From: a virus
Direction: 5' to 3' (one strand)
IMG/VR virus record: IMGVR_UViG_3300042888_001925
Coordinates: 1 to 48,048 of that record
Length of the DNA: 48,048 nucleotides
Shown here: positions 1-48,048 of the stretch, piece after piece
Layout of the letters: the number at the start of each line of letters is the position of its first letter
Position numbering within the stretch: the first letter of the stretch is position 1
The notes under the pieces: generated by a model
What the model saw: only the letters and a program-made list of their open reading frames with translations
Told to the model about the DNA's origin: nothing
The model's database searches: none
Made by a program: the position numbers and the translations under genes

Positions 1-403
1 CCAGCTTGTTCAGCTTGACCCACTGTTGCAACTGCTTGCGAATAATGTCTACTTCGTGGTCTGTGGGTTTGTCTTTGTAGTCTACTTCAAATGGTGTGCC
101 ATTTGACTGGTTGGGCTGTGTGCTAAACTCAGCAATGATATCCAGACATGCATTGATTTCTGAATCCATGTCCATGTTTTCGTACTGGTTGTAACGTTCA
201 ATTCGGTTGGGATGACCCGAATACACTTCTGGCAATCGACTGGCATAGTTACGAAACACAAAGTCTGCTTGTACTCCTGAATTGTTTCCGTCGTTTTTGG
301 GATACCCGTTTAGGCCAAACTGATTTTTTCCCGATATAGGACTCAGCTGGCCAGACGTGTCTGCCACTTTGAAATATTTTTTCCAGGATTGTTGTTCTGC
401 CAT
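1..403 (-). CDS. 20: Portal vertex protein, T4 gp20-like (N-terminal part only)
   Basis: The reading frame starts at an ATG (positions 403-401, minus strand) and stays open to the window edge, so about 134 N-terminal residues are visible and the rest is missing. The stretch YNQYENMDMDSEINACLDII is typical of the N-terminal part of T4-type portal proteins, in which the chain begins to wrap around the portal ring. Portals form the dodecameric DNA gateway at the capsid vertex, dock the terminase during packaging and hold the tail afterwards. The gene follows the tape measure gene on the same strand with an 18-nt gap, so both are probably co-transcribed late. A GGTAAATA box lies 7 nt before the start codon. 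The family call rests on the N-terminus alone; the diagnostic core lies outside the window. Confidence 0.8.
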   Translation of the reverse strand, partial: MAEQQSWKKYFKVADTSGQLSPISGKNQFGLNGYPKNDGNNSGVQADFVFRNYASRLPEVYSGHPNRIERYNQYENMDMDSEINACLDIIAEFSTQPNQSNGTPFEVDYKDKPTDHEVDIIRKQLQQWVKLNKL

Positions 404-421
404 AGTAAGTTATTTACCGTG

Positions 422-3373
422 TTAGTAGCTGGATGCCAGTATCTTTTGCTGTACATCCACACCGTTTTTGGTGGCAGATACAAGTTCTTGCAACAGGGGT
501 GCTATTTCAGAGGAATCCATCGACAGGGCACGACCGGTCATTGTCACAGCAAACTTCTCTGCCATGCTGCTCATGCCTTTTATGAGTTCTTCACCAACCT
601 GTTTGAGTGCTGCTTCTGTGGTGGTATTGCCTTGTTCTTTAATTTCTTTCAATCGGTCAGCCATATCTTGGTCTATCCCCGGAAGAGCCTTGGTACCAAG
701 TTCGGCATTGACCAATTTATAGTTGGTGGCCAGACCAGACGATAGAATTTGTTTCCAGGTAGCAGGATCTGTAATTATTTGACTGGTTTTGTCAAATGCC
801 CCAACTGCTTCCGCAAGTTTTTTAACTGCCTCAATGTCAGTGGACATTGGTCCCATATTGTAACCTGCATACTCATTGTATCCGCCCATGCTAGGAGTAT
901 TCAGTGCATCTTTCAAATTCAAACTTACAGGCACAGCACCATCTTTTAATGGGATTACTGCTTCGTCTCTGCCGCCTTCTCCAATGATAGCCGGAGTTCC
1001 GCCATTGGACGCCTTGACTATGCCGCCGTCTGCCATCATTTGCACATGAGGGTGGTCGTTAGCAATAAAAGGACGGAATAAACCAGCATTGGCCAATAGC
1101 TCGTCTATGGGTCCTTTGCTTTTTCCCATGCCTGCTACACTGATATCTACTGCATTACCAACACCGTGTAAGCTGCCTCGGCCTTGTCCCTTGACTTGAT
1201 AAGTCTTGCCTTTGTAGGTTATTTCCTGATCATCTTTTGGAGCAGCAGGCATAAGGATACCTGGCTCCTTGAGTATGTTGCCTCTGACCCAGAGTTCTGC
1301 CTGCTTCTGGTCAGATCTATAAGCACTGTTTACATCCACTGATTTGCCAGATGCTTGTGCAAATTGTTCCAATCTTGAAACCATCTCTGGTATAACGCCA
1401 GACATGTCTGCGTTTGGGCCTATTTTGAGACTACCAGCACCACCTGCTGCAGGCGTAGTTTTTCCCGGTTGGCCGTCGGGTGAACCGGCTGATGGAGGAG
1501 GTGATCCGCCTGCTGGAGCCATTGATCGTGTTGTTGCGCCGCTTGCAGGTGCTGCGCCGCTTGCAGGTGTTGCGCCGCCACCTGCTGCTGGTGCTGCTCC
1601 TCCACCTGCTGGTGCAGCCGTACCAGCACGACGTGCAGTTCTTTCGGCATTTTTTTCTCTCTGAGCTGCTGCTCTCAGAGCATTGGTTTCATTCATCATG
1701 TCCCGAGCACTGTCAGCTGCTTGTTTTTTGATAGCTTCTTTTTGTTCTTTGCTTAATGCAGCATCTTTTTCTGCTGCTCTTGCTCGCTCTGCATCTGCTT
1801 TGGCTTTTTCTGTTGCTGCTGCGACTGTCTTTCTTGCTTCGTCTGTTGACGGTCCAGTGCTTGCTGCTGTAGCTGCTTGTGGCCCAACACCTACGCCAAA
1901 CATTTTGGCCATTGCACCAGCAGCTAAAGTAGTTTTTTCAACCAATACAGTCATGGCCTTGGTAGCAGGTACCACTCCAGCAAATACAAATTGTTCTACT
2001 GCTTTATTGCCTTTTTGTTGCATGAGAACCAGATCCGTTTGTGCTTGCACTGCTGCGTCTGCTGCTTTGCTACCGTCCATTCCTTGCTTTTTACGTTCGT
2101 CATCGGCCTTCTTCATGTTTGCAACAATATCGCCGTCGGCCATTTGTCGAGCTTTTTCAAACTCTGAAAAATCACCAATGCTTGCATTTACTCCAGCTAA
2201 TCCAATGTTAACATCATCATTGAACTTGCCAATTGTTTTACCTGTTTTTTGTGCTGCTTCAGCTACTGACATCTGGTTTTTAATAACCATGTCAGTTGTA
2301 CGCATCATTTCATTCTGACTAGCAATACCAACCTCAATTGCGTCAGCATTAGCATAGTTTCCAGTAACAGATGCCTGAAAAGCAGCAGCCATTTTTGGAC
2401 CCATAGCACTATACATTGAATTTAATGCCATTAATCTGTCAACTGCTTCTGTTTGGCCTGCTTTTGTTAGTTCTCGAACTTTGGATGCAAATTGTTGTTG
2501 CTGCAAAGCTCGAGCCTGCTGATCTTCCATCTCTTTGCGAGACTGACCTGTAACTTTAGCCAACAAGTCCTGTTCGTTTAAATATTTTTTTGCGCCTGCT
2601 GCTAGCTCTTCTGTGGTTTTATTTTGTGCAGCACCTGTGCGAGTTTGTATTCTCAAATAAGCCATTGATCCAGCGTTAATTTGCTCTTGACTCAGGCCAG
2701 CATTCATCAACGACTCTTTGAACGGCTCCATTGCTTCGCCCATGTCAGCAAATCGTTTGCGGCCTTCGAATACACTACCTGAAAATAACGCAAGATCTTT
2801 GGAATTTGCTGCGATCAGTTCAGTGTACTGACCAATCTCGTTCATGCTCAAACCAAGCTTCTTGGCATCATTGAACAGTCCAGTCATGCCATCGCTGGCA
2901 GCAGCACCTGATTGAGCTAGATCTTGATAGCCTTTGTACAGCTGATCGCTCATGGTATTGGCAGCTTGTGTGTACTTTTTACCTGCTTCTAAAAAAGATA
3001 CCGTGAGCAATCCTATGCCAGCCATCAAACCTTTGATCAATGGGCCGCCAGGTACCAGCAAAGTAAGGGCAACTGCTGCCAACTTGGCTGAATCGGTTAA
3101 ATCGTCTAAAGTGCTGTTTAGTGCAGCAGCACCTTTTTTGCCGTCAAGTAGAGCTTTTCCAGAATTGAATGCCGCTGAGCCCAATTTTGAAAGAGCATCA
3201 GCACCCATGCCAGATGCCTTACTAAAGCCGTCTAAGCCATATTTGGTTTTCATTTCAGCGTCTTTGAGACGCTCAGCTGTGGAGACGTGTAATTCCCCGT
3301 ACATTCGCATCTCTCGATTGACCTGCGCCATTATCTCAGCAAACTCTTGCGATTCGCGATTTATTTCAGCCAT
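422..3373 (-). CDS. Tape measure protein with embedded M15 (VanY-like) peptidase domain
   Basis: This 983-residue protein has tape-measure features: long helical, Ala/Lys/Gln-rich stretches, a hydrophobic segment near residues 97-126 and a C-terminal motif, GGTPAIIGEGGRDEAVIPL, very common in phage tape measures. Tape measure proteins set tail length and pass through the cell envelope during DNA ejection. A Gly/Ala/Pro-rich linker (roughly residues 580-650) precedes an M15-type peptidase domain: SLHGVGNAVD supplies H736 and D743, and DHPH supplies H776 with an acidic D773 three residues earlier, matching the SxHxxGxAxD...(E/D)xxH zinc pattern. This family cleaves peptidoglycan peptide bonds. 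The gene sits between the portal and a divergent gp26-like gene, unlike the T4 order where gp29 lies among the hub genes. A perfect minus-strand late promoter precedes it. T4 gp29 (590 aa) is shorter and has no peptidase domain, to my knowledge. Confidence 0.85.
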   Translation of the reverse strand: MAEINRESQEFAEIMAQVNREMRMYGELHVSTAERLKDAEMKTKYGLDGFSKASGMGADALSKLGSAAFNSGKALLDGKKGAAALNSTLDDLTDSAKLAAVALTLLVPGGPLIKGLMAGIGLLTVSFLEAGKKYTQAANTMSDQLYKGYQDLAQSGAAASDGMTGLFNDAKKLGLSMNEIGQYTELIAANSKDLALFSGSVFEGRKRFADMGEAMEPFKESLMNAGLSQEQINAGSMAYLRIQTRTGAAQNKTTEELAAGAKKYLNEQDLLAKVTGQSRKEMEDQQARALQQQQFASKVRELTKAGQTEAVDRLMALNSMYSAMGPKMAAAFQASVTGNYANADAIEVGIASQNEMMRTTDMVIKNQMSVAEAAQKTGKTIGKFNDDVNIGLAGVNASIGDFSEFEKARQMADGDIVANMKKADDERKKQGMDGSKAADAAVQAQTDLVLMQQKGNKAVEQFVFAGVVPATKAMTVLVEKTTLAAGAMAKMFGVGVGPQAATAASTGPSTDEARKTVAAATEKAKADAERARAAEKDAALSKEQKEAIKKQAADSARDMMNETNALRAAAQREKNAERTARRAGTAAPAGGGAAPAAGGGATPASGAAPASGATTRSMAPAGGSPPPSAGSPDGQPGKTTPAAGGAGSLKIGPNADMSGVIPEMVSRLEQFAQASGKSVDVNSAYRSDQKQAELWVRGNILKEPGILMPAAPKDDQEITYKGKTYQVKGQGRGSLHGVGNAVDISVAGMGKSKGPIDELLANAGLFRPFIANDHPHVQMMADGGIVKASNGGTPAIIGEGGRDEAVIPLKDGAVPVSLNLKDALNTPSMGGYNEYAGYNMGPMSTDIEAVKKLAEAVGAFDKTSQIITDPATWKQILSSGLATNYKLVNAELGTKALPGIDQDMADRLKEIKEQGNTTTEAALKQVGEELIKGMSSMAEKFAVTMTGRALSMDSSEIAPLLQELVSATKNGVDVQQKILASSY

Positions 3374-3397
3374 TTTTGTTGCCCATAAGTAGAACTA

Positions 3398-3405
3398 TAT
3401 TTATA
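3398..3405 (-). promoter_or_regulatory. T4-type late promoter TATAAATA for the tape measure/portal genes
   Basis: The minus strand reads TATAAATA exactly, the T4 late promoter -10 box recognised by gp55-bearing RNA polymerase. It lies 24 nt before the tape measure ATG (3373), giving a leader of about 19 nt if transcription starts about 6 nt past the box. It sits inside the 40-nt divergent gap between the tape measure gene and the plus-strand gp26-like gene. A gp55 homologue is encoded at 11298-12227. Confidence 0.75.
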
Positions 3406-3413
3406 GGTATTCT

Positions 3414-4256
3414 ATGACCCAGATTTCTAACCCGCTGCGACAATACTTTAGACAGCCTGCAATTTACTTGCGATTACCCACTGGCGGCCGGCACTGGCCT
3501 TCAGGCTCACTAGACCTACCGGCCAATGGAGAACTGCCTGTGTTGCCCATGACTGCCATTGACGAAATCACCTACAGAACTCCCGACGGCCTGTTCAACG
3601 GGCAAGCAGTGGTTAGTGTGATACAAAGTTGTGTGCCCAGTATCAAAGATGCTTGGAAAATTCCGCAGCCGGATCTCAATGCAATTTTGACTGCCATACG
3701 AATTGCCAGCTACGGACATGAACTTGAAATTGGCACCAAATGCCCCAATTGCACACACGAAGATGATTATGTGTTAGATCTGCGAACTGTGTTGGATCAG
3801 TTGAAAAGTGCAGATTTTGATGAACCAATGGTGCATGGTGACTTGACCATTACATTCTGCCCCATGAGCTACGAGAGTCAAAACATGACCAATCAAGAGC
3901 AGTTTGAAGAACAAAAAATAATGCAACTGTTGCCAACAGCAGACATGGAAGAAAAAGAAAAAATTCTTAGAATGCAAGAAGTCTTGAAGAACATCACTGA
4001 GCTTACACTCAAAGCACTCAAGTGGAGTATTGCCAGTATTCGAACTCCGGCTGCTATTGTGAGTGAGCCTGAATTCATTGACGACTTTTTGAAAAACTGC
4101 GATCGAGCCTTGTTTACCAAGATACGAGACCGTGTGATTGAACTGCGTCAAAATTCTGAAATCAAACCAGTTGGTATCACTTGCACCGAATGCGATAACG
4201 TCTACGAACAGCCCTTGACCTTGGATATGACAAGTTTTTTCGCACCCGCCTCCTGA
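3414..4256 (+). CDS. 26: gp26-like baseplate hub/tail assembly protein (zero-frame product)
   Basis: The 280-residue product resembles the T4-type baseplate protein family that includes gp26 (Pfam 'T4_baseplate'), whose members assist assembly of the central hub and tape measure. Two cysteine pairs, KCPNC (C110/C113) and CTEC (C257/C260), could form a split zinc ribbon. A helical, charged region (residues about 165-200) lies between them. The gene is divergent from the tape measure gene, with which tail-assembly chaperones usually pair. The frame ends only four codons after a T_TTT_TTC heptamer (4235-4241), the layout of lambda G/GT tail chaperone genes, so this protein is probably also made as a longer -1 frameshift fusion of 352 residues. 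The exact family is moderately certain; the size is larger than T4 gp26 (208 aa). Confidence 0.65.
   Translation: MTQISNPLRQYFRQPAIYLRLPTGGRHWPSGSLDLPANGELPVLPMTAIDEITYRTPDGLFNGQAVVSVIQSCVPSIKDAWKIPQPDLNAILTAIRIASYGHELEIGTKCPNCTHEDDYVLDLRTVLDQLKSADFDEPMVHGDLTITFCPMSYESQNMTNQEQFEEQKIMQLLPTADMEEKEKILRMQEVLKNITELTLKALKWSIASIRTPAAIVSEPEFIDDFLKNCDRALFTKIRDRVIELRQNSEIKPVGITCTECDNVYEQPLTLDMTSFFAPAS
4235..4241 (+). promoter_or_regulatory. Candidate programmed -1 frameshift slippery site T_TTT_TTC
   Basis: In the frame of the gp26-like gene the codons read AGT TTT TTC GCA, so the heptamer T TTT TTC fits X_XXY_YYZ exactly. Slipping back one base puts ribosomes into a frame that is open from 4235 to the stop at 4469-4471, giving a fusion continuing FF-RTRLLTSNAQEIADIVDGME. 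The zero frame stops at 4254-4256, shortly afterwards. I see no strong stimulatory stem-loop immediately downstream; a weak GCCG/CGGC pairing at about 4277-4294 is the only candidate. Confidence 0.6.
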
Positions 4257-4285
4257 CATCTAATGCCCAGGAAATTGCCGACATA

Positions 4286-4471
4286 GTGGACGGCATGGAG
4301 CGGGAGGCCGATAGTATCCGAAATGAAAGTTTAAAAATGTCATGGTACATGCGTGGTGGCATAACTTATGATCAAGTGCTGGCCTTGAGTCCAAACGAAC
4401 GCAAGATGATTTCGGCTATTATCAAAGACAACTTGGAAACTACCAAGAAAAGCAAACTGCCATTTTTCTAA
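4286..4471 (+). CDS. Small tail-assembly ORF, probably the -1 frameshift extension of the gp26-like gene
   Basis: The conserved-looking protein MSWYMRGGITYDQ...NLETTKKSKLPFF is charged, helical and ends in LPFF, like small proteins beside hub genes of marine T4-like phages. As a separate gene it would need a GTG start at 4286 (or the ATG at 4295), and neither has a recognisable Shine-Dalgarno sequence. The frame is open upstream through the end of the gp26-like gene back to the slippery heptamer at 4235-4241. The likely product is therefore a 76-residue extension joined to 276 residues of the gp26-like protein, in the manner of lambda gpG-T. Its stop overlaps the next start (TAATG). Independent translation remains possible. 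Confidence 0.6.
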   Translation: MDGMEREADSIRNESLKMSWYMRGGITYDQVLALSPNERKMISAIIKDNLETTKKSKLPFF

Positions 4472-4977
4472 TGTTAGACATTGATCAAGTCACTCAAGAT
4501 ATCCTGCACTGGGTAGAGAACTTTGTAGAAGTTCCACATCCTGCACTGGGCAATTGGGCTCCTTGCCCATTTGCTAGAAAAGCACGACTGTCGGGCACAG
4601 TCAAAGTTGTTGTCGGGTCAGACCCATATTTTGATCTATTCACCCGCTGCAGAGACGGCCTAGGCACAGCAGAAGTCATAGTGTATGCTTATGATCCTGC
4701 AGAATGGGACTATACCACATTCCATTCTAGCCTAGACCAGGCCAATCGCGAATTTTTACTAGCAAATGATTTGTTGGTGTTAGAAGATCATCCTGCTGAC
4801 CCTGAAATTGTCAACGGCATCAGCATGAATCAAGGCACCTATGCCCTGGCCATGTTGCAAAGTCTCAGCAAACTGAACACAGCAGCAGCGCAAATGCATC
4901 ACAAAGGATTTTACGACTCCTGGCCTGATGATTATCTCGCAACACTGTTCAATCATAGACAGGATCCTAGATCATGA
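4471..4977 (+). CDS. DUF1415-like protein of unknown function
   Basis: The 168-residue protein has an N-terminal pattern of WVENFVEV, then a WAPCPFARKARLSG segment and VKVVV, which parallels the WVE...LCPFA...V pattern of the DUF1415 family found in bacteria. The biochemical role of that family is not established. The start codon shares a base with the preceding stop (TAATG) and the end overlaps the next gene by ATGA, so translation is coupled along the operon that begins with the gp26-like gene. There is no signal peptide or membrane segment. The family assignment rests on one motif region and is tentative; a structural or host-interaction role cannot be excluded. Confidence 0.5.
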   Translation: MLDIDQVTQDILHWVENFVEVPHPALGNWAPCPFARKARLSGTVKVVVGSDPYFDLFTRCRDGLGTAEVIVYAYDPAEWDYTTFHSSLDQANREFLLANDLLVLEDHPADPEIVNGISMNQGTYALAMLQSLSKLNTAAAQMHHKGFYDSWPDDYLATLFNHRQDPRS

Positions 4978-5417
4978 GCTATCAGTTTGCTAGAATTGAC
5001 CTGAGCAAGACCAATTACACGCCTGCTGTGTCTTGGCAGTACATCACCAGTAGAGAACCTGATGTGTTGGCCAAGCTGGATGACATATACAGAACCTATT
5101 GCATCTACAAACACTTTGCTAGTGTAATGCCTATGTTCCATAGTCGTTATTCAGACCCAATGGCAGAAATCATTGGCTACTACGATCAAGACCGACTAGT
5201 AGCGTTTTCGCTGATTCGCAAGTTTGATCTGCACAATGCCTTGTGTGATCAATTTGCATGGACATATCATCAACCCCGATTGAGATTGGGTATAGAAACA
5301 ATGAAAGCAGAGTGTGCTATCTACAAAGCTCGAGGGTTCCAATACCTGTATCTCGAACAAGCACACTTGTACAAATCCAGCATGGACGGGTTTGAAATAC
5401 TAGGACCACTGGAGTAA
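4974..5417 (+). CDS. Hypothetical protein, possible GNAT-fold acyltransferase
   Basis: The 147-residue protein starts in an ATGA overlap with the previous gene. Its central part, IIGYYDQDRLVAFSLIRKF followed by an acidic/aromatic strand and a long helix ending in ARGFQYLYLEQAH, follows the strand-turn-strand-helix rhythm of GNAT acyltransferases ('G.y...LVAF...' then a helix then 'G...lyL'). I do not see a clear Q/RxxGxG/A acetyl-CoA loop, so it may be a divergent or non-catalytic member, or unrelated. It belongs to the same run of small genes as its neighbours, with only 4 nt before the next gene. No partner or substrate can be named from sequence. Confidence 0.45.
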   Translation: MSYQFARIDLSKTNYTPAVSWQYITSREPDVLAKLDDIYRTYCIYKHFASVMPMFHSRYSDPMAEIIGYYDQDRLVAFSLIRKFDLHNALCDQFAWTYHQPRLRLGIETMKAECAIYKARGFQYLYLEQAHLYKSSMDGFEILGPLE

Positions 5418-5421
5418 ACAC

Positions 5422-5760
5422 ATGGCAGACTTATACACAATTTGGGCAAACAAAGAAGGCAACATTTCAGACCTTGAATGGGTCAACGGAATGAAAAGTT
5501 TCTTTGATCATTTGATTTCTGAAGGCCGGATGGAAAGCTACAGAATCACACGTTGCAAGATGGGATTTCGCAGTATTGCCGACATGCCAGAATGGATGAT
5601 CATAATGGAGTTCACAGGCATGGCACAAATGGACGAAGCTTTTAAACGAGTAGCACCCTTAGAAGGCGAACTCGAAGTCAAACACAAAAGTTTCAATCAG
5701 TTTGTTTCGGGTGACATTCAACATGCCTTGTTTAGAGATTGGCCAGATGCAATCTTGTAA
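5422..5760 (+). CDS. DUF6614-like small protein
   Basis: The 112-residue protein begins MADLYTIWANKEGNISDLEW, continues with a helix holding FFDHLISEGRMESYRITRCK, then a strand MIIMEFTGMAQMDEAFKRVA. This order (strand, helix, strand, 'hiMIE...lAQLD.AF') matches my recollection of the DUF6614 family, which looks like a small alpha-beta dimeric-barrel fold of unknown function in bacteria. The gene has a normal ATG 4 nt after the upstream stop and overlaps the following gene by 14 nt. Its role in the phage is unknown. It could be a host-derived metabolic accessory gene. Confidence 0.5.
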   Translation: MADLYTIWANKEGNISDLEWVNGMKSFFDHLISEGRMESYRITRCKMGFRSIADMPEWMIIMEFTGMAQMDEAFKRVAPLEGELEVKHKSFNQFVSGDIQHALFRDWPDAIL

Positions 5761-6769
5761 AATCAACATACTATTTTTGCCATACCATAACACTGGTGGA
5801 CATTTTATCAACTGGAGTTTGTATTATATTTGCAATCAAATAACCTATTTGGCAAACAATTCTAAAATAGTACACATGGACGCCAAGGAATCAACCTCTA
5901 CTGCTTGGCATCAATATCCGTCATTCATAGTAAAAGGATTTGACTCTTTAAAAAATACTATTCACACTCTAAGAAATGTGCAAGATATACCAGTTGTTAA
6001 CTTATATCTTGCAAATTTAGAAATGAATAATGCAACAAATATATTGTTTAACAGAACTATAGAAGAATCTACAGTTCAACAACGGACTCAGGCACACAAA
6101 TATATAGCAACTGATTCAAAAAAGATGTTATCGTACTGTCAAGAACAACAAATTCCACTAGTAGTGTTTGACTATTATCACAGCGATCTGTTGAACATTT
6201 TTTATAATAATAGATTTCCGTTAGATTGGAATGGGTACGATGTATCAGATTCGCATACGCTGTATAGCAATTTTGAAAAAACTTTTTTCAAAATCACAGG
6301 CACACAGTTTGATTCCAATATATGGGATCAACGAGAGAAACTAGCATTAATTTTAAAAACACAAACAAATTATAATATTTCAACATGGTACAATCAACAT
6401 CTTCCGCACTTGTACTATACCACCGATGACATATGGAACGACTTACCGTTAGTAATAGTAGAAATTTGTCAATTTTTAAAATTACCGGTAGATATAAACA
6501 AACTTGAATCTTGGCAACTTATCTGGGACAAATGGCGAAAAAATCATCAACCACAATTCAGTAGGCACTTTGACAGAATTATTGATAGCATAGTTAACAA
6601 TAGATATATGATACTTGACCGATTTAATTTAAACATCTTTCATGAAGCATTAATACAGAATGCATTGATAGTCAGGCACAATCTAAATTTAAAAACATGG
6701 CAGTTGGCAAAGTTCCCCAGCAACACACAAGATTTGCACAAATTATTAGAACCCAATATACATCACTAA
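5747..6769 (+). CDS. AT-rich orphan protein, possibly sulfotransferase-like N-terminus
   Basis: I chose the ATG at 5747 (product MQSCKINILFLPYHNTGGHFINW..., 340 aa); an in-frame ATG at 5702 would add 15 residues and overlap the previous gene by 59 nt instead of 14. The N-terminal strand-loop-helix (LPYHNTGGHFINWSLYYI) has the look of a P-loop or PAPS-binding loop, as in sulfotransferase-like proteins, but the match is weak and no second motif is obvious. The protein is rich in Asn, Ile, Lys, Tyr and aromatic residues. Its codons end in A or T far more often than those of the neighbouring genes, which suggests recent acquisition. It is the last plus-strand gene before a hairpin-rich convergent gap. 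Confidence 0.5.
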   Translation: MQSCKINILFLPYHNTGGHFINWSLYYICNQITYLANNSKIVHMDAKESTSTAWHQYPSFIVKGFDSLKNTIHTLRNVQDIPVVNLYLANLEMNNATNILFNRTIEESTVQQRTQAHKYIATDSKKMLSYCQEQQIPLVVFDYYHSDLLNIFYNNRFPLDWNGYDVSDSHTLYSNFEKTFFKITGTQFDSNIWDQREKLALILKTQTNYNISTWYNQHLPHLYYTTDDIWNDLPLVIVEICQFLKLPVDINKLESWQLIWDKWRKNHQPQFSRHFDRIIDSIVNNRYMILDRFNLNIFHEALIQNALIVRHNLNLKTWQLAKFPSNTQDLHKLLEPNIHH

Positions 6770-6773
6770 TGCA

Positions 6774-6794
6774 GAACTTCGCAATGCGAAGTTC
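6774..6794. terminator. Perfect hairpin just after the AT-rich gene
   Basis: GAACTTCGC, a 3-nt loop AAT, then GCGAAGTTC form a perfect 9-bp stem starting 5 nt after the stop at 6767-6769. It could end or protect the plus-strand transcript. There is no T-run after it on either strand, so intrinsic termination is uncertain. Confidence 0.45.
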
Positions 6795-6795
6795 T

Positions 6796-6897
6796 ATTGA
6801 CTCGCTATGCTCGTCAATGTTATTAAGTTTAATTACGAAACTGAACTAAGTATCATCTAGATACTGTGGTCATAATTCACCGTATGCACGGTGAATT
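6796..6897. repeat. Three further inverted repeats (hairpins) in the convergent gap
   Basis: ATTGAC (6796-6801) pairs with GTCAAT (6813-6818), with an imperfect interior. AGTATC (6849-6854) pairs with GATACT (6860-6865) around a 5-nt loop. AATTCACCGT (6874-6883) pairs perfectly with ACGGTGAATT (6888-6897) around ATGC. With the hairpin at 6774-6794, four stems occur in 124 nt with no ORF. They could act as bidirectional terminators or transcript-end protection, or be part of a structured RNA. Confidence 0.5.
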
Positions 6898-6919
6898 GAA
6901 AGCATCATCTGAGTGACAG

Positions 6920-7185
6920 CAGTCATCTATAATAATGAGATTGTAGTTTCCTACGCGGAGGCGGTTGACCGGTACCCCCTACTCAAGCTTCACATATCAA
7001 CGGAACCCTAGTAACCCGATCAAGATCCAAGTCCTATAAGCAGGGGTTGTATCTGTTTCACAGAGCCCCGACCATTTGTTGCCTTAAGTTAGCAATTGCC
7101 TTTGACGTCCAAGTCCAGACCGGGTATCTCACCGTTCCTCAATGGAGCCGAACCAAACATTCGGCACAGTGTCGTTTGTGTTGCC
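6920..7185. ncRNA. Candidate structured RNA region, family unknown
   Basis: This 266-nt stretch has no ORF but is higher in GC than the AT-rich gene before it and holds several stems. GTAG/CTAC (6943-6954) encloses TTTC, which reads GAAA, a GNRA loop, on the minus strand. GGGG (7043-7046) pairs with CCCC (7066-7069) and encloses TCTG/CAGA. GCCGAA (7147-7152) pairs with TTCGGC (7160-7165). Two short repeats also occur: TCCAAGTCC near 7026 and 7108, and GTTGCCTTAA at 7078-7087 and 7180-7189. The region directly follows the GIY-YIG gene on the minus strand. I could not match it to tRNA, tmRNA, RNase P, or group I or II intron cores. Confidence 0.3.
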
Positions 7186-7614
7186 TTAAATTTTGTTTAT
7201 GATGTGTGAGCCATGAACTCTAACTGAGATCTGGCCATTGTAATAATCTGTAGATTCTAATACTTTGTGATTGAACTGTTCTCTAGCTTCAATGTAACTG
7301 CATTGTGCTTTTGATGTGCAATAGTAAAGTATTTCTCTGGTGAAGTTTTCGGTGCCTAAGGTGTTTACATCAACAGTTAGATTTTCGCTTGAACCGTAGT
7401 AGTCGCGCCAATCACTGTCAATTTTGGTTCTAATTTTCTTTTTTTTCTTGATGCCGTTTTTTTGCTTGACTGTTTTATATGTTGTTTTTGAAAATTTAGC
7501 TAGTTTTTTGCCTATGTACTTGCGACCAGAAAGATTATTGGTGATCAGGTAAACAAATCCTATGCATTCTTCGGGCAGTGTCTCGACTGGGGTGTTTTGA
7601 TAAAGCCATGTCAT
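7186..7614 (-). CDS. GIY-YIG nuclease, possibly a free-standing homing endonuclease
   Basis: The 142-residue protein carries the GIY-YIG signature as GFVYLI (residues 19-24) and YIG (33-35), with a downstream helix YIEAREQF that supplies the usual catalytic glutamate region. GIY-YIG enzymes cut DNA with one active site and occur in T4-like phages as Seg-type homing endonucleases and as repair or restriction nucleases. A Lys-rich insert (KQKNGIKKKKKIRTK) follows the motif and may contact DNA. No separate DNA-binding domain is visible, so target choice is unknown. It is the last gene of the minus-strand early-type run and is followed by the hairpin-rich gap, a typical place for a homing element to lodge. 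Confidence 0.7.
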   Translation of the reverse strand: MTWLYQNTPVETLPEECIGFVYLITNNLSGRKYIGKKLAKFSKTTYKTVKQKNGIKKKKKIRTKIDSDWRDYYGSSENLTVDVNTLGTENFTREILYYCTSKAQCSYIEAREQFNHKVLESTDYYNGQISVRVHGSHIINKI

Positions 7615-7669
7615 GCGGAATCTGTTGTATTACCTTTGCACTATAGTTATGCCTGGGTTCAAAATTACA

Positions 7670-8545
7670 TTAAAAAGTTGCCTCTCTTAATTCTGTCTCT
7701 CTTTGCCATTGGTTACTAAAACTTGAACTTCCGTCCTTGGATCCGCATGTGTTTAAACAAACAATATTGGGTTGTGAACTATTCCACGAATTCTGAACAC
7801 TGTCAAAATCTGTGACAAAATCTCGTTGTCTTGACCCCAACCAACAGCAAGGACTCATGTTACCTTGTGCGTCAATATATGCACTTTGTTCTCGAAGTGC
7901 ATGACAATCGACAGTGGCAGAAACAACTTGCGGAAACTGCCATCCTATTGGTGCTTCAAGTCTATCTGTAAATCCACGCTTGCTGATCTTGGCACGGAAC
8001 CAAGTAAACCCCATGTCTTGAGCCAGTTGTTCACACTCGTCGACTTGATGTTGATTGTGTCGGTAAACCAGCATGTCCCAGTGTGCTGACCCACCTGCTT
8101 CTATAAATGCCTGTGCATTATTCATTAGCTTGGACCACTTGACATTCTTTCGATATGTTTCGTTTGTGCTAGCCAATCCGTCAATACTAAACACAACATA
8201 ATCCAGTGGTTGATTGAATATGGTACCCAATGCATGCCACCAAACTGTGGTTTGTATGCCACCATTGCTGTTCATTCCCAGAGTGATGTTGGGGTTTTGA
8301 CTTCTAAAATAATTGTAAATGTCCAGAGTATGTTTGCCAGCAGCAGGATCGCCATAGTTGCCACACATGAACATCTTGTCAAGTTGTGCAATTTGCTCGT
8401 TAGGGAAGTGTTCAAGGATCTGCTCCACTGTGAGATGATGCTGACGATCCTTACGAAAATCAGCATCAGTTTCTCTAGCACACAAGGCACATGCCGCTTG
8501 GCATACATCCGTAGGTTCTAGGTGTAAGACTTTTATATCACGCAA
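7670..8545 (-). CDS. Radical SAM protein with SPASM-like C-terminal cysteines
   Basis: The start is a TTG at 8545: the frame has a TAG stop two codons upstream, and no ATG precedes the cluster motif. The motif CQAACALC gives C15, C19 and C22 (CX3CX2C), which binds the 4Fe-4S cluster that reductively cleaves S-adenosylmethionine. A GNYGDP segment sits where the 'GGE' SAM-binding strand is expected. C-terminal cysteines (CHALREQ, SPCCWLG, CLNTC) resemble a SPASM/twitch extension that holds auxiliary clusters in peptide- or sugar-modifying enzymes. The gene overlaps gp46 by 8 nt and so is part of the gp55-gp47-gp46 operon. The substrate is unknown. A second radical SAM gene lies at 47553. Confidence 0.75.
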   Translation of the reverse strand: MRDIKVLHLEPTDVCQAACALCARETDADFRKDRQHHLTVEQILEHFPNEQIAQLDKMFMCGNYGDPAAGKHTLDIYNYFRSQNPNITLGMNSNGGIQTTVWWHALGTIFNQPLDYVVFSIDGLASTNETYRKNVKWSKLMNNAQAFIEAGGSAHWDMLVYRHNQHQVDECEQLAQDMGFTWFRAKISKRGFTDRLEAPIGWQFPQVVSATVDCHALREQSAYIDAQGNMSPCCWLGSRQRDFVTDFDSVQNSWNSSQPNIVCLNTCGSKDGSSSFSNQWQRETELREATF

Positions 8546-10301
8546 GATCTACATCCGTATTGTAACTAGTAAACCCGTTTTCTTTCACAACTTTGAGAAT
8601 GTTTTCAACACGGCCTGCTAGTTCATCTCGATGACTCACTAGCCAAATGCTTTTGTTACGTTCTCGACTCATCTTTTTCAGCAGCGCAAGGCTGGATTCA
8701 ACACCTTGTGTATCCAAGCCGTTGTCAATCAGTTCATCAATAAACAGCAGGTTGATAGGCGAATACAAACTTTCCCATACATCTCTAAACGCCCAGCTCA
8801 TGCTCAAGATCAGTCGGTTACGCTCACCACGACTTAGGTTGTCAAAATCCAGTTCACGACCCAGTTCTTCGATGCTGACTGAGAGATCATTTTGAAACTT
8901 CACAGTGTGTGGCAATCCAATGCGATCCAAGTAGTGTGTGAGTCTTGCATTGAGATAACTCAAGTTCTGATCAATGATCTTCTTGCGAACAAAACTGTCC
9001 TTGCTGGTCAGCAGCTTGAGCAAAAAGTCCTGATGATCTTGCACTCGAGTTAATTCGTTCACAGTGTCATATGCAACCGATTGTAGTGCTTGATTTTGCA
9101 TGTCGTTGATTTGTTCGTCATATGGATCAGTGTCAGCAGATCTTGAGGCCAGACTCTTTTGCAAGCTGTCCACTGAATTTTTATGATTCAATGCGTCTTC
9201 CAGTGTGTCATAAAACACTGTGGGGGCCTTGCCCAGCTCGCCAAGTTGTTTCAATGTGTCCTGATGTTCCAGGCGCTGAGTGTCGTTGGTCAGCAGTTGC
9301 AGTGCTGCTTCTTGCAAGGCATTTTGTTTGCTCACACGAATCTCGTCTTGTTTGGTGTCGTGAATGTCTGATCCGCAGGCATAGCACTTGTGGTTGTCCA
9401 AGGATGCAATTTCCTCAGTCAGCTTGGTTTTGGTTTTGACAAGTTTGGCATCGTCTGCATCAATGCTGCGTATCCATCGGGTGGCCTCGTCAATTGCGGT
9501 CTTGCGTTGATGAAACACCACCAGTTCTCGATGAGCACTGACTTCTAGCTCAATGTTGATGTGTTCAAGATCTGCAATGGCCTGTGTGTACTGTGCCACA
9601 TCTTCTGCTCGTTTGGCAGTCCAAAGACGTTGTCGTTTTCGCAGGCTTTCAATTTGTTCTTCAATACGTTTGTTGGCTTCTTGCACAGCTCGAATACGCA
9701 TTTCTTCTTGTGTGATAGCGTCCTTGGTTTGCTTGTTGAGCTCTTTGATACGGTCAGCTCGTTCGCTCAACAGTGTGATACCCAACAACTGCTCAATGAT
9801 AGTGCGTTGCTCATTGGACTTTAGGCTCAGGAAGGGCTCAGTGTAAGTGTTCAGTGCAAGTATGTGCTTGAACATGTCGTGGCTCATGCCAATCACACGT
9901 TCAATGGCGTCTTGTGTTTCTCTTGAATCACCCTGTGCTTCGTCGGTTGCTGTTTTTTCTTCGTTGTTCACAAAGAATCGCAACACATTAGGCTTGCGCC
10001 CTCGTTCGATCTTGTAGTCCACCCCGTTCACACCAAAGTCCAGACTAACCATCATGCCCTTGCCATTGGTCTTGTTCACAAGGTTGTCCTTGCGAATGTT
10101 GCTTAGGGCATTGCCATACAAGGCGTAGCTTAGTGCATTGATGATTGTGGTTTTGCCTGTGCCGTTGCGACTGCCGTCACCGCCTAGATCCAGGTTCTCG
10201 CCCAGTACCAATGTAAGATCATTGCGGTTAAAGTCAATGCCTTGTGTGGCATTGCCCACACTCATGAAGTTTTTGACAGTTAAATTTTTAATGTGAATCA
10301 T
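8538..10301 (-). CDS. 46: Recombination endonuclease subunit gp46 (Rad50/SbcC-like ATPase)
   Basis: This 587-residue SMC-type ATPase has the full set of motifs: a P-loop region with SRNGTGKTT (K50), long coiled coils, a zinc hook CYAC (C306, C309), an ABC signature LSRGE (489-493), a Walker B LLFIDE (D522/E523) and an H-loop SHRDE. gp46 works with gp47 to resect DNA ends for recombination-dependent replication and to degrade host DNA. The P-loop is preceded by an extra Gly/Asp-rich insert (GENLDLGGDG), and the first glycine of the Walker A pattern is serine, as far as I recall a trait of marine T4-like gp46 proteins. Its start overlaps the gp47 stop as ATGA, implying translational coupling of the two subunits. 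Confidence 0.93.
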   Translation of the reverse strand: MIHIKNLTVKNFMSVGNATQGIDFNRNDLTLVLGENLDLGGDGSRNGTGKTTIINALSYALYGNALSNIRKDNLVNKTNGKGMMVSLDFGVNGVDYKIERGRKPNVLRFFVNNEEKTATDEAQGDSRETQDAIERVIGMSHDMFKHILALNTYTEPFLSLKSNEQRTIIEQLLGITLLSERADRIKELNKQTKDAITQEEMRIRAVQEANKRIEEQIESLRKRQRLWTAKRAEDVAQYTQAIADLEHINIELEVSAHRELVVFHQRKTAIDEATRWIRSIDADDAKLVKTKTKLTEEIASLDNHKCYACGSDIHDTKQDEIRVSKQNALQEAALQLLTNDTQRLEHQDTLKQLGELGKAPTVFYDTLEDALNHKNSVDSLQKSLASRSADTDPYDEQINDMQNQALQSVAYDTVNELTRVQDHQDFLLKLLTSKDSFVRKKIIDQNLSYLNARLTHYLDRIGLPHTVKFQNDLSVSIEELGRELDFDNLSRGERNRLILSMSWAFRDVWESLYSPINLLFIDELIDNGLDTQGVESSLALLKKMSRERNKSIWLVSHRDELAGRVENILKVVKENGFTSYNTDVDLA

Positions 10302-11314
10302 AGAGTTTGATAGATCTTCAGCAGCAGTTTGTTATCGTAGAACTCTGACTCAATGTTGGTAATTTGATCTGTAACAATTTGATCTACAGATTCAAATTTG
10401 ACTTCGCCAGGCGCAAGGTCTTCGCCTACCCCAGAAGTTTTGTTTGGAATCAAGGCCATTTCACGCAGATTATAATCTCGAACAAATGTTTCTTTGATAA
10501 AGTTGGCTTCTTCGTAGCTGATCTCAATGTCAAGGTTGACTCGCACATGCATCTTGGGCACAAGCAAAGCAGCAGCATTATCAATCAGGTTGGCCAGGCC
10601 ATACACGCGATATCGGGGTTGGTCAGGCCAAGCATGAAACTCAGGTTCCTGACCCCATTCCAGAATCATCATGCCACGCTCGTCATCACCGGCGTCGGCA
10701 TAGTTGTGTGGAAAACAGTTGCCGATGTAGGTAATGTTCTTTTTGGTCTGTCGTTTGTGAAAGTGTCCGGTAAACACATGTTCAAAACCGGTGAAGTCTT
10801 CTCTTTGTACCTCGCCGTGATCTGGCATGGCCACCATGGCGTTCATCATGTATCCAGGCAGCTCAAAGTGCCCAAACATGTATTTGCCGTTTAGTTTGGG
10901 TATGCGTTTATGATCATCCCCACAAAGCCAAGGAGCAATAACAACGTTACCGCTGTCAAACCAGTCATTGCAGATGTGTACGTTTGGAAGATGTTTGGCC
11001 CACTCTACACTTTGGATATCTCTCTTGTCACGATAGTACAAGTCATGATTGCCGGGTATGAAATACACTGCGGAAAAGTTGTCATTCATGTGCTCCAAGG
11101 CTTGCAGGCTATAGTTCAGCGTAACAATGTTTAGACTGGATCGATTGTTGTGCCAGTCACCCAGAAACAAACAAGTTTCACAACCTTGCTCCCGAGCCTT
11201 GGCAGTGGCCCACTTCACAAAGGTCAAACAGTCTTCGTTGTGAAGTTGACTGTTTGACTTGAGTCCAAAGTGAATATCAGTAAAGACGGCTGCTTTTTTA
11301 AATAGATTGCTCAT
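10298..11314 (-). CDS. 47: Recombination endonuclease subunit gp47 (Mre11/SbcD-like nuclease)
   Basis: I place the start at the ATG at 11314, because the sequence MSNLFKKAAVFTDIHFG then brings the first metallophosphatase motif (D13-x-H15) to its normal N-terminal place; an upstream ATG at 11350 adds 12 residues deep inside the preceding gene. The other phosphoesterase motifs follow in order: GDWHNN, GNHD and GHFHK. These residues bind two metal ions for exonuclease and endonuclease action. The product (338 aa) is the normal size for T4 gp47 (339 aa). It overlaps the end of the gp55-like gene by 17 nt and the gp46 start by 4 nt, so the three are co-expressed. Confidence 0.93.
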   Translation of the reverse strand: MSNLFKKAAVFTDIHFGLKSNSQLHNEDCLTFVKWATAKAREQGCETCLFLGDWHNNRSSLNIVTLNYSLQALEHMNDNFSAVYFIPGNHDLYYRDKRDIQSVEWAKHLPNVHICNDWFDSGNVVIAPWLCGDDHKRIPKLNGKYMFGHFELPGYMMNAMVAMPDHGEVQREDFTGFEHVFTGHFHKRQTKKNITYIGNCFPHNYADAGDDERGMMILEWGQEPEFHAWPDQPRYRVYGLANLIDNAAALLVPKMHVRVNLDIEISYEEANFIKETFVRDYNLREMALIPNKTSGVGEDLAPGEVKFESVDQIVTDQITNIESEFYDNKLLLKIYQTL

Positions 11315-12227
11315 CAACTGATTGTAATGCATCGTCCAGGCTACTTGCAACCGGTCCGGACATGGCTGCCATACTTTTGGCTCCAGAGTTCTGACGAGTC
11401 CAGGATGGGTTTAGGCCATTGATTTCCAGAATGTCATCACGGATGTTTTGATTTTTCTTTTCAATGTTCAAGATACGAGTAAAGCTGTTGGTGATGGCAG
11501 CAGTGTAGTAGGCAAATGGATTTTGACTTTTGCTTTCATCAAACTGCAGGCCAATCTGTGATAGCTGTAGCAGTGCTTGGCCGCGCATTTCTTCGTTGTA
11601 GGTATAACCACGCCAGTTTGAACGAGTGGCATAGCGTTCGCACAGTTTCATAAACATCATGGCCAATTTTCGAGTCATGCTGCCATGATCTCTACAAAAT
11701 TCACCTGTTGCCAAGTCGCCCTTCCAGTGACTGCGACCCACCATGAATGTGGTTTTGTCTTCGTTTAGTCGATAGTGTTCAAATGGTGGAAAGTTCAGTC
11801 TCACATGATTCATGTCCAGCACTGGCTCGTCAACTAAGTCAGCCAATGGATCATCTTCAGTGACATCATCAAGATCTAGAATTTCTTCTAGCTTGCGTTT
11901 TTTGGCTTCTGCTTTGGTGATCTTTTTGGGAGCCATGGGAATATGATCCCACATGGTGATGCGAAACACCAGATCAGTGTTGGCAATCTTTTTCTGATCA
12001 ATCACTTGGCCAGTTTCTCGTTTGATACGATCTGCACGATTTTTACGAGCTTCCACAATAGTGCGCTGGTTGATCTTGTCAACTGTGGGCAAAATAAGAT
12101 CGTATTGATGATCCAGGTCTCGGTCTCGATACCAGCAGTAGGTGTTTTTGCTGGCATGTATTTCTTTGAGGATATCTCTGTTGTTGAGATAGTTAACGCG
12201 GGGAGCCGCTTTGGGTAGTAAAGACAT
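11298..12227 (-). CDS. 55: Late-transcription sigma factor gp55-like, with long N-terminal extension
   Basis: The C-terminal half holds the gp55 signature: RSNWRGYTYNEEMRGQALLQ, then DESKSQNPFAYYTAAITNSF and NIEKKNQNIRDD, comparable to the T4 gp55 NKSKNPFAYFTQI...F.R.IEKEKKQ core. This region contacts RNA polymerase and recognises TATAAATA-type late promoters. At 309 residues it is well over the 185 of T4 gp55; the first ~170 residues contain a basic helix (residues ~97-115) and an acidic stretch DLDDVTEDDPLADLVDEP. Several exact or near TATAAATA boxes in this window fit its presence. The gene has a good ribosome site (AGGAG, 12240-12244) and a consensus sigma70 promoter upstream, so it is itself read before late genes. 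Confidence 0.82.
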   Translation of the reverse strand: MSLLPKAAPRVNYLNNRDILKEIHASKNTYCWYRDRDLDHQYDLILPTVDKINQRTIVEARKNRADRIKRETGQVIDQKKIANTDLVFRITMWDHIPMAPKKITKAEAKKRKLEEILDLDDVTEDDPLADLVDEPVLDMNHVRLNFPPFEHYRLNEDKTTFMVGRSHWKGDLATGEFCRDHGSMTRKLAMMFMKLCERYATRSNWRGYTYNEEMRGQALLQLSQIGLQFDESKSQNPFAYYTAAITNSFTRILNIEKKNQNIRDDILEINGLNPSWTRQNSGAKSMAAMSGPVASSLDDALQSVDEQSI

Positions 12228-12255
12228 AGTTGTCGGAATCTCCTAATGTGTACTT

Positions 12256-12283
12256 ATTGTAGCACTTTTACAACAGTTGTCAA
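12256..12283 (-). promoter_or_regulatory. Consensus sigma70 (early-type) promoter for the gp55-gp47-gp46 operon
   Basis: On the minus strand TTGACA (12283-12278) is followed after 16 nt by TACAAT (12261-12256), and the -10 is preceded by TGC, giving an extended -10 (TGCTACAAT). The expected start is near 12249, about 20 nt before the gp55-like ATG, with AGGAG in between. It is oriented away from the plus-strand structural module. Confidence 0.75.
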
Positions 12284-12314
12284 CCTTTCTATAAACTATG
12301 TGGTTTATTTTTTG

Positions 12315-12322
12315 GGTAAATA
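12315..12322 (+). promoter_or_regulatory. Probable late promoter variant GGTAAATA
   Basis: GGTAAATA shares the TAAATA core of the T4 late box and lies 18 nt before the ATG at 12341, with an AGGA ribosome site at 12329-12332. It faces opposite to the sigma70 promoter in the same 113-nt divergent gap, so the gap would switch from early minus-strand to late plus-strand transcription. Confidence 0.45.
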
Positions 12323-12340
12323 AGGTATAGGAAAATAATC

Positions 12341-15019
12341 ATGGCACAGCCGTACGATCCAAAAAAAGCAGCAACGTTTAATAAACTTCGTCAACAAGGA
12401 CTAAGTGAAGATGCCGCTGCCGCTCAAGCAGGAATACCGTTGGGTGACGGAAATTATGTAATCAGTGGAAAATTCAATGCTGATGGAACAAGGAATCCAA
12501 ACCCCGGCACCATGGGCGCTGACGTGCAAGGATCCAACAAAGTTGCTGGTGTCGATTATGACAACATAAGTGCTGCTGATGCAGCAGAAAATGCTAGATT
12601 TGACAGAGGTCTAGAGTCATCATCAAACTTTGAACAAGTTGATTTTCAGGTAGAAGCCAAAAATCCACCTGGCAAAGTAACGCCAATTAACTATGTCACA
12701 ACCAGCACAGAAACTGTGAGCGGCGGCGGATCAACAACCATTACTGCAGGCCCAAAAGTATCCACAGCATCAAGTCAAGCAGTTCAGCCAGCAATCAATG
12801 CCAAACAAGCTGAAATTGACGCATTTAACAAAGACAATCCCAGTCCGTTTGCTAGAAAAAAGCAAGGACTTCCGCCACTGACTCCGGAAGAAAATCAAGC
12901 CAGAATAGCCAAACAATCTGAACTCAACGATCAAAGAACAGCACTAGTAAACGGGCAAACTGAGCTCAAAGCAAGCACGCCGCCAACAATAACCACTGTA
13001 CCCAATACTACAACAACCACACAAACAGTTACTACAGGGACCAGCAGCACTAATCAAGCAGTGAATCCCGAAACTGATCAACAGTTATCACAGCAAAACG
13101 AAACTCAGTTAGCTGCTACTCGGTCGTTTGCCAATGCATCTAACCCTAGCACTGCACCACCTGTTGCCTCTGGCCTGCCGCCACCAAACACAGCACCAAC
13201 TGCTGCCGCCGCACAAGAATTATTAACTGAAGGGCAAGGCGGCTTAGGCACACAAAATTTAGAAAACATTGTTGGCGCTCAACAACAGATTGAAATATCT
13301 CAAGCCAATATACAGCAGAGTCAAGCGGCCAGTTTAGCAAATCAACAGTCTGTTGTTGATGCACAAGCTATTATTGCACAAAACAATGCTGAACTGGCTG
13401 ACGATAATTTATCAGAATCTCGACGAGCAGTGTTAGAAGCTAACAATGCTGAAAATGCAGCAGTTATTGCCCAAGCTGAGCAAAATATTGCAACCAATAC
13501 TAATAATATTGAACTAAGTCAAAGCAATATAAATGAAAATGAATTGGTAATTGATGCCAATGCTGACGGCTATGCAGCCTACAGCGGAGTTGGCATTACC
13601 CCACCTCCAGTTTCTCCCGAGGAAGATCCATTTGAACAAAGCAGACTTGAAGCAGAACAACAACTCAATGATGAACCAGTGGAGTTTGAACCTGCAGATG
13701 TTGACCCCGAGGAAGATCCATTTGAACAAAGCAGACTGGATGCAGAACAACAACTCAATGATCAACCAATAGAGTTTGATCCTGCAGATGTTGACCCCGA
13801 GGATGATCCATTTGAAGCTGAAAGATTAGAAAGAGAACAAGAACTCAATCGTCAAGAGTTAGCAGTAGAGGCCAACGAACCTGAACCAGTTTCTCCTGAA
13901 GATGATCCATTTGAAGCTGAAAGATTAGAAAGAGAACAACAATTCAATGATGAACCAGTGGAGTTTGAACCTGCAGATGTTGATCCTGAAGATGATCCAT
14001 TTGAAGCTGAAAGATTAGAAAGAGAACAAGAACTCAATCGACAAGAATTAGCCGAGACCGCAACCGAAGCTGAACCAGTTGATACCTCACAAGATCCTGG
14101 TTTGTCTGATGACGAAATACTTGCACGACGAAATCCTGGCGGCCTGTCTGATGAAGAAATACTAGATCGACAAGCAAATGCTGCACAAAAAAGTGCTATC
14201 AATCAGGCCACACTGCAAGCTCGGTACAAACAACCCAGCAATGATGACTGGCGTGTACGACTGAGCCTGAGCATAGGTGCTGATTACTTGTACAAAGCAT
14301 CACCAGCAGAACAGGGCATACTGGCACCGTTGGCCAAAACAGACGGTGTGGTATTTCCATATACTCCCACAATTGAAACCAGTTATGTGGCCAACTATAC
14401 CAAAACTGAGCTGACACATTCTAACTATCGCGGTGCATTCTATCAAAATAGCTCAGTACAAGATGTCATCATCCGTGGAATGTTCACTGCACAAGACACC
14501 AGCGAAGCTGCGTACATGCTGGCAGTGATCCATTTCTTTCGTTCAGTGACCAAGATGTTCTACGGCAAAGATTCACAACGAGGTGCACCACCGCCCTTGG
14601 TATATCTGTCAGGATTTGGTGATTTTCAATTTGCTGGTCATCCTTGTGTGGTCACAAATTTTAGTTACAGCTTGCCCAGTGATGTGGACTATATTCGTGC
14701 CAACAATCCCAACAACTACGGCACTGACCTGTTGAACCGTCGAGCTGCTGCACTGAGCTCTCCCACACCATTCAGTGGACAACAAGCACGTCAATCTATT
14801 TTGAATTCTGTGGGAGTGTTCTTTGGCGCACCTCCAACCAAGCCGACTCAGTCACCAATTACTCAAACAGTGGCCAACACTGCCAGAGCCACATATGTTC
14901 CTACCAAGATTGAAATCAGCATCACGCTATTGCCAATGCAGACTCGGGATCAGATCAGCAAGCAGTTCAGTGTCAAAGACTTTGCCAACGGTAAATTAAT
15001 ACAAGGAGGGTTCTGGTAA
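12341..15019 (+). CDS. Baseplate tail-tube cap/initiator-like protein (gp48/gp54-type) with long disordered repeat region
   Basis: The 892-residue protein has two parts. Residues 1-620 are low-complexity: Thr/Ala/Gln-rich runs, helical NxAxI heptads and five acidic 30-residue repeats (13616-14054). The last ~270 residues form a folded domain starting WRVRLSLSIGADYLYK, with YVANYTKTELTHSNYRGAFY, AVIHFFRSVTKMFYGK and a C-terminal ISITLLPMQ strand. That domain resembles the tail-tube cap/tube-initiation proteins of marine T4-like phages, which close the baseplate hub and start tube polymerisation. T4 gp48 (364 aa) and gp54 (320 aa) have no such N-terminal region. The gene begins the plus-strand structural module and its stop shares a base with the gp53-like start. 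Whether it is gp48 or gp54 cannot be decided by eye. Confidence 0.65.
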   Translation: MAQPYDPKKAATFNKLRQQGLSEDAAAAQAGIPLGDGNYVISGKFNADGTRNPNPGTMGADVQGSNKVAGVDYDNISAADAAENARFDRGLESSSNFEQVDFQVEAKNPPGKVTPINYVTTSTETVSGGGSTTITAGPKVSTASSQAVQPAINAKQAEIDAFNKDNPSPFARKKQGLPPLTPEENQARIAKQSELNDQRTALVNGQTELKASTPPTITTVPNTTTTTQTVTTGTSSTNQAVNPETDQQLSQQNETQLAATRSFANASNPSTAPPVASGLPPPNTAPTAAAAQELLTEGQGGLGTQNLENIVGAQQQIEISQANIQQSQAASLANQQSVVDAQAIIAQNNAELADDNLSESRRAVLEANNAENAAVIAQAEQNIATNTNNIELSQSNINENELVIDANADGYAAYSGVGITPPPVSPEEDPFEQSRLEAEQQLNDEPVEFEPADVDPEEDPFEQSRLDAEQQLNDQPIEFDPADVDPEDDPFEAERLEREQELNRQELAVEANEPEPVSPEDDPFEAERLEREQQFNDEPVEFEPADVDPEDDPFEAERLEREQELNRQELAETATEAEPVDTSQDPGLSDDEILARRNPGGLSDEEILDRQANAAQKSAINQATLQARYKQPSNDDWRVRLSLSIGADYLYKASPAEQGILAPLAKTDGVVFPYTPTIETSYVANYTKTELTHSNYRGAFYQNSSVQDVIIRGMFTAQDTSEAAYMLAVIHFFRSVTKMFYGKDSQRGAPPPLVYLSGFGDFQFAGHPCVVTNFSYSLPSDVDYIRANNPNNYGTDLLNRRAAALSSPTPFSGQQARQSILNSVGVFFGAPPTKPTQSPITQTVANTARATYVPTKIEISITLLPMQTRDQISKQFSVKDFANGKLIQGGFW
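13616..14054 (+). repeat. Five tandem 90-99 bp coding repeats (acidic 30-residue units)
   Basis: Units start at 13616, 13706, 13796, 13895 and 13985. Each encodes PE(E/D)DPFE(Q/A)xRLExEQxLN followed, in most copies, by an EPVEFEPADVD-type linker. Spacings are 90, 90, 99 and 90 nt, always in frame. Copies 3 to 5 share the ERLEREQ version, and copies 1 and 2 the QSRL version, pointing to stepwise duplication. A shorter pair of GLSD(D/E)EIL units follows immediately. Confidence 0.9.
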
Positions 15020-15321
15020 TGGCTGCAACCTACGACGCAACAAGTCCCTATTACGCAACACCATTCTCCCAGTTTTATCTGGACAGCATGACCAATCGTC
15101 CTATTCCCAAAGAAGATGACGATTTGCAATTCACCATCAACTTGACCTATCAGTATCGTCCTGATCTGTTGGCTTATGATCTGTATGCCACCGGTGCCTT
15201 GTGGTGGGTGTTTTATCAACGCAACCCCAACACATTGACCAAACCACCCTTGGATTTTGTGGCTAACACCACCATCTACTTGCCCAAGTTAACCACGCTG
15301 CGAGCAGCTCTGGGATTTTAA
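15019..15321 (+). CDS. 53: Baseplate wedge protein gp53-like
   Basis: The 100-residue protein has the gp53 pattern: YQYRPDLLAYDLYATGALWWVFYQRNPN, that is, a two-strand/helix LysM-like segment with the W-WVF core, then a C-terminal IYLPKL strand. In T4, gp53 is a wedge component that binds the wedge to the hub; members from marine phages are often shorter than the 196-residue T4 protein. A strong ribosome site (AGGAGG, about 10 nt upstream) precedes the ATG, which overlaps the previous stop by one base. Its position directly ahead of the hub and spike genes fits the role. Confidence 0.75.
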   Translation: MAATYDATSPYYATPFSQFYLDSMTNRPIPKEDDDLQFTINLTYQYRPDLLAYDLYATGALWWVFYQRNPNTLTKPPLDFVANTTIYLPKLTTLRAALGF

Positions 15322-15324
15322 CGT

Positions 15325-18300
15325 ATGGCCACCGGAAGCGGATTTATACCTCCTGAAGTACAGGCACTGGTCAATCGAGCAAGACAACTTTCTCGCAGTA
15401 TTGAAACCAACGGCGCTGCCACAGCTGACTCAATACCACAGGCGTTGACAATCATACAAGATGCAAGAACACAACTGGCTGCTCTTCAATCTTCGTCTTT
15501 TGTGTCACAAAGTTCTATTGATCAGGCATTGACATCTTTAGACGAATCACAGGCAAGACTGGTTGCGGCACAGCAAGAAGAAGCCACGCCACAGCCGCAG
15601 CCGCCAGCCACAGCCAGCCAAACAGTTCAAGCAGACGGTCCACAAGGTCCTACCAAATCACCTGTTCAAGAAGTTGGCACAGACGGTCGTGTAGTTGCAG
15701 CACCTCCGGTGACACCAGCAACCAATGCCACACCAACACCAATCACTGCTACCAATGCAGAAACCAATACTGATCCTACCACAGTAACTCTAGCGCAGAG
15801 TCAAGCCACAACTCCACAAACACTTGCTGGACAACCGTTAAAAGCGCCAGCCGTTGGTGCCAGTTCAGAAGGCACAGCCGGTGAAGCGGAAGCACAAGCA
15901 CAGTTGTCTGTGGGCCGAGGTGCGTCAGGAGCAGATGCTGCGTCCACTTCACCACAGGCAACACAAGCAGCAGTTGACGCAGCCTACAACACAGCAGTCA
16001 AAATCAAGCCACAAGACAATGTGTTGGACAAATTTTCCAGTTACACATACACTGCATCTGTGTATCTATTGACGCCACCACAGTATGAAAAACTGCTAAA
16101 CAGCAAAGATAAAAAAATAAACGGCTACCAGTTGTTATTTCAAAGTGGCGGCGCCGGCAACAACGTGGGTGGTCCTCAAGGCGCCAGCAAGCCTGGCGGC
16201 AACGGAATAATTCCAGACACAACCAGTCCTGATGCTGGGCGAAATCCTTTCTTTGACCATGACTTTTACATTGACTCTATAACCATAGACAATGCACTGC
16301 CTGGCAAACAAACTAGCGCAGCGCACATGGTCACTGACATCAAGTTCACAGTGATTGAACCCATGGGCATAACCCTACTAGATCGACTGTATGATGCAGT
16401 AAAAGACATCGCTCCCAAGGACGGAGCAGGTGTGGTAAACTACAGTGCTGCAACTTATCTCATGGTCATACGTTTCTTTGGCTATGATGAAAGCGGACAA
16501 CTGGTGTCTCCTGGGCAACCAGCCAACAGCAGCACAAGCAATCCCAAGGCAGTGGTTGAAAAATTTGTTCCGTTCCTGATCAAAAAAATCAACTGGGGAG
16601 TAGGCAGCAAACTAGTACAGTATGATTTTGAATGTGCTCCAATTGGGCAGTTGATTGGTTCAACCACCGCTCGTGGCACAATTCCCTATGACATTGAACT
16701 GACTGACTCAACTGTGGGCGGCTTGTTGGCTGGTTCAGCCAAATACGGCACCGGCACACCTGCTGTTAAAACACCAGGTACAACAGGAGACTTTGCCAGA
16801 GCTGACCGTGCGCCACCGGCCAAAGCAAACTCTGCTCCATCAAGTAAAAAAACAATTACTCAAGGCCTCATGGATGCCATGAACACTTTTCAACAAGAAC
16901 AAGTCAAGCGCAACATCTACAGTATTCCAGACGAATATGAGATAGAGTTTGCACCTGGTGCTGAAGCAATTAAAGATGCTACTATTGTTCTCAGTGACAA
17001 GAAAAAAGTTGACAAGCCAAATACGCCAATGAATGGACCGCCCACAGTAAATGGTGGTGTAGCCCTGGATCCAGCACGTCAAGCTGTTGACCTGGCACAA
17101 CGCAGCATGGCCATCACTGCTGGTCAACAGATTGTGCAAGCAATTGAGCTGGCTATTCGCAACAGCAGTTACGTGTACAATCAAAGTTTGCTTATTACCT
17201 CACCAGACGGCGCACTAGTTACCAATTCCACTGCACGAAACACACCAATGAAATGGTTTTTGATTTCAATGAGCGCTGTCCCCAGCGAAAAGATAGATCC
17301 TTTGCGCAACGACCATGCATACAAGATCAAATACACCATTAGTTCTTATGATGTTCCCAACTTTGACAGTAGATACTTTCCAGTCACACAATTTCCTGGA
17401 ACCCACAAACAATACAATTACTGGTTTACTGGGCAAAACAATGCAGTAATAGATTATCAAGCACAGTTCAACAGTTTCTACAATGTCACGGTTAGTGGAT
17501 CAACACCTGCAGACAGTCTTGCTCAAAAAACACGTGAGAAATACACATCCAGCATGAGAGATATTCCACGATACGTGTACATGGCCAGAAGTACCGAAAG
17601 TGGTGCAGGTGCACCAGGCAAAAGCAACGAAATAAGTTCAAACGCTGCTGAGTATTTGTACAGCCCAGGCGACTTGCACACCGCCAAGATAAAAATTATA
17701 GGTGATCCGGCCTGGATACAACAAGGAAGTTTGTACCGAGCTATCACTGATAAAACATTTACTGGAGTTGATGTCACACCAGGATTTTTAGCAGACGGCA
17801 CTATTGATTTTGACAGCAGTCAAGTGCTGCTTGAACTTGCGTGGCAAAGGCCTGAAGATTATGATCTGTCCACAGGTCTAGCTGATCCTTATGCTAAAAC
17901 TCAAAAAAAGTATGGCGAACGGCGCCCGTTACAAAGCAACGTGTATCAGGTCACAAAAGTAACCAGCGAGTTTCGTCAAGGCAAGTTTGAACAAATGCTA
18001 CATGGCAGTTTGTATTTCTTTCCCAAACCTGATGGCAGCAATGCTGTAACAGGCAATGCTGGTGCAGCAGTGGCATCCACTAGGCCAGCGCAAACGACTC
18101 GACCAGCTAATCAACCAAATCAAACAGCCGCTACTCAATTGAGAACTGGGGTTGATTTGACCAATGCATCAGCGGGCGGCGGCCGCGGCGACGGGCAAGC
18201 ACAACTGTTGGCTGAACGAGCCCGACTGGCTGGTTCTAGCACCAGCGCTGGTAATCCTACTAGCAGCCTGGCTCGAGGCACGCAGGCCCTGCTGAATCCA

Positions 18301-18687
18301 CCAACTGTGTTGCCAGACGCAACTGATAGTCAATTACGGGGAACTCCAGAATACAACGCTGCAAGAAGAAGTGGACAAACAGATTCTTCAGCCATACAAG
18401 CTGCTAGGACCAGTTTTGCAGCAACAGCCGGCGGCAGTCCTGTAAGCAGCAATGGCCAGGCAATTGCCACTGGCACAGGAACTAGTCCACCAACATTGCC
18501 ATCTGTTGCACCGGGACAAAACACTCTTAGTGCTGCACAACGGGCTGAAGTAAATCAAAGACAAATAGCTGCGGCCGAAGCAAGATTGACTCAGCGAGCA
18601 GCTAATAACGAACAACGTTTAGCAGCCAGTGGCACCCCGGTAAGTAGTAGTGCTCCTCGCAATCAAAAGATTGCCAAAGACTATTAA
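15325..18687 (+). CDS. Large virion protein, probable baseplate hub component
   Basis: The 1120-residue protein has disordered ends (Ala/Gln/Thr/Pro-rich, about residues 80-220 and 890-1120) around a folded middle. The middle contains FSSYTYTASVYLLTPPQYE, FDHDFYIDSITIDNALPG, TDIKFTVIEPMGITLLDRLY and, further on, AKIKIIGDPAWIQQGSLYRA with a strand-rich EFRQGKFEQMLHGSLYFFPK end. The 'kI.GDP.wI' strand recurs in hub proteins of the gp27/gpD type, which form the ring beneath the tail tube that holds the spike. Placement between gp53 and the gp5 spike supports a hub role, since no other gp27 candidate is present in the window. No enzymatic motif is seen. It could instead be a lineage-specific wedge component. 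Confidence 0.5.
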   Translation: MATGSGFIPPEVQALVNRARQLSRSIETNGAATADSIPQALTIIQDARTQLAALQSSSFVSQSSIDQALTSLDESQARLVAAQQEEATPQPQPPATASQTVQADGPQGPTKSPVQEVGTDGRVVAAPPVTPATNATPTPITATNAETNTDPTTVTLAQSQATTPQTLAGQPLKAPAVGASSEGTAGEAEAQAQLSVGRGASGADAASTSPQATQAAVDAAYNTAVKIKPQDNVLDKFSSYTYTASVYLLTPPQYEKLLNSKDKKINGYQLLFQSGGAGNNVGGPQGASKPGGNGIIPDTTSPDAGRNPFFDHDFYIDSITIDNALPGKQTSAAHMVTDIKFTVIEPMGITLLDRLYDAVKDIAPKDGAGVVNYSAATYLMVIRFFGYDESGQLVSPGQPANSSTSNPKAVVEKFVPFLIKKINWGVGSKLVQYDFECAPIGQLIGSTTARGTIPYDIELTDSTVGGLLAGSAKYGTGTPAVKTPGTTGDFARADRAPPAKANSAPSSKKTITQGLMDAMNTFQQEQVKRNIYSIPDEYEIEFAPGAEAIKDATIVLSDKKKVDKPNTPMNGPPTVNGGVALDPARQAVDLAQRSMAITAGQQIVQAIELAIRNSSYVYNQSLLITSPDGALVTNSTARNTPMKWFLISMSAVPSEKIDPLRNDHAYKIKYTISSYDVPNFDSRYFPVTQFPGTHKQYNYWFTGQNNAVIDYQAQFNSFYNVTVSGSTPADSLAQKTREKYTSSMRDIPRYVYMARSTESGAGAPGKSNEISSNAAEYLYSPGDLHTAKIKIIGDPAWIQQGSLYRAITDKTFTGVDVTPGFLADGTIDFDSSQVLLELAWQRPEDYDLSTGLADPYAKTQKKYGERRPLQSNVYQVTKVTSEFRQGKFEQMLHGSLYFFPKPDGSNAVTGNAGAAVASTRPAQTTRPANQPNQTAATQLRTGVDLTNASAGGGRGDGQAQLLAERARLAGSSTSAGNPTSSLARGTQALLNPPTVLPDATDSQLRGTPEYNAARRSGQTDSSAIQAARTSFAATAGGSPVSSNGQAIATGTGTSPPTLPSVAPGQNTLSAAQRAEVNQRQIAAAEARLTQRAANNEQRLAASGTPVSSSAPRNQKIAKDY

Positions 18688-18696
18688 GGATAACAC

Positions 18697-20217
18697 ATGG
18701 CAGAAAGCGTATCGCGAAGTAGAGGTCGCCCCAGTAATTACAAACAAGACAGGGGCGGAGTACCTGCGGAATTTGGACCATTTGAAGGTATTGTAAAGTC
18801 CAACGTAGATCCAACCAGATCTGGCCGCCTGCAAGTGTTTATTGAAGCGTTTACCGACGGCGGCGAAGCAGCAGAAAATGATGATACCAAATGGACCACA
18901 GTAAGTTACATGCAGCAGTTTGGTGGGTACACACCTGCTAGTGTCAGCAGCGGTACCAACAGTGAAATTGGCACGTATCCTGGAAATCAAAACAGCTATG
19001 GCATGTGGTTTACACCTCCGGATCTTGGCGTTAGAGTCCTGTGTATCTTTGTCAATGGTGATCGCTCACAGGGTTATTATATTGGTACGGTGCCGGAACA
19101 AGGACTTGGTAGTATGTTGCCTGGCGTGGCCTCTGCGTCGACCTACGATATAGGCAAAAATGAAAATCAACAAAAATATTTTGCTGCTGCAACTAGATTA
19201 CCAGTCACTGAAATCAACACTGACAATGAGGCAGTGTTCAATGATCCGCAGTTTTTTAATCAACGCAAACCAGTACACAGTTATGTTGCTGGCGCATTGT
19301 TCCAACAAGGATTGATTGAGGACATTGAACGTGGCACCATACGCAGTTCAAGCCAGCGGGAAACTCCCAGCGCAGTTTACGGTGTAAGCACTCCTGGCAT
19401 GCCAATTTATCAAGGCGGCCTAAAGCCCAATGATATTCGTAAAAAGATCAATGACGGCACAATCAAACCAAACCAAGCACAGGTGATTGGTCGTATTGGC
19501 GGACACAGTTTGGTAATGGATGACGGTGACCTTGAAGGTGACAATGCACTGTTCCGATTACGAACATCAAAAGGTCATCAAATTACCATGAGTGATACTG
19601 GAAACTTTTTCTATATCACACATGCCAATGGACAAACTTGGTTGGAATTTGGCCTCGAAGGCACAGTTGATGTGTATGCCACCAACAGTGTAAACATCAG
19701 AACCAAAGGCGATATCAACTTGCATGCTGATCGAGATATCAGTATGTTTGCTGGCCGAAACATCAAAATGAAAAGCAACGAAGCTATTCATGCAGAAGCA
19801 ACCACTAGCATGACGTTGACATCACAAGGTGAGTTTACTGCCTACAGCAAAAGCACAATTGGTGTCAAAGCTGACGGAGTATTGACCATCAACAGCAGTA
19901 GTGGATCATGGGGGTCAGGGTCAGCTCTGACACTACAAGCTGGTGCCATTGATTTGAACGGACCTGCTGCTGGAAAAGTTGCCTCACCTAATCCAATAAC
20001 AAAAACACTGATGGATGACACTGAATTTGATACCAGCCTGGGATGGATAATCAAACCAGATGGTCTAGAAAGTATTGTTAATCGAGCACCCACCCACGAA
20101 CCGTATCCGTATCACAACAAAGGTGTGGATGTTGTTGTGCAGTTTGAAGATGGCCAACCGTCGCCACCTCCAGGAGCAGAACCTGTACCAGCTGGTGTAG
20201 AGATTGTGGCAAAATAA
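18697..20217 (+). CDS. 5: Central baseplate spike gp5-like (no lysozyme domain)
   Basis: The 506-residue protein starts with an OB-fold-like region (residues ~25-135: FEGIVKSNVDPTRSGRLQVFI through GVRVLCIFVNGDRSQGYYIG), as in gp5/VgrG spikes. After a linker come the needle repeats: GHSLVMDDGD...LFRLRTSKGHQITMSDTGN, then short VxAxxxxxI strands (INLHADRDISMFAGRNIKMK) typical of the trimeric beta-helix that pierces the outer membrane. The T4 gp5 lysozyme domain is absent: the segment between OB fold and helix (~135-250) shows no E...D...T glycosidase pattern and is too short. A Pro-rich tail follows the helix. The gene lies directly after the hub-like gene with a good AAGGA ribosome site. Confidence 0.85.
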   Translation: MAESVSRSRGRPSNYKQDRGGVPAEFGPFEGIVKSNVDPTRSGRLQVFIEAFTDGGEAAENDDTKWTTVSYMQQFGGYTPASVSSGTNSEIGTYPGNQNSYGMWFTPPDLGVRVLCIFVNGDRSQGYYIGTVPEQGLGSMLPGVASASTYDIGKNENQQKYFAAATRLPVTEINTDNEAVFNDPQFFNQRKPVHSYVAGALFQQGLIEDIERGTIRSSSQRETPSAVYGVSTPGMPIYQGGLKPNDIRKKINDGTIKPNQAQVIGRIGGHSLVMDDGDLEGDNALFRLRTSKGHQITMSDTGNFFYITHANGQTWLEFGLEGTVDVYATNSVNIRTKGDINLHADRDISMFAGRNIKMKSNEAIHAEATTSMTLTSQGEFTAYSKSTIGVKADGVLTINSSSGSWGSGSALTLQAGAIDLNGPAAGKVASPNPITKTLMDDTEFDTSLGWIIKPDGLESIVNRAPTHEPYPYHNKGVDVVVQFEDGQPSPPPGAEPVPAGVEIVAK

Positions 20218-21996
20218 ATGAGTAATTTTACATTTTCGTTAGCAAGCGTTGGTGCTAGTACAGGTACTGAAATCAATAGCAGTTTTTATTCAAAAACAAA
20301 AGACGAAGATTTAACCTATACTGGATCTGACACTGTAGTTTGGGATAGAGTTAATAGTGAACGACTTCGTCGCGGTTTGCCTAGTTTGACCAGTCTAGGA
20401 TATCCACGACCACCAGAAGATGTTGCTACTGCTCCAGCACCAGGCCCGGCCAATAGTGGTGCAAGTACTTTTGAAGTCAAAGGTCCTCCAGGCATGACGT
20501 TTGAACAAGCCAAGGCCATTTTTGACAAACAAGTAAAAACTGGTGCGCTGGTAGGATTCAAATCAGGTGATACATTAAGTGCCGCCACACAAGCTGCTGA
20601 TGGACTAGCTGCGGCTCAATCACAATTAACACAAGCACAAAGTGGTATTACTGGAGCATTGGGTGCTGGCATTCCCGGAGCAGCTGGTGCAATTGGCAAG
20701 GTGTCTAGTGCTGTAGCCTCTGCCGGGGGAGCACTAGGTGGATTTTTAACAGGAACAGCAGCTGGTCTTTCAGGCGCCGTTGGTCCGGCAGTATCGTCAA
20801 TATCAGGAGCGATCACAGGAGCCGCCGGGCAACTTAACTCAATTGCCACACAAGCAATTGGTACAATTAACAAAGTGATCACAGGTGCAGCCGTGACTGC
20901 GCCAATTGACCTAGCAAATTTTGCTAAACAAACTCCGGCCCTGACTTCAATTGAGGGAATGGCACAACCCGAAGTCACTGCGGTGCTGGCCCAGGCCAAG
21001 AATCTTGTGGCACAAGGACCAGCAGTTCTAAGCGATACCAAAGGAGTTGGCGAGTTTGGACTCAATGTTAGTCAACTTGAAAAAGCTGGCGTGCTCAAGC
21101 CAGGCATGGCTGCCCTGGCAGACAAATTTAGCGCTAGCATCAGCTCCGTGTTAAAAAGTCCAGCGGCATACACTGGCAAAGATGGAATCAAAGATGTTTC
21201 CAGTTTGTTAGCAAGTGTTACCAAACAAACAGAAATACAACAAACTTTGATGGCTCAAGGACTAAATGATCTCAAAGCAGTTGGCATTCCTATAGACAAA
21301 TTGAGTGCTCAAGGTGTGGCTGGAGTGGCACTGAGTGCAGCCAAAGATGTTCTCAATACTGAAAATTTACTAAAAGGTTTACCAGTTTCGTCCGAAGCCA
21401 AAGCAGAGTTTGACACCGCAGTACGCGACGGTGCATATGCGGTGAATCTAGCTGAAACCAAAGTACCAGCGGTGTTCAAAGCCATAGACTTTCCTGTACC
21501 AGCTGCGGACACTGTCAACCGAGCAACTGTTGACGCTGCAACTACGCGAGTGCTTGGTAATGACAAAATTCCTGAACCCAATTACGGCCCAGGTACAAAA
21601 GACAGTTTAACCGATGATGCATTTACTGACAAATATACTTTGTTATATGCTGATGTGCTCAACAACTACGTCAACCCGACAGGTCGTATATTCCAGTCAG
21701 TGGAAAACAAAATATCAGCTTTGCAAAATCAGCAAACTATCACTTTGGCGCAATGGGAAGCAATTAACTCTGAATTTCAAGCAGCACGAGAAAAATACAA
21801 CGCTCAAGCTCCTGACAAGATTGGAGAATTAAATTCCTTTGTTGAATCGGGTACAACTAGACAGCAACGTATTATCAATGACGAACGACTAAGTTTTTCA
21901 TTGACTAGATTGCAAAATTTGATTCAGTATTTGCTCAAAACTACTACTGAAATCAAAGAACAATTGCGTTTGCTACGCAGCAAGATTCAAGGGTAA
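20218..21996 (+). CDS. Ala/Gly-rich virion protein with peptidoglycan-binding-like motif
   Basis: I do not recognise a T4 counterpart for this 592-residue protein. Residues ~120-240 are an Ala/Gly/Ser-rich segment with repeated small-residue helices (AGALGGFLTGTAAGLSGA type) that could be membrane-active or flexible. Then FGLNVSQLEKAGVLKPG, SVLKSPAAYTGKDGIKDV and TLMAQGLNDLKAVGI form an 'LE.aGylKPG...WTGKDGi' module that recurs in large marine phage structural proteins and resembles peptidoglycan-binding repeats. The C-terminus is a coiled coil (residues ~490-590). The ATG follows the gp5 stop without a gap and precedes gp25. A baseplate or tail-tip position is likely from context, and an envelope-contact role is only inferred. 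Confidence 0.5.
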   Translation: MSNFTFSLASVGASTGTEINSSFYSKTKDEDLTYTGSDTVVWDRVNSERLRRGLPSLTSLGYPRPPEDVATAPAPGPANSGASTFEVKGPPGMTFEQAKAIFDKQVKTGALVGFKSGDTLSAATQAADGLAAAQSQLTQAQSGITGALGAGIPGAAGAIGKVSSAVASAGGALGGFLTGTAAGLSGAVGPAVSSISGAITGAAGQLNSIATQAIGTINKVITGAAVTAPIDLANFAKQTPALTSIEGMAQPEVTAVLAQAKNLVAQGPAVLSDTKGVGEFGLNVSQLEKAGVLKPGMAALADKFSASISSVLKSPAAYTGKDGIKDVSSLLASVTKQTEIQQTLMAQGLNDLKAVGIPIDKLSAQGVAGVALSAAKDVLNTENLLKGLPVSSEAKAEFDTAVRDGAYAVNLAETKVPAVFKAIDFPVPAADTVNRATVDAATTRVLGNDKIPEPNYGPGTKDSLTDDAFTDKYTLLYADVLNNYVNPTGRIFQSVENKISALQNQQTITLAQWEAINSEFQAAREKYNAQAPDKIGELNSFVESGTTRQQRIINDERLSFSLTRLQNLIQYLLKTTTEIKEQLRLLRSKIQG

Positions 21997-22017
21997 TGTT
22001 TACTGGTAAATATACAC

Positions 22018-22398
22018 ATGGCAATGCAAACATTCATCGGATTTAACACTATCAATCAGGTCAAGAAGTTTACTCTAACTGATTTTCCATTGATCAAACA
22101 AGACCTGTTGAATGCATTCAATATACGCCAGGGCGAGTTGCCAGGTCGCCCAGACTACGGCACTATTTTGTGGAACTTTGTGTTTGAAAATCAAGTTGAA
22201 GAACTGCAAAACAACATTGTGAATGAAGTACAGCGTGTGGCCGGCGGCGATCCCAGAGTGTTTATTTCTGACATACAAGTGTTTCCTCAAGACAACGGCA
22301 TGCTAATACAACTTGAACTCACCATCAATCCCACAACAGATGCTGAACGACTAAGCATATTTTTTGACATAACCTCTCGACGAGCTAGTTACATTTAA
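22018..22398 (+). CDS. 25: Baseplate wedge protein gp25-like
   Basis: The 126-residue protein matches the gp25 family: a DFPLIKQDLLNAFNIRQGELPGRPDYGTILW segment ('r.g....p.yGt.lw...fe'), a helical NNIVNEVQRV and a final strand pair ending in FFDITSRR. gp25 sits at the inner baseplate and initiates sheath assembly; it is the conserved EPR-box-type sheath initiator of contractile systems, although the EPR triplet is here more like GRPDYG. The size agrees with T4 gp25 (132 aa). It lies directly ahead of gp6, as in many T4-like phages. A GGTAAATA box lies 5 nt before the ATG. Confidence 0.9.
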   Translation: MAMQTFIGFNTINQVKKFTLTDFPLIKQDLLNAFNIRQGELPGRPDYGTILWNFVFENQVEELQNNIVNEVQRVAGGDPRVFISDIQVFPQDNGMLIQLELTINPTTDAERLSIFFDITSRRASYI

Positions 22399-22423
22399 CT
22401 ATAACTACGCCGTTTTGTGTAGC

Positions 22424-22431
22424 CATAAATA
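22424..22431 (+). promoter_or_regulatory. Probable late promoter CATAAATA before gp6
   Basis: CATAAATA differs from the T4 late box in one position. It lies in the 60-nt gap between the gp25 and gp6 genes, 27 nt before the gp6 ATG, leaving room for a leader. The first base of the T4 late box is the most tolerant of change. Confidence 0.55.
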
Positions 22432-22458
22432 AATCAAAGGTACACAAGGTTTCAAAGA

Positions 22459-25400
22459 ATGGCAACAACCACACGACAAACAGCTATATTTGGTGTTGAA
22501 GACTGGAAACAGATCTATCAAACCTATCGAGAAGCTGACTTCCAAAGCTACGATTTTGAAACTCTACGCAAGAGTTTTGTTGACTATTTGCGATTGTATT
22601 ATCCAGAAACATTTAATGACTACATTGAAAGTTCAGAATTTATTGCGCTGTTGGACGTTATTGCGTTCATGGGACAAGCACTGGCTTTTCGTACTGATCT
22701 CAACACCCGTGAAAATTATCTAGACACCGCAGAACGTCAAGACTCAGTTAACCGTCTTGCTGACTTGGTCAGCTACACTGCCAAGCGTAACACTGCGGCA
22801 GAAGGCCTGCTCAAGGTATTTTCAGTAGTCACTACCGAAAACGTTGTGGACTATAATGGCGTTAATCTTTCTAACGTCACAGTGGACTGGGCTGATCCTA
22901 CCAATCCTGACTGGCAAGAACAATTCACAGCAATTATCAATGCCAGTCTAGTGGACACACAAAAAATTGGCCGCCCTGGAAATCGTCAAACATTGCTGGG
23001 TGTACGTACTGATGAATATGCTGTTAACTTGGTACCTGGATTCCTACCAGTTATCCCTTACGCATCTACCGTTGACGGCATAAACATGCCATTTGAAGCA
23101 GTGACTTCAACATCAGTTGGTGAAGATTACTTGTATGAACCAAGTCCACAACCTAATCAGCCGTTTAATGTATTGTTCCGTAACGATCAACTGGGATTCA
23201 GTTCAAACAACACAGGCTATTTTTTCATGTTCAAACAAGGCGTGTTGCAAAATCAAGATTTCAACTTGGCTGAACGCATTGCAAATCGCACAGTAAACAT
23301 CAATGTTGAAGGTATTAACAATCAAGACCGATGGCTGTTCCAGTTGGACAATGTTGGCACAATTACACGTGAATGGCAATTTGTGGAAAATGTTTACTCT
23401 GCTGGCGCCGAACAGCTGGGCACAACACTGCGTCCAATCTACAGTGTGACCAGCCGTGTGAACGATCAAATCACCATGGTGTTTGGTGACGGTGTGTTCT
23501 CTGAGATTCCAGTGGGCACCTTCCGTGCTTATGTCCGAGCCAGCAACGGTTTGCAATACATTATTAATCCTGAAGAGATGCAAGCAGTCACACTGCCAAT
23601 CAGTTATATCAGTCGTTCAGGCAATCTTGAAACTATCACATTCACTTGCGGTATCACACAACCAGTAAGCAACAGTCAGTCTCGTGAACCCATTGCTGAA
23701 ATCAAACAACGAGCTCCTGCTCGTTACTACACACAGAATCGCATGGTCAACGGAGAAGACTATAACTTGTTTCCGTACACACAGTACAACAGTATTCTCA
23801 AATCTAAAGCAGTGAACCGTGCCAGCATTGGTACCAGCCGATACCTAGACCTGGTGGACAACACTGGCAAATACAGTTCAACCAATACTTTTGGCAGTGA
23901 CGGCGGCATCTGGGAACAACTGATACTGCCAACAATTAATTTTACCTGGGATACACGCAATGAAATTGCTGACGTGATCACCAATCAGGTGCAGCCGCAG
24001 ATAGGCCAATCAACCATGCGTCAGTTCTACTACGCTAACTTTCCTCGTGAAAACGTAAACACTGGGCTAACACTGGGCAGCACTTGGCAGCAAAGCACTA
24101 CATTGGCAAATGAAACCACTGGCTATTTTAAAAATGCCGCAGGAACACCTATTCCTGTTGGAATATCAGCTGGCACATTGAGTCCATTCTACTACGCTAT
24201 TGTGGGCAGCTTGGTCAAGTTTATTCCTCCTGCTGGCTACTATTTTGATCGTAACAATCGATTGGTACAAGGTAGTCCTACTCGTGCTGATGAAAGACTA
24301 GAAATATGGGCAAGCCCCATGGACGTGATTGCCGACGGAATGAACAACGGTCTTGGTAATCTATCATCTGGTGCTGGCCCAATTACAATCAATAACTTTG
24401 TGCCAACAGGTGCAATAGTGGACACAATTATTCCATTGTTTGTGACTGATTTGCCACTAGATCTTGAAACCACAATAAGTGAACAAATTGTTTTGTATCG
24501 AAACTTTGGTCTTGGCTACGACAATGACGGCAGCGTTACTGGAACTGCATATTCCTGGTACCTGATTACCAGCACAAACTTGGATCAAGATGCTACCTGG
24601 AGTCAGGCCAATGCTGGCAGTCAAACTGGCCAGGGACTTGATGCATCATGGTTGATACAGTTTGTGACCGCAAACAACAACTATACTATCACATTCCGTG
24701 GCCTGGCTTACAGTTTTGGAAGTGTGCTGCAAACACGATTTTTCTTTTATGATGGACAGCAAGTTTACGACAGTCGCACAGGCACTGTGATCAAAGATTT
24801 TATCAACTGCTTGGCAGTCAACCCCCAGCCAGACTCTACAGAGAGCCTGCCTGGCGACATCATAATGACCATTATTGGTCAGCCTGTTGAAAGCGACGGA
24901 TATGTTGATGACTTCCAGGTGTTGGTCAGCTATCGTGACAGCGACAACGACGGTGTTCCTGACAATCCTGATTTCTTTGATGAAATTGTTGCACCCACTG
25001 TTAATCCCACACAGAAATATGTGTTCCTGCAACAAACTGTGGACTTTGATAACTTGCAGCGATACTTGTTGGTAGAGCCTGATCGAGTTACCAGCGACTA
25101 CGCCACACTAGATGACATTGAGTTGGTCAAGAGTGAATGGAGTCCGGGACAAGTGTTCTATGCCTATGATCAAGTCAACAACGATGGTACCACAGGTGCA
25201 TTTTATGAACTCAGTATTGGAGCCACAGGTGTTCGAACAATTGTGGCAGTGTCTGGTTGGATTGCTAGAACTGGACGACAAAGTTTGTACTATCAGTACC
25301 GTCATAATAGTCCGTTGACCAATCGTATTGATCCTGGCACAACCAACATCATTGACTTGTATGTTGCAACACAGGCTTATTATACTGCGTATCAAAATTG

Positions 25401-25917
25401 GATCCGCGACACCACAAACACTGTGCCAAAACCTGATGTGCCAACCATTGACGAACTCAACACTGCATACCAAGGATTGCAAAATTACAAGATGATCAGT
25501 GACAACATTGTCATGAACTCTGTGCAATTCAAACCGTTGTTTGGCGTCAAAGCTGCGCCCGAATTACGTGCAACTATCAAAGTTATTAGAGCCAGTAATT
25601 CAACCGCGTCAATCAGTGAGATCAAGAGCTCAGTGGTTGCAGAAATGAACAGCTACTTTAGCATTGACAAATGGAATTTTGGCGACACCTTTTATTTCTC
25701 AGAAGTATCAGCATATTTGCACAGCCAATTGGGAACCATTATTAGTTCAGTGGTCTTGGTACCACTGAATACCCAAAAGAGCTTTGGTGATCTGTATGAA
25801 ATCAGATCAGCTCCCAATGAGTTGTTTGTAAATGCAGCAACCATTGACAACATAGAAGTGATTGATGCCTTGACCAGCACTAACTTACGTACAGCACCAG
25901 GAAGCGGAGTAATCTAA
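22459..25917 (+). CDS. 6: Baseplate wedge protein gp6-like
   Basis: The 1152-residue protein starts with a gp6-type N-terminus: FQSYDFETLRKSFVDYLRLYYPETFNDYIESSEFIALLDVIAFMGQALAFRTDLNTRENYLDTA. gp6 and its relatives (gpJ family) form the dimeric iris ring that holds the wedges of contractile tails together. A strand-rich middle (NGLQYIINPEEMQAVTLPIS, then EPIAEIKQRAPARYYTQNRMV, a baseplate J-like stretch) and a C-terminal wedge fold (IVMNSVQFKPLFGVKAAPEL... to VVLVPLNTQKSFGDLYEI) follow. It is well over the 660 residues of T4 gp6, as in other marine T4-like phages. The stop shares a base with the start of the giant gene, preceded by GGAG. Confidence 0.87.
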   Translation: MATTTRQTAIFGVEDWKQIYQTYREADFQSYDFETLRKSFVDYLRLYYPETFNDYIESSEFIALLDVIAFMGQALAFRTDLNTRENYLDTAERQDSVNRLADLVSYTAKRNTAAEGLLKVFSVVTTENVVDYNGVNLSNVTVDWADPTNPDWQEQFTAIINASLVDTQKIGRPGNRQTLLGVRTDEYAVNLVPGFLPVIPYASTVDGINMPFEAVTSTSVGEDYLYEPSPQPNQPFNVLFRNDQLGFSSNNTGYFFMFKQGVLQNQDFNLAERIANRTVNINVEGINNQDRWLFQLDNVGTITREWQFVENVYSAGAEQLGTTLRPIYSVTSRVNDQITMVFGDGVFSEIPVGTFRAYVRASNGLQYIINPEEMQAVTLPISYISRSGNLETITFTCGITQPVSNSQSREPIAEIKQRAPARYYTQNRMVNGEDYNLFPYTQYNSILKSKAVNRASIGTSRYLDLVDNTGKYSSTNTFGSDGGIWEQLILPTINFTWDTRNEIADVITNQVQPQIGQSTMRQFYYANFPRENVNTGLTLGSTWQQSTTLANETTGYFKNAAGTPIPVGISAGTLSPFYYAIVGSLVKFIPPAGYYFDRNNRLVQGSPTRADERLEIWASPMDVIADGMNNGLGNLSSGAGPITINNFVPTGAIVDTIIPLFVTDLPLDLETTISEQIVLYRNFGLGYDNDGSVTGTAYSWYLITSTNLDQDATWSQANAGSQTGQGLDASWLIQFVTANNNYTITFRGLAYSFGSVLQTRFFFYDGQQVYDSRTGTVIKDFINCLAVNPQPDSTESLPGDIIMTIIGQPVESDGYVDDFQVLVSYRDSDNDGVPDNPDFFDEIVAPTVNPTQKYVFLQQTVDFDNLQRYLLVEPDRVTSDYATLDDIELVKSEWSPGQVFYAYDQVNNDGTTGAFYELSIGATGVRTIVAVSGWIARTGRQSLYYQYRHNSPLTNRIDPGTTNIIDLYVATQAYYTAYQNWIRDTTNTVPKPDVPTIDELNTAYQGLQNYKMISDNIVMNSVQFKPLFGVKAAPELRATIKVIRASNSTASISEIKSSVVAEMNSYFSIDKWNFGDTFYFSEVSAYLHSQLGTIISSVVLVPLNTQKSFGDLYEIRSAPNELFVNAATIDNIEVIDALTSTNLRTAPGSGVI

Positions 25918-28900
25918 TGGCAACTACTCGTTCGGTAGACTTTCTCCCACAGATTTTTCAAACTGAGACCAACAAGCAGTTTTTGGCTGCCACACTGGAT
26001 CAACTGATTCAAGAACCCAAATTTAAAAAAACACAAGGTTATATTGGCCGCACAGTGGGTCCTGGCATAAACCCCAATGACAAATATGTGGTTGAACCAA
26101 GTACCACTCGTGCTGACTATCAACTAGAACCAGGTGTTATCAGTCTTGAACCAGACACTGATAAAATTAAAAATGCAATTACCTATCCTGGGATCAATGA
26201 TGCTGTGCAATTCAATGGCGGCAACGAAACACGACCAGATCGACTGTATGCCAGTGAGTACTACACATGGGATCCGTTTGTAAACTTTGATACTTTTGTA
26301 AATTTTAGTCAATACTTTTGGTTGCCATCTGGCCCTGCCGCAGTAGACGTGGCTGCCACTGGCGTCCCTACCACTGATAATTTTGTGGTCAATCGAGAAA
26401 ACGGTGTTTACACATTCTCGGGTGTGGCTGGCAGCAATCCTGTGATTGAACTGGTTCGTGGCGGAAGTTACACTTTTCAAGTGGCACAAAATGCCAAAGA
26501 AACAGTGAACTATCGAGTGTCCAATGTTGGAATATCAGCTTATCAAATTGATTACCAGCCCAATCCTGCACTAACGCTGGCTCGCGGCAACACCTATGTG
26601 TTCAATCTGAATCTCAATGGCAACTATCCTTTTTGGATCAAAACAGCAGCCACCACCGGAGTTGGTGATGCTTATAACTCTGGAGTGAGTCGCAACGGTG
26701 CGTTGATTGGACTGGTAACATTTACTGTGCCGCAAGACGCACCAGATACTCTGTACTATGCTAGCCAAACACAAGCCAACATGCAAGGCGTTCTTAATAT
26801 TGTTGACGGTGATGCTGGCACTGGCCCAGGTTTCTGGATACAGGCTGCCCCTGGCATTTCTGGCAAAGTGCCCACTACTCCAAATATTAGTTCACGAGAT
26901 GTGTTGGGAGTGGTCAACAATGGTGAAGACCTTGGCCAAATCACATTCAACGTTCCTTTAAAAACTGCACAGTCGTTTTACTACGGCTTGACAGATTTTG
27001 GTCCAATAGATTTAATTTGTGATCTCAAATTCAATCAAATCAACAACGTGTCTGTTGAAGAATTTATGTCTGCCTACGGCGGCATTGACGGGATTACCAA
27101 TCTTAATGGTCGCACCCTGGTCTTCACTGAACCTGTTACTGATGCACAAGCAGGCGGCTGGCAACAAACTACTTTGTATGATCCGTTGCCAGAGAACAGC
27201 ACATTCAACGCTCAACCAGGCAGTTTTGACACTGTATTTTTTGATCAAACAACTGACATTGCTCCAGCAGATCGTTATCAGTTGTGGCAGATCAATTATG
27301 TGACGCTGGGTGCGTATACCTATATGACCTTGGTCAAAATTAATACAATACCTAATCTCAACAAGTTTAGAATTTTGTACGGTTCAACCTACAGCAGCAC
27401 TCAATGGTACAAGAACAACACTGGAGTGTTTGAACAAATTCCTTTGCTGACTGCAATACAAGATACCTTGTACTATCAAGACGGCACAGATCCAGAAATT
27501 TTTGGACGTATTAAATTGTTGGAACAGGCATCTGCTAGCACCATAGACGTTGATGAAATTTTAGGACAAGCAAATTACGTCAGTCCAAACGGTGTGGCAT
27601 TTACCAATGGTCTCAAGGTCAAATTCATTGGTGATGTGATTCCAGCCAATTATGCATCAGGTACGTTTAACTTGCTGTGTACGTCGGCAGAATTTGGTAC
27701 AAACTACATCACCACGGCTAGCACAGCCAACCTATATGTGGGTGAGCAGATTACATTCTCAGTGCCAACTATTGGTGGCCTAACACCCGGAACCTACTAT
27801 ATTCAAAGCGTTGCTCCTAACGGAATACAATTTACTGTTTCTGTTCAGCAGTACGGAACACCTGTGGTATTAAGCCCTGGTACAGCCAATGTCACAGCAA
27901 TTGTAACCAGCAATTTAGAATACTACGTGAGCAATGTGGGCACTGCAATTGAATTATTGCCAGTAACTGACTATATAACTCCTGAAACTTACGTGGTTGA
28001 TAACGATACCACTACTATAAATGCTGAGCCAGATACACTGGATTATTTGACCATTGATCGTGCCAGCAAAGATCTGAATCCGTGGACTCGTAGCAATCGT
28101 TGGTTCCACCTTGATGTGATCAATGCCACGGCTGAATACAACAACACCACCGCAGCTTTTGACAATGCCTACAGAGCCAAACGACCAATCATTGAGTTCC
28201 GTCCTGGCGTTAGACTCTGGAACATGGGAACCGATGGCAAACAACCAGTTGACATAATTGACTTTGAAGAAACTGATGCCTTTAGTAACATACAAGGCTC
28301 CACTGGCTACACAGTAGATGGATACGAACTAATTGACGGTAGTAGAATTATTTTTGCAGCCGACGAAGACGCGGATGTCAAAAACAAAATCTATGTAGTG
28401 AGTTTTATTAATCCAGACACCGTGAGTCCGTTGATTTCGCAACCTATTATCAATTTGACTCTAGCTTCTGACGGTGTAGTGTTGACTGACCAGTCCACAG
28501 TGTGTGTTGCTGGCGAGACTTTGGTAGGACTGACTTTTTGGTTTGATGGCTCCGACTGGGCACAAGCGCAACAAAAGACTGGAGTACAACAAGCTCCGTT
28601 GTTTAATGTTTATGATCCCACTGGTGTAAGTTTTGGTGACCAAACAAAATATCAAAGTTCAACCTTTACCGGCAGCAAGTTGTTTAGTTACGCAGTTGGG
28701 GACACAGGCATTCTTGACCCTGTGCTGCAATTTCCGTTGCAATACTTGAACATCAACAACGTTGGCGACATTGTGTTTGAAAACAATCTATACAAAGATA
28801 CATTCTTGTATGTGTTGGACAACGCCAGTGTAACATCAAATATCAGTTCAGGCAGTGTGCGTGATTACACTTCACGTGTTGTTTACAATCGTGAAATTGG

Positions 28901-31900
28901 ATGGCAAACAGCAGCGAGTGAAAGTCAGATTCGTCAGCAGTTTAAATTTTCATATTCTGGTGCAACACTAAAACTAGATGTGCGTGTTGACGACTCGCTG
29001 AACAATATACCACCAATCAAATTATATGTGGGCTCAGTGTTTCAGGCACCGAGCACCTATAGCTATACTAGAACTAGCAATAGTACTACAATTACACTGG
29101 GCAAAACTTATGTGCTTGGTGATATTATTGAAGTAGCGGTTCTTAGTGGCCAAACCAGTCAAGTAGCGTTTTATCAAGTTCCAATTAACTTGCAGAACAA
29201 TCCGTTAAACGGCAACAGCGATAGTTTTACTCTGGGCACAATTCGTACTCATTACGAAAGTATCTGTGAAAATTTAACCACTGTGTCTGGAACCATCAAT
29301 GGAGCCAACAACACACGGGACCTTGGAAATATTGTTCCTTACGGCTTAACCATCCTGCAACAGAGCGCACCATTGACCCTGGCTGGATATTTCATGCGCA
29401 GCCCAACGTTCAATGTGTTTAGTTCGTTAAACTATAACGATCGCGAATACAACAAGTTTAAGTATCAATTGTTGGATGCAGTTACCAAACAAAATATTGA
29501 GTTTAACACCACTGCTCAGGTGTTGGACACAGCCATTGAAGAAATTACACTGGGTCGAGTTGAAACACAACCTTTCTATTGGTCAGACATGTTACCCAGT
29601 GGTGCAGTGTACACTACCACAAACTACACAGTGAGTTTGACCAGCACAAATACTTTTGACACAGTACAAGTTTACAACTACACGTCAGCAAACTATCTTG
29701 GTATGAATGTATATCTCAACGATGTAATTCTTACTCGTGGAGTTGATTACACTGTGCCAGCAGACGGTCCGCGTATTGTGGTCAGTGCTGCATTGACACT
29801 GGGTGATCAGTTGACCATTCAAGAATACACTGCAACCTACAGCAGCTTTGTTCCCAACACACCTACTAAAATGGGTTTGTATGCTGCGTATATTCCTGGT
29901 ATTCTCACCCAACAAACCAGCACTGGATTTATACAGGTCATACAAGGCCACGACGGGTCTATTACACCAATCTTTGGAGACCTACGTGACGATGTGTTGT
30001 TGGAGTTTGAAACTAGAATTTACAACAATCTCAAACTTGATGGCAATCCAGTTCCAATGACCATATACGATGTGTTACCAGGACAGTTTAGAGACACTGG
30101 GTTTACCTATGCTGAAATTAGCTCAGTGTTCAATGAAGATTTTTTGAACTATGTGGGTGGCAACAAGCTGGATTACAAATCCCAACAGTACATTGCTACC
30201 AATCAGTTTACCTGGAACTACAGTTCTGCACAAAACAAACTCAACAACGAAACGCTGTTGGGCGCCTGGCGCGGCATCTATCGTTATTTTTACGACACTG
30301 AACAACCTCAATATACTCCTTGGGAAATGTTGGGCATCACAGAACAACCGTCTTGGTGGGAACTCACATATGGACCTGCTCCGTATACCTCTGGTAACAC
30401 TGTGTTATGGGACGATTTGGAAGCTGGCTTAGTAAATGATCCAATTGCTCCTTATGTAAAAACTGATTTTGTGCGTCCAGGGCTAAGTCAGGTGATTCCA
30501 GTAGATGACGAAGGTAACTTGTTGAGCCCGTTTGATTCTGTGGTTGGAACATATAACCAAACTCAATTCCAGAAAAGTTGGGCATCAGGTGACGGCAGTC
30601 CTGTTGAAGCGTCGTGGTGGAACAGCAGCAGCTATCCATTTGCAGTGATGCAAGTGTTGGCAGTGACTCGACCAGCTAAATTCTTTGCATTGTTTGCTGA
30701 TCGTGATTTGTATCGTTACAGCGAAGAATATGGTCAGTACCTATACAATGAGAGATATCGTCTGGATGCAAACGGTGTTGAAGTGTACGGCGATGGCACA
30801 AGCAAAGCCAGTTATATCAACTGGATAGTAGACTACAATCGTCAAACTGGTGTTAACTCTACCACAGAACTCACCGCTGATCTCAAGAGCCTGGATGTGC
30901 GACTGTGTTATAGAATGGCCAGCTTTAGCGACAAACAGTACATCAAGATTTATACTGAAAAGTCCAGTCCTAATTCAACCAATACTGCACTGTTGATACC
31001 TGACGAAAGCTATGACTTGTTGTTGTACAAAAACCAACCGTTTGATCGTTCTAGTTATTCAGCGGTAGTTGTGCAAAAAGTTGACAATGGATATTCTGTA
31101 TTTGGATATGGCACAAGTTTGCCTTATTTCAATATTCTTGAAAGCAAAGCCACCGGATTACTGCAAACAATTTCATCTGGTGGTGTGACTGTTCGTGTGC
31201 CCACGTTCTATACTAACACAGTAACACAAGTTCCGTACGGTTTTATTTTTACAAATGAAACCAGTGTTTGCGATTTCTTACTGAGTTATGGCAAGTTACT
31301 GGAAAGAGAAGGACTAACTTTTACTGATCAGTCCAACGGCTATATCTTGACCTGGAATCAAATGTGTCAAGAATTCTTGTACTGGAGTCAGCAAGGATGG
31401 GATACCAACGCATTGTTGAACTTGAACCCGTTGGCAATGAAACTTACTGTGACCAGAGAACAAGCAATTGTTGACAGTATCAGGGTACAAACCATTGACA
31501 ATGTGCTGCTAGATCAAAATCGCAGAGAACTAAACACTCGAAATCTAAATATTGTACGTATTGGAAATACTTTCAGTTGTGAGCCATTGACTAATCAAAC
31601 ATTGAGCTTTATTGATCTCAAGTTTACAACATATGAACACATGATTGTACTGAACAATCAAAGTGTGTTTGGCGATTTAATTTATGCACCAATCACCGGC
31701 GCACGACAAAGCCGATTGAACTTGGTTTGCGTGAATACCACAGACTGGACTGGACAAGTTGACGCACCTGGATTTATTCTCAATCAAGACAATGTTGAAG
31801 AATGGACAGGATTACGAACTTATGCAAAAGGTGAAATTGTCAAATACAAAAATGTGTACTGGTCGGCTCTGACTATTGTTCAACCCAGTATCAAGTTTAA

Positions 31901-34900
31901 TTTTGGCGACTGGACTCAAAGTGATTACACACAACTTGAACTGGGACTGTTGCCAAACTTGAGCAACAAAGCCAATCAGTTGACCAACACCTACGATATC
32001 AATTCGGCCAACATTGAACGTGACAACGATTTGTTGTCGTATGGATTGATTGGATTCCGTCCTCGTCAGTACATGGCGGCACTGAATCTTGATGATGTGA
32101 GTCAGGTCAATGTGTATCGTCAGTTCTTGGGATCCAAAGGCACCATCCTTAGCGCCGAATTGTTTTCCAATGCTAATCTTGGCAAAGAAGCTGCTGACTA
32201 TGACATTTATGAAAACTGGGCAGTTCAACGTGCTGTGTACGGTGCAAATGCTAACCGTAGCTTTTTTGAATTACGATTGAATCGTGCGTTGTTAAACTCT
32301 AACCCCAGCTTGGTACAAGTGGTGTTGCCTGGTCAAGAATCTGAAGCTGACCAACCAATACTGTTGAGTGATGTGTGGCGACAAAGTTACAAGTTAACTA
32401 GCCCAGATATTTTACCAACCACAACAGAACCAATTACTGATGCAGCATTGCCTACCGCCGGCTATGTGAATCTTGACGATGCTGACATCACAGTATTTGA
32501 CATCAATGACTTGGCCAACGTCAATGCAAACATTGATCAAATAGGTGTGGGAACCAGTATTTGGGTTGCTAAAATAAACAACTACGACTGGAACATTTAC
32601 CGTGCGCAAGCGGTACCTGGCGCAATTCAGCACGTTTGCGACAACTTGGACAATACTAGTCGTGTGATCTTTAGTCAACAACACGGTCTTGTTGCAGGAG
32701 ACACATTAATTATCAAGTTCTTTGATGTAGAAGTTGATGGAGTGTATGAAGTGGTGAGTGTGCCTAACCTTACCACAGTAAATATTGTATTCCAATTTGC
32801 AGGAGACCGTGTGGTTGCCAATGGCACAGGACTTGGATTTACTTTGCAAACCATGCGTGTGGCACAAGCAAGCGACATTGTTAACTTGCCATACGCTAAT
32901 GATATACTGCCAGGTGCCAAAGTTTGGGTAGACAACAATGGATCTGGCAACTGGGAAGTTCTTGAAAAACAGGAAGTGTTTACAGATGTTGCACAAATCA
33001 GTCCATTGTTGTTGGACGCAACAGAACACTTTGGATCTAGTGTTGCACAAGCAACCAACCGACTGGCCATGTTGGTTGGCAGTCCTCGTTACAATCATGC
33101 CAGCGGCAGCAATACCGGCGCGGTATATGTGTATGTAAAAAACTACGGTGATCAATATTCACCAGTAAGTCCCGTAGCCAATGCTGACGGAATTCTTTCT
33201 TTGACCATTACAGGAGCCAGAGGTTTTGGTAATGCTGTAGACTTTGGCAACCAAGAATGGGCAGCAGCAGGTGCTAGTGCTAGCTGGGGACCAAACGGGG
33301 CCGGCGAAGCTGATTCAGGATATGCCGCAGTTATCTATCGAGATCCTGCACTGGGACAACCAGGTGTTAATCCTTATGCAGTTTGGCAATTGTTAACACA
33401 GCCTGGCACAACCACCACTACCACACCGGGTGCTGGAGAATTTGGCTACAGCGTGGCTATGAGTCTTGATGAACGTTGGATGTATATTGGAGCACCTGGC
33501 CTCAACCAAGTACATGCTTATGGTCGAGTAGACTGGGAACAACAATTTGTTAAAGCTCTAGGTAATGACAGCACCGCCAGTTATAACATTTCGCAGACAA
33601 TTCAAATTGATGACGATTCTCAATTGATTGTTACCATTGACGGACAGGTGCAGTTGCTGGGCACAGATTACACTGTTACACTTGCTGGCGGTGTGTACAC
33701 CACAGTGGTGTTTACTACCGCACCAGCAGCTGGGACTTTGGTTAACATTACTAGAATCTATGCCAAACAACTTGACGCACAAACTTATTTTGATGTAACT
33801 CAAAGTGCAACTTCTGGTGTTGGAGTTGGTGCTGAATTCACAATAGTGCGTGTTCGCAACGAAGTAGGACAACCAGGTTCAACTGACGGTCCCACTGTTG
33901 GAGTAACAACTGCTGGCACTGGCTATGTAAATGGAAACACAGTAACTATTGCTGCTAGCAGCTTTGGTGGTCAAGCAGATATTGTGCTAACAATAACAAG
34001 TGTTAGTGGTTCAGGCGGCATTACAGGATTTAATATTGCGTATGTTCCAGTGAGCTTGACCACAGTGTTTAGTCTAAATGAATTATTTTTCACAGTTGAC
34101 AACATCTATTCGTTCAGTATCACAGTTGATGGAGAAATATATCGTCCCAACATTGATTATACATACAATGTTGGCACAGGTGATATTACTTTTGTAACTG
34201 TTCCAGCAGCAGGCACTGTGATTGTTGCCACAGCTCAGGGGTATTTTGAATATGTCAACACTCTAACTACTGCTGGTCTCATTGCAGGAGATCGTTTTGG
34301 ACAAAGCGTAAGTTGTTCAACCGATGGGCGTCAAATAATGATTGGTGCGCCTGATAAAACAGTAAATGGCAAAGTTGAAGCAGGCGCAGTGTATGTGTTT
34401 GACCGTAATGTACAACGTTTCATTTATGGGGAAGATGGCAGCACTGTTGACTTTACCTTGCTTGGCACACCAGTTGGACCAATTAGCGTAATTGTTAATA
34501 ATGTGTTCTTTGTCAACGAGGCTGATTCAACAATTGGTGCTCCCAACAGTTTTTACTGGGACGGCGCAAACACAGTTACAATTGTCAACGCTGATTTAAG
34601 ATTTGGTGATGTGATTGAAATTGAAACCAACCAATTTTCACTGATACAAACAGTTTCTCAAGCCACCGTGGCTGAATTTTCAAACTTTGGTCAAAGTGTA
34701 GATTTGTGTGCTTACAATTGCAGTTTGTATGTGGGCGAACCACAAAGCAGTATTCAAATCTTCAAAGGTGGAGTGGTAGAACGTGCAGTAAATCAAAGCC
34801 GTGTATACGGAACTGTCACCGCAGGCGCTGCCAATCCTGCACTGACTGCTGGCAATACTGTTCGTGTCAACAACATGGATGTGACTGTACCCAATGCTTG

Positions 34901-37900
34901 GAGTAGTCTGAGTACCTACGCCAAGAACACTGTGGTATACAATTTAAGCGGTGGGACATACACAATTTATGTGTCCATACAGTCAGTACCATCAAGCACA
35001 GCAATTACCAACACTTCATACTGGCAATCAGTAACCACTACCACTGTGGCAGCAAGTGTCAGTGTGCGTGCCTTGGCTGCACAAATCAACGTCGCGGTAC
35101 CTAATGTAAGTGCTACTGTGAGTACCACTGGATACCTAACTGTTGCAGTAAAAAACAGTGCTGCGGCCGCAGAATTTAATAAACTACAAGTTGCACCTGG
35201 CAGTGTTGGAATAGCATTCACCACACTGGATTTCAGTACCTTTGTTCATACACAAGTTATTGTTAGTCCGTATCCGGTAGAAATGGGTGGGTTTGGTGCA
35301 ACTATCAGTATTGATGATACTGCCACAGCGCTGGCCGTGGGCACACCGAACGGCACATTGTACCTGATTACGATATTCGACGACGGCACAACTGACTTCG
35401 ACGTTGGTAGTACCATATTCTTCAGCACTGTAAATCAAAGCGGTGCAGTGTACACATATGATTACTTGCCTAGTTCTAGCCCAAGTGTAACCAATCCAGG
35501 AAACTTTGTGTTTGGACAACAAATTTCCAATAGCGAAGTAAAAGAATACGACCAGTTTGGCTTTGCCTTGAACTACACATCAGGTGTGTTGGTAGTAGGT
35601 GCGCCATACAACGATGTAGAAGATAGCACAGCAGCATTTGGCAGAGTATTTGTGTTTGAAAATGCAAACCGTACACCAGCCTGGACAGTGCTGCGAGAGC
35701 AACAGCCTGTGGTTGATATTCGACTGTTAAACTCGGTGTTTACATACGATAGAATCACCAGTGCAACCACTCAATTCTATGACTTCTTTGATCCATTGCA
35801 AGGCAAAATACTTGGCGCTGCAAGACAAAACATTGACTATATTTCGGGTATTGATCCAGCAAACTACAATATTGGGCCCACTGGCATTAACGGAGCAACT
35901 TGGACAGCAGAGCATGTAGGACAAGTATGGTGGGATATCAGTAGTGTTAGATTTATTGATCCAAACCAGGACGACATTGTTTATGCTAGTCGTCGATGGG
36001 GTCAGGTATTTCCTGGATCAAGCATAGATGTATATCAATGGGTACTGAGTTCAGTACCACCTTCTGACTACACTGGCCCTGGCGTACCACAAAATACACT
36101 GAGCTACAGTATTAACAGTCGTCTTGGTCGTGATGGCATTTTTGCTACAGAATATTATTTCTGGGTGCGCGGTGTTACAAGCACAGCCACTCAGCAAGGC
36201 AAAACACTCAGTGTAGAAACAGTGGCACAGTACATTGGTAATCCAAGAGGATCTGGTATCAGTTATGTTGCTCCGATCAATGCCAGCACAATTGCATTGT
36301 ACAATGCTGGCGAATATATTGAAGCATTTGATACCGTAATCAACATTGAATTTGATAGAGAATACACCAATGACAATGTTCACGTTGAGTATGAACTGAT
36401 TGGTCAAGATAAACCAGATGCATTCCTGAGCGATAACCTGTATCGAAAACTGCAAGACAGTTTCTGCGGTGTTGACACATTTGGTAATTTGGTTCCTGAT
36501 CCAGGTTTAAGCATTGCTGAACGCTACGGCGTGCAGTTCCGCCCAAGGCAGAGCATGTTTGTTGATCGCTTTGACGCTCTTAAAAACTACTTGACTCGAG
36601 CCAACAATGTACTGGCTCTGTATCCCATTAGCGAAAGTCGCAGTTTTAATCTACTTAATTCAGCAGAACCAGAACCATCTGCAAACTCAGAATTATGGAA
36701 CTTGCGAGTTGCTAATTTAGAAATTTTGGGATTCCAAAATATCAATTCAGTTGCTCTAGGTTACAAGTATCTAGTGGTCAGTGACAGCGATAATCGGGGA
36801 CTGTGGACAATCTATACTGTACAAGCAAATGATCAAGTGCCTGGCACCCGCGAATTATTGCTGACTAGAGTTCAAGGTTATAATACCACAGATTACTGGA
36901 GTTACATCAACTGGTATCGTCCTGGTTATAATTCCAGCAGCAAAATTATTGCTGAAGTGGCCAATATTGCTGCACTAGATGTATTATCTGTGGCAGTTGG
37001 CAGCAGTGCAAAAGTCACAGCAAACAGTCAAGGTAAATTTGAGATTTATTTGCTAGAAGACACTGGTTGGAGTCGCGTTGGACTCGAAGACGGCACTATT
37101 GAATTCAGTGCTGAACTATGGGACTACGCACTAGGACGATTTGGTTTTGACATTGAAGTGTTTGACGCTCAGTACTATGACCAAGAGCCAGTGATTGAAA
37201 CACGAAAAATAATTCAGGCAATTAACGAAGAATTGTTTGTGGATGATCTAATATTAGAACGAAATCGTGCATTGACTCTGATGTTTAATTATGTGTTGAG
37301 CGAGTTCTCTGCACCTGAATGGCTGGTCAAAACTTCACTGATCGATGTTGATCATAGAATCCGCGATCTTACTCCGTACCAGAACTATCGTCAAGACAAT
37401 CAAGAGTTTGTGTTGGACTATATTCAGGAAGTCAAACCTTATCATGTGCAAATACGTGAATTTAATTTAAGATACAATGGCTTTGATGATTTTCTTGGCA
37501 CACTAACTGACTTTGACTTGCCTGCATACTATGACACTACTCTGACCGTTCCTCAGTATACTAGTCCAATCTTACTGCCATACGATCACGGCACTGCCCA
37601 AGTCAGCAATGTGCTTAGTGATTTACCATCAACTAGCACAGTATGGAGCAATTTTCCGTACAATCAATGGTACAACAACTATCTGTTGACAGTTACATCT
37701 ATTGAAATGATTACTGGTCGTTTTGGTACAGGCTATACTGAACCGCCACAGGTAATTATTACTGGAGATGCAGTTGAACCTGCGGAAGCAGAAGCCATCA
37801 TCAACAGTCTTGGACAAGTTGTAGCGGTAACAGTTACCAATCCAGGTTCGGGCTACAACACCATTCCTGTTGTGACGTTTGATGGCGGCAACGGATCTGG

Positions 37901-40814
37901 TGCTCAAGCAGTTGTGCGAGCTGAAAATGCAATGGTTCGTAGTTTTACTACTACCATGAAATTTGATCGATGCCAATATGTGACCAGCATCTATGAATGG
38001 AGCTCTACCGCGATTTATCAAACTGGACAAATGGTACGTTATGATGATCGAGTTTGGATGGCAACTAGCGACGATTCTACACCGGTTGTTGGACCAACGT
38101 TTGATCTTGCCAATTGGACAGAAGTTGATCCTGGTACACTAAGTGGTGTAGATCGTACCATGGGACTGTATGTGCCTGGTGTTAATCAGCCTGGACTTGA
38201 ATTGCCATTGCTGATTGACGGAGTTGATTATCCAGGTGTACAGGTGTACGGTGATTATTTCTTGGGCAATCCGCTCAACACTGATGCTGTGTTTGAAAGC
38301 GAATTTGTTGACCCTACTCTGGGAGAAAGATTTACCAGCGTCAATATCGACGGCGGCCAATTTGTTGGACTCTACGAAGGACATGCACCAGAAGAACTGG
38401 TCAATGGTGCAGAATACGATACTCTGGACATGAGAGTGTATACTCGTCCGGGCAGCGATTGGCAATTTGATGGTCACGGATTTGAAATAGCAACAGTTCG
38501 CTACACATATGATTCAGCAATCACTGATACCTATAGTTGGGCTGCATTACTAGAACATCCAGTGCAGGTACTAGTAAGCAATCAAACAACGGGTCGAGAT
38601 CTTGTACAGAATATTGACTACTCAGTTGATTGGGTTAATCAAACTATCACAGTAATTGATAATACAAGCAATGAAGATATTATCAATATTTCTGTATACG
38701 AGCTGGGTGGCGGAGCACAGTTGTTCCGCGGCAATTATGTTGGCAACGAAGTTGGCGATTCAGTAGTAATACCAGTAAGCACTAGCGAAATACAAACAGT
38801 GGCTGTGTTTCTTAACAGCGCAAATATTTCAGGAATAACATGGGAACCTTATATTGATTCTGTTGCCTGGAATTTGTTTAGCAGTTATGAAAAACTTGAT
38901 GTGGTAAACAACAGCGGCAGCTATTATAGAGCACTGCAAAATGTACCAGTTGGCACCGACATTACTAACATTGTTTATTGGGAGTTGTTTGTTCCTGCTA
39001 CCGAAAGTATTGTATTTTTTAACACCACTGTTGTATCTACTGATGGTATTGCGTTAGTAGCGTTTGGCATTGAATACACCACTGAAATTGGTGCCAGCGC
39101 ATTAGAATTAGGACAAACTTACAGAATCAACACTGTGGGAACCACTAACTTTATCACAGTTGGTGCTGCTGTAAACACAGTGGGAACAGAATTTACTGCA
39201 ACTGGCACCGCAGCAGGAACTGGCACCGCAACTATTGCATACAGTTGGAGCACTGCTCAGGTTGATACATTTGTTGCAGATGATACTATTGTATCTAGTC
39301 GTACATTAAATTTGGATATTGACTCAGGTGGAACCAACCCTGCCAATATGGTAGTAACCAAGAATGGACTACGACTTCGTCCTGCAGATGGCATTGAATG
39401 GATCAGTGATGGCAGCACACTGGGATTTGGTTTTCCATCACGTGGTGGGTACTCTCAACAGATTATCAATGCAGCCACTGATGTCAAAGTATGGGTCGAC
39501 GGGATACTACAAGTACAAAGTGTTGGTTTGATCACTGGAGCTTATAGTGTTACTGTATGGTCAGGAGCTGAAGACCGTCAGGTGATATTTGTTACTGCAC
39601 CTGATGCTGGTGCTGCTATTTTGATCTCAGTAAGCACAGTGGCTGACTATGATGTGGCTGCCGCCTCAATTGAAATCATATCACCGCCTAATCTTGGAGA
39701 TGTGTTCCAGGTCATTGGATGGAACGACACTCGTCAACAAAATGCACTAACCTTGGTGTTCCAGGGACCGGTGACTACTGGTATCACTGTGGTTGAACCA
39801 TATGATAGCACCGACTTTGATTCTGGTACACTGTCTGATGATCCAGGCAGCTATGACTACAGTGAAGGAACTTCTATTCCTGTCAACGATTTTTGGCTAC
39901 AGCGAGCCGATGTAAATCCAAGCAGACTTTGGGTCACGTTAAACGGCATTAGACAATTTGAAGGTGAAAATTTTGTGGTCGAGGGCGAATACTTGATTCT
40001 AGCATCCGGCGCAATTGGTTCTGCTGACATAATGGTAATTACTGAATTTACTGATTCTGTTGTGCCAGAAGCCATGGCATTCCGTATCTATCAAGACATG
40101 CGCGGCGTGCAAGGCACCTACAGAATTACTGCTGCAACAACCACTGCGGTATCACAAGCTGTGTCTGCTACTGCTGACATAATTTATGTTGACAATGCCG
40201 CTGCCTTGAGCGAGCCAGATTTACCAAACGGTATATTTGGTGTTATCACCATTGGTGGCGAACGTATCATGTACCGTGTACGAGATACTGCACTGAACTT
40301 TGTAAGCAGCTTGCTTCGTGGTACTGCTGGATCAGGCGCAGCGGAACATGTGACAGGAACACCTGTTTACGATATCAGTCGCGGCAATTTGCTGATTGCT
40401 GAATATCAGGACTACGTTGAAAGTGATACGCTAATTGGCGACGGATCAAGTACAATATTCCATGCTGATCCTCTCAAACTTGAAATTGACACAACCAATG
40501 AAGACAGCACATTTGATGTTCGTAGTTTAGAAGTGTATGTGGGCGGCGTGCGTCAGTATGCTTACAACGACACTACTGTAGCAATTGAAACTGGTCAATA
40601 CCGCTGGGAAATTGCTGAGTTTACACCACTAGCCATTGAGTTTGTGACACAAACTACATACCCTGAACTCGTTGCGCCACCAGCAGGTGTTGAAGTTACC
40701 ATGTTGGTACGCAAAGGCGTCACATGGTATGCGCCTGGAGTAGGAACTCCTAGTGACGGTAATGCACTGCAAGAAACCAATACTCCGGCCGCAAGGTTCT
40801 TGCGCGGCTTATAA
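25917..40814 (+). CDS. Giant baseplate-associated protein (4965 aa) with FG-GAP propeller, CBM-like and cupredoxin-like domains
   Basis: One uninterrupted frame of 14.9 kb. The N-terminus (TRSVDFLPQIFQTETNKQF...QEPKFKKTQGYIGR) resembles large structural proteins of marine T4-like phages and stands where T4 has gp7, the wedge initiator. Residues ~175-298 are cupredoxin-like, but SQTQANM stands where copper ligands CxxHxxM would be. Seven FG-GAP repeats begin at F2372, F2437, F2509, F2794, F2924, F3126 and F3214, the number needed for an integrin-alpha-like propeller. Four modules resembling chitin-binding CBM5/12 domains (W...Y..G..V.Y....Y.A...YW) start near residues 1961, 2993, 4026 and 4316. 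Several fibre-type strand repeats (ELGQTYRINTVGTTNFITVG, PGSGYNTIPVVTFDGG) fill the C-terminal part. Likely jobs are wedge scaffold and host glycan contact; gp7 equivalence is an inference from position and the N-terminus. It is about five times the length of T4 gp7 (1032 aa). Confidence 0.75.
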   Translation: MATTRSVDFLPQIFQTETNKQFLAATLDQLIQEPKFKKTQGYIGRTVGPGINPNDKYVVEPSTTRADYQLEPGVISLEPDTDKIKNAITYPGINDAVQFNGGNETRPDRLYASEYYTWDPFVNFDTFVNFSQYFWLPSGPAAVDVAATGVPTTDNFVVNRENGVYTFSGVAGSNPVIELVRGGSYTFQVAQNAKETVNYRVSNVGISAYQIDYQPNPALTLARGNTYVFNLNLNGNYPFWIKTAATTGVGDAYNSGVSRNGALIGLVTFTVPQDAPDTLYYASQTQANMQGVLNIVDGDAGTGPGFWIQAAPGISGKVPTTPNISSRDVLGVVNNGEDLGQITFNVPLKTAQSFYYGLTDFGPIDLICDLKFNQINNVSVEEFMSAYGGIDGITNLNGRTLVFTEPVTDAQAGGWQQTTLYDPLPENSTFNAQPGSFDTVFFDQTTDIAPADRYQLWQINYVTLGAYTYMTLVKINTIPNLNKFRILYGSTYSSTQWYKNNTGVFEQIPLLTAIQDTLYYQDGTDPEIFGRIKLLEQASASTIDVDEILGQANYVSPNGVAFTNGLKVKFIGDVIPANYASGTFNLLCTSAEFGTNYITTASTANLYVGEQITFSVPTIGGLTPGTYYIQSVAPNGIQFTVSVQQYGTPVVLSPGTANVTAIVTSNLEYYVSNVGTAIELLPVTDYITPETYVVDNDTTTINAEPDTLDYLTIDRASKDLNPWTRSNRWFHLDVINATAEYNNTTAAFDNAYRAKRPIIEFRPGVRLWNMGTDGKQPVDIIDFEETDAFSNIQGSTGYTVDGYELIDGSRIIFAADEDADVKNKIYVVSFINPDTVSPLISQPIINLTLASDGVVLTDQSTVCVAGETLVGLTFWFDGSDWAQAQQKTGVQQAPLFNVYDPTGVSFGDQTKYQSSTFTGSKLFSYAVGDTGILDPVLQFPLQYLNINNVGDIVFENNLYKDTFLYVLDNASVTSNISSGSVRDYTSRVVYNREIGWQTAASESQIRQQFKFSYSGATLKLDVRVDDSLNNIPPIKLYVGSVFQAPSTYSYTRTSNSTTITLGKTYVLGDIIEVAVLSGQTSQVAFYQVPINLQNNPLNGNSDSFTLGTIRTHYESICENLTTVSGTINGANNTRDLGNIVPYGLTILQQSAPLTLAGYFMRSPTFNVFSSLNYNDREYNKFKYQLLDAVTKQNIEFNTTAQVLDTAIEEITLGRVETQPFYWSDMLPSGAVYTTTNYTVSLTSTNTFDTVQVYNYTSANYLGMNVYLNDVILTRGVDYTVPADGPRIVVSAALTLGDQLTIQEYTATYSSFVPNTPTKMGLYAAYIPGILTQQTSTGFIQVIQGHDGSITPIFGDLRDDVLLEFETRIYNNLKLDGNPVPMTIYDVLPGQFRDTGFTYAEISSVFNEDFLNYVGGNKLDYKSQQYIATNQFTWNYSSAQNKLNNETLLGAWRGIYRYFYDTEQPQYTPWEMLGITEQPSWWELTYGPAPYTSGNTVLWDDLEAGLVNDPIAPYVKTDFVRPGLSQVIPVDDEGNLLSPFDSVVGTYNQTQFQKSWASGDGSPVEASWWNSSSYPFAVMQVLAVTRPAKFFALFADRDLYRYSEEYGQYLYNERYRLDANGVEVYGDGTSKASYINWIVDYNRQTGVNSTTELTADLKSLDVRLCYRMASFSDKQYIKIYTEKSSPNSTNTALLIPDESYDLLLYKNQPFDRSSYSAVVVQKVDNGYSVFGYGTSLPYFNILESKATGLLQTISSGGVTVRVPTFYTNTVTQVPYGFIFTNETSVCDFLLSYGKLLEREGLTFTDQSNGYILTWNQMCQEFLYWSQQGWDTNALLNLNPLAMKLTVTREQAIVDSIRVQTIDNVLLDQNRRELNTRNLNIVRIGNTFSCEPLTNQTLSFIDLKFTTYEHMIVLNNQSVFGDLIYAPITGARQSRLNLVCVNTTDWTGQVDAPGFILNQDNVEEWTGLRTYAKGEIVKYKNVYWSALTIVQPSIKFNFGDWTQSDYTQLELGLLPNLSNKANQLTNTYDINSANIERDNDLLSYGLIGFRPRQYMAALNLDDVSQVNVYRQFLGSKGTILSAELFSNANLGKEAADYDIYENWAVQRAVYGANANRSFFELRLNRALLNSNPSLVQVVLPGQESEADQPILLSDVWRQSYKLTSPDILPTTTEPITDAALPTAGYVNLDDADITVFDINDLANVNANIDQIGVGTSIWVAKINNYDWNIYRAQAVPGAIQHVCDNLDNTSRVIFSQQHGLVAGDTLIIKFFDVEVDGVYEVVSVPNLTTVNIVFQFAGDRVVANGTGLGFTLQTMRVAQASDIVNLPYANDILPGAKVWVDNNGSGNWEVLEKQEVFTDVAQISPLLLDATEHFGSSVAQATNRLAMLVGSPRYNHASGSNTGAVYVYVKNYGDQYSPVSPVANADGILSLTITGARGFGNAVDFGNQEWAAAGASASWGPNGAGEADSGYAAVIYRDPALGQPGVNPYAVWQLLTQPGTTTTTTPGAGEFGYSVAMSLDERWMYIGAPGLNQVHAYGRVDWEQQFVKALGNDSTASYNISQTIQIDDDSQLIVTIDGQVQLLGTDYTVTLAGGVYTTVVFTTAPAAGTLVNITRIYAKQLDAQTYFDVTQSATSGVGVGAEFTIVRVRNEVGQPGSTDGPTVGVTTAGTGYVNGNTVTIAASSFGGQADIVLTITSVSGSGGITGFNIAYVPVSLTTVFSLNELFFTVDNIYSFSITVDGEIYRPNIDYTYNVGTGDITFVTVPAAGTVIVATAQGYFEYVNTLTTAGLIAGDRFGQSVSCSTDGRQIMIGAPDKTVNGKVEAGAVYVFDRNVQRFIYGEDGSTVDFTLLGTPVGPISVIVNNVFFVNEADSTIGAPNSFYWDGANTVTIVNADLRFGDVIEIETNQFSLIQTVSQATVAEFSNFGQSVDLCAYNCSLYVGEPQSSIQIFKGGVVERAVNQSRVYGTVTAGAANPALTAGNTVRVNNMDVTVPNAWSSLSTYAKNTVVYNLSGGTYTIYVSIQSVPSSTAITNTSYWQSVTTTTVAASVSVRALAAQINVAVPNVSATVSTTGYLTVAVKNSAAAAEFNKLQVAPGSVGIAFTTLDFSTFVHTQVIVSPYPVEMGGFGATISIDDTATALAVGTPNGTLYLITIFDDGTTDFDVGSTIFFSTVNQSGAVYTYDYLPSSSPSVTNPGNFVFGQQISNSEVKEYDQFGFALNYTSGVLVVGAPYNDVEDSTAAFGRVFVFENANRTPAWTVLREQQPVVDIRLLNSVFTYDRITSATTQFYDFFDPLQGKILGAARQNIDYISGIDPANYNIGPTGINGATWTAEHVGQVWWDISSVRFIDPNQDDIVYASRRWGQVFPGSSIDVYQWVLSSVPPSDYTGPGVPQNTLSYSINSRLGRDGIFATEYYFWVRGVTSTATQQGKTLSVETVAQYIGNPRGSGISYVAPINASTIALYNAGEYIEAFDTVINIEFDREYTNDNVHVEYELIGQDKPDAFLSDNLYRKLQDSFCGVDTFGNLVPDPGLSIAERYGVQFRPRQSMFVDRFDALKNYLTRANNVLALYPISESRSFNLLNSAEPEPSANSELWNLRVANLEILGFQNINSVALGYKYLVVSDSDNRGLWTIYTVQANDQVPGTRELLLTRVQGYNTTDYWSYINWYRPGYNSSSKIIAEVANIAALDVLSVAVGSSAKVTANSQGKFEIYLLEDTGWSRVGLEDGTIEFSAELWDYALGRFGFDIEVFDAQYYDQEPVIETRKIIQAINEELFVDDLILERNRALTLMFNYVLSEFSAPEWLVKTSLIDVDHRIRDLTPYQNYRQDNQEFVLDYIQEVKPYHVQIREFNLRYNGFDDFLGTLTDFDLPAYYDTTLTVPQYTSPILLPYDHGTAQVSNVLSDLPSTSTVWSNFPYNQWYNNYLLTVTSIEMITGRFGTGYTEPPQVIITGDAVEPAEAEAIINSLGQVVAVTVTNPGSGYNTIPVVTFDGGNGSGAQAVVRAENAMVRSFTTTMKFDRCQYVTSIYEWSSTAIYQTGQMVRYDDRVWMATSDDSTPVVGPTFDLANWTEVDPGTLSGVDRTMGLYVPGVNQPGLELPLLIDGVDYPGVQVYGDYFLGNPLNTDAVFESEFVDPTLGERFTSVNIDGGQFVGLYEGHAPEELVNGAEYDTLDMRVYTRPGSDWQFDGHGFEIATVRYTYDSAITDTYSWAALLEHPVQVLVSNQTTGRDLVQNIDYSVDWVNQTITVIDNTSNEDIINISVYELGGGAQLFRGNYVGNEVGDSVVIPVSTSEIQTVAVFLNSANISGITWEPYIDSVAWNLFSSYEKLDVVNNSGSYYRALQNVPVGTDITNIVYWELFVPATESIVFFNTTVVSTDGIALVAFGIEYTTEIGASALELGQTYRINTVGTTNFITVGAAVNTVGTEFTATGTAAGTGTATIAYSWSTAQVDTFVADDTIVSSRTLNLDIDSGGTNPANMVVTKNGLRLRPADGIEWISDGSTLGFGFPSRGGYSQQIINAATDVKVWVDGILQVQSVGLITGAYSVTVWSGAEDRQVIFVTAPDAGAAILISVSTVADYDVAAASIEIISPPNLGDVFQVIGWNDTRQQNALTLVFQGPVTTGITVVEPYDSTDFDSGTLSDDPGSYDYSEGTSIPVNDFWLQRADVNPSRLWVTLNGIRQFEGENFVVEGEYLILASGAIGSADIMVITEFTDSVVPEAMAFRIYQDMRGVQGTYRITAATTTAVSQAVSATADIIYVDNAAALSEPDLPNGIFGVITIGGERIMYRVRDTALNFVSSLLRGTAGSGAAEHVTGTPVYDISRGNLLIAEYQDYVESDTLIGDGSSTIFHADPLKLEIDTTNEDSTFDVRSLEVYVGGVRQYAYNDTTVAIETGQYRWEIAEFTPLAIEFVTQTTYPELVAPPAGVEVTMLVRKGVTWYAPGVGTPSDGNALQETNTPAARFLRGL

Positions 40815-40834
40815 AGCAAGGTAAATAAGTGACC

Positions 40835-40987
40835 ATGGCAAATACACAGTCAACTCAGCCAAAACAAGCAGCAACTCCTGCTGCAAAGGCTCGTAAACCC
40901 AACGAACAAGGGACCGTTTCGGTACAGGCTCACATGAGAATCTATGACCCAAAAACACAAAAAACTTATGTGGAGGGACGAGCATGA
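40835..40987 (+). CDS. Small 50-residue structural-type protein
   Basis: An ATG at 40835 opens a 50-codon frame ending in TGA at 40985-40987, which overlaps the next ATG as ATGA. The N-terminal half is Lys/Ala/Gln/Pro-rich and probably disordered. The end, HMRIYDPKTQKTYVEGRA, parallels HVKVYDPKSGEIFYNDHN near the start of the following protein, suggesting a duplicated strand motif or a split gene. The coupling and coding context support translation. Function is unknown. A GGTAAATA box lies 7 nt upstream. Confidence 0.6.
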   Translation: MANTQSTQPKQAATPAAKARKPNEQGTVSVQAHMRIYDPKTQKTYVEGRA

Positions 40988-41589
40988 TCACTCCTGGACT
41001 AGCTAAAATCACCGGCCATGTCAAAGTCTACGACCCCAAAAGTGGTGAAATATTCTACAACGATCACAACGCTATTCATTACGAAAATATCAGTGTTGCT
41101 ATGGCACAAACACTGAGTGATCGAAATCTAGGCTACATATATCAAATGGCGTTTGGCAACGGCGGCAGCTCAGTGGATCCCACTGGTGTTATCACTTATT
41201 TGCCCCCAAACACCACAGGACAAAATGCTGACCTGTACAACGAAACTTATGCCAAAGTTGTCAACGACAATTCAGCAGCTGACACAGATCCTGAAAACAA
41301 CAAAATGACTGTGCTACACACGTCGGGCAATGTTTATACAGATATTTTAGTACAGTGTTTGCTGGATTATGGCGAGCCACCACAACAACAGGCATTTGAT
41401 AACAGCACCAACTTCAACGGTGAGTTTGTGTTTGACGAACTAGGACTCAAAACCTGGAACGGAAGTGCAGAGGATCTGCGATTGATCACACACGTTATTT
41501 TTCACCCCGTACAAAAGAGTTTGAACCGTCAAATTCAGATTGACTACACTCTACGTATACAGACATTAAGCAACATCAATGCTGTATAA
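40984..41589 (+). CDS. Conserved virion structural protein, position of T4 gp8/gp9
   Basis: The 201-residue protein begins ITGHVKVYDPKSGEIFYNDHNAIHYENISVAMAQ and contains YQMAFGNGGSSVDPTGVITYL, LLDYGEPPQQQAFDNST and a C-terminal HVIFHPVQKSLNRQIQIDYT. This pattern recurs in marine T4-like phages as an unnamed structural protein next to fibre genes, from my memory of such genomes. It is mostly beta-strand, with no catalytic motif. Position between the giant wedge-type protein and the fibres suggests a connector at the baseplate edge. T4 gp8 (334 aa) and gp9 (288 aa) are larger and I see no clear sequence match to either. The start is coupled (ATGA) to the 50-residue gene. Confidence 0.6.
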   Translation: MITPGLAKITGHVKVYDPKSGEIFYNDHNAIHYENISVAMAQTLSDRNLGYIYQMAFGNGGSSVDPTGVITYLPPNTTGQNADLYNETYAKVVNDNSAADTDPENNKMTVLHTSGNVYTDILVQCLLDYGEPPQQQAFDNSTNFNGEFVFDELGLKTWNGSAEDLRLITHVIFHPVQKSLNRQIQIDYTLRIQTLSNINAV

Positions 41590-41592
41590 ATA
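41585..41592 (+). promoter_or_regulatory. T4-type late promoter TATAAATA for the fibre genes
   Basis: TATAAATA is an exact T4 late box. It overlaps the last codons of the preceding structural gene and lies 32 nt before the ATG at 41625, with a purine-rich AGGAACAAGG ribosome region between. A start about 6 nt past the box leaves a leader of about 26 nt. Confidence 0.75.
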
Positions 41593-41624
41593 TCTATAAT
41601 TAATTTAGGAACAAGGCGACCAAT

Positions 41625-43412
41625 ATGGCATATACAATTAATCTTACTGACGGCACAGTATTTGCAACCATTTCTGACGGCACAGTAAACACTGCTAGTA
41701 GCATGATACTGGTAGGTAAAAACTATGCCGGTTACGGTGAATTTCTCGACGAGAACTTTATCCACTTGCTGGAAAACGGTTCAAACACCACTGCACCCAG
41801 CGCTCCACTAACAGGACAATTGTGGTGGGACAAAACCAATAACTTGCTAAAAGTCTACAACGGCACAATATTCAAGACTATTAGCGCTGCTACTTCTAGT
41901 GCATCTGCACCAACATCAAACGTGCAAGGCGACCTGTGGTACGACACAGTAAATCAGCAAGTCAAAGTATATACTGGCACAGGTTTTATTGTGGTTGGCC
42001 CTGCGTTTACATCCGCTGAAGGCACAGCTGGCGCCATTCCTGAAACTATCAATGACAACGGCGGCACACCACACTTTGTGACCAGTTTGTATGTGAACAA
42101 CACTCGTGTTGCTATTGTGAGCAAAGACGCTAACTTTACACCAGCAGCCCCCACAGTAACCACATTCCCTGTAATTTATACTGGTATTACACTATCTAAC
42201 ACTGGTGGTAGTGGCCCGGTGTTTGCAGGTACTGCTACTAATGCTGCATTGTTGGACAACTTGGACTCTACTGACTTCATGAGAGCGACGGCCAACACAG
42301 CTACCACTGGTACTGTGCGTGTGCAGAACAATGTGGGTTTGTTTGTTGGTGCAGCCAACGTATTCAACGTAAACACCACCTCAACAGATGCCAACGTCAA
42401 AAGCGACATCAGTAACGGTAATTTGGTGATTCAGGCCAACGTAGGCGGAACCACTTACAATGTGGCTCGTGCTCTGGGCTCAAATGGCACATTTGCAATT
42501 GCCAATGCTGCCACAGTGGGTACCACCCTTGGTGTAACTGGCAACGTAACTGGGGGCAACTTGGTTACTGGTGCACAGGTTAGTGCCACAGGCAACGTAA
42601 CTGGGGGCAATATTATCACTGCTGCCCTAGTCCAAGGTGCAACAGTCAGCGCCCTGGCTAACGTTATTGCTGGCAATGTCAACACAGCTGGTCGTATCAC
42701 TGCCACTGGCAATATCATCAGTGCTGCCAACGTTACAGGTTCATACTTGTTTGGTAATGGTTCACAACTCACAGGCTTGAGTCTGGGTGTGAGCGTTACC
42801 CAATTCCAAAATGGTACAACAGCGGGCCAGGTTGGTACTTCGGGTGGCAACATCAACTTCAACGTGGGAGGTGTAGCCAATGTGGTTGTGATTGACACAA
42901 GCACTGTGTATGCTAACGTTGTTAACGTGAACAATATAACCACTCCGGGCAATGCCGTTGGTAATATTGGTAGTGTAAGTAACCCATTTAACCGTGTGTT
43001 TGCTCAATCTACCACAGCAGCATACGCTGACGTTGCAGAACGTTTTGCAGCCGATGCTGTATACTCAGCAGGAACTGTGGTTGAACTAGGCGGAGAAATG
43101 GAAATTACTCGTGCTAGAGATGAACTCAGTGAAAATGTGTTTGGCGTTATCAGCACACGGGCTGCTTACTTGATGAATGGCATGGCTGGTGATGACAACA
43201 CACACCCGCCGGTGGCTATGACTGGACGAGTTCCTGTTCAAGTGATTGGACGTGTGGCCAAAGGTGACCGCTTGGTATCAGCTGGTAATGGTGTTGCTAG
43301 AGCGGCACAGCCTGGCGAAGCCACTGCATTCAACGTATTGGGTCGTGCATTGGCACACAAACGAACTCCTGAGCTAGGGGAAGTTGAAGCCATTGTGACC
43401 ATTAGCAAATAA
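41625..43412 (+). CDS. Tail fibre protein with C-terminal fibre-tip-like domain
   Basis: The 595-residue protein has fibre architecture. Residues ~10-130 contain two GxLWxD...KVYxG units (GQLWWDKTNNLLKVYNG, GDLWYDTVNQQVKVYTG) typical of phage fibre shafts. The middle has triple-helix-type repeats, GNVTGGNLVTG and GNVTGGNIITA, encoded by an identical 20-nt stretch at 42540 and 42591, then GSYLFGNGSQLTGL. The last ~140 residues (YADVAERFAADAVYSAGTVVELGG...GRVPVQVIGRVAKGDRLV) form the C-terminal domain common to many marine phage fibres, which resembles the region upstream of S74 chaperone domains. No autocleavage Ser/Lys pair is evident. It would trimerise and contact the host surface. An exact late promoter precedes it. 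Confidence 0.8.
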   Translation: MAYTINLTDGTVFATISDGTVNTASSMILVGKNYAGYGEFLDENFIHLLENGSNTTAPSAPLTGQLWWDKTNNLLKVYNGTIFKTISAATSSASAPTSNVQGDLWYDTVNQQVKVYTGTGFIVVGPAFTSAEGTAGAIPETINDNGGTPHFVTSLYVNNTRVAIVSKDANFTPAAPTVTTFPVIYTGITLSNTGGSGPVFAGTATNAALLDNLDSTDFMRATANTATTGTVRVQNNVGLFVGAANVFNVNTTSTDANVKSDISNGNLVIQANVGGTTYNVARALGSNGTFAIANAATVGTTLGVTGNVTGGNLVTGAQVSATGNVTGGNIITAALVQGATVSALANVIAGNVNTAGRITATGNIISAANVTGSYLFGNGSQLTGLSLGVSVTQFQNGTTAGQVGTSGGNINFNVGGVANVVVIDTSTVYANVVNVNNITTPGNAVGNIGSVSNPFNRVFAQSTTAAYADVAERFAADAVYSAGTVVELGGEMEITRARDELSENVFGVISTRAAYLMNGMAGDDNTHPPVAMTGRVPVQVIGRVAKGDRLVSAGNGVARAAQPGEATAFNVLGRALAHKRTPELGEVEAIVTISK

Positions 43413-43424
43413 TTAGGATAAAAA

Positions 43425-44393
43425 ATGACTTATTCATCAGGAGGCTTGATCCAGGCCACAGACTACAATGGTTTTGCCAGTACCACTGCAAGCGCCAACG
43501 TCAATGATCTTTGGGCCACCGGTGCTACTGATAAAGGTTGGGGACAAACAGCACTAAGCACTGTGAGTGCAGCCGGAGTTGTTACTGCAACCAACTGGGC
43601 AAGTCTTGTTAATACTATCAGCAGCATGGGCAGCCAAACTGGCACAACTATCACAGCAAGATCAGCTCCTGTAACTGGCAACCTGATTCAGATTCTTGCT
43701 GCTCTCAACACAGACCTAACCAACATAACTACCAACCGACTCAACGCTGTGGCCAACGGCACACAGTATACAGCCTGGACTGGCACCAACTCAAAGACTG
43801 CTGCTACTTCGGGAGCAACTTGGAGCTTTACATTTACCAACACAGTGACATTTGCCAGTGCAGCAGCAGCACGTTACTTTTTCAACGGTGGGGGTCGCAT
43901 CAAGCTGGATGTGAGCAAAACAGCCACTGGCGACCTGGGCGACCCAGAATGGAATGACTTGGCCAATACCTTGTGTGGCGACATTTTCTTCACGGGTGGC
44001 ACTGGAACTGCTGTAATTTCAGGCGCATCTTACACAGGCACAACCAAAGTTGGCGGAACAGGCACACCAAACATATTGCTCACCACCACAGGATTCTATG
44101 ACCTGACTCCCGGCGGTGCAGCTACCATTATCTACAAGCAGTTTGCTGACACTGTTCCCTACACCAGCAACTTTATCCAACACAGTGCTGCTCTCAACGC
44201 TGCAAGCACCATACTGACATTTACCACATTATGGAGTGCCAGCGACGGCGACGCAATTTCGGGTGGCACAGCCTCAACGGGAGCCACTCCTGGAACAGCA
44301 CCAACCACAATTTGCACCTATTTCCCACCTAGTACAACCTATCTGACTACTGCAAGTTGGGGAACCCCAACAGTGGCAGCAACCACAGTCTAA
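43425..44393 (+). CDS. Second tail fibre/receptor-binding type protein
   Basis: The 322-residue protein is Thr/Ala/Gly-rich and strand-rich. It starts with a helical SGGLIQATDYNGFASTTASA segment of a kind seen in fibre-associated proteins, and its second half contains FASAAAARYFFNGGGRIKLDV, a phrase common in phage tail-fibre tip domains, followed by repeated TGTT.GGTGTPN-type turns. The gene lies 12 nt after the first fibre gene with an AGGA ribosome site and is followed directly by a terminator, so it closes the late structural transcription unit. The likely role is host binding or fibre attachment. No enzyme motif is visible. Confidence 0.65.
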   Translation: MTYSSGGLIQATDYNGFASTTASANVNDLWATGATDKGWGQTALSTVSAAGVVTATNWASLVNTISSMGSQTGTTITARSAPVTGNLIQILAALNTDLTNITTNRLNAVANGTQYTAWTGTNSKTAATSGATWSFTFTNTVTFASAAAARYFFNGGGRIKLDVSKTATGDLGDPEWNDLANTLCGDIFFTGGTGTAVISGASYTGTTKVGGTGTPNILLTTTGFYDLTPGGAATIIYKQFADTVPYTSNFIQHSAALNAASTILTFTTLWSASDGDAISGGTASTGATPGTAPTTICTYFPPSTTYLTTASWGTPTVAATTV

Positions 44394-44396
44394 CCA

Positions 44397-44432
44397 AAAG
44401 GGCCGCAAGGCCCTTTACCTTTGTTACTTTTT
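44397..44432 (+). terminator. Intrinsic-type terminator after the fibre genes
   Basis: AAAGGGCC, loop GCAA, GGCCCTTT make a perfect 8-bp stem (44397-44416) capped by a GNRA tetraloop. It begins 4 nt after the fibre stop codon and is followed by a T-rich tract with TTTTT at its end (TACCTTTGTTACTTTTT). It separates the structural module from the accessory block. Confidence 0.8.
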
Positions 44433-44448
44433 CCTGTATACTACTAGC

Positions 44449-44754
44449 ATGGATACTGATGCTTTAATTGTTCACTCGCGAGCACGTTTTGATCATGTGA
44501 CTGCTCGTCGCATACTCAAAGAAAAATACCAAGCACGTATGTTGTTTGCCTACGCCAGCGGCATGTGGCGTGCCGGTCCTGAACTGCTGACTGTGTTGGC
44601 AACATGTCCCGACGAGTCAGCAGTGTTGCTGGATTTGTATGACGCTCCAATCAGAGTTGATGTTAGAGAACTTGAATTGGCAGCACAACAACGCTGGCAA
44701 GAGCAAATGAATGCTTGGCTAGTAGAATACGAAACCAACAGTCAAAAACGATGA
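44449..44754 (+). CDS. Hypothetical protein at the head of the accessory block
   Basis: The 101-residue protein is helical and charged (SRARFDHVTARRILKEKYQARMLFAYASGMWRAGPELL), with a mid-region strand pair SAVLLDLYDAPIRVDVRELEL. I do not recognise a family. Similar short proteins stand near fibre genes in marine T4-like phages, but I cannot name one. The stop overlaps the start of the first glycosyltransferase-like gene (ATGA), so it is translationally coupled to that block. No signal peptide or membrane span is present. Confidence 0.55.
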   Translation: MDTDALIVHSRARFDHVTARRILKEKYQARMLFAYASGMWRAGPELLTVLATCPDESAVLLDLYDAPIRVDVRELELAAQQRWQEQMNAWLVEYETNSQKR

Positions 44755-45563
44755 CCACAGGCGCACTTATTTTTGCGTTCAACAATGAACAAATCGACTA
44801 CCTGGCCATGGCTGCGTGGAGTGCTAAAAACATTCGCAGACATCTTGACATACCAGTTGCAGTTGTTACAGATGCAGACCCTGCAGACCCTAGACTCAAT
44901 GGATTTGATCAAGTCGTGCCAGCCACAGCCAAATCTGGTGGAACACGATACTTTGAAGATTACGCTAGCACAGTGACCTGGCACAATGCTGGCAGGGTCA
45001 ACGCATATGATCTAACACCCTGGGATCGTACCCTGGTATTGGACGCTGACTATGTGGTAGCCTGCTCTGATCTCAAAAGAATTTTAGAATACAACACAGA
45101 CTTTATGTGTCATCGATCGGCCGTCAACTTCAACACTGGGCATCCTTTGAAAGGACTCAATGTTTTTGGGCGCCATGACATGCCCATGTGGTGGGCCACA
45201 GTAATGGTATTTCGTCGATCAAACACTGCACAATACATATTTGACTGCATGCAGATGATACGAAGCAACTGGGAACATTATCGAGCATTGTATGGCATTG
45301 ACAAAAAGACCTATCGTAATGATTTTGCCCTAAGCATTGCCCTGGGAATTGTAAGCGGCCACACAGGCAAAGTAGATGAAATACCTTGGCCCTTACTGAC
45401 TGTGATGCCAGACACAGTGCTGACCAAAATTGCACACCAAACTGATGCATACCGCATCACATATTGCGACCCAGACAACCAATCAAAATACATTCAATGG
45501 CATACTACAGATTTTCATGCCATGGGCAAACAGCACTTGGAGAACATAATTGCGGCCCATTGA
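44751..45563 (+). CDS. Glycosyltransferase-like protein, GT-A fold (DAD motif)
   Basis: I chose the ATG at 44751 (ATGA overlap with the previous stop) over an upstream frame extension to 44715. The 270-residue protein has a GT-A pattern: an N-terminal strand ALIFAFNN, a helix, a second strand IPVAVVTDAD, and a D-x-D motif in TLVLDADYVV (D98-A-D100), which in GT8-like enzymes binds the metal and nucleotide-sugar. W- and H-rich patches (MPMWWATVMVF) follow. These enzymes transfer a sugar from a nucleotide donor. The acceptor is unknown; virion fibres, host surface glycans or DNA are all possible. The next gene is a diverged paralogue. Fold assignment is moderately firm, activity is inferred. 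Confidence 0.65.
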   Translation: MTTGALIFAFNNEQIDYLAMAAWSAKNIRRHLDIPVAVVTDADPADPRLNGFDQVVPATAKSGGTRYFEDYASTVTWHNAGRVNAYDLTPWDRTLVLDADYVVACSDLKRILEYNTDFMCHRSAVNFNTGHPLKGLNVFGRHDMPMWWATVMVFRRSNTAQYIFDCMQMIRSNWEHYRALYGIDKKTYRNDFALSIALGIVSGHTGKVDEIPWPLLTVMPDTVLTKIAHQTDAYRITYCDPDNQSKYIQWHTTDFHAMGKQHLENIIAAH

Positions 45564-46311
45564 AGAACAAGGTTATGTTGTGGTAGCAGTCAACACAGAC
45601 ACAGTTGACTACGTTCGTTGCGCTGGCATGTTGGTTCAAAGTCTAAAGACACAGCATCCTGCTGCAAAAGTGTGTTTAATAACAGATCAACCAGTAGAGG
45701 ATCCTGTGTTTGATTATGTGCATTTGTTGCCGGCGGCGGCGGAAAATGCCTATGCCAATGACGCAGCAGTATTTCAGTTAACACCGTTTCGTGAAACAAT
45801 CAAGCTGGAAGCAGACATGCTGATTGCTAGCCCTATCTCACACTGGTGGGACTTGTTTAGACACCGTGACGTTGTGATCAGTACAGGATGTAGAAACTGG
45901 CACGGCGATGTTAGCACTGCTCGGCACTATCGCCGAGTGTTTGATCAAAATCATTTGCCTGATGTGTACAACGCCATTACTTACTGGCGACTGAGTGAAA
46001 CTGCAAAAGAATTCTTTGATCTAGTTCGGGATATATTTGCCAACTGGGAACACGTTCGCACACTGATAAAGTTTGCACCTGCGGTAGCAGACACTGATCT
46101 AGTGTATGCTATGGCTGCACAGATCATAGGCGAACAAAGAGTTACCATGCCTTTTGTTACATATCCACAAATTGTTCACATGAAACCGCACCACGCAGGC
46201 ACAACAGATCGTTGGACACACGAATTGACCTGGGAACATGATCCATTGCGTATCAATACCGTGGCACAATGGGGTGCATTTCATTATCATATCAAGGAAT
46301 GGCGACCATGA
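45550..46311 (+). CDS. Paralogous glycosyltransferase-like protein with EAD in place of DXD
   Basis: The 253-residue frame begins at a TTG (45550) overlapping the previous gene by 14 nt; there is no ATG nearby before the first strand, so a TTG or an in-frame GTG a few codons on is the start. It parallels its neighbour: strand [13 protein letters not shown], strand [10 protein letters not shown], then [17 protein letters not shown] where the neighbour has LVLDADYVV, and later a shared (F/S)ANWEH-type helix. The metal-binding motif is thus E87-A-D89. Either activity persists with Glu, or this copy is a non-catalytic partner. Its stop overlaps the next ATG (ATGA). Confidence 0.6.
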
Positions 46312-46640
46312 CACCTGATGAATTCTGGAGCATACTGCATGCAGTGCCCGAAACACAGCCATTAACCTATCGACTGTACCATGACTCAGTTGGGGTTTTG
46401 CTATTTTACAGCATGGAGCATTTGCCCGGTAACTACATTGAGATTGATGCTGCAACCTACGCTCGTAGCCCCAGTCGTGTGCGTGTGGTAAATGGTGTGT
46501 TGACTGAAACAAAATGGCGCACAGTCAACAAACTAACTCCTGCACCCGCAGGCACACACTGTCACCCAACTGACGTGGCTGTGGTAGTTGAATCTGAACC
46601 TTATTGTGCCTGGAGCAAAAAAACATATGAAGCAAATTGA
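46308..46640 (+). CDS. Small conserved protein of the glycosyltransferase block
   Basis: The start is the ATG at 46308, in an ATGA overlap with the preceding stop, giving 110 residues beginning [14 protein letters not shown]. An upstream in-frame ATG (46269) lies inside the preceding gene and is less likely. The sequence has a strand-rich middle ([23 protein letters not shown], then [21 protein letters not shown]) and ends with [11 protein letters not shown] do not recognise a family. The tight overlaps on both sides (4 nt and 14 nt) indicate it acts with, or is dosed like, the glycosyltransferase-like neighbours. Confidence 0.6.
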
Positions 46641-47553
46641 CATAGCAGACCTAGACTGCATTTACTTGAGTTACGATGAACCCAACAAAGAAGAAACCTG
46701 GACCAAGATCAAAAACATGGTGCCTTGGGCAGTACGAGTTGATGGTGTAAAAGGTAGTGATGCTGCACACAAGGCCGCAGCAGAAGCATCTACCACAGAA
46801 AGATTTATTCTTGTGGACGGAGACAATATTCCTGACCCCAGCTTTTTTAATCAAACGCTTAGTTTTCCCACAGCTGAATATGAACAGGCAGTATTTCGCT
46901 GGAGAGCACGTAATCACATCAATGGGCTAATGTATGGCAATGGTGGATTGAGCAGCTGGACTCGAGAGTTTGTGGCGCAAATGCGTACTCATGAAGCCAC
47001 AGACGGCAGTGTTGAAACACAGGTTGAATTTTGTTTCAACCCACAGTACTGGCCCATGCACGATTGCTACAGCACAACATATCCCAATGGCAGTGCCAGC
47101 CAAGCCTGGCGTGCTGGTTTTCGAGAAGGCGTTAAAATGTGTCTGGACCGTGGACGCAGACCCAGCACAGAAGAATTTACCGATCGTGTACACAAACGAA
47201 ATCTAGACAATCTTACCATATGGCACAATGTAGGTGCAGATGTTGACCATGGCATGTGGGCCATTGCAGGTTCGCGAATGGGCACTTACATGACCATGCT
47301 GACCAATTGGGATCATACGCAGGTGCAAGACTTTGCTGAACTGGATCAGTTGTGGCTCACAGTAAAAGACAGTGAACCACGCATTGTGGCAAATCGTGTG
47401 GGAGTTGATCTAGGCACACAACTGGGCTTGCCCATGAGCATGCTGGAAGCAGAACAATCAGCATTCTTCAAACAGCACTATCGCAGCGACTGGCACAACC
47501 GTGGAGCAATGGTGCGAGAAATTGACGTTATCCGAGAACGTGAAGGTTGGTAA
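46627..47553 (+). CDS. Glycosyltransferase-like protein (DGD motif)
   Basis: I place the start at the ATG at 46627 ([19 protein letters not shown]), which begins with the first GT-A strand; the upstream ATG at 46588 would add 13 residues of the previous gene's other frame. The 308-residue protein has [12 protein letters not shown], a helix, then [12 protein letters not shown], a DxD-type motif at D64-G-D66 with the 'vDgDn' spelling common in marine phage and bacterial sugar transferases. The rest is W-, Y- and H-rich, with a conserved-looking [19 protein letters not shown]. The donor and acceptor are unknown. The stop shares a base with the next start, a radical SAM gene. Confidence 0.6.
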
Positions 47554-48048
47554 TGACCAAAGGCGATCAAAGCCATTTTTTAAATGCAGCAGAACAAATG
47601 CAGGACAAATTAGGACCTGCACTGTGCCTGGCCAAGTGGAAACAAGTTAGTCTACACTTGCCCACAGGACTCAACAATAGCTGCTATCATCCTCCCCTGC
47701 ATCGTATCAACATAGAAGATATTGGACGCAATCCGTCAGCACTGCACAATACCGAGCACAAAAAACAACAACGCAAACTCATGCTGGCAGGCACAAAGCC
47801 TGCTGAGTGTCAGTATTGCTGGAACATGGAAGATCAAAACAAACTGAGTGATCGCCATTATAGATCAGGCGAGCCCTGGGCCGCAGTAGATTTTGAAAAA
47901 ATAAAAAATAGTCAAGGATCTGAAGATGACATCATTCCCAGTTATGTGGAAGTTAATTTCAACAACGCTTGTAATCTCAAGTGTAGTTACTGCTCTCCGC
48001 AGTTTAGTTCAAGTTGGCAACAAGAAATGGAACGTGATGGGGCATATC
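47553..48048 (+). CDS. Radical SAM protein with N-terminal CxxC region (3' end outside window)
   Basis: The ATG at 47553 overlaps the preceding stop (TAATG), and the frame is open to the window end, showing 165 residues. The segment NNACNLKCSYCSP gives C140, C144 and C147 (CX3CX2C), the cluster-binding motif of radical SAM enzymes. Upstream of it are C86 and C89 in AECQYCWNMEDQ, the spacing seen in twitch-containing radical SAM proteins, where 'C..C...E' precedes an 'S.R' segment; here SDRHYR follows. The core and C-terminus lie outside the window. Linkage to glycosyltransferase-like genes suggests sugar or peptide modification, which is an inference. It is a different type from the radical SAM gene at 7670-8545. 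Confidence 0.75.
   Translation, partial: MTKGDQSHFLNAAEQMQDKLGPALCLAKWKQVSLHLPTGLNNSCYHPPLHRINIEDIGRNPSALHNTEHKKQQRKLMLAGTKPAECQYCWNMEDQNKLSDRHYRSGEPWAAVDFEKIKNSQGSEDDIIPSYVEVNFNNACNLKCSYCSPQFSSSWQQEMERDGAY

Follow-up and report, generated by a model that had tools for sequence, protein, structure and literature searches.

A probable lambda G/GT-like programmed −1 frameshift in the gp26-like family of hub assembly chaperones and its likely replacement by gene duplication in the T4 lineage

What is the status of an open reading frame that overlaps the 3′ end of a T4 gp26-like gene in the −1 frame and shows no clear start of its own? The question arises from a 48,048-nucleotide stretch of a virus record (IMG/VR IMGVR_UViG_3300042888_001925, positions 1–48,048), hereinafter the window. 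The zero-frame gene (3414–4256, + strand) codes for a 280-residue protein of the T4 baseplate hub assembly chaperone family: it is a member of PF12322 (T4_baseplate, gp26/gp51; 4.4e-12, 46.6 bits against a curated cut-off of 24.5) and matches phrog_150 (baseplate hub) at 4e-15. Its AF2 model is fairly confident (mean pLDDT 83.5) and matches predicted phage proteins, many of baseplate-hub types, the best viral predicted-structure match (TM 0.86) being annotated as “Baseplate hub assembly protein, bacteriophage T4-like”; a fold search of the PDB returned nothing at E ≤ 0.001. The fold is predicted widely, for example in Campylobacter CP220, Bacillus SP-15, Erwinia phiEaH2, PaBG and phiRSL1.

The zero frame ends in ATG ACA AGT TTT TTC GCA CCC GCC TCC TGA, with the slippery heptamer T_TTT_TTC at 4235–4241 (+ strand) and four sense codons between it and the stop TGA (4254–4256). 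Past the heptamer, the −1 frame reads TTT TTT CGC ACC CGC CTC CTG and remains open for 76 codons up to a TAA at 4469–4471 (extension 4241–4471, + strand). Simultaneous slippage of both tRNAs would yield a predicted fusion of 276 + 76 = 352 residues, the extension being modeled by AF2 as helices (the BFVD fold search with this model found nothing at E ≤ 0.001). A preliminary description of this DNA had proposed precisely such a heptamer, extension and fusion: the heptamer four codons before the stop is directly legible, and re-reading the sequence gives the same figures for the −1 frame and the fusion. The site is the only in-frame X_XXY_YYZ in the window's gene. Nevertheless, as such sites occupy about 0.4% of the codons of this gene family (53/13,077), a heptamer in a single sequence is weak evidence, and its significance in the window alone was set aside as support.

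The close relatives examined comprise 80 IMG/VR loci of 54–100% identity, 49 of which are non-redundant at 92%. In all 80, an in-frame TTTTTTC precedes the zero-frame stop by a constant distance, and wherever the contig is long enough the −1 frame is open for 71 codons past that stop. This conservation places the heptamer far beyond chance: any other in-frame heptamer of the same kind is common to at most 9 of the 49 non-redundant relatives, and phenylalanine elsewhere in their gene is encoded by TTT in only 66% of instances. The extension is likewise constrained, with a −1 frame pN/pS of 0.40 in codons 7–19, which precede the conserved ATG, and 0.185 in codons 20–77, as compared to 1.3–2.2 in the other frames. 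Judged by these ratios, purifying selection acts on the −1 frame already upstream of the first conserved ATG, the low value in codons 7–19 indicating selection as protein before any good start. That the extension is merely a functionless, decayed remnant of a formerly continuous gene is contradicted by this strong purifying selection and by the fixed frame relation; we found no support for such decay and give it a negligible probability.

The extension might instead be made as a separate small protein, either from an internal start or by ribosomes that reinitiate at the gp26 stop or immediately past it. It is indeed annotated as a separate ORF in P-TIM68, DLP6, D490, RL38J1, 121Q and BF, in some with a one-base start-stop overlap and in several under the label “gp51 baseplate hub assembly catalyst”, and the sister clade of the window's relatives has an AGGAGG suitably placed before an in-frame ATG (see below). 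However, a start codon with a four-base Shine-Dalgarno match occurs before codon 23 in only 5 of the 49 relatives, and the window's own candidate, a GTG at 4286, is weak and unconserved, which agrees with the earlier claim that the −1 frame lacks a clear start or ribosome site. Moreover, selection acts on codons 7–19 and the motif F-F-R-x-R-L-L is invariant in the relatives, upstream of any start. A separate protein also does not need a heptamer that is kept at about 30% identity and through a change of the zero-frame residue, and in T4 gp51 the equivalent domain is fused to a gp26-like body. Hence, we hold a separate protein to be very improbable and prefer a programmed −1 frameshift.

The comparison of homologous loci proposed in the preliminary description extends the conservation from the 80 relatives to very large distances. 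The jumbo phages Atu_ph07, Phosso, PA5oct, 121Q, BF, Kaldavass, XbC2 and PHA46, with gp26 proteins of about 30% identity, all keep TTTTTTC 3–13 codons before the stop, followed by an open −1 frame with FFRxxLL-type extensions; the 121Q/BF-type and window-clade extensions give a profile match of 98.4%. Among 85 loci drawn from searches with cyanophage gp26 and with 121Q, 83 combine T_TTT_TTN with a −1 frame open for at least 30 codons. The heptamer is TTTTTTC in 79 and TTTTTTG or TTTTTTA in four (L172–L175), in which the zero-frame phenylalanine has become leucine, yet the slippery T run is kept. Conforming phages include DLP6, Cronobacter S13, Moby, Aeromonas AP1, D490 and P-TIM68 (TTTTTTC) and RL38J1 (TTTTTTG). 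In a last test, four phages were picked by name without prior view of their sequences: KVP40 and Aeromonas 65 carry TTTTTTC, HTVC008M and Cr30 carry TTTTTTT, and all four have the extension and one PF12322 copy each. The shift-site runs of the latter two comprise 7–8 T, on which transcriptional slippage could add to frameshifting.

The two nonconforming members of the 85 are a truncated contig and S-SCSM1 (NC_070962; L091 4640–4875). The latter keeps the heptamer, its −1 frame is shut after six codons (FFRLES), and its gp51-like ORF of 54 residues lies in the +1 frame; this is either a sequencing error or a real exception. Across 29 whole phage records, T_TTT_TTN accompanies a single PF12322 copy in 21. 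Five Ackermannviridae-type records (CBA120, Kevin, TASP06, Kuja and D532) have one PF12322 copy and an open, homologous −1 frame, but where the shift would occur they carry just the tetramer T_TTC or something similar (L190–L204, L186, L094, L183, L187); the extension is unannotated in the CBA120 record. We also sought homologues with the two frames in another relation or in separate genes, which the preliminary description regarded as speaking against a frameshift: the frame relation stands in most, the departures being S-SCSM1, with its other frame, and the T4-type phages, with a second gp26 copy. This family has the hallmark of a G/GT-type system, namely a canonical heptamer close to the 3′ end together with a −1 frame that is conserved and open.

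In T4, phiAS4 and phiS, gp26 lacks the heptamer, and these phages code for two PF12322 proteins as compared to one in the 26 other records. The second copy is gp51, which carries the extension, whereas gp26 does not: T4 gp51 matches PF12322 at 3.9e-52 and is covered by phrog_150 up to 280/282, while gp26 ends at 235. The cyanophage −1 extension matches the C-terminus of T4 gp51 (the phrog_634 domain) with 96.9% probability (E 1.9e-10). For the extension of the window's clade the match to this C-terminus is marginal (4.4%, E 0.009), and homology between the two was dropped as a claim. A tree unites T4-type gp26 and gp51 in one clade (98/96), apart from the one-copy phages, including the Straboviridae S13 and AP1. 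Taken together, the profiles and the tree identify gp51 as a paralogue of gp26. The association of the heptamer with copy number over the 29 records (p = 0.015) is driven by one lineage and counts as a single event because the two-copy phages constitute that lineage. The simplest history is one duplication, after which one copy would have lost the extension and the other fused with it, the direction of the change being read from the distribution and not from a rooted tree. We consider it likely that the gp26 family of the T4 superfamily inherited the −1 frameshift from its ancestor and that T4 split the gene into a G-like gene 26 and a GT-like gene 51. If so, this would supply a function for the unexplained but essential gp51, account for the short gp51 of cyanophages and represent a natural case of gene duplication replacing a recoding event.

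The candidate stimulators of slippage differ between clades. CGCCTCC(T) starts 5–6 nt past the heptamer in the window's clade, its CGCCTC being invariant in 49/49; this invariance was discarded as proof of an RNA element, as dual coding explains part of it, the third bases being the second bases of zero-frame Ala-Ser codons. We restricted the evidence for a stem to partner switching and covariation. In the window, the 5′ arm GCCTCCTG (4248–4255, + strand) lies 6 nt past the heptamer and would pair with the 3′ arm CGGGAGGC (4301–4308, + strand). The partner site AGGAGGC(G) is located at +66..73 in the window's part of the clade and at +88..95 in the sister clade, a switch that broadly tracks the gp26 tree, and in several lineages a 5′ arm with CTCTT goes with a 3′ arm with AAGAG. 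Overall, 90.4% of stem cells are paired as compared to 39–63% in slid versions, six cells are altered on both sides, and covariation is significant by a Fisher test uncorrected for kinship (p = 0.007). The glutamate codon of the partner site is GAG in 34/35 and 14/14 sequences (26% elsewhere). In a synonymous-shuffle test the stem reached p ≤ 0.05 individually in just 5 of 49 sequences, and a local hairpin directly past the heptamer is not indicated, folding at +7..60 showing no excess (mean z 0.40). On the pattern of pairing, the long-range stem is a probable stimulator of slippage in the window's clade. Cyanophages show a different candidate: all 41 non-redundant loci have a Shine-Dalgarno-like GAGGG or AAGG 8–10 nt upstream of the heptamer, as against none of the 49 in the window's clade. 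This motif is a probable stimulator there, although selection at the RNA level is inseparable from that on the encoded Glu-Gly, which is also conserved.

These elements bear on two further possibilities. The T run might give access to the −1 frame through slippage of RNA polymerase rather than of the ribosome, as the runs of 7–8 T in HTVC008M and Cr30 would permit. Yet the typical run has just six T, and the downstream pairing and upstream Shine-Dalgarno-like motif sit at distances typical of ribosomal stimulators, which favors translation; we rate the transcriptional route as very improbable. Alternatively, some lineages could produce both the frameshift fusion and, from an internal start whose Shine-Dalgarno sequence the stem hides, the C-terminal domain on its own. 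The AGGAGG of the sister-clade 3′ arm, 7–9 nt before an in-frame ATG at codon 34, could be such a sequence and is near-perfect for that start, whereas the window's own clade has GGGAGG with no in-frame ATG at Shine-Dalgarno spacing. A dual product appears unlikely to us, and it would add to the frameshift explanation rather than exclude it.

The divergent gene at 422–3373 (− strand) codes for a 983-residue candidate tape measure protein with a VanY domain (PF02557, 3e-5); the annotated tape measure of S-SCSM1 also has a VanY domain (8e-4, that domain alone), and the Phosso gene in the same place is weakly similar (E 0.018). No PHROG match was obtained, and the PHROG and NCBIfam searches yield no name for it. 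It is possible that 422–3373 is the tape measure, perhaps with a VanY/M15 peptidase. In T4, the hub assembly chaperones listed include gp26 and gp51, of which gp51 is not in the particle and gp26 is uncertain (PMC3004832). The lambda proteins gpG and gpGT, which bind the tape measure, are not present in virions (PMC5009743). In the PA5oct record, several neighbors carry an ESI-MS/MS virion mark and the gp26 gene does not, which fits a location outside the virion without proving it. By analogy, we infer that the gp26-like pair serves the tape measure as lambda G/GT does. Elsewhere in the window, 25917–40814 is a single ORF of 4965 codons for a giant virion-like protein downstream of baseplate genes, and 7670–8545 (− strand), near gp46/47-like genes, has an N-terminal cysteine cluster that on reading alone suggests a radical SAM enzyme.

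The comparative evidence covers the heptamer and its frame relation to the extension, selection in the −1 frame, the paralogy of gp26 and gp51, and the number of PF12322 copies. On this basis we propose, with a probability of about 0.88, that a chaperone family unrelated to that of lambda uses a G/GT-like programmed −1 frameshift, which gene duplication replaced in the T4 lineage. Under this proposal, the majority of ribosomes would stop at the TGA to release the 280-residue gp26-like protein, and some would slip by −1, with both tRNAs, at T_TTT_TTC to make the 352-residue form with its 76-residue helical extension; in the window's clade the long-range stem 6 nt downstream probably aids the slip. 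The short and extended forms would cooperate as tail or hub assembly chaperones, with the tape measure protein as their probable client. Duplication would have taken over in the lineage that comprises T4, phiAS4 and phiS, with gp26 as the short and gp51 as the extended form. The G/GT-like arrangement that the preliminary description saw here finds support in the conserved heptamer and frame; its link to the tape measure retains the standing of an analogy.

According to a 2016 review, G-T frameshifting is widely conserved among phages with long tails, “except T4” (PMC5009743). Our search of the open literature yielded no description of frameshifting in the gp26 family; should the frameshift be real, the T4 superfamily would cease to be an exception. 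In T4-like cyanophages and in vibriophages, gp51 is short, with the first ~200 residues missing; a 2010 paper that mentions neither frameshifting nor gp26 took it as a reduced gene (PMC3037559). We instead equate this short “gp51” with the −1 extension itself.

As in lambda gpG/gpGT, a short protein would have a −1 extended form, the slippery site is near the 3′ end, the extension lacks a good start codon, and the product is probably an assembly factor rather than an established part of the virion. The lambda slippery site is G_GGA_AAG, unlike the T_TTT_TTC found here, and the window's gene adjoins a divergent gene rather than lying upstream of the tape measure. The gp26-like protein belongs to another family (PF12322) than gpG. 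Searches of Pfam, PDB sequences and PDB folds returned no match of gpG type, and hence no structural tie between the two. T4 gp26 and gp51 belong to the same Pfam family as the window's protein, gp51 consisting of a gp26-like body and the C-terminal domain found in the cyanophage −1 frame; unlike T4, with its two genes and no heptamer, the window has a longer extension, marginally similar to the gp51 C-terminus. Finally, the Shine-Dalgarno-like motif of cyanophage gp26, 8–10 nt before the heptamer, recalls the upstream Shine-Dalgarno stimulator of dnaX, also in its spacing, whereas the window's clade lacks such a motif and probably uses a downstream stem instead.

Follow-up and report, generated by a model that had tools for sequence, protein, structure and literature searches.

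The giant protein of 4965 aa encoded in the window (the whole stretch of 48,048 nucleotides analysed here, from an uncultured giant bacterial virus) is best explained as a wedge-associated virion protein whose variable slot carries a beta-propeller that displays modules for adsorption, a reading to which we assign, as a whole, a probability of roughly 0.5. The structural part is far firmer. Residues 2353-3259 are strongly supported by the predicted model as one seven-bladed FG-GAP beta-propeller of the integrin-alpha type, and it is highly probable that this fold and its position in the slot are both correct. For most of the giant virion proteins that jumbo phages encode, annotation goes no further than 'structural', and a large part of one now has a confident predicted fold. 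Membership in phrog_10938 is indicated by the profile match and by the presence of both conserved cores, and the surrounding genes include several baseplate components:

18697..20217, + strand: baseplate hub subunit and tail lysozyme, phrog_13211 (E 1e-34)
22018..22398, + strand: upstream baseplate wedge subunit, phrog_43, labelled gp25-like here (E 1.6e-12)
22459..25917, + strand: upstream baseplate wedge subunit, phrog_10646, labelled gp6-like here (E 7.3e-281)
25917..40814, + strand: ORF of the giant virion structural protein, 4965 aa, phrog_10938 (PHROG E 1.7e-300)
28035..32606, + strand: left conserved core, residues ~707-2230 (alignment with six named phage homologues)
35703..37526, + strand: right conserved core, residues ~3263-3870 (same alignment)

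The phrog_10938 proteins of RaK2, PA5oct, 121Q, Atu_ph07, and other jumbo phages belong to the same family and show the same gene order adjoining the wedge genes. Homologues from relatives have been detected in virions by mass spectrometry, and the phAPEC6 report (PMC7247149) describes such detection for a protein at the equivalent genomic place. From this gene order and the virion mass spectrometry of relatives we infer that the 4965-aa protein is placed on the baseplate. As in T4, where gene 7 comes after gene 6, the giant gene comes after the gp6-like wedge gene; T4 gp7, however, has 1032 aa versus 4965 aa here, and the profile comparison of the two was not significant (best E 0.18). A fold search with residues 1083-2245 gave no match under E 0.001, gp7 included, an absence that does not exclude kinship with gp7. 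Apart from weak pilin rows, the fold search with the left core yielded just a module of chitin-binding type, an outcome that is no evidence for a new fold. In sequence searches of the PDB, neither the whole protein nor alignment A3 had a match.

The repeats themselves are plain in the sequence. FG motifs were found at residues 2372, 2437, 2509, 2794, 2924, 3126, and 3214, all seven where a preliminary description of this DNA had placed them, and their spacings (65, 72, 285, 130, 202, and 88 residues) include the three long intervals that it had given. That description had also assigned a following VG.P or IGAP-type turn to every motif; here, six motifs conform to FG...[VILAM]G[APTSE]P, while the second (F2437) is without a proline turn. 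The pattern occurs six times in the whole protein, always within this region, whereas 500 residue shuffles averaged 0.14 occurrences and never gave more than 2. The profile search proposed earlier gave a match to Pfam PF14312 (FG-GAP_2) well above cut-off (E 3.6e-16, 59.5 bits vs 23), with three single stretches passing; PF01839 was unlisted in the Pfam search of the window. Among the matches listed, 90-94 of the 94 relatives retain FG at each of the seven positions, with identities of 41-86%.

An AlphaFold2 model, built from 94 sequences and no templates, was obtained with high confidence (pLDDT 88.8, pTM 0.86). Its residues 124-1030 correspond to residues 2353-3259 of the protein and positions 32973-35693 of the window, a folded domain slightly wider than the region first delimited as 33030-35670. 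Structural alignment to the integrin-alpha propeller gave Z 39.7 and an rmsd of 2.7 Å over 366 residues at 18% identity (best row alphaM/beta2, PDB 9t3y_A). The seven-bladed integrin-type arrangement suggested from the motif count is thus borne out by prediction, not experiment. The parts of the slot are as follows, with blades and their A-C strands placed by FG position and model, and D strands by the model:

32607..32972, + strand: small domain preceding the propeller, residues 2231-2352 (model residues 2-123), with a probable boundary
32973..35693, + strand: seven-bladed beta-propeller, residues 2353-3259 (model, structural alignment)
33030..33224, + strand: blade 1, FG at 2372, fourth strand short in the model
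33225..33440, + strand: blade 2, FG at 2437, no proline turn
33441..33530, + strand: blade 3, strands A-C, FG at 2509
33531..34241, + strand: blade 3 insert, ~237 aa, two T7-tail-fibre-N-like modules flanking a GSGY-type module (strand list, module copies)
34242..34265, + strand: blade 3, strand D
34296..34415, + strand: blade 4, strands A-C, FG at 2794
34416..34619, + strand: blade 4 insert, ~65 aa, T7-tail-like module (model; weak related copies elsewhere in the protein)
34626..34655, + strand: blade 4, strand D
34686..34805, + strand: blade 5, strands A-C, FG at 2924, conserved CxxxC
34806..35237, + strand: blade 5 insert, ~145 aa, flagellin-IN-like with a nested CBM5/12-like module at 34884-35054 (model, CBM-like copies)
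35241..35261, + strand: blade 5, strand D
35292..35555, + strand: blade 6, FG at 3126
35556..35702, + strand: blade 7, FG at 3214

The large inserts anticipated in the preliminary description are present as modules, but their place differs: instead of separating blades 3-4, 4-5, and 5-6, the predicted strands put each of them within a blade (3, 4, or 5), after its third strand and before its fourth. The module identities are for the most part weak or under Pfam cut-offs. The blade 3 insert matched PF03906 with E 0.0011 and 19.1 bits, under the cut-off of 25.2; weak matches to Flagellin_IN were found in relatives, and Pfam CBM_5_12 had no match in the window. Modules akin to the inserts, both T7-tail-fibre-N-like and CBM5/12-like, recur elsewhere in the 4965-aa protein. 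For instance, the CBM-like module of blade 5 resembles a copy at residues 4317-4357 (E 2e-12) and, weakly, residues 1962-1981 (E 0.0079), these E-values being generous because only one protein was searched. Residues 1958-2006 gave a chitin-binding-type fold in the fold search (Z 7.5, 45 residues). The CBM-like stretch of blade 5 is present in 29 of 94 relatives among the matches listed; one relative (L096) has a different module, DUF2460, at the blade 5 insert position, and insert-free versions of the propeller also exist, such as that of the natural relative L212 with its compact slot.

Comparison of relatives showed that the propeller occupies, as one removable domain, a variable and permissive slot between the two conserved cores. 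Of 57 named phage records in which both cores are present (some being RefSeq/GenBank duplicates), 54 have a slot of at most 398 aa, too short for the propeller. The other three records represent two phages, Phosso and Atu_ph07, whose slots of ~1,520 aa have no Pfam match, FG-GAP_2 included; in the searched records of these phages, FG-GAP_2 matches sit in other genes. The idea that FG-GAP characterises the family in general was accordingly rejected. When the best 80 matches per relative search were taken, FG-GAP units were present in 163 of 215 distinct slots, a share among those matches and not an abundance; the slots derive from 318 loci with both cores, out of 338 loci with an ORF of at least 300 aa. 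In these relatives the shortest slots measure about 90 aa and the longest about 2,400 aa, and what they contain is unrelated. Because the unit profile derives from the clade to which the window belongs, the count of seven units in that clade is partly circular, and Pfam on ten slots served as the independent check. In a tree of 83 rows (192 labelled cores after 70% clustering), which leaves out the non-carriers whose slots approach or exceed 2,000 aa (L194, L195, L197, L203, L242, and L249), FG-GAP carriers all lie on one side of a single branch, the same result being obtained on two trees, and no propeller loss was found among the 58 representatives of the carrier side. The slot can be observed near-empty, compact, and elaborated across relatives, with one branch dividing carriers from non-carriers. 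Against named phages, tblastn with the window's slot region gave no match, and the compact slot of L212 had a single weak match, to a different protein of Phosso. Bacterial and archaeal genomes yielded 53 pattern matches and zero relatives, so that no host is suggested.

That the propeller displays modules for adhesion is, in our estimate, just short of an even chance. The propeller would form a rigid disc on the baseplate wedge, with small modules of ~70 aa or more taking the place of the loop that joins strands three and four of blades 3, 4, and 5. The disc would hold these presumably exposed modules outward, where they could touch glycans or other polymers of the cell surface, as secondary contacts, while the phage adsorbs. 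In favour of the reading as a whole are, besides the fold and the slot, the related modules elsewhere in the protein, the chitin-binding-type fold of one of them, the DUF2460 module of L096, and the virion detection in relatives; against it weigh the absence of hypervariability in the inserts, the integrin calcium motif that was sought and not found, the weakness of most module assignments, the restriction of the CBM-like stretch to 29 of 94 relatives, and the failure to find structural identity with T4 gp7. A more detailed scenario is put forward tentatively: a jumbo-phage lineage may have acquired an integrin-type propeller once, in a tolerant slot of its wedge-associated protein, and later diversified the propeller surface by gaining and exchanging small binding modules in loops of three blades. 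The virion would then carry multivalent binding discs arranged in a ring. This offers a testable growth model for giant tail proteins, in which a domain enters a slot and modules are then added to the loops of that domain. It also hints that uncultured jumbo phages may possess an adsorption organ yet to be explored.

A rather doubtful alternative, though one to be taken seriously, is that the propeller acts as a docking platform that receives or clamps another virion protein (a fiber or neighbouring wedge) with no direct cell contact. Propellers commonly serve as protein-interaction platforms, and conservation is high in the strands and in several blades, which is what a fixed internal partner would demand; the blade 3 segment reaches 86% mean identity in near relatives. 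Nor are the inserts hypervariable compared with ordinary loops, which speaks for docking and against display: their mean entropy is 1.70 bits against 1.74 and 1.92 in two ordinary-loop classes, and their mean identity in five near relatives is 57-66%, comparable to the 60-61% found over the C-terminal part of the protein. However, named relatives with the same gene order manage without a propeller, and an unsystematic look found no partner gene confined to carriers. It is improbable that the propeller and its inserts are neutral bulk, a filler without binding role in a slot tolerating any folded domain; the wide span of slot lengths and contents would agree with this, but the retention of the seven FG motifs and the lack of loss on the carrier side argue against it. 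Chance motifs without any propeller are ruled out for practical purposes by the shuffle controls, the conservation, the confident model, and the integrin match, even though four of the seven units fall singly under the Pfam threshold and the second is without the proline turn.

Returning to the display of modules for adhesion, the integrin alpha chain shares with the window's propeller the seven FG-GAP blades and the entire fold. Some integrin blades contain the calcium-site motif DxDxDG; the motif D.[DNS].[DNS]G is absent from the window's propeller, its one match in residues 2230-3260 lying before it, at 2339, and relatives have 0 to 2 calcium-like motifs each, counted without blade placement. 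In certain integrins an additional domain interrupts the propeller after blade 2 and before blade 3, whereas the inserts here are inside blades 3-5; in the growth scenario above, the loop modules would be the tail-side counterpart of that domain. The integrin alpha subunit also has thigh and calf domains, a membrane segment, and a beta-subunit partner, which are unlikely here because of the phage virion gene context. Titles and abstract openings in searches of the open PMC literature revealed no phage baseplate protein with a propeller of FG-GAP or integrin type. FG-GAP propeller folds are predicted in BFVD for an Atu_ph07 'hemagglutinin', a virion protein of S-TIM5, and giant-virus proteins, which are set apart from this gene by names and lengths only, and the top BFVD row, A0A6J5L8L4 from an uncultured phage, may be a relative of the protein described here.

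The 48,048-base viral record encodes a very long protein in which a preliminary description had read seven FG-GAP repeats, the number of blades in an integrin-alpha propeller. Its relevant parts are as follows.

25917-40814 (+), open reading frame of 4965 aa, matching the giant virion structural protein family phrog_10938 of jumbo phages
residues ~707-2230, left core
residues 2353-3259, predicted seven-bladed propeller, with inserts in blades 3, 4 and 5
residues ~3263-3870, right core

The seven FG motifs were found at exactly the positions claimed (residues 2372, 2437, 2509, 2794, 2924, 3126 and 3214), and the profile search likewise bore out the proposal, with a Pfam FG-GAP_2 match at E 3.6e-16 and three single stretches passing. 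The FG...GxP pattern occurs six times in the protein, always within the claimed region, whereas 500 shuffles averaged 0.14 with a maximum of 2.

Residues 2230-3320 were modeled from 94 aligned sequences without templates, giving a mean pLDDT of 88.8 and a pTM of 0.86, with pLDDT below 50 solely toward the C-terminal end (parts of model residues 1038-1091). When the model was aligned, in a second look, against 966 chains, the best 50 of the 966 were integrin entries throughout, the top alignment reaching Z 39.7 and rmsd 2.7 Å over 366 residues (18% identity, model residues 124-1030). An integrin likewise headed the Foldseek ranking (E 2e-7); the rows examined had low TM-scores and rmsd above 17 Å, which we attribute to the inserts, and unrelated propellers also appeared in the list. 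Read from the strand list of the model, most blades comprise strands A (after the FG), B, C and D, and the end of strand D and the following FG are 11 residues apart in each of blades 3 to 6 (15 for blade 2); in blade 1 the fourth strand spans just three residues, and blade 6 has an additional hairpin. The gap between strands C and D widens to about 237, 65 and 145 residues in blades 3, 4 and 5, with extra strands within, and by this list the inserts are predicted to sit between strands C and D inside these blades.

The alignment of the propeller region comprised 94 representatives of 163 sequences from IMG/VR loci among the matches listed, clustered below 88% identity, the other 93 being 41-86% identical to the window. 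An aromatic residue or leucine followed by glycine ([F/Y/W/L]G) was present at positions 1-7 in 93, 94, 93, 92, 93, 94 and 90 of the 94, and the glycine alone in 93, 94, 94, 94, 93, 94 and 91. Each cysteine of a CxxxC motif in blade 5 (C2931 and C2935, window 34707-34721) is kept in 93/94. Among five near relatives, core segments shared a mean identity of 73-82%, blade segments 57-86%, the inserts 57-66% and the C-terminal part (3871-4965) 60-61%. Insert entropy, at 1.70 bits, did not exceed the values for ordinary loops (1.74 and 1.92). The inserts have thus diverged more quickly than the core, yet are not hypervariable, which counts against a primary role in host range.

In blade 3, the insert shows a sub-threshold similarity to the T7 tail-fibre N-terminal domain (PF03906; E 0.0011, 19.1 bits against a cut-off of 25.2). 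Module profiles, whose E-values are generous since one protein was searched, placed stretches related to the first insert module in other parts of the protein, at 1263-1303 (E 2.8e-5) and 4512-4575 (E 7.4e-5), and related the CBM5/12-like module (2990-3046) to 4317-4357 (E 2e-12) and, weakly, to 1962-1981 (E 0.0079) and 4028-4043 (E 0.015). Around the 1962 copy (1958 to ~2006), a second model resembled chitin-binding domains (Z up to 7.5, over 45 residues at rmsd 1.1), a match that at Z below 8 can reflect a common arrangement, though many rows agree. The place of the CBM-like module is occupied by at least 40 aa in 29/94 relatives. Relatives show other modules: locus L096 has a DUF2460 match between the fifth and sixth units (E 1.5e-6, 28.2 bits, below the cut-off of 30.4), and L240 (6332-10027) has a YHYH domain in the slot alongside FG-GAP units (E 2.2e-38), its placement relative to the blades being uncertain given a marginal first unit in that slot.

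The variable stretch between the cores, termed the slot, was surveyed in 215 distinct cases bounded by both cores, from loci among the matches listed. Within these matches, the 114 window-like slots held seven units in 111 cases, six in two and eight in one, and the remaining 101, six named phages included, comprised 52 without units (87 to 2,393 aa) and 49 with three to seven (550 to 1,485 aa); shuffled slots gave FG-GAP units in 0/215. A Pfam check on ten slots detected FG-GAP_2 in 5/5 carriers and 0/5 non-carriers. In six loci (L194, L195, L197, L203, L242 and L249) the slot spans about 2,000-2,400 aa and lacks FG-GAP units, this site holding large cargo of another kind. The non-carrier slot L310:7730-10033 matched MtrC-MtrF_N (E 0.00018) and CBM_5_12 (E 0.0062) weakly, neither reaching its cut-off.

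On two unrooted left-core trees (FastTree and a quick IQ-TREE run) of 83 rows, from which these six loci were left out, the 58 carriers and 25 non-carriers fell on opposite sides of one branch with support 100. This split is one change, gain and loss not being distinguishable because the trees are unrooted; one gain is the simpler reading, since short slots are scattered among the non-carriers. Within the 58 carriers, compact and long forms (slots below and above 630 aa) interchanged seven times or more. L212 has an insert-free propeller of seven units spaced by 58, 76, 60, 64, 62 and 79, and in other relatives values around 116-129, 188-206 or 281 are frequent for the third spacing, and values around 60 or 113-144 for the fourth. 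The series suggests stepwise addition of ~70-aa modules, a reading rather than a count because several of these slots had a missed unit.

Alignment of the window protein with the homologues of PA5oct, Phosso, Atu_ph07, SCTP-2, RaK2 and Vibrio phage 2.275 covered residues 1-146, ~700-2230 and ~3248-3870, and the propeller region found no alignment beyond negligible scores in these six homologues. Among the matches listed, the core-to-core distance was 76-398 aa in 54/57 named records with both cores and 1,520-1,527 aa in 3/57; CM1, RAS14 and XacN1 stand outside the 57, their right-core match being weak and the other core search being without them among the matches listed. FG-GAP_2 was absent from PA5oct, SCTP-2, RaK2 and Vibrio phage 2.275, and its four matches in Atu_ph07 all lie in genes other than the homologue. 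Sinorhizobium phage Phosso (PV764938) has 55 such matches, at ~48.4-68.9 kb and 92.4-94.0 kb, outside the homologue, with many falling in a pair of open frames (3702 and 3182 aa). In the Phosso and Atu_ph07 slots, several stretches are similar to the GSGY-type module (window residues ~3920-4000), and these slots may hold tandem copies of it.

Both ends of a propeller are near each other, which allows its insertion into a loop as one unit. The fold and the slot are well supported, and we infer the place on the virion and the function: in the best reading, the propeller would form a rigid disc on the wedge, holding binding modules outward. Its main rival, in which the propeller docks another tail part, is kept close to this display reading by the even conservation.

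Neighbouring genes match PHROG families of the baseplate hub, a baseplate wedge subunit and a hub subunit with tail lysozyme (gp6-, gp25- and gp53-like are labels given in this analysis), and a 983-aa ORF beside the hub-like gene (window 422-3373, minus strand) had no PHROG match at E 0.001. The gene order resembles that of PA5oct and RaK2; in T4's own order, gene 7 comes after gene 6, and homology of T4 gp7 to the window protein was not demonstrable by profile comparison or a fold search of the left core. The PA5oct record notes its homologue as detected by mass spectrometry. For phAPEC6 (PMC7247149), gp245 (381.88 kDa, 17 unique peptides) is reported in the virion, adjoining the baseplate wedge gp244, and by place and size it is taken as a probable homologue. 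Residues 198-297 (window 26508-26807) match Prochlorococcus phage proteins with a tail-fibre-like annotation at 44-46% identity among the matches listed, and cyanophages account for most of the 256 records matched.
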